Below, one piece after another: positions 1 to 30,219 of a stretch of DNA of 30,219 nucleotides. Source of the DNA: a virus; the IMG/VR virus record IMGVR_UViG_3300044941_000367, positions 1-30,219 of that record, one strand, 5' to 3'. Both the position numbers and the translations under genes were made by a program. Position 1 is the first letter of the stretch. The number at the start of each line of letters is the position of its first letter. Below the pieces are notes generated by a model. That model made no database searches and had not been told where the DNA came from. It was given only the letters and a program-made list of their open reading frames with translations.

Positions 1-305
1 CCGACTATGCTATAGCCAGGATAGTTGTGCAACTGCTCTAAAGGCAAAAAATTGAGTTTTGTAAAAGCGGAGTTACGCTCTAAAAAACAAGAAAAAAGCT
101 GAACAATGGAATCAGGCAAAACTTGAATTGGTTGGTCAATTGCAACTAACAGCTCAAAAGCCTGTGGTCTAACAGTTGTGGCTAACACCAAAATGGCATT
201 CTGGGCAGCATTTTTTGTGGTTGTGCCCAGAGTACCATTTGTTGATGAAAGCCGTGGTTCTCCTATGAGCTGCAAAATAGAATTGATAAAATCTAGGAGC
301 TTCAT
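1..305 (-). CDS. Tail tubular protein A-like (gp11-type adaptor), partial
   Basis: About 101 codons are visible and the C-terminus lies beyond the left edge. The ATG at 305 follows a purine-rich GGGTGA at a usable distance, 17 bp after the capsid stop. The N-terminus reads as a helix with ILQLIGEPRLSS, which resembles the ILASIGEPPV region at the start of T7 gp11 (tail tubular protein A), the ring that docks under the portal. Its position directly after the major capsid gene is the T7 position for gp11. The family call rests on this short motif and on synteny; the rest of the protein cannot be judged here. Confidence 0.6.
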   Translation of the reverse strand, partial: MKLLDFINSILQLIGEPRLSSTNGTLGTTTKNAAQNAILVLATTVRPQAFELLVAIDQPIQVLPDSIVQLFSCFLERNSAFTKLNFLPLEQLHNYPGYSIV

Positions 306-322
306 CGGCTTTCACCCTTTTC

Positions 323-1459
323 TTATACTTGCGGAATGGTGCCGTTAGTGTGAATTAGTACAGCGTTGGTTGGACGATAGTCTTTGCAGCCAAACAAAGT
401 AGAAGTGACCATCGCGTCGCTTAAATAAAGCGTTTCGCGGCTCATTTCAGTTCGAGGCTCTTGTAACATGGCTATCGCAAACGCTTCTTGGTGCATCATG
501 ATTGCTGAATGCACTTCTTCCTCTGGTGTGTTGGCAATACCTATTCCACCAGATGCCCATCTAGTTGGTAAGGAAGTAGGAGCGTTTGCCGGTACAGTGT
601 TTGACGACTGTGTGGGGAAATAAGTTAGTTTTCCTGTACCAATTGGGTCTGTGTCGGAAGCTAACTTCACACCGGGTGTGTGTACGTTGGTTGAACCGTT
701 TTTGAAGCCATCCGCTTTGTTTGGTCCAATCATGGAGGTCATATAAACAGGAACGCCCATGAGCGTACCAACAACACCACTCTCTAATGGCGCTGAAGTG
801 CGATAGAACATGGATTGCACTTTATCCAGTGCAAGCAGTTGAGCAAACTGTGTGGGGGAAACAATCAGTACTCGCTTATCTGCCGGCACGTCGTTTTGGT
901 CTAAGATTAGCTTGGCTTTCAAAAAGGCGTCGAGAGTGAATGGCTTACTTCCACCAGCCGCTCCCATTTGCCCTGAGGTGTGGCTATACACAACTTGTCC
1001 TGGATAGCCTTGAATGCAAGCTCTTAGTCCTAGCAAATGCGCATCTAAGTCTCTTGCAATTGCATAGGAAGCTTCTTTCGATAAGTTGCTCGACAACAAA
1101 CCACTTGGGTCTAGCATGATTGAAGTGATGTCTTCAACCATGAAGGAAGTTTCTTTGTACTTATCAACTACAATTCGCCAATAGTTTGTTTCTGCACTCT
1201 GCAAATTTACAGGAGTGCCAGGCAACTTATCATTTACGCCAAGGCGACCCAGAGTCGGTATGGTAATGGTGTCACCAACCTTACCTTGTGGAAACGACAC
1301 ATTCATCACAAATTGGCGCATGAGCAAGTTCTGGTCAAGCTCACGCCTTACCATTGTGGCCCATTGTTTCTTTATCCACTCCGTTACATCTGCCTTTGTG
1401 AAAACAGACCCTTTATAAGTGCCTTGTATGTTGGCTTGATTTTGAAATGGTGCTGGCAT
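323..1459 (-). CDS. Major capsid protein
   Basis: This 378-aa protein has the length expected for a T7-like coat protein (HK97 fold). The ATG at 1459 is preceded by AAGGAG at good spacing. The N-terminal segment describes a shell subunit: an early WIKKQWATMVRRELDQ helix, then a region about promoting 'GDTITIPTLGRLGVND', as is common in capsid proteins of cyanophage-type podoviruses. It sits between the scaffold gene (16 bp upstream) and the tail adaptor (17 bp downstream), the T7 order 9-10-11. No frameshifted longer form is apparent. The call depends on gene order, size and general resemblance; no catalytic motif exists to confirm it. Confidence 0.85.
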   Translation of the reverse strand: MPAPFQNQANIQGTYKGSVFTKADVTEWIKKQWATMVRRELDQNLLMRQFVMNVSFPQGKVGDTITIPTLGRLGVNDKLPGTPVNLQSAETNYWRIVVDKYKETSFMVEDITSIMLDPSGLLSSNLSKEASYAIARDLDAHLLGLRACIQGYPGQVVYSHTSGQMGAAGGSKPFTLDAFLKAKLILDQNDVPADKRVLIVSPTQFAQLLALDKVQSMFYRTSAPLESGVVGTLMGVPVYMTSMIGPNKADGFKNGSTNVHTPGVKLASDTDPIGTGKLTYFPTQSSNTVPANAPTSLPTRWASGGIGIANTPEEEVHSAIMMHQEAFAIAMLQEPRTEMSRETLYLSDAMVTSTLFGCKDYRPTNAVLIHTNGTIPQV

Positions 1460-1475
1460 AGAACTCCTTTTTTAC

Positions 1476-2183
1476 TTACACATCTTCAACAACACGACCT
1501 TCTTTGAAAGCCTGCACTATTCTAGGCAAATTTGCTTGATAGGTTTGTTTGTCCATTCGCAAAATTTCCGACTTCTTAATAATGTCAGGCTTTGGTGAGG
1601 CTGTGGGTTTTGTTCTAGAAAAAGAAGATTGTGCGATTGGTTTACGACTGGGAGTAGCTTGATTTGTTCTAACAAGATAGTCCCATATGGCTATTGCGCC
1701 TTCCACAGAATTAAATTGTGCCTTACCTTCTTCAGGCAAGGTTGTGAAAAATTGTTTGATTGTTTGCATTCGCTGATCATATTCACTCGGACTTACGCCC
1801 CAATATCTCATCAAATACATCTCGTCTCTAAACGCCATGAGCTGATTCACCACGTCTAGAGCTTCTTCTGGCTTCAAACCAAAATAATTCTCAAACGCTG
1901 CCTCAAATTCTGTAGCTGGACGTTCTTCTTGTTGGGAGTTTTCTTCTTCTTGATTTTGCTCTTGAACCTCAGGCTGCTCTTGCTCAGTTTCTAAATTAGT
2001 TTCTTGTGCTTCAGCATTAGCTTTTTCTTTAGTGATACCAGGTTGAGAAAAACTCACTAGTTGACTGTTTTCCACTTGAGCCTTGATTGCCGGCGCTTGA
2101 AAAGCTTTTATTTGCTCTTCTAGCTTTTGGCTTAGATTTTGAGCAGCTAAGTCCGGTGTGTCTTTGTTTTCCAGATCAAGCAT
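1476..2183 (-). CDS. Scaffolding protein (capsid assembly)
   Basis: A 235-aa highly charged, Glu/Gln-rich protein. Residues about 10-95 are predicted mostly helical and disordered, with long runs of E and Q. The middle part (about 95-165) is more ordered, and the C-terminus is basic then mixed. This profile, plus its place between portal and capsid, matches T7 gp9-type scaffold proteins, which guide procapsid assembly and leave before DNA packaging. The ATG at 2183 has no clear Shine-Dalgarno sequence, and translation may be coupled to the portal gene ending 39 bp upstream. The function comes from synteny and composition, not from a conserved motif. Confidence 0.7.
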   Translation of the reverse strand: MLDLENKDTPDLAAQNLSQKLEEQIKAFQAPAIKAQVENSQLVSFSQPGITKEKANAEAQETNLETEQEQPEVQEQNQEEENSQQEERPATEFEAAFENYFGLKPEEALDVVNQLMAFRDEMYLMRYWGVSPSEYDQRMQTIKQFFTTLPEEGKAQFNSVEGAIAIWDYLVRTNQATPSRKPIAQSSFSRTKPTASPKPDIIKKSEILRMDKQTYQANLPRIVQAFKEGRVVEDV

Positions 2184-2222
2184 AGGCTTTATGTTGGTGG
2201 TTCATTAATTTAGTAGTGGTGT

Positions 2223-3992
2223 TTAGAAAGGAGTGGAGAGAATTTGATTTATTGTTGTTTGTTCTTCGCTATCAAGTTCTTGCTGAGCTGTTGGTGGCAT
2301 GCCGCCCAGTTCCATAAAGGCTTCAGGCGCCTGTCCAGCCGCTACCTTTTCTTGAAGCGCTTGCCCATAAGCAACTCCTCCAATTTTCTCAAGCTCTTGC
2401 TTTAAAGCATCAAGAGGAGACACAGACCCTACGTTGGCATTGGTTGGTTCTTTTGATTCAGGGCTGGGCTTCACCATGTATTTGCCCGGATCGTCAAAAC
2501 CAAAAGAAACAAGAAGATCGTAAAATAAAGTTTGCCAATCAAGCAACGCTGCAAACTGCGGCACACTTCCTGTGAGCGTGATGAAGTCTGTGATGAGCTT
2601 AATCTTATGGTCTCTGTTGATTAAGCTTTGAGTGGCTGTTATGCGCACCGTAAAGTCTTTGCGCAAATCTGATGGAAGAAGTTTGAAGTAGTCGTTTATG
2701 CCTGGTTTGGCTCCCTTCAACCTCACTGTTTTTTGTTTTGTTGTATTGTCTCTCAAAACTTTATAAGCCCTTTGCAACAAAGGCAAAACAAAATTTTTCT
2801 CAAACAAAGCAAACACATCAGTGAGACGGTTTCCGCCAGCTTCTTTCACTGACTGAATTTCCTGTGCTGTGACGCGCTCGCCACTTCGGTAGGTGTTGGC
2901 GCTGATCATAGCGCCTGTGCCAATGTTGCGATCAATTTTTGCATCCAACACAGCAGCTTCTGTGTAGGTGATGTTGAAGTTGTTGGCTGGCGGACGCAAG
3001 GGCGTGATGGCGTCTGGACGCCCCACAATAAGCACTTTCCCTGGCTCTGTTTTGATGGAAGTTGGATCAGTGATTCCATCGTCAATAAAAAGCCACATGT
3101 TGTCGACAGACACAGCAATGTTGTCTAGTCGACGGTTCATGAGAATGTTGTTTTCTAAAATGAGCCCAAAGCTGCTATCAATGAGCGAAATTCCATAGGC
3201 AGACTCGGGCGTTTCAAACAACATAGCTACCAGCCAAGGACACTCACTTAATCCTTCTTCTTCATGAAGAACTTGTTTGTTGCTAATTCTGTAAAGGCGA
3301 CCGTCTATTGGATCAAAAAATTCGCAAAGCTCGATGAAAGAAGAAGCTAGCGGAGATGGTAAGTCGTTCGCTAATTCTTTACTGTTTGGTGAAGTGGTGG
3401 AGAGCTTGTCAAAAACTGATTCAGGGTCTTCGTCTAGTTTGTTGAACAAACCAGACTCTGCCCAAGCAAGAAATTCTGCTTTGTTTAGCAAAAACTCTCT
3501 AAAACTGTAAGAAAATTTCGGACTATACCTCCTGCCAGTTTCCACATAAACGTGGGAGGCATTTAGGCACTCGAAAGCAAGCTTGTCTTCTTCACTGTCC
3601 CAAAAAACTCTCATGGCGCAAAACCCAGTTAAAAGAAGCTGAGTAGTCGCCACTCTTAGTTCTCTGTATAAGTTGCTGGCATTCAGGCAATCGCGAAAAT
3701 AAGCAGAAGCTAAAGGCACTATTTCGGCAAGCCCTGGCTCATTGCTTTCTAATTCCACCCAATAGTCTGAATGAAACAAGGCATTGCGAAAATAAGCACC
3801 CACTGTTTCAATTATTTCAAAAATGCGCCCATCGTTGAGCTTTGATTGCCAGCCAGAGTCATTGTTCAGCCGCAAAGGCTGAGTTTTGTATAAGCGCCAA
3901 AGCTCTGCCCATTTAGCATTCAGGGACGCTCTAGCTTGCCTTTCTGTTTCAATTAGAGAACACAACACATCGTTCTGCTCAAGGTTCAACAT
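2223..3992 (-). CDS. Portal protein (head-tail connector)
   Basis: At 589 aa it is slightly longer than T7 gp8. The N-terminal part has the helix-rich ERQARASLNAKWAELWRLY segment. Central residues (about 330-390) carry the VGRPDAITPLRPP and AEIQSVKEAGG-like stretches often seen in podovirus connectors, followed by a helix FALFEKNFVLPLLQRAYKVL. It begins 11 bp after the terminase stop and precedes the scaffold gene, the standard packaging-to-capsid order. The portal forms the dodecameric ring through which terminase pumps DNA. The start at 3992 has a weak GTGAG upstream. No defects are seen. Confidence 0.8.
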   Translation of the reverse strand: MLNLEQNDVLCSLIETERQARASLNAKWAELWRLYKTQPLRLNNDSGWQSKLNDGRIFEIIETVGAYFRNALFHSDYWVELESNEPGLAEIVPLASAYFRDCLNASNLYRELRVATTQLLLTGFCAMRVFWDSEEDKLAFECLNASHVYVETGRRYSPKFSYSFREFLLNKAEFLAWAESGLFNKLDEDPESVFDKLSTTSPNSKELANDLPSPLASSFIELCEFFDPIDGRLYRISNKQVLHEEEGLSECPWLVAMLFETPESAYGISLIDSSFGLILENNILMNRRLDNIAVSVDNMWLFIDDGITDPTSIKTEPGKVLIVGRPDAITPLRPPANNFNITYTEAAVLDAKIDRNIGTGAMISANTYRSGERVTAQEIQSVKEAGGNRLTDVFALFEKNFVLPLLQRAYKVLRDNTTKQKTVRLKGAKPGINDYFKLLPSDLRKDFTVRITATQSLINRDHKIKLITDFITLTGSVPQFAALLDWQTLFYDLLVSFGFDDPGKYMVKPSPESKEPTNANVGSVSPLDALKQELEKIGGVAYGQALQEKVAAGQAPEAFMELGGMPPTAQQELDSEEQTTINQILSTPF

Positions 3993-4003
3993 AGGAACTC
4001 ACT

Positions 4004-5824
4004 TCAAGCAAAAAATGAATTAAAAGAGGAAAGAAAAGACTGGTGATTAAATAAATCAAGAGGCAGAAAAGAACGAGCATTCGATTGTATTTGCGACGAC
4101 GCAAAAACACTGTAATCAATTGATTCTCTTGCACTATTAGTTTTTTCCCACAGCGTGACAAGCGCATCTAAGAAATCGTCGTGCTTTGTGATTGGATAGA
4201 GAGAAAGCTCTTTCCAAATTTCTTCGTTGTTTCTCACTTTCTCGCTTATCCAGATTTTTCCACTTGCAATAGGAAGCTCCAACACACCTTGTATTTTGCT
4301 GTCCTTTATTCTTTGTTCATAGTGTCCAAAAGCCACCAATGGACGCCCATTCACAAATGCTTTTTCGTTTTTTAGCAGATCGCCTAATAATTTCCCTACG
4401 CCGTTTTCCTCAAAAAACACCCTAAATGACTGGAAAGCCAACGCCATATTTTTAATTGCTTCAACCACTTCATTGGCTGACAATCGCCCAATAGTTGCAT
4501 CTTGCACTACAAGAGTGCCATCAATGAGCTTGAACCCTGCCAAGATGGCACAATAGTCTGCTGTTTTTGATGTGGAGAAAGCTGGATCAACGGCAATTAC
4601 AGGAAAAACTTTATCCAACCTAGAATTGTCTTGATGGCGAAAATAACAACTACCTGCGTAGGTAAAGAAACAAGAAGAAGGAACAACTCTAATCTGACTT
4701 ACATCGAATAAGGCATTGTCTTTATCAAACACCTTATTCAAATACTGAGAAGCAAATCTGCGTGGAGAAAGGCGCTTTTGCAAATTAGCAACCACCTCAT
4801 CATTATATCGCTCTGGCCACAAATAGCCTTCGCTTGCATCTACGCCGTTCTTGTAAATGGAACGCTGAAAAACAATGTAGTGCCAATCGTGTTGGTTTTC
4901 TAAAATTCGCCCGTAATAGTCGTCAATGGAATAGCGCGTACCATTTACTAAAATTTCCCCTCCTACTGTGTCGAGAAAGGAAAAAGAAGAAGCTCCTAGC
5001 TCAACCACTTCTGGCGGATTCAACACCGACTCCACATCTGCAATCCACTCCTCTATCTGGTTTTTCTTTGTTTCGCTCTCAATGTTTTTGAAATCGATTA
5101 AGTCGTCCAAAATGATTAAGTCGTAGTGCATCCCCGTCACAGTGGTGCCCACTGACGTTGCAAACACCGTCGGCTCTTTGTAGCTACCAATCCTATTCAC
5201 TTGAATGGCAGTGTTGTTCCATATCACTTTCTTGTCTTGAGCTTCTGTGTAGTCGTTTGTGTTGCGCATTTGGTTTCTTTTGTCAAGCGCAGGCAACAAA
5301 GGCCCTTCAATGTGCGGTCGGTTGTTCCACACGCTTTCTAGTTCCTTTCGTTCCAAATAAGAGCGCAACTCTCTAATAAACGAAAACGCTAGATTTTGCA
5401 AATTACACGCCACCAATATGCGAATGTCTGGATTTCTATAAATGCGCCAGAGCGTGTACAACACAGTACCAATTGTGGACTTCAGGTGCCCACGAGGCAT
5501 TAGCACAAGCCGACGCAACCCCGCACCTTTCTCTTCCTTGTTAAACTTGAGCTTTTGCAGCGCTGTTTCGTTTGTTTGCGGAAAACAAATAAAAGAAACA
5601 AGCTCATCGTGACATGAACTAAAATTATCCCACCCTCCATGAAAATTAATCAAATCCGCAAACGCCTTCATGTCAGTGAGAGCTCTTACGGCAAGCTCTG
5701 TGTGGTTGCCGATTTTCTTTTTCTTTGCCCTTAGTCTGGTTTCTTTGTCCGGCTTATCCTCCTTTACTAGCTTTTTCCTGCCTCTCCTTAACGCCAGACT
5801 CTCCACACTAATCACTGTGCTCAC
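4004..5824 (-). CDS. terL: Terminase large subunit (packaging ATPase/nuclease)
   Basis: This 606-aa protein contains both expected domains. The ATPase has an atypical Walker A, PRGHLKST (residues 110-117), a form seen in T7-like terminases, and a Walker B, LIILDD (236-241). The C-terminal RNase H-like nuclease shows the acidic residues D413 (in AVDPAF), E472/E473 (FFEENGVG) and D550/D553 (HDDFLDAL). The start is GTG at 5824, overlapping the upstream stop as GTGA, with AGAGGA upstream. This suggests coupling with the small gene before it. The protein translocates DNA into proheads and cuts concatemers. All key residues look intact. Confidence 0.93.
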   Translation of the reverse strand: MSTVISVESLALRRGRKKLVKEDKPDKETRLRAKKKKIGNHTELAVRALTDMKAFADLINFHGGWDNFSSCHDELVSFICFPQTNETALQKLKFNKEEKGAGLRRLVLMPRGHLKSTIGTVLYTLWRIYRNPDIRILVACNLQNLAFSFIRELRSYLERKELESVWNNRPHIEGPLLPALDKRNQMRNTNDYTEAQDKKVIWNNTAIQVNRIGSYKEPTVFATSVGTTVTGMHYDLIILDDLIDFKNIESETKKNQIEEWIADVESVLNPPEVVELGASSFSFLDTVGGEILVNGTRYSIDDYYGRILENQHDWHYIVFQRSIYKNGVDASEGYLWPERYNDEVVANLQKRLSPRRFASQYLNKVFDKDNALFDVSQIRVVPSSCFFTYAGSCYFRHQDNSRLDKVFPVIAVDPAFSTSKTADYCAILAGFKLIDGTLVVQDATIGRLSANEVVEAIKNMALAFQSFRVFFEENGVGKLLGDLLKNEKAFVNGRPLVAFGHYEQRIKDSKIQGVLELPIASGKIWISEKVRNNEEIWKELSLYPITKHDDFLDALVTLWEKTNSARESIDYSVFASSQIQSNARSFLPLDLFNHQSFLSSFNSFFA

Positions 5825-6255
5825 AATATCAGTCCTCTTCTTCTTCTAGTTTTGGCTCTAAATTTCTGCCTCCCTATTTCTAACGCAGATAACAAAGAAG
5901 ACATCATTTTTTGGCTCATCGCTTCATTTCTCTCCCTCTCTCTCATCTGATCTTCAATCAAGCCACGCTCAGACAAAAGAGTTGAGTAGCGAGTTCGCAA
6001 ATCAGTTAGTTGGTTCAAATAATCAGCAAGCTGTCTTTTGTAGTTTTCCTGCTCAATTTGCGACTGCCGTATTTGATTCTCTAAAAGCCCATATGCTTCT
6101 TCGTTCCGCCTCGTTAACTCACTAATTGTTTGGTCAGATTTTTGCTTTATTTGCTCCATCGCAGCTTTCGCTTCTTCATTTAGCCTTTGAGCGTCTTGCA
6201 TAGCGGAAAGCTGCACTCTTTCCACACGTGATGGTTTTCGTTTTCTAGTGCCCAT
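5821..6255 (-). CDS. Coiled-coil protein, candidate small terminase subunit
   Basis: A 144-aa protein that is almost entirely charged helix and should form a coiled coil from about residue 15 to 125, with basic ends (RKRKPSR at the start, KTRRRRG at the end). Its stop codon overlaps the GTG start of the large terminase (GTGA). That tight coupling is typical of a small terminase subunit, which binds the packaging site as a ring. No helix-turn-helix can be clearly recognised, so the role is inferred from position. It could instead be an i-spanin-like or structural protein: it lies between an amidase and terminase, where T7 keeps lysis and packaging genes together, but it has no membrane segment. 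Confidence 0.45.
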   Translation of the reverse strand: MGTRKRKPSRVERVQLSAMQDAQRLNEEAKAAMEQIKQKSDQTISELTRRNEEAYGLLENQIRQSQIEQENYKRQLADYLNQLTDLRTRYSTLLSERGLIEDQMRERERNEAMSQKMMSSLLSALEIGRQKFRAKTRRRRGLIL

Positions 6256-6290
6256 AAAAAACTCTACAAACCTAGTGGTATTTGTTTTAT

Positions 6291-6848
6291 TTATTGTGGT
6301 AAGTTGGTTTTTCGTGTTTTTGCAAACTCACTAATTCCGCTCACAATTGCATCTGCTGCTTTATCTGCATTGTAAAGCCTCATATCTAGCTCGCTATCAC
6401 AAAAGCAAACCTCAACTAACACTGCTGGCGCTAGCGTGTGTTTAACAACAAACAACATATCTCCTCTCTTCACTCCTCTATTTTTAAACCCACACGCTTT
6501 ACAAATCTCGTCGCAAATTAGTTTAGCCACTCTCCTTCCTGTACTAGAAATGGCAAAGCACTCCGTTCCATTTGCCTGCTTATTAAAGCAATTGAAATGC
6601 AGGCTCACAAACAAATCCACCTTTTCTTTGTTTGCTTTCTCCACCCTCGCTCTCAACGACTCAGAAACAGACCTCACTGGACTTTCTGGCAAGCACCACA
6701 CCACTTCAACACCCAGCTTCTCTAGCCTCTCCTTGCACTTATCCGCTAGCTCTTTTGTGAGGAAGTCTTCAGTCGGAAATCGCGGAAATAAACCGCTGCA
6801 GCCAGTATCTGGCTTGCAATTGTGTCCTGGATCTAATCCTATCTTCAT
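6291..6848 (-). CDS. N-acetylmuramoyl-L-alanine amidase (Amidase_3), endolysin candidate
   Basis: With the ATG at 6848 the protein is 185 aa. A longer frame with a GTG at 6914 would begin inside a repeat hairpin, and the conserved domain starts exactly at MKIGLDPGHN, so the shorter start is preferred. Amidase_3 zinc ligands are visible as H9 (DPGH), E27 (PTEDFL) and H84 (SLHFN), with the catalytic glutamate at E146 (VEVCFCDS). The enzyme cleaves the amide bond between MurNAc and L-Ala in peptidoglycan. There is no signal peptide or cell-wall-binding domain. It precedes the terminase genes in a late leftward unit, so a lysis role is likely. A paralogue lies on the plus strand at 25317. Confidence 0.9.
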   Translation of the reverse strand: MKIGLDPGHNCKPDTGCSGLFPRFPTEDFLTKELADKCKERLEKLGVEVVWCLPESPVRSVSESLRARVEKANKEKVDLFVSLHFNCFNKQANGTECFAISSTGRRVAKLICDEICKACGFKNRGVKRGDMLFVVKHTLAPAVLVEVCFCDSELDMRLYNADKAADAIVSGISEFAKTRKTNLPQ

Positions 6849-6877
6849 CTGCTTTTTAAAACAAAGAAAAACACAAT

Positions 6878-6930
6878 GGGAACCCCGCGAAGCGGGAAGG
6901 GCCCCCACTTGCACTTGCTAGCAGGCCCTT
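6878..6930. repeat. Dispersed hairpin element, copy at amidase leader
   Basis: The element has arms AAGGGCC (6897-6903) and GGCCCTT (6924-6930) around a loop containing CTTGCTAGC. A second small hairpin, CCCGC-GAA-GCGGG (6884-6896), lies next to it, followed by the reverse complement of GGTTCCC at 6878-6884. The same arrangement occurs at 21653-21704 in the opposite orientation, inside a gene. It lies in the 5' leader of the amidase. Confidence 0.7.
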
Positions 6931-6942
6931 TGTTGTTTTCTA

Positions 6943-6960
6943 CTAACTCTATAGTGGGGC
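6943..6960. promoter_or_regulatory. CTATAGTG motif between terminator and amidase
   Basis: Plus strand CTCTATAGTGGGG, or minus strand CCCCACTATAGAG. It lies just after a minus-strand terminator and upstream of the amidase-terminase unit, which is where a leftward promoter would be expected. Similar motifs occur at 7441, 16538 and 29903. The full palindrome would be CACTATAGTG, so direction is ambiguous. Confidence 0.35.
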
Positions 6961-6993
6961 AAATAAAAAACCAGGGCTTGCGCTTTGCCCTGG
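6961..6993 (-). terminator. Rho-independent terminator after the 129-aa gene
   Basis: Stem CCAGGGC/GCCCTGG (6971-6977 with 6987-6993), a 9-nt loop, and on the minus strand a run TTTTTTATTT directly after the stem. It follows the stop of the gene at 7018 by about 25 bp and would end leftward transcripts. Confidence 0.8.
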
Positions 6994-7017
6994 CTATAAA
7001 AGAACTGCAACTAGTTT

Positions 7018-7407
7018 TTAAAACTCGTCGTCGTCTGAATCTGTTGGGAACAAACTAATTTCATCGCCATCACCTATTAAGCTATCATAGGAATTAATTG
7101 CGTGCCAAGTTAAGGCACTTACAATCCAGTTGTATTGGTCTTTTGTTGACTTTAGCCAACAATGTGTTAGAAATTCAGCCAACGCATTTACAGTGTCTAG
7201 CTGATACTTATCATCTTCTAGGTGCGGATTCATGACAACTAGACGATGTTGAACTAATCCTAGAAAAATAGTAGGAAGGTCTGAGTCTACTAGCTGATTC
7301 ACTATTTTAGCAGCATCATATAGCTGTTCCATTAAGTCGTAGTCAAATCTGCCAAAAGCAACTGACTTTACTGAATTTATAAAATCATAGTGGCTTATCT
7401 TTTCCAT
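7018..7407 (-). CDS. Hypothetical protein, 129 aa, acidic C-terminus
   Basis: Not recognised. The start at 7407 has GGAG nine bases upstream and looks real. The protein is mixed alpha-helical, with aromatic residues (YNWIVSALTWHAI near residues 92-104) and an acidic end, DSDDDEF. No membrane segment, signal peptide or enzymatic motif is visible. It is a single-gene unit: a strong terminator follows it and a long non-coding region with hairpins precedes it. It is the first gene after the duplicated upstream cassette, so it may be expressed early or strongly. Acidic small phage proteins are often inhibitors or DNA mimics, but nothing here proves that. Confidence 0.75.
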   Translation of the reverse strand: MEKISHYDFINSVKSVAFGRFDYDLMEQLYDAAKIVNQLVDSDLPTIFLGLVQHRLVVMNPHLEDDKYQLDTVNALAEFLTHCWLKSTKDQYNWIVSALTWHAINSYDSLIGDGDEISLFPTDSDDDEF

Positions 7408-7442
7408 AATTGTTTGCTCCTTCTTTTTTTGTTTTCTAGTTT

Positions 7443-7471
7443 CACTATAGCAAGCCTTACCAAGTTGTGCA
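7443..7471 (-). promoter_or_regulatory. Candidate sigma70-type promoter for the 129-aa gene
   Basis: On the minus strand TATAGT (-10, at 7448-7443) is preceded by a 17-nt spacer and TTGCAC (-35). This is a moderate match to the bacterial consensus, about 35 bp from the ATG at 7407. It shares the CTATAGTG core with other sites in the window. Confidence 0.4.
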
Positions 7472-7544
7472 AGTGCTGATTAATTAGTTTTTCTTATACT
7501 CCTCCTCTTTTACCACCTTCCTTTGCCAAACAAAAACCCAACTT

Positions 7545-7690
7545 GCAAAACTTGGCCCTAGAATCGCCTAGAAGGCCTCTGTTTTTTGCTGAATGGCCAA
7601 TCATACCTGAAGCAAATTAGAGGCGCCTTCTAGGGCCTTCTAGAGGCCTCTAATTGAACGTTTGAAAAGGCGGGGGGACTACTACTATAA
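7545..7690. repeat. Inverted-copy block A (left), matches 25045-25189
   Basis: A 146-bp segment whose reverse complement aligns with 25045-25189. The best-conserved core is 32 bp (7625-7656, against 25078-25109), with one mismatch, and contains the 12-bp palindrome TAGAGGCCTCTA. Flanking shared words are GCAAAACTTGGCC and AATCGCCT at one end and GGCGG, GGGACT and a TATA word at the other. The block is rich in GGCCT/AGGCC words, which could be protein-binding iterons. It is upstream of the leftward gene at 7407, just as the right copy is upstream of the rightward gene at 25317. Confidence 0.8.
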
Positions 7691-7859
7691 AAGCCAACCG
7701 CTTAGCCTTGTCTTATTTGACTTAAAACAAAGAACTAATTTATTTCCCCTGTCCGGTCTCGCTTCTGCCGCATGTGCTTTCATCAGCAACTGGCAGCGCA
7801 CTTTCTCTAGTTTGTTTTTCTTGTTTTGAGAAGAAGAGCTAGCACTTGCTTGTTTAGGA

Positions 7860-7901
7860 GCTAGTCCAAAAACAAACCCACCAGTTTGTTTTTGGACTAG
7901 C
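7860..7901. repeat. Perfect hairpin 1 of left array
   Basis: Left arm GCTAGTCCAAAAACAAAC (18 nt), 6-nt loop CCACCA, and a right arm that is the exact reverse complement. No T-run follows, so it is not a typical terminator. Confidence 0.9.
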
Positions 7902-7929
7902 AAATAGCAAGTGCTGGCTAGTTTATTGA

Positions 7930-7970
7930 GCTAGGACTAAGACTAACACTAAGTTAGTCTTAGTCCTAGC
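7930..7970. repeat. Perfect hairpin 2 of left array
   Basis: Left arm GCTAGGACTAAGACTAAC (18 nt), loop ACTAA, and an exact complementary right arm. It starts 70 bp after hairpin 1. Confidence 0.9.
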
Positions 7971-7986
7971 GAATAAAACAATTGGA

Positions 7987-8027
7987 GCTAGTCACGAGAC
8001 TAACACCAAGTTAGTCTCGTGACTAGC
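7987..8027. repeat. Perfect hairpin 3 of left array
   Basis: Left arm GCTAGTCACGAGACTAAC (18 nt), loop ACCAA, and an exact complementary right arm. The outer GCTAG and inner GACTAAC match hairpin 2, while the middle differs on both arms in a compensated way. Confidence 0.9.
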
Positions 8028-8078
8028 GAACAATAGGGAAAAGAAAGCAAGCACTTGCAAGAAAAAAAGAACAATAGA

Positions 8079-8119
8079 GCTAGTCTCATTAAGAGCTTGG
8101 CGCTCTTAATGAGACTAGC
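8079..8119. repeat. Perfect hairpin 4 of left array
   Basis: Left arm GCTAGTCTCATTAAGAGC (18 nt), loop TTGGC (GCCAA on the minus strand), and an exact complementary right arm. It is flanked by GCAAGCACTTGC and AGCAAGTGCTAG words. Confidence 0.9.
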
Positions 8120-8173
8120 GACTAGCAAGTGCTAGGTGGTAAAGCAAGCACTTACCAGAAAAACAATAAGGGA

Positions 8174-8212
8174 GCTAGGAAAAGACTAGCACTAAGCTAG
8201 TCTTTTCCTAGC
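8174..8212. repeat. Perfect hairpin 5 of left array
   Basis: Left arm GCTAGGAAAAGACTAGC (17 nt), loop ACTAA, and an exact complementary right arm. It is followed by AGCAAGTGCTAG and then the AT-rich segment. Confidence 0.9.
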
Positions 8213-8242
8213 GACTAGCAAGTGCTAGTTGTCTAAGCAATT

Positions 8243-8277
8243 GCTAGTTTATTTAATTAATAAAATAAAATACTAGC
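8243..8277. repeat. AT-rich segment shared in inverted orientation (left copy)
   Basis: Bounded by GCTAG and CTAGC, with TTTATTTAATTAAT in the middle. Its reverse complement is nearly the same as 24808-24845, except for a few inserted bases. It is the most AT-rich part of the intergenic region, so DNA unwinding (an origin or promoter region) is possible. Confidence 0.65.
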
Positions 8278-8849
8278 TCTTACTAGCACGTAGTTAGTTT
8301 GTTTGCTAGTCTATGCTTTGTTTTGTTTTTCACTTACGCTCGCATAGGCTTGCTTTCTTTCTTTCTTCTCCTTTCCGCTTGCTTGCTTGGTTTGGTTCTT
8401 TGTTAAAAGGCTGTAGCTAGCTGGTCTGGTTTTGGTTGTTTGTTAGTTATAAAATTTTCTTATAAAATGAGAACGAGCTGGTTTTTTCAGGCTTTTGTTC
8501 CTTTCTTTCCCCACTCTTGCACGCGCGTGCGCGCAATAGGGCACCAACCTCCTATTTCACAAAAGGAAAATTGGTTTTTGCGAGCTAGTGGGGAAAAGCC
8601 AACGCAAGCGAGAGCAACTAGTTTGTTGGTTTGTTTTTGGTGGCGAAATTTTGCTGAAGTAGTGTGGGGGCAGGCAGGCGCCAACTTTCCCCCCATCGAA
8701 ATTTGAGGGTTTTGTTTTTAATTCCGCAAGCAAAAGCCCATAGGCCAGTGGCAGCTGGTATGAGTGGGTTTGCCGCGGCTGCGACTAGCCCAGGCTTTCG
8801 TGCTTTGTTCTCTGTTCCTTTCCTTGTTGGAAAGCCCTAGCTTGTTTTG

Positions 8850-8946
8850 TGGAACACTGTGTTGGTTTTCTCGTTCTTCTGCAGCCAGCTCTTGCTTTAT
8901 TTAATCTAGCCCCAGCCAGCCTGGAACACCCTGTTGGTTTTCCTTG
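8850..8946. repeat. Imperfect direct repeat, 72 bp apart
   Basis: TGGAACACTGTGTTGGTTTT at 8850 and TGGAACACCCTGTTGGTTTT at 8922 differ at two positions. They lie within the low-complexity intergenic stretch and have no known role. Confidence 0.6.
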
Positions 8947-9416
8947 TTTGTTTGTTTGTGATTTGGCTTGACAGTGCAGCACTTGCTTGCTTGTGCTTGT
9001 GACTTTTTTGGTAAAGCAAACTAAGGCCTCAGTGTTTGCTTTGGCTTGGGCTTGCCTTGGTTTGTTTCGGAAATTAGGTTCCTTTGTTCTAAAAAGGAAC
9101 TTAGTTAGCTCTTGCCTTGTTTGTAAGGGGCTTTGCTTTATTTTGTTAGTTGGTTGGCTCTTGCTTAGCTTTTCCTACCAAGTTAACAAACAGGTGACTT
9201 CAAGCAAGTGATTGCAGCCCCTTGAGCACGAGCTGAGCTGAACTTAGTTTTCTTTTCTCTTGTGCGCGTGCGCAAGAGGGGACGAACTGAGCGTTTTGAG
9301 AAAAAATTTTGACAGCGTTTGCTTAGCCTTTGCTTGGATGCCCCTGGGGGGGATGCGAGCGAAAGCCAGTTAGCAAGCGGGCGCCAGAGGCGGACCGTGG
9401 CGCAAAGAAAATTAAT

Positions 9417-9431
9417 GTTGACAGTGTCAAC
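9417..9431. promoter_or_regulatory. Operator-like palindrome GTTGACAGTGTCAAC
   Basis: A perfect 7+1+7 inverted repeat that contains a TTGACA word. A related half, TTGACAGTG, is present near 8969. It could be a repressor-binding site overlapping a -35 element; no matching -10 box was found at the right distance. Confidence 0.35.
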
Positions 9432-9472
9432 TTCCTCAAGCAAAAGCTTAAAGCAAGTGCAAGCGCTTAGGG

Positions 9473-9503
9473 GAAAGAAAAAGCAGCTAGCGGGTGATAG
9501 CTG
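9473..9503 (-). terminator. Weak Rho-independent terminator after tail tubular B gene
   Basis: Stem CAGCTA/TAGCTG (9484-9489 with 9498-9503), followed on the minus strand by CTTTTTCTTT. It lies 29 bp after the stop at 9532. The short 6-bp stem makes it moderate evidence only. Confidence 0.5.
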
Positions 9504-9531
9504 ATTAGGAAAAGCCACTAAACCCACTAGT

Positions 9532-12291
9532 TTAGAATTTGCTTTTTCTTTGTTTGGAAGTGGTGTCAAACTTAATTCCTGCCACAGCAAAGTCTGGCGA
9601 TGCAGAGTCAGGAAACAAAAGAGCGAGTTGGAAGGCTTCGGCTGAGCCTGCTGCTTTAAGGCGGATGAGGGAAGAAGAGCCAGGTTGCGGGTGAGGGAGG
9701 AAAGCAGCATTAAGCAAGCCTTCGCCTAGATTTGTGGGTGAGCCAATAGAGAAAGAAAGCAGTTCGTCTAGAGTGTCGTCGTAGGTGGGGGAACAAAGCA
9801 CTATGCGAGCAACAAGCGTGCCGGAGCCTCTCACTATGAGGCTGAAGTGGCGAAGTTGGTAGGAGTGGTCGAACTTTGGACCAGAGAAGGCTTTTGTAAC
9901 GAGAGAACCTATGATAGGGAATTCACTCATTCCTCCTTGTAATTCAGAGATGAGGAAAGACGACCCGTCTGTTGATTGAGCGTGGTTGTAGCCTGGTGCT
10001 TGTTTGGCTTTGGGAGAAAAGAGCGAAATAAATTCAGCAGGTGTGGTGAGAGGAGAGCAATCAGTGGGAGTGGGTGAAAGTAAGAGAGAAGGTCCAGGCA
10101 AATCCACATTAAATCGATCGGAAAGGAGAGGAAGATCAACAAAGTCACGAGAGAGAGAGCGGTCCCACTCGCAAACAACAACCACTCCAGAAGGGTTGGG
10201 CGGGAGAGTGTAGGATTTAACAAAGAAGCCATCGAAAGTGGAGTTTAGCCAGATGGGAAGGCTTGTAGCGACTTTAATAGTGTAGAAGGAGCTTGAATCC
10301 ACGTGAAGAGCGAGCAATTGAGAGGAAGAAGCCCAATTAACAAGTATGCTACGAAGTGAGGGGCTCCAGACAATGGAGGATGGTTGTTGTTGGAGCCAGA
10401 ATTGACTAACGTGTTCGGAGAGCTTAATGGTTTCGTAGTTGTTAGTGGAGTCGTTGAAAGTAAGGGCAAACAAACCACTTTCAGAAGCAAAGAACAACTG
10501 ATTGTCAAACACACAAAAGCCTTCAGAGTTTGGTCGTTCTAAGCTAAAGAAAGCGGCTTGTGCATCAGTGGCAGAGGGAGGGTTTTGGGAAGATGATGAG
10601 CCTTTAATTTGAAAAATTCCTTTGTCTGAAGAGGCAAACACTACGCCATTTAGGGAACTAATTCCCTTCACGTTAGCGCAATTGAGCTTGATGGAGAAAG
10701 CAGAAGCTTGGTTAAATTCAATTGTGCTCACTTGTAAGTTGTTGAAGCTGATGCTTCGATATGACCAGTCACTGTGGGAAAAAGCCACAGTATTGTCTCG
10801 GCCAGCAAGAATGAGACGATTCCCTACAACTTTAACAATGAAGGGATAGGAGTGGTTGATGGTGTCAGCAATGCTGTTGTAGCCATAGAGGGGGATAATC
10901 CAGCTATCGCCGATCTCAATGCTACCGTCAGAGGGGTTAGGTTCTAGGTCAACAACACTGGTAGACCAGCTAGAGCGCCAAGGTGTGGAGAGAATGAGCT
11001 CTACAATGGCATCAGCGCTAGTGCCTGGGTTGCGATAGCCTGGCAGAGAAGGATCGTAGTTTGCTGTGGAGAAGAACGAAGCTGAGCCAGAGCTTATAGG
11101 AGTGCCATTGGAGTCGTGGAATGTGGGGAAACTTAGTTGTTTTTTATCCACAAAAATTTTCATTTCGCTAATGGGAACTAGCAAGCCATTGCCCAACAAA
11201 ATCTTGCGAAGGCGGCAAAACAACAAAGAAGAAGGAGCATTGCCAGTTTGAAGCCCACCGAAAGCCACAAATGCTGGCGATGGGTTGGTTTGTTGAGCTG
11301 GGGTTGTAATTAAGTAGGAGCCATTAGAAAAAGCCCATTCATCCGAGTTGAGTGGGAGGTTGTTTTGTTTCCAGGTGTAGAGGGGGGCTGCAGCATTTGG
11401 AGGGTTTGATTTAAAAACAAGAAGAGATGGAATGTCAATGGGCTGACTTTGTGGTTCGTTAATGATGGGGTTGTCAACAAGCGTGGGTGGGACTGTTACA
11501 TTCACATCAAGAGGAACAGAGTTTTTCCTCACAGCAGAAAAAGACAAGTAAGAGCCGGGATAGTAGTTAGCATCGGCGAATCGGAGCCAGTAAAAGGCAT
11601 GAAATTTGATTGTTTGTCCCACCTCTGCCCAAGAAAAGCTAGAAGCAGAAGTGAAGGTGATGGTGTTGTTGTTTTGCGTAACAGAAGTGGGGCGATGGAG
11701 AAAGCTGGTTGGGCTCCAAATGCAGCAATTTAGGTCGGACAAAGAGTTGTTTTTCGGCCATCCGTCGATGGTGAACTGAATTGTTTTTTGGTCTGAGGAA
11801 AGAGACACCACATTTCCTCGTCTAATCAAACAACAAAAACTGACTAGAGGAGAGGAGGGTGTGGCGATAAGCACATGACCGTGGTTGTTATCAGCAACCA
11901 GGTCAAATGTGGCGGTTTCATTTAAACTTTCTAAGCGAAAGCACTGGCTTTTAAAAACAAAAGAACGATAGATGCCTTCATAATTAATGCCAGAAAGAGT
12001 GAGTCCGGTTCCGTTTCTGACAATAACGTAGTTTTCGTTGTCTAGAACGAACCTAAATATTTGGAAAGCCACGTCATGATTCACATTACTAATCAAATTT
12101 GTGACTTTACTTCCACATCGTTTCCTAATTTCTTTGTTTTCATCCACGTAAGCATTGGTGAGTTTGTCAAGCCAGATGGGATCAATGGTTGTGTTGAGAG
12201 TGGCTGAAGACAAACCTTCAAATGCTGACACAATAGGAGTGTCGGGATCTGGCGTTAGTTGTTTTGGAGTGATGGGCTTAATTGGTTTCAT
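9532..12291 (-). CDS. Tail tubular protein B-like (gp12-type nozzle)
   Basis: A 919-aa protein rich in Ser, Pro and Asn, with beta-strand-like segments throughout and no membrane helix. The N-terminal region has LDKLTNAYVDENKEIRKRCG (residues about 41-60), matching the T7 gp12 pattern of a short segment ending in 'kRpG' near the start, which is typical of nozzle proteins. It follows the internal virion protein gene by 14 bp. In T7 the order is 11-12-14-15-16; here gp12 comes after the internal proteins and away from gp11. A terminator-like hairpin follows it. A tail fibre or other large virion protein is the alternative. Confidence 0.6.
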   Translation of the reverse strand: MKPIKPITPKQLTPDPDTPIVSAFEGLSSATLNTTIDPIWLDKLTNAYVDENKEIRKRCGSKVTNLISNVNHDVAFQIFRFVLDNENYVIVRNGTGLTLSGINYEGIYRSFVFKSQCFRLESLNETATFDLVADNNHGHVLIATPSSPLVSFCCLIRRGNVVSLSSDQKTIQFTIDGWPKNNSLSDLNCCIWSPTSFLHRPTSVTQNNNTITFTSASSFSWAEVGQTIKFHAFYWLRFADANYYPGSYLSFSAVRKNSVPLDVNVTVPPTLVDNPIINEPQSQPIDIPSLLVFKSNPPNAAAPLYTWKQNNLPLNSDEWAFSNGSYLITTPAQQTNPSPAFVAFGGLQTGNAPSSLLFCRLRKILLGNGLLVPISEMKIFVDKKQLSFPTFHDSNGTPISSGSASFFSTANYDPSLPGYRNPGTSADAIVELILSTPWRSSWSTSVVDLEPNPSDGSIEIGDSWIIPLYGYNSIADTINHSYPFIVKVVGNRLILAGRDNTVAFSHSDWSYRSISFNNLQVSTIEFNQASAFSIKLNCANVKGISSLNGVVFASSDKGIFQIKGSSSSQNPPSATDAQAAFFSLERPNSEGFCVFDNQLFFASESGLFALTFNDSTNNYETIKLSEHVSQFWLQQQPSSIVWSPSLRSILVNWASSSQLLALHVDSSSFYTIKVATSLPIWLNSTFDGFFVKSYTLPPNPSGVVVVCEWDRSLSRDFVDLPLLSDRFNVDLPGPSLLLSPTPTDCSPLTTPAEFISLFSPKAKQAPGYNHAQSTDGSSFLISELQGGMSEFPIIGSLVTKAFSGPKFDHSYQLRHFSLIVRGSGTLVARIVLCSPTYDDTLDELLSFSIGSPTNLGEGLLNAAFLPHPQPGSSSLIRLKAAGSAEAFQLALLFPDSASPDFAVAGIKFDTTSKQRKSKF

Positions 12292-12305
12292 ACAAACGAA
12301 CCTTG

Positions 12306-15300
12306 TTAAGGAAGATTTTCGTGTTGATGAGGAACAAAGCTTCCACTTTGTCGAAGCGCTTCACAAATAGAGCAGTTTGAAACAAAGTTCTCTTCAATGG
12401 CTTTATTTCTTGATTGTCTTTCAAAGCTGTTGGTTGGGCCTGCACCTGGAATAGAGTATTTGCGTCCGGCCCATTTACCAAGCAAAGAAAGCTCGTAGCC
12501 GAACGTGGTGCCAAGGTCGTTCATGCGCAACTTGAATGGGTCGCCTCCATCAATGATGTATTGGCGCATGTTTTTGCCGCCAAGGCTTCGCAAAGGAACA
12601 GTGCCTGCTCTTGTTAAGATCCAGAAATCTGCAATGGAAGCACGATGGCCTTTCTTTTTCAAAACGTCGAACCAACCTACTTTTTTGTAGTAATCAACAA
12701 CCATGCGGAGCTGTTCTTCAAAAGACTTTGAAGCTGCTGTTGGGTCGTCAAATCCAATAATGCCTGATATTCGTCCGCCATGGCGTTTGCGAATGTCCCA
12801 CCCACATTCTTGTTGAATTATGTCCGCTAACCATTCAGCAGGAATTTGGAGAATTTTAGCTGTATCAACAAGAGCTCGTCTCCAGTTTGGTTTGTTTTTG
12901 AGAACTGCATAGTTGTAGTGGTTGTTGTAGTCATATGTTATGTTGTTGCCTCGTGTGAAGGGCATAACAGTTTTGCGCAAAGGCTTTTGCGCACTAAACA
13001 CAGATTGAGCAGGTACTGGTGGGGAATTAACAGCTTGATAAGTGTTAGCTTGGAACGCACCTTGATTAATCACAAACGCTTGCATTGGTGCTTTTAGGTG
13101 GGGGTGTGTGCGTGCAAACGCTACATTCACGCGTGGAGCCACCACATTAGAATCAGATACAGAGAGTTTCTTTAAATGGTCAACGGGATCAACCACACCA
13201 TCCCAACCAAAACTCGGTATGTAGTTGCCTTTTTTATCCACAGAATAAGATTTCCTCACTTCAAAATGGAGGTGCGGTCCACCAATGTTGGTGCCGCTAT
13301 TGTTGCTGTAGCTTATAATTTGACCGGCCTTCACTCTCTGACCAGTTTTGACAAGCGCACCTTGGTGAGCGTAGCGATAAATGTAGCCGTTGTCCCCGAT
13401 GATATCAACGAAATCTCCATAGCCATCGGCTCTCCCAACGTAAGCAATTCCGCTCACTAAAGCCACAGCTCTTTCATTTCCATCCACGCCAAAGTCAACA
13501 CCAGCATGGCGGCGACCACCTGATCTTGTTGCGCCAAACCCGCTAGTAATAGGGGCATAAGCTCCGGCTGCAACAGGAGAAATAATTGTGGTGCCATCAA
13601 CTTTTAGTTGTTGTAGACGAGCTCTAGGAGCCACACGCACCCTTCCGCGCTCGTCCACGTCGGGTGCAAACGTGGACGAGCCGTCAAAATTTGGCTGCAC
13701 TCCATAAGGAGGGGGCAGAAAAAGTCGTTGTTGTTGCTCATTAATGTATTTGAGAGCGTTGTCTAGTTCTTTCTGATAGAGGTCTTTGTTGCGTTTGGCA
13801 ATTTCGTTGATTTCGTTTTTAGGACGAAGAAGACCTGCTTGTTCAAGATGCGGGTAACGGGCTATAAGCTCTTGTCGTTTGGTGTTGGCTTGTTGAATTA
13901 TGGCATTCTGCACTTGCGTGATGGCATTTTGCTCTAGAGTAAGAGCTTGGTCTAGAGCCTTCATGTCTATTTCTTCATTAGGCCTGCTCAGCTTACTAAC
14001 AACAATGCCATAAAGCTCAGGAGCGTTTTGCTGAAGTTGGTTGAGCAGCTCAATGTCGCCCGGAGAAAGCTGTCCTTTGCTATTCCGTGTAGCGAGTTGT
14101 TTGATTAGTTGAGCCATGTCGCTGGCTCTTCGAAGATTAAGTCTTGCAAACGACACATTCAAGCCAGCAATTTCAGAGTCAAGCTTCGCTGCGTCTTGCT
14201 CGTATTTTGCATATTCTTCAGCAAGAAACAATCCAGTTTTGATAGCTGGGTTCTCGGCGTATGGAGAAGCCTTTAAGTAAGAGGCGTAGAAGGGATTGGA
14301 TATTGCATTAGCTGCCACCCAAATGGACAAAGAATCAGAAAATTTATATTGGGAAGCAGATAACTTGGCAGCTTCTTCCTGTAGCTTTTGACGAGACAAA
14401 GCTAATTCTGCTGTTTCTTTTTGTAGTTTCTCAGCCTCATTAATTTTAGCCACGTTGGCAGTCCAATCCCCATACTTGATTGAGGCAGCGCCAACCTTAG
14501 CCTTAAACACATCGTAGTTGTTGTAGTCGCGAGAAGAAGGCAGCCTAAATTCAAGCAGTGCCTTATTGTATTCTTGAATGAATTGTTGGAAATTGTACAA
14601 GTCTGCGTTGTACTTTGCGTAGTTTTCTGCTTTAATCCCGTAAGCTTGCGTTGTTTGCCTAATAATTTTCGCAGCAATGTTGAGCTTCTGTTCTTCAGTG
14701 AGCGTGTTTTCAGAAGCGAGGAAAGACTTAAGCTTTTCGCTAATTTGATCAAGCCAAGGTTTAGCTTGTTGTGTTACGCCAGCTTTCTTTATGTTTGCAA
14801 ACAACAAAACTAAATCTTGTTCTAAGCCTGCTTCAATCACGTCAGCTCTTGCAGCTTGCTGGCGCTCCACAGCCTCTGCTAATTTTCTCTGCCGAGAAGA
14901 AGCCACTTGTTCCGCTACTTCATTTATTTTGCTAATCAGCTTAATCCTGTCTTCTGGTTCGAGAGAATCTGATTCAGCAATTATGCGAGTTGCTGCGTCT
15001 CTAAATGACTGAGCTCCTGAAACTACATTTCCTTTTTCATCGACTAAATCTCGATTAAAGCCATTGCTTTCATAGTAGTCTTGAATAAGTTGGCCTAATC
15101 GAGACAAAGCATTTTCGTAGTTTTGTTGCTTTTGAAGTTTTTGTTGTGCTTCTATTAATTTGTTTTTGTTTTGTTGCTGATAAGCAAGAGTTTGGAGGGC
15201 TTTCTCAGCAAACTGCGCCAATGCAGAAGGCTTAGCTGCTGCAGCAGCTTGTGTGGAAAGCAATTGCTGAGACAGTTGCATTAGGCGCTCATTATTTTGC

Positions 15301-15443
15301 AAGGCTGTGTCTAGAAATTTTTGGGTGCTTTGTTGCACCGCCAATGAAGACCCAAGCGCTTTTTCTAAAGTTTTGGCTGGTTCATTGAGAAAGTCTGCAA
15401 CCAGCTCATCGCTACCAATAAAACGAGAATTTAACAAAGACAT
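12306..15443 (-). CDS. Internal virion protein with M23 peptidase and lysozyme-like domains
   Basis: This 1045-aa protein has a long helical, coiled-coil N-terminus (residues 1-575). An M23 metallopeptidase domain spans about 625-730, with H646 and D650 (HAGVDFG), H693 and H724 (GPHLHFEV), the usual zinc and catalytic residues. The C-terminal region resembles a soluble lytic transglycosylase: IPAEWLADIIQQECGWD, with E879 as the likely catalytic acid, then SGIIGF (893-898). T7 gp16 carries only a transglycosylase, so this combines two peptidoglycan activities in one probably ejected virion protein that opens the cell wall during DNA entry. It starts 4 bp after the previous stop. The M23 call is firm; the lysozyme-like call is moderate. 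Confidence 0.85.
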   Translation of the reverse strand: MSLLNSRFIGSDELVADFLNEPAKTLEKALGSSLAVQQSTQKFLDTALQNNERLMQLSQQLLSTQAAAAAKPSALAQFAEKALQTLAYQQQNKNKLIEAQQKLQKQQNYENALSRLGQLIQDYYESNGFNRDLVDEKGNVVSGAQSFRDAATRIIAESDSLEPEDRIKLISKINEVAEQVASSRQRKLAEAVERQQAARADVIEAGLEQDLVLLFANIKKAGVTQQAKPWLDQISEKLKSFLASENTLTEEQKLNIAAKIIRQTTQAYGIKAENYAKYNADLYNFQQFIQEYNKALLEFRLPSSRDYNNYDVFKAKVGAASIKYGDWTANVAKINEAEKLQKETAELALSRQKLQEEAAKLSASQYKFSDSLSIWVAANAISNPFYASYLKASPYAENPAIKTGLFLAEEYAKYEQDAAKLDSEIAGLNVSFARLNLRRASDMAQLIKQLATRNSKGQLSPGDIELLNQLQQNAPELYGIVVSKLSRPNEEIDMKALDQALTLEQNAITQVQNAIIQQANTKRQELIARYPHLEQAGLLRPKNEINEIAKRNKDLYQKELDNALKYINEQQQRLFLPPPYGVQPNFDGSSTFAPDVDERGRVRVAPRARLQQLKVDGTTIISPVAAGAYAPITSGFGATRSGGRRHAGVDFGVDGNERAVALVSGIAYVGRADGYGDFVDIIGDNGYIYRYAHQGALVKTGQRVKAGQIISYSNNSGTNIGGPHLHFEVRKSYSVDKKGNYIPSFGWDGVVDPVDHLKKLSVSDSNVVAPRVNVAFARTHPHLKAPMQAFVINQGAFQANTYQAVNSPPVPAQSVFSAQKPLRKTVMPFTRGNNITYDYNNHYNYAVLKNKPNWRRALVDTAKILQIPAEWLADIIQQECGWDIRKRHGGRISGIIGFDDPTAASKSFEEQLRMVVDYYKKVGWFDVLKKKGHRASIADFWILTRAGTVPLRSLGGKNMRQYIIDGGDPFKLRMNDLGTTFGYELSLLGKWAGRKYSIPGAGPTNSFERQSRNKAIEENFVSNCSICEALRQSGSFVPHQHENLP

Positions 15444-15447
15444 AGGA

Positions 15448-16500
15448 CTAGAGAGATAGGGTTAGGGGTTTGTTAGGAGAAAGCAGGTTGTAGGTGTTGT
15501 AGGCGCCCAGCGCCACGTTTGCATAGTCAAAAAACCCTGGACGAGAAATTAGTTGTTTTTGTGCTTCAAGAGTTTCTTTTGACAAAGTGTTGCCGAGAGC
15601 TAGCGCCTGCTCATTTACTTTCTGTTGCAAGTATCGGCTCTTTTTCTGAATGTCTGAAGCTAACAAAGACACATCGAAGTTTGTTTGGTTTGCCAGGCGT
15701 TTGCCCTCAGAAATAATGTTGGACAAGCGCTTAGACAGCTCTGCCTCTCTTTGTAAGTTTTGCAACCTAGCATTAGAGTCAAGCTCTTGCGCGTTTGCTT
15801 CTAACAAGCCCATATCAGCTAACAAAGTTGCTAGTTGTTTAGTTAGTTGGGCTTTGTTTTCTTTATCTGAAAGAGTGAGGTTTTGTTGTTCCTGAGCTCT
15901 TTTAGAAGCGAACTCATTTCTTAGTACATCGTATTTGTCTGTGTCAAGCAAAAGAGAAAGGGCTTCATTTATTCCCCCTTGAGCTGCTGCTGCATCTAAC
16001 AAAGAAATTAAGGAATTTCGTTGTTCGTCTTTGCTAGCTGAAGCGTCAATTAGTTGCTTTAGCAGAGCATTATTTGTGTCGGTTGATTCTTTAATTGCAG
16101 CAATAAGTTCTTGTTCAGCTTGTTGCTGTTGTTTTTGTTTAAGTTCTTCTGCGCTAAGCCGTTGCTTCGAAACAACTAATTTGTCTTTCAAATTTTCCAC
16201 AGACGCTGCCAATATTGCATTGTCTGCAGCATTTTGATTTACAAGCTGTTGAAGTTTAAGTTGGCTGTCAGTAGCTAAAAAATTTTGCCTAGCTGCAGCT
16301 TCAGCCAATGCATCGTTTAGGTCGCTAATTGCTTGTTGTTGTTTCAAAGCAAATAGTTGTAAGTCGGCTTGAAGTTGTTGTTGTCTTTTTTGCTGGTCTA
16401 GAAGTTTTCGTTGGGCTTTAGCTTGTTTTTGTTTCTGGTTGAGGGAAGCCAGCCCTCCGACAACTGAAAGTCCGGCTCCTATAGCTGCTGTTGCTCCCAT
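15448..16500 (-). CDS. Coiled-coil internal virion protein (gp14-like)
   Basis: A 350-aa, Gln/Ala/Leu-rich protein. The first 20 residues are hydrophobic and glycine-rich (GATAAIGAGLSVVGGLASL), like a membrane-inserting helix, followed by about 250 residues of predicted coiled coil. T7 gp14, the small core protein that forms the outer-membrane part of the ejection channel, has a comparable glycine-rich hydrophobic start. The neighbouring large hydrolase virion protein 4 bp downstream supports the ejectosome call. Two CCACTAT words lie upstream (16513-16545) and may belong to a late promoter. There is no sequence-level match that would prove the family. Confidence 0.6.
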   Translation of the reverse strand: MGATAAIGAGLSVVGGLASLNQKQKQAKAQRKLLDQQKRQQQLQADLQLFALKQQQAISDLNDALAEAAARQNFLATDSQLKLQQLVNQNAADNAILAASVENLKDKLVVSKQRLSAEELKQKQQQQAEQELIAAIKESTDTNNALLKQLIDASASKDEQRNSLISLLDAAAAQGGINEALSLLLDTDKYDVLRNEFASKRAQEQQNLTLSDKENKAQLTKQLATLLADMGLLEANAQELDSNARLQNLQREAELSKRLSNIISEGKRLANQTNFDVSLLASDIQKKSRYLQQKVNEQALALGNTLSKETLEAQKQLISRPGFFDYANVALGAYNTYNLLSPNKPLTLSL

Positions 16501-16510
16501 AGACTAAATT

Positions 16511-16546
16511 AACTAATTCATAGTGGGCTTTGTTCAGAATATAGTG
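16511..16546 (-). promoter_or_regulatory. CCACTATA motif upstream of virion block
   Basis: Minus strand TTTACCACTATATTC and, 25 bp nearer the gene, CCCACTATG. It is placed 15-45 bp before the ATG at 16500 and shares its core with sites at 6950, 7441 and 29903. Whether host or phage polymerase would use it is unknown. Confidence 0.3.
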
Positions 16547-16562
16547 GTAAAAGCTAAAAAGT

Positions 16563-16634
16563 GCAGCAGGGCCCCACTAGCTTTTGCTAGCGGCACCTGC
16601 AGCAGGGCCCCACTAGCTTTTGCTAGCGGCACCT
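16563..16634. repeat. Dispersed GCTAGC hairpin element, two tandem 36-bp copies
   Basis: Two copies, 16563-16598 and 16599-16634, are identical. Each folds as CAGG...CCACTAGC-TTTT-GCTAGCGG...CCTG. It lies between the polymerase stop and the virion block. The outer arm pair CAGG/CCTG differs from AGGG/CCCT at 22668 in a compensated way. Confidence 0.85.
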
Positions 16635-16656
16635 GGGAGCAATTTGTAGGCACTTT

Positions 16657-18729
16657 TTATTTTGCTTCAAACCAGCTTTCGCCCACATTCCATTCACCGT
16701 GGATTCGTATGCCGGGCAATAGGTCCATCCTATTGTTCCATATGTGGTTTAGTTCGTTCTTTAGGAGGTCTGCATTTTCTTCTTTGCATTCCACAACAGC
16801 TTCATCGTGTATCACGTTGACTAGCTTGCCTCCGTGTTTTTCAATCACTGGGAGGCTTTGAACAAGAAGAATGTGCAGAATGTCTCTGGCTGTTTTTTGA
16901 ATGAGCCAATTAAAAGCTTGCCGTTCTCCTCTTCCTCTAATCCAAGGTTCTTCGGCAAGAAGCTCATTATACACGCCTCTCCCACCAAAAGGATTGGTGA
17001 GATAGGCAGTTCCTTCCTCCCTTCCTCGCTTGCGAGCAGTTTTCCAAACTATTTGCTTTAATTGTGCAATAGCTGGCTGCGACTCTTCCACAGCTTTAAA
17101 TATGCGTTCGGCTTCTTCAAGTGACTGCACCACGCCCATGGAAAGTAGTCGGTTTGGACCTCCTCCATAGATCAGCATGAACAACACACTCTTCGCCACA
17201 CTTCTTGGGATGCCCCAAAGCTTAGCGTTTTCGCCATGCACATCAAGGCCTTTGTTGCACGTACGCAGTAGGTTGTAGTCGCCGCAAACTTTAGCTAAAA
17301 ACCACGCCAGCACCACCACTTCTATGCGGTCGAGGTCAGCAACTAGAATTTTATTTCCAGGCTCTCCAGTGTAGAGTTGGCGAAATCTCATGCCATAGTC
17401 GTGGGGAGTTCGATAGTCTGGGTGTTTGTCATCAAAAGGCCGCGGCATGTTTTGCATGTTGGGGTTTCGTGTGGCTAGCCGGCTCGTTCGGCTGCCGTGT
17501 TGGAAGAAATCACAATGAATTCTTCCATCAGTGCCAACGAATTTTTTCAAACCCTCCACCATGGTTGCATATTTTTCGAGCTTAATTAATTTAGCGAAGG
17601 GGAGGTGGTCTGGTAAGTCGTCGGCTATTTCTTTGAAAAAGTCTTTGTTTAAGGAAGGCTTGCCAGTGCTTGTTTCTCTAGCCCGGCTTAATAGTTCTGG
17701 CGCCTCCTTATTTAAAATCCACCACAAATGACCAGTTGCCGCCTGACTATTAAATGGGTAAAGTTTGCAGTGGTCATAAACAACAGAAGGGTCGGAAGCT
17801 ATTATTTGCCCTTCGTTGTCCACATAAAAACTTGCATAGGATTTGTTTTTGCTTCTTCCTTTTTTATAAATGGTTTCTTTTGGCACAAATGCTTTTGTTT
17901 CTTCGTCCCACTCTAATTTAGGCAACAAAGGATAGCGGGCTTGTATTAGTGCATTGGCTTTCTCAATTTCTTTCTCTAGCTGCGCTTTTAAATCAGCAAG
18001 GCGATTTTCATTTACGTGGAAGCCTTTAGTTTCTAGGTGGCTCAACACTTCCACCATGGGCATTTCTAATTTCAGTAAAGTTGGTATTAGTTGTGGGTTG
18101 TTGTTGTACCAACGAACAAGCCTCTTATAGAGAAAGTAGCAAGCGCGTAAATCTTGAAAGCAATACGCTTTCATAAGATCTAGCACTTGCTGGTTGTTTG
18201 TCCAATCTTGCTTCCAGAAATCTTCTATGTTGTTTGGACAATCAATGCCCGCTTTTGCTAGTTCGTCAATTAAATTTTGCTTCTGATTAGTTAAAGCTTC
18301 CAAGCTGTAGCTTGGTAAAGTAGGGTCTTGGAGATAAGCCATCATTTGAGTGCAGAGCTTCAGAGCGTTTCTCTTTAGCTTGAGTCCTCTGATTTTCAAC
18401 ACAGAATAGTCAAATTTCAAATTGTGGGCAATTAGGGTATAGTTTTCGTTTGTTTTTTCTTCCAAGAAAGCAATTGCTTTTTCGGTTGAAGAGAAATGAA
18501 AGAAGGTTTTTGTGTCTCCGTCAATAAGCAAACAACAAACCATGTAGAGCGGAATGTCTTTGTTCCACTTGGCATCTAAGTTGGCCGCTTCAACATCAAG
18601 AAACAACAACTTATCTGTGGGCAGTTGAATGGAATTTTTTGTTGGTGGGCCGCTCGCTGTTGCTAGAGTGGGCCCTACTACAATAGCTGATCCCTTTGAT
18701 TTGATTTGAGTTGATTTTATAGTACGCAT
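16657..18729 (-). CDS. polA: Family-A DNA polymerase (T7 gp5-like)
   Basis: At 690 aa it is close to T7 gp5 (704 aa). The 3'-5' exonuclease shows D45/E47 (LDVEAAN), HN..FD (102-107) and Y189...D193 (YCFQD). The polymerase shows motif A with D465 (VADLDRIE), motif B R509-K513-F517-Y521 ending in YGGG, and motif C HDE (641-643). It replicates the phage genome with the helicase upstream. Phe occupies the position equivalent to E. coli 762. The first about 35 residues precede the conserved exonuclease and are partly encoded by a repeat element. The frame overlaps the upstream endonuclease gene by 119 bp, and the ATG at 18729 has GGTGA before it. Confidence 0.95.
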   Translation of the reverse strand: MRTIKSTQIKSKGSAIVVGPTLATASGPPTKNSIQLPTDKLLFLDVEAANLDAKWNKDIPLYMVCCLLIDGDTKTFFHFSSTEKAIAFLEEKTNENYTLIAHNLKFDYSVLKIRGLKLKRNALKLCTQMMAYLQDPTLPSYSLEALTNQKQNLIDELAKAGIDCPNNIEDFWKQDWTNNQQVLDLMKAYCFQDLRACYFLYKRLVRWYNNNPQLIPTLLKLEMPMVEVLSHLETKGFHVNENRLADLKAQLEKEIEKANALIQARYPLLPKLEWDEETKAFVPKETIYKKGRSKNKSYASFYVDNEGQIIASDPSVVYDHCKLYPFNSQAATGHLWWILNKEAPELLSRARETSTGKPSLNKDFFKEIADDLPDHLPFAKLIKLEKYATMVEGLKKFVGTDGRIHCDFFQHGSRTSRLATRNPNMQNMPRPFDDKHPDYRTPHDYGMRFRQLYTGEPGNKILVADLDRIEVVVLAWFLAKVCGDYNLLRTCNKGLDVHGENAKLWGIPRSVAKSVLFMLIYGGGPNRLLSMGVVQSLEEAERIFKAVEESQPAIAQLKQIVWKTARKRGREEGTAYLTNPFGGRGVYNELLAEEPWIRGRGERQAFNWLIQKTARDILHILLVQSLPVIEKHGGKLVNVIHDEAVVECKEENADLLKNELNHIWNNRMDLLPGIRIHGEWNVGESWFEAK

Positions 18730-19048
18730 ACTTCACCAGCTCTATTACAATTTCTTCCTTCACCATTATAGACGAAAAACAAAAGACTTGATATCCGTGC
18801 ATTTGCGCACGGTTTAGCTTGGTGTAGTCGCGCTTTACACCATGAGCAGTTCGGTGAGCGCTAATCTTCCAGCTTCCTGTGCCTCCATTTATCTCAATAA
18901 GAATGTTGGTGCCTGTAATTCGAAAATCAAACACATAGGGGCGTTTGAGTCCTCTAATGCGATGGTCTTTAAATTGCGACTCAAGATAGAGGTCGGGAGC
19001 TAGTTTGCTCCAAATTTCACTAAATTTTTGTTCAAGAGAAGATTTCAT
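18611..19048 (-). CDS. VSR/DUF559-like endonuclease
   Basis: A 145-aa protein with a PD-(D/E)XK-type core: D41 (YVFDFRI), E52 (LIEINGG) and later KLNRAQMHGYQVFCF (about 77-91). These match a family of small phage nucleases with the pattern DF...EI.GG...K.N.....GY.V..F. The usual lysine of ExK is not present; Asn sits at that position, as variation in this family allows. It lies between helicase and polymerase, where T7 keeps genes for recombination endonuclease I, so Holliday-junction or host-DNA cleavage is possible. The last 30 residues run across the repeat element inside the polymerase overlap and are probably not part of the conserved fold. Confidence 0.7.
   Translation of the reverse strand: MKSSLEQKFSEIWSKLAPDLYLESQFKDHRIRGLKRPYVFDFRITGTNILIEINGGTGSWKISAHRTAHGVKRDYTKLNRAQMHGYQVFCFSSIMVKEEIVIELVKYAYYKINSNQIKGISYCSRAHSSNSERPTNKKFHSTAHR
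18645..18686. repeat. Dispersed hairpin element inside pol/endonuclease overlap
   Basis: On the minus strand CTATTGTAGTAGGGCCC aligns with CTATTGCAGTAGGGCCC at 22668 with a single difference. The following CTCTAGC...GCGAGCGGCCCAC corresponds to the rest of that element. Arms GGGCC/GGCCC can pair. It is translated in both overlapping frames. Confidence 0.7.
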
Positions 19049-19060
19049 ATCGTGATTGCT

Positions 19061-21106
19061 CTAGATAATTGGATTTCCGCTAAACAAATGATAGTGCCAC
19101 CATGCGCCAGCTTCTCTAGCTTTCTTGTGCCAACGAGCAAACTGAATAGCATCATCTTCCTCTTCTTCCTGTGAGTGGTCTGGTGCTGGCTCTGGCTGCG
19201 GCTCAGTTTGTGGCAGCTGCTGCTTTACTTGTGGTTGTTGCTGAGGTAAAGGATGAGGTAAAGGATGAGGTAAAGGAGCAGGTTGTGGAGGGTGTGCAGC
19301 TAGCTTTTCTTGTTTGTCATTTTGTGGTGGAGTGTGGTTAGCGGCACCACTAGCAAGAGCTGGCAGCTCATCAGCATCAGCATCAGACTCAGCAGGCTCA
19401 TCAGAAGAATAAGATTCTTCTTCTTCAAACTCGCTATCTTGTTCGTCTAAACAAACAACTTCATTTTCATTTTCATCAACTTCAACCAACCGCCAACAAT
19501 TAAACTTAAGCCTTATGTCTATGTATTGGCCTCCCATACGTTCGAGCTTTAACGTCTCGACGTAGGTGAGGCGTTTGGCTGGATCAAGAGCCACGCCAAG
19601 AACCAAATCAGAATAGCGAGCAATAGCGCCATTGTTATAAATGTCGGATAAAGAAGGCCTATATATTTTGTTTCTGCTAACTTGAGCTTGTGGTTTTCGT
19701 GTATGACAAAGCACAATGATAGGGAGAGCGTGTTTTTCAGCCAATCCTTTGAGAGATTTCGTAATGTGCTCAAGTTCTTCTGTGGTGCCCTCAGCAGAAA
19801 TGGCCAAGATGTGGTCAATGACGAGAAGCTCAGGTTTGTTGCCTGCCGCTTCTAATTCATAAATTTTCTGGTCAATTTCATCAACTTCACACTGACCGAA
19901 CCTGCCAAACAAGAAAAGATTTTTTGTGATGGTGCTGCAGATGTCAGCGAGTTGTTCTTTCTCCTCAGGTGAAAGGTTGTGGAGTGTTTGTCTGTCGTAG
20001 TAGTTGGTGCCTGTAATTGTGCGCACCAACTTGAGCGCCACCTCTGCAGCTCTCATTTCTGCCGAAATCATGAAAACTTTCTTTTGTTGGTTGAGGGCAG
20101 ATAAAATCATGTGCTCGACTAATGTGGACTTGCCCTTACCCGCATCCCCAACCACAGAAATAAGTTTGCCAGGAAGAAGCTTAACAGCATCAGTGAGAGA
20201 AGGCGAAAACTCAAATTGAATGTAGTCGCCTTCGCTGATGTTGTTTAGATAGGCCATAAATTCTTTTGTTATTTGCTGATGGTCTAAAACGTCGGTTGCC
20301 AGCAACGAAGACGAGTTGTTAATGAGCTCTTCTAAATTCTCCCCAAGAGCAACTAAATCACAAATGTCTTTGGCTTTTCCCTTTAACGAACCTGGAAAGT
20401 TAATTGTGCAGAGCTTAATTTTTGGGTTGTGTTTCTGCACATATTCGTAGATGGTAGTAGTAGCACGCTTGCCGGCTTCATCATCGTCAAGAGCTAAAAC
20501 AATGTTGTATTTTTCCAAATACCTAACCATGAATGCTGCAGCCTTGCGCGCAAAGGAAGCAGACAACAACCCAACCACTGCAATGTCATCGCGATGAGAC
20601 AAAGCACTTGCTGCACACAAAGTATCGGTGCAGCCTTCGCAAACAACAATGGTTTTGGCTTTTTTGTTTCTCCGGAACGTGTTCCAGCCAAAAAAAGGGT
20701 TGGTTAATGACCCGCCCTTTTTATTGATAATTTCGCGAGACAACGTACCCTCTAGTGCATTAATAGCACGTAGCTGGTAGCTTTCTTCAGACCCGTTTAT
20801 GTCCACAAATGGGAACTTAACAAAAAGCTCCCCAGTTTTTGGGTGCTGAACTACTTTAACGTCGTAGTCTTTAACCGTCTTCTCCGACACCCCTCTTTTA
20901 TTTAAAACAGAAGCAGCACTAATTTCCTTCATTGTGATTAGAGCCTCCTTGTTGTTTTGTTTGTGGTTTCCATTTGAAAGTTCATAGTAGTTGCATGCAA
21001 AGCAGTATGCACTTCCATCATCGTAAATGACTAAATTGTCTTGTCGCGTGTCTCCGCCTCGTTTTGCACAGGCGGGACATTGTTTTTTTCCAATAGCTGT
21101 TCCCAT
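19061..21106 (-). CDS. Primase-helicase (T7 gp4-like)
   Basis: A 681-aa protein. The zinc-binding domain has C10/C13 and C35/C38 (CPAC, CFAC). TOPRIM residues are E157 (VVCEG) and the acidic DDDE (207-210). The helicase shows Walker A GDAGKGKS (320-327) and Walker B LLVID (D431). The ATG at 21106 has GGAGGAC upstream. It makes RNA primers and unwinds DNA as a hexamer at the fork. Unlike T7 gp4 (566 aa), it carries an extra tail of about 130 residues: an acidic stretch (549-580), a Pro/Gln-rich linker with PHPLPHPLP repeats (605-640), a second acidic run and a final FARWHKKAREAGAWW segment. A repeat-like sequence encodes residues around 580-590. Confidence 0.95.
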   Translation of the reverse strand: MGTAIGKKQCPACAKRGGDTRQDNLVIYDDGSAYCFACNYYELSNGNHKQNNKEALITMKEISAASVLNKRGVSEKTVKDYDVKVVQHPKTGELFVKFPFVDINGSEESYQLRAINALEGTLSREIINKKGGSLTNPFFGWNTFRRNKKAKTIVVCEGCTDTLCAASALSHRDDIAVVGLLSASFARKAAAFMVRYLEKYNIVLALDDDEAGKRATTTIYEYVQKHNPKIKLCTINFPGSLKGKAKDICDLVALGENLEELINNSSSLLATDVLDHQQITKEFMAYLNNISEGDYIQFEFSPSLTDAVKLLPGKLISVVGDAGKGKSTLVEHMILSALNQQKKVFMISAEMRAAEVALKLVRTITGTNYYDRQTLHNLSPEEKEQLADICSTITKNLFLFGRFGQCEVDEIDQKIYELEAAGNKPELLVIDHILAISAEGTTEELEHITKSLKGLAEKHALPIIVLCHTRKPQAQVSRNKIYRPSLSDIYNNGAIARYSDLVLGVALDPAKRLTYVETLKLERMGGQYIDIRLKFNCWRLVEVDENENEVVCLDEQDSEFEEEESYSSDEPAESDADADELPALASGAANHTPPQNDKQEKLAAHPPQPAPLPHPLPHPLPQQQPQVKQQLPQTEPQPEPAPDHSQEEEEDDAIQFARWHKKAREAGAWWHYHLFSGNPII
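19341..19368. repeat. Probable degenerate hairpin element in helicase tail
   Basis: GCGGCACCACTAGCAAGAGC followed by TGGCAGC resembles the reverse complement of the 22668 element (GGTGCCGCTAGCAAGAGC). It encodes part of the linker between helicase core and tail. The match is shorter than at other copies. Confidence 0.45.
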
Positions 21107-21121
21107 AAGGTTAGTCCTCCT

Positions 21122-21862
21122 TTACCGCACTATCATTGTACCATAGCCTAAGCGAGCTAGCCAAAGAAGAGAGAAAAACAAAGAAGAAGGCAAATGGCTG
21201 TCTAGAATTGGGTCTAAGTCGAAAAGCTTGGTAATTGCAAAAGCAGCTTGTGAAGCACAAGTGAAGGGCAGATGAAACTTAATTTCATTTTGTGTTTCAC
21301 TAACTAGCTTCATTGTGCCAGGCTTCAAACTAAAATCAATTAAAAGCTCGGTTGGCTTAAACTTTGCTCGCTTAAATTTTAGTTGCTCTTGCAAACAAAC
21401 ACACCAAAACCCAATCAAATAAGAAACACAAGCCTTCACATCGAGTTTGCGATTGTTGAGAAAGTCTTGATCAAGCATGAATTTGGCTGCTTCTAGCCTT
21501 TCTTGTTGTTCTTCTGTCTCGCAAACACCTTCAATAATGAAAACAGCCTTTACGAGTGGGTGAAAGAGAATGGTTTCGTTAAATTCGTATTTGCTACAGC
21601 CTTCCAAACTCACCTCATACACCCAATTGTCTAGAACAACTGCACAATGTGTGAAGGGCCTGCTATCAAGTGCTAGTGGGGGCCCTTCAGCAGAGCTGGT
21701 TCCCCTACTGGGAGCAGGCTTGCCAAAGCATTTGGTGTAAGTGGTCACAAACCAACCCATCACCTTATCTAACAACGACCCACTGCGGTCTGGTTTAAAA
21801 AACAACACCATAAAGTTATTTGAGCGGTGGTTGTTGCTATTCAACGCAATCGTCTTGTTCAT
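21122..21862 (-). CDS. Possible permuted NlpC/P60-like (papain-fold) protein
   Basis: With the ATG at 21862 (GGAGAAG upstream) it is 246 aa. An ATG four codons earlier lacks a ribosome site. Residues 69-79 (RPFTHCAVVLD) and 199-209 (PFTCASQAAFA) look like the His-first, Cys-late order of circularly permuted NlpC/P60 proteins, H72 and C202 being candidate catalytic residues. Such proteins hydrolyse peptides or lipids. The frame overlaps the previous gene's stop by 26 bp. Residues about 49-68 come from a repeat element inserted just before the His motif. The fold is suggested by two short motifs only and needs profile comparison. Confidence 0.4.
   Translation of the reverse strand: MNKTIALNSNNHRSNNFMVLFFKPDRSGSLLDKVMGWFVTTYTKCFGKPAPSRGTSSAEGPPLALDSRPFTHCAVVLDNWVYEVSLEGCSKYEFNETILFHPLVKAVFIIEGVCETEEQQERLEAAKFMLDQDFLNNRKLDVKACVSYLIGFWCVCLQEQLKFKRAKFKPTELLIDFSLKPGTMKLVSETQNEIKFHLPFTCASQAAFAITKLFDLDPILDSHLPSSLFFSLLWLARLGYGTMIVR
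21653..21704. repeat. Dispersed hairpin element inside a coding gene
   Basis: Arms GAAGGGCC (21653-21660) and GGCCCTTC (21681-21688) enclose TGCTATCAAGTGCTAGTGGG, followed by GGTTCCC at 21698. The minus strand of 6878-6930 has the same series with near-identical loop and spacing. The element keeps the reading frame of the gene it sits in. Confidence 0.8.
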
Positions 21863-22637
21863 TTTCTTCTCCATTTTGTTGGTTTGCTTTTGCTTCCAAA
21901 TAAGAATTGAGAGGCACGTTAATTATGTAGTAGCCGTCTAGAAAATTGTCAATGGCCATTGCCGCCTTTTTTCTCGTGCTTAAGTTCCACGACGGCAACG
22001 ACTTCATCAAGGTGTTAAATAAAGCCTGGAATTGTCCTTCTGACAACGAAGATTTTTGTTGATATTGTGCTAAGAGCGTAGGTAAGTCGTTTTCGCCTAC
22101 TTTGTAGTCGTCGTCATGCACGTCGCGAAACTTCTTATAAACAATGTAACATTGAAGCAAATCTCTCAAGTACTTGTTTGAAAACATTCCGTGATAGGTT
22201 GAGTGTTTGGGCATTTTGCGAAGCTCTAGCCCATCAAACACCACCTCTCGCCAATCCACATTAAAAGCTATTTGCAGGCCTTTAGCAAACAAGTAGCGAG
22301 GCAGGTAATTGCGAAAATTCAGCAGAAATTTTTCAGCATCTGGTTTTTTGTCCATTCTTATAAAGTCAATAAAATCTAGCGCTGCTTCTTCTGCAATTGT
22401 TTGGGCAAATCTGCCCTTTCGTTTGGCTAAAATTAACAAGCCAACAATCGCGCCTTTTAGTGCATCGTAGTTAGAAGTGGCAATTAAATTGGTTGAACGA
22501 ATGTGAAAATAAACCTGCTCAAACCTAATAGGGTAGATGCACAAATTTATAAAACAAAGAACTTTGTGTTTGGTGTCAAGAAGGTGTGGGTTTTTCCTGA
22601 TGATTTCATCGCGAATGATTTTGTTGTTGTAGTGCAT
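21837..22637 (-). CDS. Hypothetical protein, 266 aa
   Basis: Not recognised. The ATG at 22637 follows GAGGATACG. It is an alpha-helical, basic-to-neutral soluble protein with a charged C-terminus ending in EENEQDDCVE. There is no signal peptide, transmembrane helix or nucleotide-binding motif. Aromatic-rich parts (RNYLPRYLFAKGLQIAF near residue 108) suggest a globular fold. It stands between RNR alpha and the possible cysteine hydrolase, among replication genes, so an early or middle function is likely. Its end overlaps the following gene, which indicates coupled translation. Confidence 0.75.
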   Translation of the reverse strand: MHYNNKIIRDEIIRKNPHLLDTKHKVLCFINLCIYPIRFEQVYFHIRSTNLIATSNYDALKGAIVGLLILAKRKGRFAQTIAEEAALDFIDFIRMDKKPDAEKFLLNFRNYLPRYLFAKGLQIAFNVDWREVVFDGLELRKMPKHSTYHGMFSNKYLRDLLQCYIVYKKFRDVHDDDYKVGENDLPTLLAQYQQKSSLSEGQFQALFNTLMKSLPSWNLSTRKKAAMAIDNFLDGYYIINVPLNSYLEAKANQQNGEENEQDDCVE

Positions 22638-22667
22638 AATCGTATCCTCAAATTCAAATTTAGCTAA

Positions 22668-22709
22668 CTATTGCAGTAGGGCCCCACTAGCTCTTGCTAG
22701 CGGCACCCT
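22668..22709. repeat. Dispersed GCTAGC hairpin element, intergenic copy
   Basis: Folds as AGGG..CCACTAGC-TCTT-GCTAGCGG..CCCT, with one A-C mismatch on the plus strand that becomes G-T on the other. It is preceded by CTATTGCAGT, which is also found with the copy at 18645. It lies between RNR alpha and the 266-aa gene. Confidence 0.85.
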
Positions 22710-22713
22710 TTGC

Positions 22714-22755
22714 AAGCAGCTAGTGGAATGCTAGCTGCTTCTTTTTTATTTTACA
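22714..22755 (+). terminator. Terminator-like hairpin on the plus strand after RNR alpha
   Basis: A perfect 10-bp stem, AAGCAGCTAG/CTAGCTGCTT (22714-22723 with 22731-22740), with a 7-nt loop, followed by TCTTTTTTATTTT. It is oriented against the leftward genes and would stop plus-strand antisense transcripts. No plus-strand promoter was identified for it. Confidence 0.55.
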
Positions 22756-22757
22756 AT

Positions 22758-24239
22758 CTAGCCTTCGCAAGCACAACTTATTTGACCTGGCTGTTGTGCC
22801 CAATCAGATAGAGCTTTCTCCACATCAAAGTCCACAATACCTTCTGTGGATTGCCACAGCTGGTCTTTACGAAGACTAGCTTCATTAGCTGGCTTAAGCC
22901 GATAGTATAGGCTCCTTATGTGAAGGAAAGGCTCTTCCTTGTACCAGCTTACAAAGTCTTGTTCTGTAAATTTGTCTCCGTAAAAGCAATGACTGTGTCT
23001 GTGAGCTAACCCAGTTGAATTTATCAGAAGCTGCATTGCCGCGCTAAGATCTCGGTAATCTGCATACGGCACCTCATACACGGTCCAGGTAAGAGGATGA
23101 TACTCTATTAATTGGTCGCCTTTAATAGCAGACTTAAGAATCGTCCTCACGCTATCTTCAGTTTTTAAGCCGATCACCGGCTGTAGCTCCGGCGAAGAAA
23201 CGAACCCAAACCTGTCTGTGCTGCGATGGGCTGTAGACACGGTGGGTTGGAAACAAAAGGCACGCTCAACCAAGCCTTCTATTTCTTTTGTAGCTTCTAA
23301 GTAGCCTTTCGCCAAAGCCGCAACAATTTGATGAGCTTTTGATTGCTCTTGCACATCAGAAGCCAATTGAGAAATTTCGTCAATTGTAGATAAGTGCCCT
23401 CCACATGCATAAATTGTGTGGAGGAGCGCATCTGCAAGCTCTCTGTAAGTGATGCGATTAGCACCAAGAAAAGAAGCCATGCCGAACAAACCAAGTCCAA
23501 ATTGTCGGTTCTTTGGATCGTCACAATACAAAGGAGTGGATTTGATGAGTTCGTTGCTTTGGCGCATGTGCTTGTACATGGCCTTAGCTGCTTCTTTCAT
23601 AACACAAGGAAATAAGTCAACTAAGCCATTCAAGCTAAATTGGCTGAGATTAATGGCACCAAGCACACAAGTGCCTCTGTGTGGTATCTCAACCTCCGTA
23701 CAGAGGTTGGTGAATAGCCCAGCTCCAGACGGCTCTTTTACCAGGAAACACTGAAAATTGTCGTAGGCTTTGGTGAGCAACCTAATCAGCTCCTTGTCAC
23801 GCAGCAACTGGGCAGCTTCTTCAGTGTTGGGACGCGGCACATAGATTGCACGATATGCGGCTTTAAATGGGAAAGACAGAAACTTCACCAGCTCTTGTCT
23901 GTCTGGATAATTCCATGGCAGTATCAGCTGCCCTGCGCCATTCTTTTTCTCTGTCCGGCGCATGCTGGCAAACACAGCATCGAAAATTTCACCAAAACTC
24001 ACTGGGCCGCTGCTTGTGCCACCAGATGAAATTTTAGCCCCTGACGGTCTTAGGTTGCCTAAGTAGATGGTAGGTGCTCCTTGATACGCTAGCACCTGGA
24101 TTGACCATTCTACGCCTTCTGCTATGCTATCAATGCTGTCTTGTAATTCAAACACGTTGCAGCTCGCACCTGCTGACTTCCGCTTTTGCTCCAGCGCAGT
24201 TATGCGGCTACTTTCAACAAAATAAGAAGTTAGGTCCAT
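22758..24239 (-). CDS. Class I ribonucleotide reductase, alpha (catalytic) subunit, short phage form
   Basis: The start ATG at 24239 has GGAGG at ideal spacing, giving 493 aa. An in-frame TTG at 24263 would place that ribosome site inside the gene. Class I residues are all seen: first redox Cys C27 (ASCNVFELQDSIDSI), the N178/C180/E182 triad (TNLCTEVE), second Cys C191, the tyrosine dyad Y445-Y446 (IRSLYYR) and the C-terminal pair C489/C491. It reduces ribonucleotides using a radical from the beta subunit. It lacks the ATP cone and most of the N-terminal helical domain that precedes C27 in host enzymes. Similar short forms occur in cyanophage P-SSP7. Beta is encoded on the other strand at 28623. 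Confidence 0.9.
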   Translation of the reverse strand: MDLTSYFVESSRITALEQKRKSAGASCNVFELQDSIDSIAEGVEWSIQVLAYQGAPTIYLGNLRPSGAKISSGGTSSGPVSFGEIFDAVFASMRRTEKKNGAGQLILPWNYPDRQELVKFLSFPFKAAYRAIYVPRPNTEEAAQLLRDKELIRLLTKAYDNFQCFLVKEPSGAGLFTNLCTEVEIPHRGTCVLGAINLSQFSLNGLVDLFPCVMKEAAKAMYKHMRQSNELIKSTPLYCDDPKNRQFGLGLFGMASFLGANRITYRELADALLHTIYACGGHLSTIDEISQLASDVQEQSKAHQIVAALAKGYLEATKEIEGLVERAFCFQPTVSTAHRSTDRFGFVSSPELQPVIGLKTEDSVRTILKSAIKGDQLIEYHPLTWTVYEVPYADYRDLSAAMQLLINSTGLAHRHSHCFYGDKFTEQDFVSWYKEEPFLHIRSLYYRLKPANEASLRKDQLWQSTEGIVDFDVEKALSDWAQQPGQISCACEG

Positions 24240-24622
24240 AAAAGCCTCCAACAAAAACAACAACTAGGTTTGTTTTGCAAAAGCCACTACTCCCTCTCTC
24301 TTGCTACTTTATCACAACCTAATTGTTTTGTCAAGCACCCTCGCAAGAGCTGGTCTTACATTGCCTTTGCAAATTCTCCTTCATTTGTTTTGTTGTGGTG
24401 CGAAGACTACTGGCTTTATCCACTTGGCTCTAGAAAAAGCTATAAGGCTCTTGTTTTTGCCTTCCCCTACTTTCCTACCTAAAACAAAACACACAGCCCT
24501 TCTAGCTCATTCTAGCTGCCTCTAAACAAACAAATTGGTTTAGCTTCTACTCCCTTACAGCAATGCAGCTAGCTTTGTCTTAAAAACAAAGAACTCCCCT
24601 ATAAAAGAAAATAAAGCAATTG
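24240..24622. other. Leader of RNR alpha and A/T-rich intergenic sequence
   Basis: No gene is supported here. The stretch carries the RNR leader and short TCTAGCT words (24488-24520). A segment GCTTTGTCTTAAAAACAAAG (near 24573) resembles one at about 7709 in the left region. The GTCTTAAAAACAAAG portion can fold through CTTTGT/ACAAAG. Confidence 0.5.
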
Positions 24623-24634
24623 CTTGCTCTTAGT

Positions 24635-24675
24635 GCAAGAAAAGAGAATAGCTTAACGCTATTCTCTTTTCTTGC
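24635..24675. repeat. Perfect hairpin 1 of right array
   Basis: Left arm GCAAGAAAAGAGAATAGC (18 nt), loop TTAAC, and an exact complementary right arm. Confidence 0.92.
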
Positions 24676-24725
24676 TTAATAAAACAAGTGCTTGCTCTTC
24701 TTGTTAGCTAGTACTTGCTCTTAGT

Positions 24726-24766
24726 GCAAGAAAGGAGAATAGCTTAGTGCTATTCTCCTTTCTTGC
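24726..24766. repeat. Perfect hairpin 2 of right array
   Basis: Left arm GCAAGAAAGGAGAATAGC (18 nt), loop TTAGT (ACTAA on the minus strand), and an exact complementary right arm. It differs from hairpin 1 by A to G at 24734 and the matching T to C at 24758. Confidence 0.92.
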
Positions 24767-24807
24767 TAAGTAAAGTAAGTGCTTGCTCTTCTTGTTAGCT
24801 AGCACTT

Positions 24808-24861
24808 GCTAGTATTATTTTATTTAATTAAATAAATAAACTAGCTCTTGCTAGTTTATTT
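24808..24861. repeat. AT-rich shared segment (right copy) and TCTT-loop hairpin
   Basis: 24808-24845 is the inverted counterpart of 8243-8277. It runs into a perfect 12-bp hairpin AAATAAACTAGC-TCTT-GCTAGTTTATTT (24834-24861), whose CTAGC-TCTT-GCTAG core is also the core of the dispersed elements. Confidence 0.7.
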
Positions 24862-24930
24862 TATTATTTACTAACTAACAATAGCTTTTGCTTGATACTG
24901 GCTTAGCTAGTTGTTTAGCATTTGCTAGTC

Positions 24931-24971
24931 GCTAGTCTTTAGACTAGCAACAAGCTAGTCTAAAGACTAGC
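24931..24971. repeat. Perfect hairpin 3 of right array
   Basis: Left arm GCTAGTCTTTAGACTAGC (18 nt), loop AACAA, and an exact complementary right arm. Each arm is itself close to palindromic. Confidence 0.92.
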
Positions 24972-25044
24972 TCCTTGTTGTTCTTCTAACAAATGCTTGC
25001 TTACTAGTTAGGGGAAAAAGAAATAAAACAAACTAGAGCTTGTT

Positions 25045-25189
25045 TATAACAGTCCCTCAGCCGCCATTTAAATTGTGCAATTAGAGGCCTCTACAAGGCC
25101 CTAGAAGGCCTCTCAAATTTTGTTTAGGTGGGAAAGTACTTGCAAGGGGGGTGAAGGCCATTGCAGGCGATTATAAGGCCAAGTTTTGC
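25045..25189. repeat. Inverted-copy block A (right), matches 7545-7690
   Basis: The reverse-complement partner of the left block. The conserved 32-bp core is at 25078-25109. Toward the gene it carries GGCGATTATAAGGCC and AAGTTTTGC; on the far side it carries TATAAC, AGTCCC and GCCGCC. It lies 128 bp before the rightward amidase start, so it may hold promoters or operators of the plus-strand operon. Confidence 0.8.
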
Positions 25190-25316
25190 TTATGACTCCA
25201 ATAGCAAGTGCAAGCGGCACTATTTTAGAGCTAAGTGAGGAAATTAGCTAGCAACTTGCTGGTTAGCAAAATCATACCACAATAAAAACAATGAGCCACC
25301 ATTAGCTTCAGACCAA

Positions 25317-25907
25317 ATGAGACTTGTTGTTGATGTTGGGCACAATGTAAAGTTTGATGAGGGATGCAGGGGGCTGGAGAGCGGCAAAAGCGAAGACGAG
25401 TTAGCAAGAGAGTTAGGTGAGCTTGTAATAAATGGCTTAAGAACGCACGGTCATTTTGTTTTTGAATCAAAGCCAATAAGTGCATCTTCTTTGTTTAATA
25501 GCTTGTGGCAACGCGCAAAGTTCATCAATAGGTGTAGCATTAACTACTTTCTTTCCTTGCATTTCAATTGCGGAGGGGGTAGTGGTGTAGAAATTTACTA
25601 CAAAGGAAAACGAGGCAAGCAATTTGCGGAGTTGTTGTTGGAAAAGATAAAGCAAGCAACAGGATTAGAAGGCAAGCTCATGCCAGAAACAAGCCTTCCT
25701 TATTTGCTCCGTCATTCTTATGTGGCTGGTGTGCAGGTTGAGGTTTGTTATTGTGACAGTGAGCACGACATGGCGCTCTACAATGCAGAGAAAGTTTCTC
25801 ATGCTATAATTAGTGCTGTAGATGAAATTGCAAAAATTAAGCAAAAAAGAAATAGGAAAAAAAGGAGCGCCAATGAACAACGACAGAATTGTTCAAATTT
25901 TGTATGA
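25317..25907 (+). CDS. N-acetylmuramoyl-L-alanine amidase (Amidase_3), early paralogue
   Basis: A 196-aa protein with Amidase_3 residues H9 (VDVGHN), E26 (SEDEL), H82 (SLHFN) and E142 (VEVCYCDS). It resembles the minus-strand amidase in the same motifs (VEVCxCDSExDMxLYNAxK), so the two are paralogues. The C-terminus is basic (KIKQKRNRKKRSANEQRQ), and the last 35 bp overlap the next gene. No Shine-Dalgarno sequence is seen before the ATG at 25317. A short ATG ORF with an immediate stop sits 26 bp upstream. As the first gene of the early-type operon it is oddly placed for a lysis enzyme; remodelling of peptidoglycan or regulation, as with T7 lysozyme, is possible. Confidence 0.88.
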   Translation: MRLVVDVGHNVKFDEGCRGLESGKSEDELARELGELVINGLRTHGHFVFESKPISASSLFNSLWQRAKFINRCSINYFLSLHFNCGGGSGVEIYYKGKRGKQFAELLLEKIKQATGLEGKLMPETSLPYLLRHSYVAGVQVEVCYCDSEHDMALYNAEKVSHAIISAVDEIAKIKQKRNRKKRSANEQRQNCSNFV

Positions 25908-26835
25908 GGCAGCGCATGAGGCGGAAGCTGCCAACACCTTCAACAAAGAAACTACTCCCACTATTCGCTGCTCTCGGGCTGGCTTGCCTTTGATGCAGCA
26001 AATTTTAGAAGACAAGGTCATTCCCAATTTGCCTCCCTTACTGTACAATTTCTGGCAAGACAAAGAAGAAGACGATGCGTCGTTTCTCACTTCCAATCAA
26101 AGCCAAATAAAGCGCGAAATGGCAATTGCGCAAGGTTATTTGTTTGAGCGTGTTGTGGCTGCTTCTCTCTCACACGAACATCCAACTGCTGAAATTAAGA
26201 ACAATGTTCCTTTGTCTTATAAAGGCCTAGAAGGTCATTGTGATTTTCTTGTTGTTAAAGAAAAAGAACAAGAAGCCATTGTGGTAGAGTGTAAGGCTTT
26301 AGGTGCTTTTTCGGAACAAGAAGCACAAGAGAAAGTGAATTCAGACAACTACGGCTATTATTCTCAGCTAAGCCTGTATCAGGCCGCTGTGCATGAGCTT
26401 TTCCCTTCCTTTATTGTGAAAGGCGAATGGAGAGTTTGGAACAAGAGACAAGAGCAAGCTTTGCGCATTCCTTATGAAGGTGGGTTAGAAGAAGCACTGC
26501 AAGTGGCTAACAAAGCTGTGGAAAAAGCTAAGTTGTATGAAGAAGCAACAAGGTTGTTTGAAGAAAAACAAGACGCTGAATTAGTTAGTTTTTTATTTTC
26601 TTGTTCGGAGCCTTTTCCTGCTAAAAAACAAACACGAGCCTACTACCTCAGCACTTGCAGCTTTCACTTTTCTCCTTGGAGCCATTTGTTGTTAAATGAA
26701 GACGGCAAGCTTAAACCACAAGCAAAAGCTAACTTGCAGCTCATGATTGCAGCGTCTCAAGGAAACAAAAAAGCTTTAGAGGAAGTTGTGAAGAAAATTA
26801 AAAAACTAAATTTGCCTCTTGACAACTCGCTATAG
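25873..26835 (+). CDS. PD-(D/E)XK exonuclease (RecB-like)
   Basis: The start at 25873 is chosen because AAGGAG precedes it. An earlier in-frame ATG at 25822 has no such site. The resulting protein is 320 aa. Nuclease motifs are E92 (GYLFE), D124 (GHCDFLV), E139-x-K141 (VVECKAL) and Q165 in YYSQLSLYQ, the full RecB/Cas4-like set. Downstream is a helical region. In T7-like phages an exonuclease of this sort degrades host DNA and trims recombination ends, and cyanophage operons place it near the SSB and polymerase. The gene overlaps the amidase by 35 bp. It has no iron-sulphur cysteine set, so a Cas4 role is unlikely. Confidence 0.8.
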   Translation: MNNDRIVQILYEAAHEAEAANTFNKETTPTIRCSRAGLPLMQQILEDKVIPNLPPLLYNFWQDKEEDDASFLTSNQSQIKREMAIAQGYLFERVVAASLSHEHPTAEIKNNVPLSYKGLEGHCDFLVVKEKEQEAIVVECKALGAFSEQEAQEKVNSDNYGYYSQLSLYQAAVHELFPSFIVKGEWRVWNKRQEQALRIPYEGGLEEALQVANKAVEKAKLYEEATRLFEEKQDAELVSFLFSCSEPFPAKKQTRAYYLSTCSFHFSPWSHLLLNEDGKLKPQAKANLQLMIAASQGNKKALEEVVKKIKKLNLPLDNSL

Positions 26836-26878
26836 CTTTGCTAAGTTAAAGTTAGTTAAGTAAGGAAGGGAACGAACC

Positions 26879-27454
26879 ATGCCACTAAGAAAGCAAACAA
26901 AAAAACAAAGCTCTTGGAAGAAAATTAATAATTTCAACATGCTTAATGCCTTTATAGGTTTTGCTGATGGTGCTCAGTTTGACAAACGCTCGCCTTCAAT
27001 GGTGAAGTTTAGGTTGTTGTTGCGCAACACAGCAATTAAAGACGAAGACGGAAACGAATACACTCAAGAAGAAGCTGCTGAGTTGTTAGTGCGTGCATTG
27101 TTGCAAGGTCGAGGCCTTAATGTGTATTTGTTTAGAAATGACGACGACACCTATGGTGGCAATGGCCGCATCAACATAATGAACTTAGATGAACAAGAAG
27201 AGGAGGAAGAAGATGAAGATAAGCTGGTGGACAAAGCTTCGTCTAACGGTCGCCGCAATTCAATCAATCGGGCTCGCAGCTCTAAACCAAGCGCCAAATC
27301 AAGCGCCAAATCTTCCAAGCGCTCCAAATTACCAGCAACAACCGACAACTATTACGATTCAGAGGACGATGATGAAGAACTTGACGAATACGGAAACCCA
27401 ATTGGTACAAAGTACTTCGAAGGAGACGACAGCGAATTGGTTGTTGTTGGATGA
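26879..27454 (+). CDS. Candidate ssDNA-binding protein with acidic tail
   Basis: 191 aa, ATG at 26879 after AAGGAAGG. Residues 1-100 are basic then mixed and could form an OB-like fold (NNFNMLNAFIGFAD, VKFRLLLRNT). Then follow an acidic run (104-114), a Ser/Lys/Arg-rich linker (120-150) and an acidic C-terminus (DSEDDDEELDEYG). An acidic end is typical of SSB and T7 gp2.5, where it recruits polymerase and helicase. The neighbours (exonuclease, dNMP kinase) support a replication role. A +1 frame continues with another acidic stretch to 27509, overlapping the next ATG (see findings). The fold itself is not proven. Confidence 0.45.
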   Translation: MPLRKQTKKQSSWKKINNFNMLNAFIGFADGAQFDKRSPSMVKFRLLLRNTAIKDEDGNEYTQEEAAELLVRALLQGRGLNVYLFRNDDDTYGGNGRINIMNLDEQEEEEEDEDKLVDKASSNGRRNSINRARSSKPSAKSSAKSSKRSKLPATTDNYYDSEDDDEELDEYGNPIGTKYFEGDDSELVVVG

Positions 27455-27505
27455 AATTGAAGAAATTGAAAATGAAATAAACAAACAACTCTCTTCAAAC
27501 CAAGA

Positions 27506-28066
27506 ATGAAAATCAACGCACTAGTTTTACTTGGTTTTTCTGGGGCTGGCAAAGACACAATTGCCAGTCACTTTCCCTTTTCTACCAACATAAAGTTTGC
27601 TGCCCTCACAAAAGAAATTGTGGCGAAAGTGTGGGGCGTAGATGCTGCAAAGCTTGAAGACAAAGAATGGAGAAACAACAAATCCTTATTTGTTGGAGAA
27701 GAGCAAATTTCTCTCTCTCCTTTTGATTTGTTATCTGCTCTTTATCACGGAGCGCCTTCCACTGATTTAAGCAAAGCAAACATTGAGTGGGCAATTAAGA
27801 AAGCTAAAGCCTCAACTTTCCCTGTTTTCACAGACGTGAGGCGCACACTAGAACTGCAAGCAGTTGTGCAGCACTTTACGCCTTTAGTTGTTTTGCTTCG
27901 GCGTCCCTTCACTCATCCTGCACTCAATGACGGTGAGGTGGTGAAAGCATTTGAGTGGGCTTGCTACAATGGCTTGCCTGTAGCATCACTTCACAATAAT
28001 TTTCCTCCTGATCACATTGCAGAAAAAATTAGAGTCATTGTTGACAATTTAAACAAAGAACTATGA
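27506..28066 (+). CDS. Deoxynucleoside monophosphate kinase
   Basis: A 186-aa P-loop protein. Walker A is GFSGAGKD (residues 10-17), followed by the FAALTKEIVAKVWG segment that phage dNMP kinases (T4 gp1 type) use near the nucleotide site, and VFTDVRRTLELQ about residue 110. It phosphorylates dNMPs to dNDPs, completing dNTP supply with RNR, ThyX and MazG-like proteins coded around it. The start at 27506 has only a weak AGA upstream; its ATGA overlaps an alternate frame that extends the previous gene. The 3' end overlaps the next start as ATGA. Key residues are intact. Confidence 0.8.
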   Translation: MKINALVLLGFSGAGKDTIASHFPFSTNIKFAALTKEIVAKVWGVDAAKLEDKEWRNNKSLFVGEEQISLSPFDLLSALYHGAPSTDLSKANIEWAIKKAKASTFPVFTDVRRTLELQAVVQHFTPLVVLLRRPFTHPALNDGEVVKAFEWACYNGLPVASLHNNFPPDHIAEKIRVIVDNLNKEL

Positions 28067-28626
28067 ATCTACTTTCCTACATCAAAGAACTGCTTTTGCT
28101 CAACCGCTCCAGGCTGCGTTATTTTACTGACTGTCCTCACTTTGCCCATATGTTGTTTGGGCTTTGCGAAGAACTGCTTGAGCTTCATCAAAAGCTTGAT
28201 CGCTTCAAAAAAGCAAAAAACAAAACCCCCGAGCTTTGGCACGCGGTTGTGCTTGAGCTTGGTGATGTTCTAGCCTACACTGTTTTAGCTTCCTCCGCTA
28301 TAAGGCTCGATCCTATGATGAGCTTAGACGAAATAGTTTATGATTTGGAAGCTTGTTTATCTCCTTTGTTTGTTCTAAATAAAAAAGAAAAGGCTAATTT
28401 AATAGAGCTTGCTTTGTCTTTGGCTGGAAAAAGCAAGCGCTGGTATAGGGAAGCTTCTCCTGTTTCAGTGAGGGATTTTGCGGAAGCTTTTGTTAAGGCT
28501 TTTTCTCATGTGAGGAGCGTAAAAGAAGAACTTTCGTTTGAACAAGTGGCGGAAGCCAATATTACAAAATTACAAACCAGGTCAGCAAACAATACTTTGT
28601 TTCAAGGACAAGGAGACACCAGATGA
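28063..28626 (+). CDS. MazG-like nucleotide pyrophosphohydrolase
   Basis: A 187-aa helical protein with the MazG metal-binding pattern: E36, E37 and E40 (CEELLE) and E65/D68 (LELGDVLAY). Near the C-terminus, QVAEANITKLQTR resembles the closing helix of that family. MazG-type enzymes hydrolyse NTPs or dNTPs to monophosphates; in phages they may clear toxic nucleotides, recycle host pools or alter ppGpp-like signals. The gene overlaps both neighbours by ATGA, so its translation is coupled with dNMP kinase and RNR beta. The protein is longer than the minimal MazG domain, with an additional helical segment around residues 95-150. Confidence 0.75.
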   Translation: MNLLSYIKELLLLNRSRLRYFTDCPHFAHMLFGLCEELLELHQKLDRFKKAKNKTPELWHAVVLELGDVLAYTVLASSAIRLDPMMSLDEIVYDLEACLSPLFVLNKKEKANLIELALSLAGKSKRWYREASPVSVRDFAEAFVKAFSHVRSVKEELSFEQVAEANITKLQTRSANNTLFQGQGDTR

Positions 28627-29357
28627 AAATTCAACTAAAAGACCAGTTGGCTCACTACCAAAACAGCAGACGTATGCCAGATTGGCAGCCAAAGCCTGCC
28701 ATGGCTGCAAAGCCTGCTTTATCGCCTACAAAAGACGAAATTATTAAACGGTGCTTGTCGTTTGCTGCGCTTGAGTTGCAAGTGCGTGATTGGGTGCTCG
28801 CCACAGCAGACGGCAAAGAGCTGCCTAAAGAAGACGAGGCAGCCATAAAAGCCAACTTAAGGCGAAACAGCCTGGATGAAGAAAAGCACGATAAAGTGCT
28901 TGCTTACTTGTCTGATTATTATGAAGGAGCCACTACAAGCAAAGAATCAACTTCTCTTGTTAAACGGTGGCAAACCACAAAAGCTCATCCAATAGCTTCC
29001 GCCTACACGCTAGAGTGTGGGTTGTTCTTCACAATATTGCCGCTTTTCATTAAGTGCGGCGACGTGTATGCAGCTACTGTTGGACAGTGGATTAACGACG
29101 ACGAGCGAGTGCATGTAGAGACGAACCTAGCCATCGCTAAGCGGTTAGGCTTAAAGCTTGATCCTGACTTGCTCAAACTAGTGTTTGATTCTGTGGCATT
29201 CATTTTTGCGCCAGCGGGTGCAGATGAGGCTTCTTATCAAGCCAAACGAGCAGTTAAGCGCGTGGTGAGTGGGCAAGACCGAGACATGTTGAAAGAAAGC
29301 CTTCCAACTACTGTGGCGTTTTTTGAGCAACAAAGCAAACTCTCTATTGTTTATTAG
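28623..29357 (+). CDS. Class I ribonucleotide reductase, beta subunit, short and lacking the radical Tyr
   Basis: A 244-aa ferritin-like protein, against more than 300 in most beta subunits. Metal ligands are complete: E51, E86/H89 (DEEKHDKV), E131 (TLECGLF) and E161/H164 (DERVHVE). The position matching the radical tyrosine of E. coli (Y122, four residues after His) is L93. A tyrosine radical therefore cannot form there, and a di-manganese or mixed-metal cofactor is more likely, as proposed for the P-SSP7-type enzyme. The C-terminus ends in SIVY; a Tyr near the end usually passes the radical to alpha. It starts with an ATGA overlap. The alpha partner lies on the opposite strand at 22758. Confidence 0.8.
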   Translation: MKIQLKDQLAHYQNSRRMPDWQPKPAMAAKPALSPTKDEIIKRCLSFAALELQVRDWVLATADGKELPKEDEAAIKANLRRNSLDEEKHDKVLAYLSDYYEGATTSKESTSLVKRWQTTKAHPIASAYTLECGLFFTILPLFIKCGDVYAATVGQWINDDERVHVETNLAIAKRLGLKLDPDLLKLVFDSVAFIFAPAGADEASYQAKRAVKRVVSGQDRDMLKESLPTTVAFFEQQSKLSIVY

Positions 29358-29365
29358 GAGGCATC

Positions 29366-29557
29366 ATGACCAACGGAAAAGACAAAGAAAACGAGTTGTT
29401 TGAATGGGCAGAGAAAGTTATGAGGGAGGTGGAAGAGGAATTTAAGGACGTGAAAGACGAAGACATTCCTGACGAGGTTCTGCCTTCAAACTTAAGCTCA
29501 GATCCCAACACAGACATGTTCCTTTTCATAAAAGACGAAGATGCTGACAAACAATAA
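29366..29557 (+). CDS. Small acidic protein, 63 aa
   Basis: It begins with ATG at 29366, nine bases after the previous stop, behind AGGAGG, the strongest ribosome site in this operon. The protein is strongly acidic (FEWAEKVMREVEEEFKD, then DEDIPDE), with one amphipathic helix (residues about 8-28). No family is recognised. It may bind a basic partner or inhibit a host DNA-binding protein, but this is only a general property of such proteins. It is co-transcribed with RNR beta. Confidence 0.7.
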   Translation: MTNGKDKENELFEWAEKVMREVEEEFKDVKDEDIPDEVLPSNLSSDPNTDMFLFIKDEDADKQ

Positions 29558-29563
29558 GCCCTT

Positions 29564-29731
29564 ATGGTTCATCCTCTCAAAAAACAACTTCCTTGTTTTA
29601 TTGGCTGCTTTTGTAGCAAAGAATTAAAGCGCAAAGTGGAGCGTGCAAGTGCCGATCTCTTTTTCGGTCACCAATCAGAATTTATTAGGTTTGTGCTTGA
29701 AGACTGGCTAGCGAAAAACAACTACAACTAA
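29564..29731 (+). CDS. Ribbon-helix-helix (Arc/CopG-like) small protein, 55 aa
   Basis: A short ORF from ATG 29564 to TAA 29731, six bases after the preceding stop. Its second half reads CSKELKRKVERASAD followed by HQSEFIRFVLEDWLAKN, the helix-turn-helix part of ribbon-helix-helix DNA-binding proteins (pattern L...v...a...g.s.se.ir..l..wl). Three Cys lie in the first strand region (CFIGCFC). It could repress one of the operators in this window, for example the palindromes near the intergenic cassettes. There is only a weak ribosome site, so coupled translation is likely. The RHH call is moderate. Confidence 0.6.
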   Translation: MVHPLKKQLPCFIGCFCSKELKRKVERASADLFFGHQSEFIRFVLEDWLAKNNYN

Positions 29732-29741
29732 CAAAACAAAA

Positions 29742-29790
29742 GGGAATCTGCTTCGCAGGTTCCCCGCTAGCTCTTGCTAGCTGCACTTGC
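29742..29790. repeat. Dispersed hairpin element after the RHH gene
   Basis: First hairpin GGGAATCTGC-TTC-GCAGGTTCCC (29742-29764, one T-G pair), then GCTAGC-TCTT-GCTAGC (about 29766-29781). On the minus strand the first hairpin is followed by TTTTGTTTTG, so it could also end leftward transcripts. It belongs to the same family as 6878 and 22668. Confidence 0.7.
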
Positions 29791-29795
29791 AGCGT

Positions 29796-29829
29796 CAAAT
29801 AAAAACAAGGGCTCGCTTAACGGAGCCCT
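29796..29829 (-). terminator. Minus-strand terminator
   Basis: Stem GAGGGCTC-like: arms AGGGCTC/GAGCCCT (29808-29814 with 29823-29829), 8-nt loop, then TTGTTTTTATTT on the minus strand. It is placed about 40 bp after a minus-strand promoter-like sequence. Confidence 0.65.
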
Positions 29830-29899
29830 CACAAACTACCAAAGGAGATTAAGTGAAAAATTCTGCTTTTATTATACCATTGAATCCTTTTGTTCTAAA
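29796..29899 (-). ncRNA. Candidate small minus-strand RNA unit
   Basis: Minus strand TTTAGA, a 17-nt spacer and TATAAT (29871-29876 on plus) form a good bacterial promoter. About 40 bp later comes a terminator stem with a T-run. The implied RNA would be roughly 70 nt, antisense to the leader of thyX. No coding potential is seen on that strand. Confidence 0.35.
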
Positions 29900-29903
29900 T
29901 TAA
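29853..29903 (+). other. Possible 16-codon leader peptide
   Basis: GTG at 29853 follows AAAGGAG at good spacing, and the frame closes with TAA at 29901. The peptide would be VKNSAFIIPLNPFVLN. It lies before thyX and could be a chance ORF. Confidence 0.2.
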
Positions 29904-29915
29904 CTATAGTGGGGA
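29903..29915 (+). promoter_or_regulatory. CTATAGTG motif before thyX
   Basis: ACTATAGTGGGG lies about 20 bp before the thyX ATG. TATAGT could act as a -10 box, but the -35 (TTGAAT) is 19 bp away, which is too far for a strong promoter. Confidence 0.3.
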
Positions 29916-29934
29916 AACAGCTTCGCTAAAGGCT

Positions 29935-30219
29935 ATGAAAGTTAGGTTAGTTTCTTTCTCTTGTGGAGCTCCTTTGTCTGAATATCATGGGCGCAGCATT
30001 GACGAGTTGGTAGTTGGTATTGCCCGCATATCTAGCGGGAGAGACGCCGAGCATTTATTTGACGAGCCGCACAAGCTGCTCCGTCATTGTCTCCTTAATG
30101 GCCATTGGTCTGTTTTCCAAATGGCAAATTTAGTATTTGAAATAACCACCAGTCGCGCCATTGGCCGTGAACTTCTGCGGCATTGGAGCTTGAAGCCGCA
30201 GGAACTTAGCCAACGCTAC
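29935..30219 (+). CDS. thyX: FAD-dependent thymidylate synthase ThyX, partial
   Basis: The first 95 codons are visible; the gene leaves the right edge. It starts with ATG at 29935 after AAAGG. The ThyX signature appears at the end as RELLRHWSLKPQELSQRY, corresponding to the RHRX7S motif, in which the third residue is Trp in place of Arg. Upstream parts (IARISSGRD, LLNGHWSVFQMANLVFEITTSRA) match the family well. ThyX makes dTMP from dUMP with flavin and methylene-tetrahydrofolate, fitting the RNR/dNMP kinase/MazG set. The Arg-to-Trp change affects a residue near the substrate; whether activity is kept cannot be told from sequence. Confidence 0.9.
   Translation, partial: MKVRLVSFSCGAPLSEYHGRSIDELVVGIARISSGRDAEHLFDEPHKLLRHCLLNGHWSVFQMANLVFEITTSRAIGRELLRHWSLKPQELSQRY

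Follow-up and report, generated by a model that had tools for sequence, protein, structure and literature searches.

Perfect hairpin arrays in two control regions of a Saffermanviridae-like cyanophage: a possible replication-origin or control module at the DNA level

Five perfect hairpins of one geometry and with different arm sequences stand close together in non-coding DNA of a cyanophage, and the question raised by this locus is what such hairpins do, if they do anything, and how arms that differ from copy to copy stay matched. The sequence analysed (the window, that is the whole stretch of 30,219 bases of a virus record) belongs to a Saffermanviridae-like cyanophage according to PHROGs and tblastn, which also located capsid, portal, tail, DNA polymerase and primase-helicase genes. 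Its terminase is about 40% identical to those of Cyanophage PP, Pf-WMP3 and Anabaena phage A-4L, and a family A DNA polymerase together with the primase-helicase gives it a T7-like replication set. Bacterial genomes searched for relatives of the terminase and for the GGCC element described below gave no match, so no host is named. The reading favoured here, tentatively and with a probability of about 0.4, is that the hairpins belong to a DNA-level module of a replication-origin or control region, with a layout that resembles the hrs of baculoviruses.

Hairpins and control regions of the window

The window has two large stretches of non-coding DNA, here called regions A and B, and each contains one of the hairpin clusters (Table 1). 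Region A is placed between two leftward, co-directional operons, the downstream one comprising a 129-aa gene (7018-7407), amidase, terminase, portal and capsid. On the leftward side of region B there is an operon of RNR, primase-helicase, DNA polymerase, internal and tail proteins, and on its rightward side an operon of amidase, Cas4-type exonuclease and others. One N-acetylmuramoyl-L-alanine amidase gene is found behind each control region (two genes, 6291-6914 on the minus strand and 25317-25907 on the plus strand). At 9532-24263 (minus strand) DNA polymerase and primase-helicase share strand and block with tail and internal virion genes, in a block order that differs from PP and Pf-WMP3. 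A short 501-aa protein (22758-24263, minus strand) matches the ribonucleotide reductase large subunit in some parts only and is 87% identical to its counterpart in the related genome G002, far above the conservation of the adjoining genes. Another small intergenic repeat family is represented by a tandem 36-bp unit, TGCAGCAGGGCCCCACTAGCTTTTGCTAGCGGCACC, at 16562-16635, and similar sequences are dispersed in relatives (G002 near 16835-16858, L036 near 2962-3002).

Table 1. Coordinates of the control regions, hairpins and associated elements in the window
Feature	Position	Strand	Description
Region A	7408-9182		non-coding control region; contains H1-H5
GGCC element, region A	7546-7668	-	downstream of the hairpins, towards the 7018-7407/amidase/terminase operon
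Putative -10 hexamer TATAGT	7685-7690	-	predicted; about 30 nt before the GGCC element
H1	7860-7901		18 bp stem, loop CCACCA (6 nt)
H2	7930-7970		18 bp stem, loop ACTAA
H3	7987-8027		18 bp stem, loop ACCAA; 5-bp block unlike H2 in both arms
H4	8079-8119		18 bp stem, loop TTGGC; loop inverted relative to H2/H3/H5, flank orientation kept
H5	8174-8212		17 bp stem, loop ACTAA
AT-only run, region A	8248-8272		GCTAG/CTAGC-type ends on both flanks
Region B	24264-25316		intergenic, between leftward RNR...DNA polymerase and rightward amidase/exonuclease operons
H6	24635-24675		18 bp stem, loop TTAAC; GCAAG ends
H7	24726-24766		18 bp, loop TTAGT; GCAAG ends; one compensated change relative to H6
AT-only run, region B	24813-24840
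H8	24931-24971		18 bp stem, loop AACAA; GCTAG ends
GGCC element, region B	25043-25114	+	ahead of the amidase/Cas4-type exonuclease operon

The first-pass annotation had described five perfect inverted repeats at 7860-8212, with arms of 17-18 bp and loops of 5-6 nt, GCTAG...CTAGC at the ends and differing interiors always matched by the partner arm, and all of this was confirmed, as was the non-coding character of the array (no long ORF spans H1-H5). Its statement that the loops tend to read ACTAA or ACCAA holds for H2, H3 and H5, and for H4 when TTGGC is read as GCCAA on the opposite strand, but not for H1. That no T-runs follow the hairpins is true in substance, with one weak terminator-like call on the minus strand (8119-8079). 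Three further hairpins are located in region B, where H7 falls within a 91-bp tandem duplication. An assembly artefact, which the same annotation named as a possible refutation, is excluded because different versions of the hairpins occur in independent contigs from other metagenomes.

Such stems are not expected by chance. Eight perfect stems of at least 14 bp were observed in the window as compared with none in 200 dinucleotide shuffles of its whole length, in which the longest stem reached 13 bp, and none of this size appeared in 2000 shuffles of 7408-9182. Folded as single-stranded DNA, each hairpin gives -19 to -21 kcal/mol (z -8 to -11), and pairing in the window hairpins is complete (143/143 base pairs). 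Watson-Crick pairing was found in 409 of 410 stem pairs, with almost no G-U-type pairs, as is required for a DNA structure on both strands, a count biased by a finder that sought perfect stems. The loops begin with TT or end with AA, in both orientations, in 20 of 25 hairpins versus 25% of control loops; the corresponding p value near 1e-8 is overstated, since related hairpins are not independent. Outer inverted repeats round each hairpin were not above chance for most of them.

Conserved order and the change of arms and loops

Relatives whose terminases are 64-77% identical to that of the window carry comparable arrays in the matching regions, namely G001 (both regions), L011, L031, L036/L028 and G002 (region B), and contig L013 breaks within an array. 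In the distant Mastigocladus phage CHP58 hairpins were found at 5620, 10517 and 10791, near two intergenic regions. Two hairpin loci per genome are present in the window and G001. When read towards the downstream operon, the order is the same: an AT run, the hairpins, a conserved GGCC/CTAGAAGG element and the operon. This order is observed in both regions of the window and of G001, in region A of L031 and L036 and in region B of G002, and some regions have one or two additional hairpins ahead of the AT run. Region A of L011 agrees with it, the sequence ending before any AT run, and so does region A of CHP58, where the AT stretch is AT-rich, not AT-only, and contains the most AT-rich 30-mer of that phage. 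On the other hand, no perfect hairpin of at least 9 bp occurs anywhere in the genomes of PP, A-4L, TR020 and Pf-WMP3, Pf-WMP4 has only two, of 9 bp, both in late genes, and L032 (terminase 65% identical) has no hairpins upstream of its terminase. The Saffermanviridae isolates PP, Pf-WMP3 and A-4L do have, like the window, a non-coding region past the terminase block (the site of the most AT-rich 30-mer in PP and Pf-WMP3), but neither such hairpins nor an AT-only run or GGCC element were found in them. When phage and plasmid collections were searched with the DNA of the array, the only match was that of the GGCC element in CHP58, and protein scans for further region A or B loci revealed no new hairpin-bearing ones.

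AT-only runs of at least 22 nt number two in the window versus 0.025 per shuffled window, two in G001, one each in G002, L031 and L036, and none in the isolates. Among all 30-mers of the window, the two with the highest AT content fall exactly in regions B and A. The AT-rich unwinding element looked for in a replication origin is present, in the form of AT-only runs that are unique to regions A and B in the window and recur in relatives. The GGCC element, which lies about 240-690 bp from the AT run, is rich in CTAGAAGG half sites, which together with the AGCANNTGCT dyads that also exist are candidate initiator binding sites; between the window and L031 the element is 93% identical over 123 bp (genes about 65-71% in DNA), and between region A of the window and CHP58 it is 74-76% identical. 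Its pairing comes without covariation (a term of about zero), so the element is read as a protein-binding DNA site, and its interpretation as a structured leader RNA was dropped. CHP58 has two copies of this element, which is more conserved than the genes, and three contigs in which no hairpins were found (L105, L107, L109) carry it near a thyX-like gene; it is possibly a common cyanophage protein-binding site.

Consensus promoters in both control regions are no more numerous than expected. In region B of the window and region A of L036, TATA-like hexamers occupy the outer sides and are directed away from the hairpins; with such outward hexamers and a position between two divergent operons, the hairpins of region B may well be untranscribed. 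Terminator-like sites number 3 in region A (3.1 expected) and 6 in region B (1.4 expected), AT-rich repeats being among the latter.

As for the arms, 82 of 89 pairs in orthologous hairpins are unchanged, six are changed on both sides and one has lost pairing, and between paralogous copies seven pairs are changed on both sides and none is lost, in counts where decayed copies are under-represented because near-perfect stems were sought. The unbiased alignments contain one decayed hairpin in region B of G001 and further hairpins that one relative has and another lacks, and the number per region varies from 1 to 6. Changes may involve whole blocks of both arms, as in H2 versus H3 and in region A versus region B of G001, and a wider stem in L031, G002 and L036 also changes in pairs (CGGAAG/CTTCCG versus CATGAG/CTCATG). 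In flank orientation, the loops of H4 and H8 (H8 being compared on the minus strand, on which its flanks correspond) differ from those of H2, H3 and H5 by 5 mismatches when read directly and by 1-2 when inverted, and the loops of the first two hairpins of L031 look mutually inverted. Template switching is reported to rewrite both arms at once and invert the spacer (PMC8794818, PMC8604942), giving multi-base compensatory changes in single events (PMC8794818) and arm homogenisation with spacer inversion (PMC8604942). Judged from the alignments, the inverted loops between unchanged flanks are a footprint of template switching, and the paired changes suggest hairpin formation, present or past, in the course of replication. 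Paired change alone is no proof of selection for structure, since template switching rewrites both arms. The earlier claim that structure and not sequence is maintained consequently stands only in part: in relatives most arm changes are paired and the same regions again contain hairpins, but template switching also pairs changes, and hairpins are gained and lost. The comparison with relatives proposed to check it came out likewise, with six both-side changes to one loss, and one decayed hairpin in G001. The case for a function rests on two other points: the hairpins keep their place and order from phage to phage, and the remainder of the genome has few such stems.

Two observations concern the ends of contigs. 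At the contig ends of G001 (L024 1-1219, L025 8891-10673) almost the same sequence is found in regions A and B, in stretches that run in opposite directions, which suggests an exchange between the two control regions. The G002 contig has tandem repeats at both ends (L026 1-150, L027 17880-18004), and its assembly probably broke inside region A at these repeats.

Origin or control module and its rivals

It is proposed that regions A and B are most likely two versions per genome of an origin or of a combined origin and transcription switch. In such a module the GGCC element would bind a protein, the AT run would be the unwinding site, and the hairpins, extruded as cruciforms or formed on exposed single strands, would serve as a structure-specific landing site for an initiator, primase-helicase or single-strand binding protein. 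Rewriting of the arms, and the upkeep of their perfect match, would be due to template switching across the hairpin, and selection would retain some of the hairpins. A protein blind to arm sequence and orientation would explain both the variable arms and the loops facing both ways. Several features support the origin reading: the ordered module with its AT run, the divergent operons on either side of region B, the mixed loop orientation, the T7-like replication set and the minimum of cumulative GC skew at 7807, within region A. The skew minimum of CHP58 (5097) is beside its region B, but the signal fails in G002 (20244), is weak and at 4-fold sites largely follows gene strand. To our knowledge no replication origin has been mapped in these phages. 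Against the origin reading it can be said that the isolates PP, A-4L, TR020 and Pf-WMP3 replicate without such hairpins, that the AT run-GGCC spacing is unlike compact iteron origins, that the GGCC element also stands beside thyX in contigs without found hairpins, and that paired changes are explicable by template switching without function. A more specific version, in which a replication protein binds the loop-biased (TT.../...AA) hairpins by shape, with any arm sequence and in either orientation, in two regions per genome, while template switching at the same forks keeps the arms perfect, is regarded as rather doubtful. No protein could be tied to the hairpins by structure models of two candidates (pLDDT 64 and 57): a 145-aa nuclease considered as cruciform resolvase had a poor model and matches all with E above 0.001, the best, weak one being a homing-endonuclease catalytic domain, and the model of a 266-aa protein considered as initiator was too poor. 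The role of DNA site for a replication protein, listed by the first-pass annotation, comes close to the favoured reading as a putative function.

The strongest rival is that the hairpins are an unselected by-product: where forks stall in non-coding DNA rich in AT and CTAG, template switching would keep making short inverted repeats, perfecting and inverting them, and the hairpins would mark a site of replication stress without doing anything. The mechanism is documented (PMC8794818, PMC8604942) and would account for the inverted loops of H4, H8 and the L031 pair, the both-arm block changes, the variable hairpin number and the decayed copy in G001. It explains less well why the hairpins occupy the same place, from AT run to GGCC element, in phages with the layout, why all of them are perfect in the window and why such stems are rare elsewhere in the genome, though AT-rich non-coding DNA is common in phages; on balance it is thought unlikely, if serious. 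Fold-back elements that spread are disfavoured, as the hairpins stay in the control regions (all window stems of at least 14 bp and 10 of 15 of at least 8 bp). A role in RNA, also listed earlier, either as RNase III-type processing sites or as stem-loops that stabilise leader or intercistronic transcripts, would suit the stable stems, the preferred loop composition and region A, which could be read through from one leftward operon to the other; mixed loop orientation inside one array, the divergent setting of region B, the scarcity of G-U-type pairs (biased by the perfect-stem finder) and an Rfam search with no family match at gathering score make it improbable.

A genome-end, packaging or concatemer-resolution site, with hairpins formed or cut in concatemer processing, is considered even less probable. 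It would suit region A, which is next to the terminase block and whose counterpart in Pf-WMP3 and A-4L lies close to the end of the genome, and relatives are reported with terminal repeats (PMC10140849); but the module is repeated in region B, at an internal position distant from the terminase, and no terminal repeat is visible in the window. Very little can be expected of transcription terminators or insulators between operons, for while the stems are strong and region A divides two co-directional operons, its U-tracts are not beyond chance, the divergent region B needs no terminator and five tandem stems are excessive. Least likely of all are hairpin promoters of N4 type for a virion RNA polymerase, also suggested previously. 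The window, too, is a podovirus-like phage in which DNA hairpins stand ahead of operons, but in N4 promoters the stem is about 7 bp long and has conserved bases, and the loop has 3 bases (PMC4496689), none of which was found in the variable 17-18 bp stems with 5-6 nt loops described here, and the group is reported without an RNA polymerase gene (PMC6129581). A search with the phage RNA polymerase family PF00940 gave no match anywhere, the controls being likewise silent.

Known systems and meaning for the phage group

T7-like origins are AT-rich non-coding stretches near promoters. We know of no hairpin arrays as a feature of the T7 origin. The window resembles such origins in its AT-rich non-coding stretch, T7-like polymerase and primase-helicase, and differs from them in that no phage RNA polymerase is reported for its group. 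Closer in layout are the baculovirus hrs, proposed origins and enhancers for which secondary structure has been suggested as the recognised feature (PMC6669502): both have several non-coding, AT-rich palindrome loci per genome. However, hr palindromes are about 30 bp long, imperfect and share a sequence bound by IE1, whereas the present ones are perfect and their arms differ between copies; the viruses are unrelated and the likeness is an analogy, not membership. Palindromic or double-hairpin elements of mitochondrial genomes are likewise clustered between genes and optional among relatives (PMC7218506), but they are read as mobile, and the phage hairpins are confined to control regions with a fixed order of AT run and GGCC element. 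No description of this hairpin layout was found in open-licence papers, in agreement with the first-pass annotation, which knew of no such phage system; as far as could be found the architecture is undescribed, and the function given to it is putative.

In T7, the phage RNA polymerase primes replication and drives late genes. The present group is reported without a T7 RNA polymerase, so the way its replication starts becomes a question for which the conserved module is a testable candidate. Because selection and template switching both leave paired changes, these loci also offer a clean natural case for telling selection on DNA structure from template-switch mutation.
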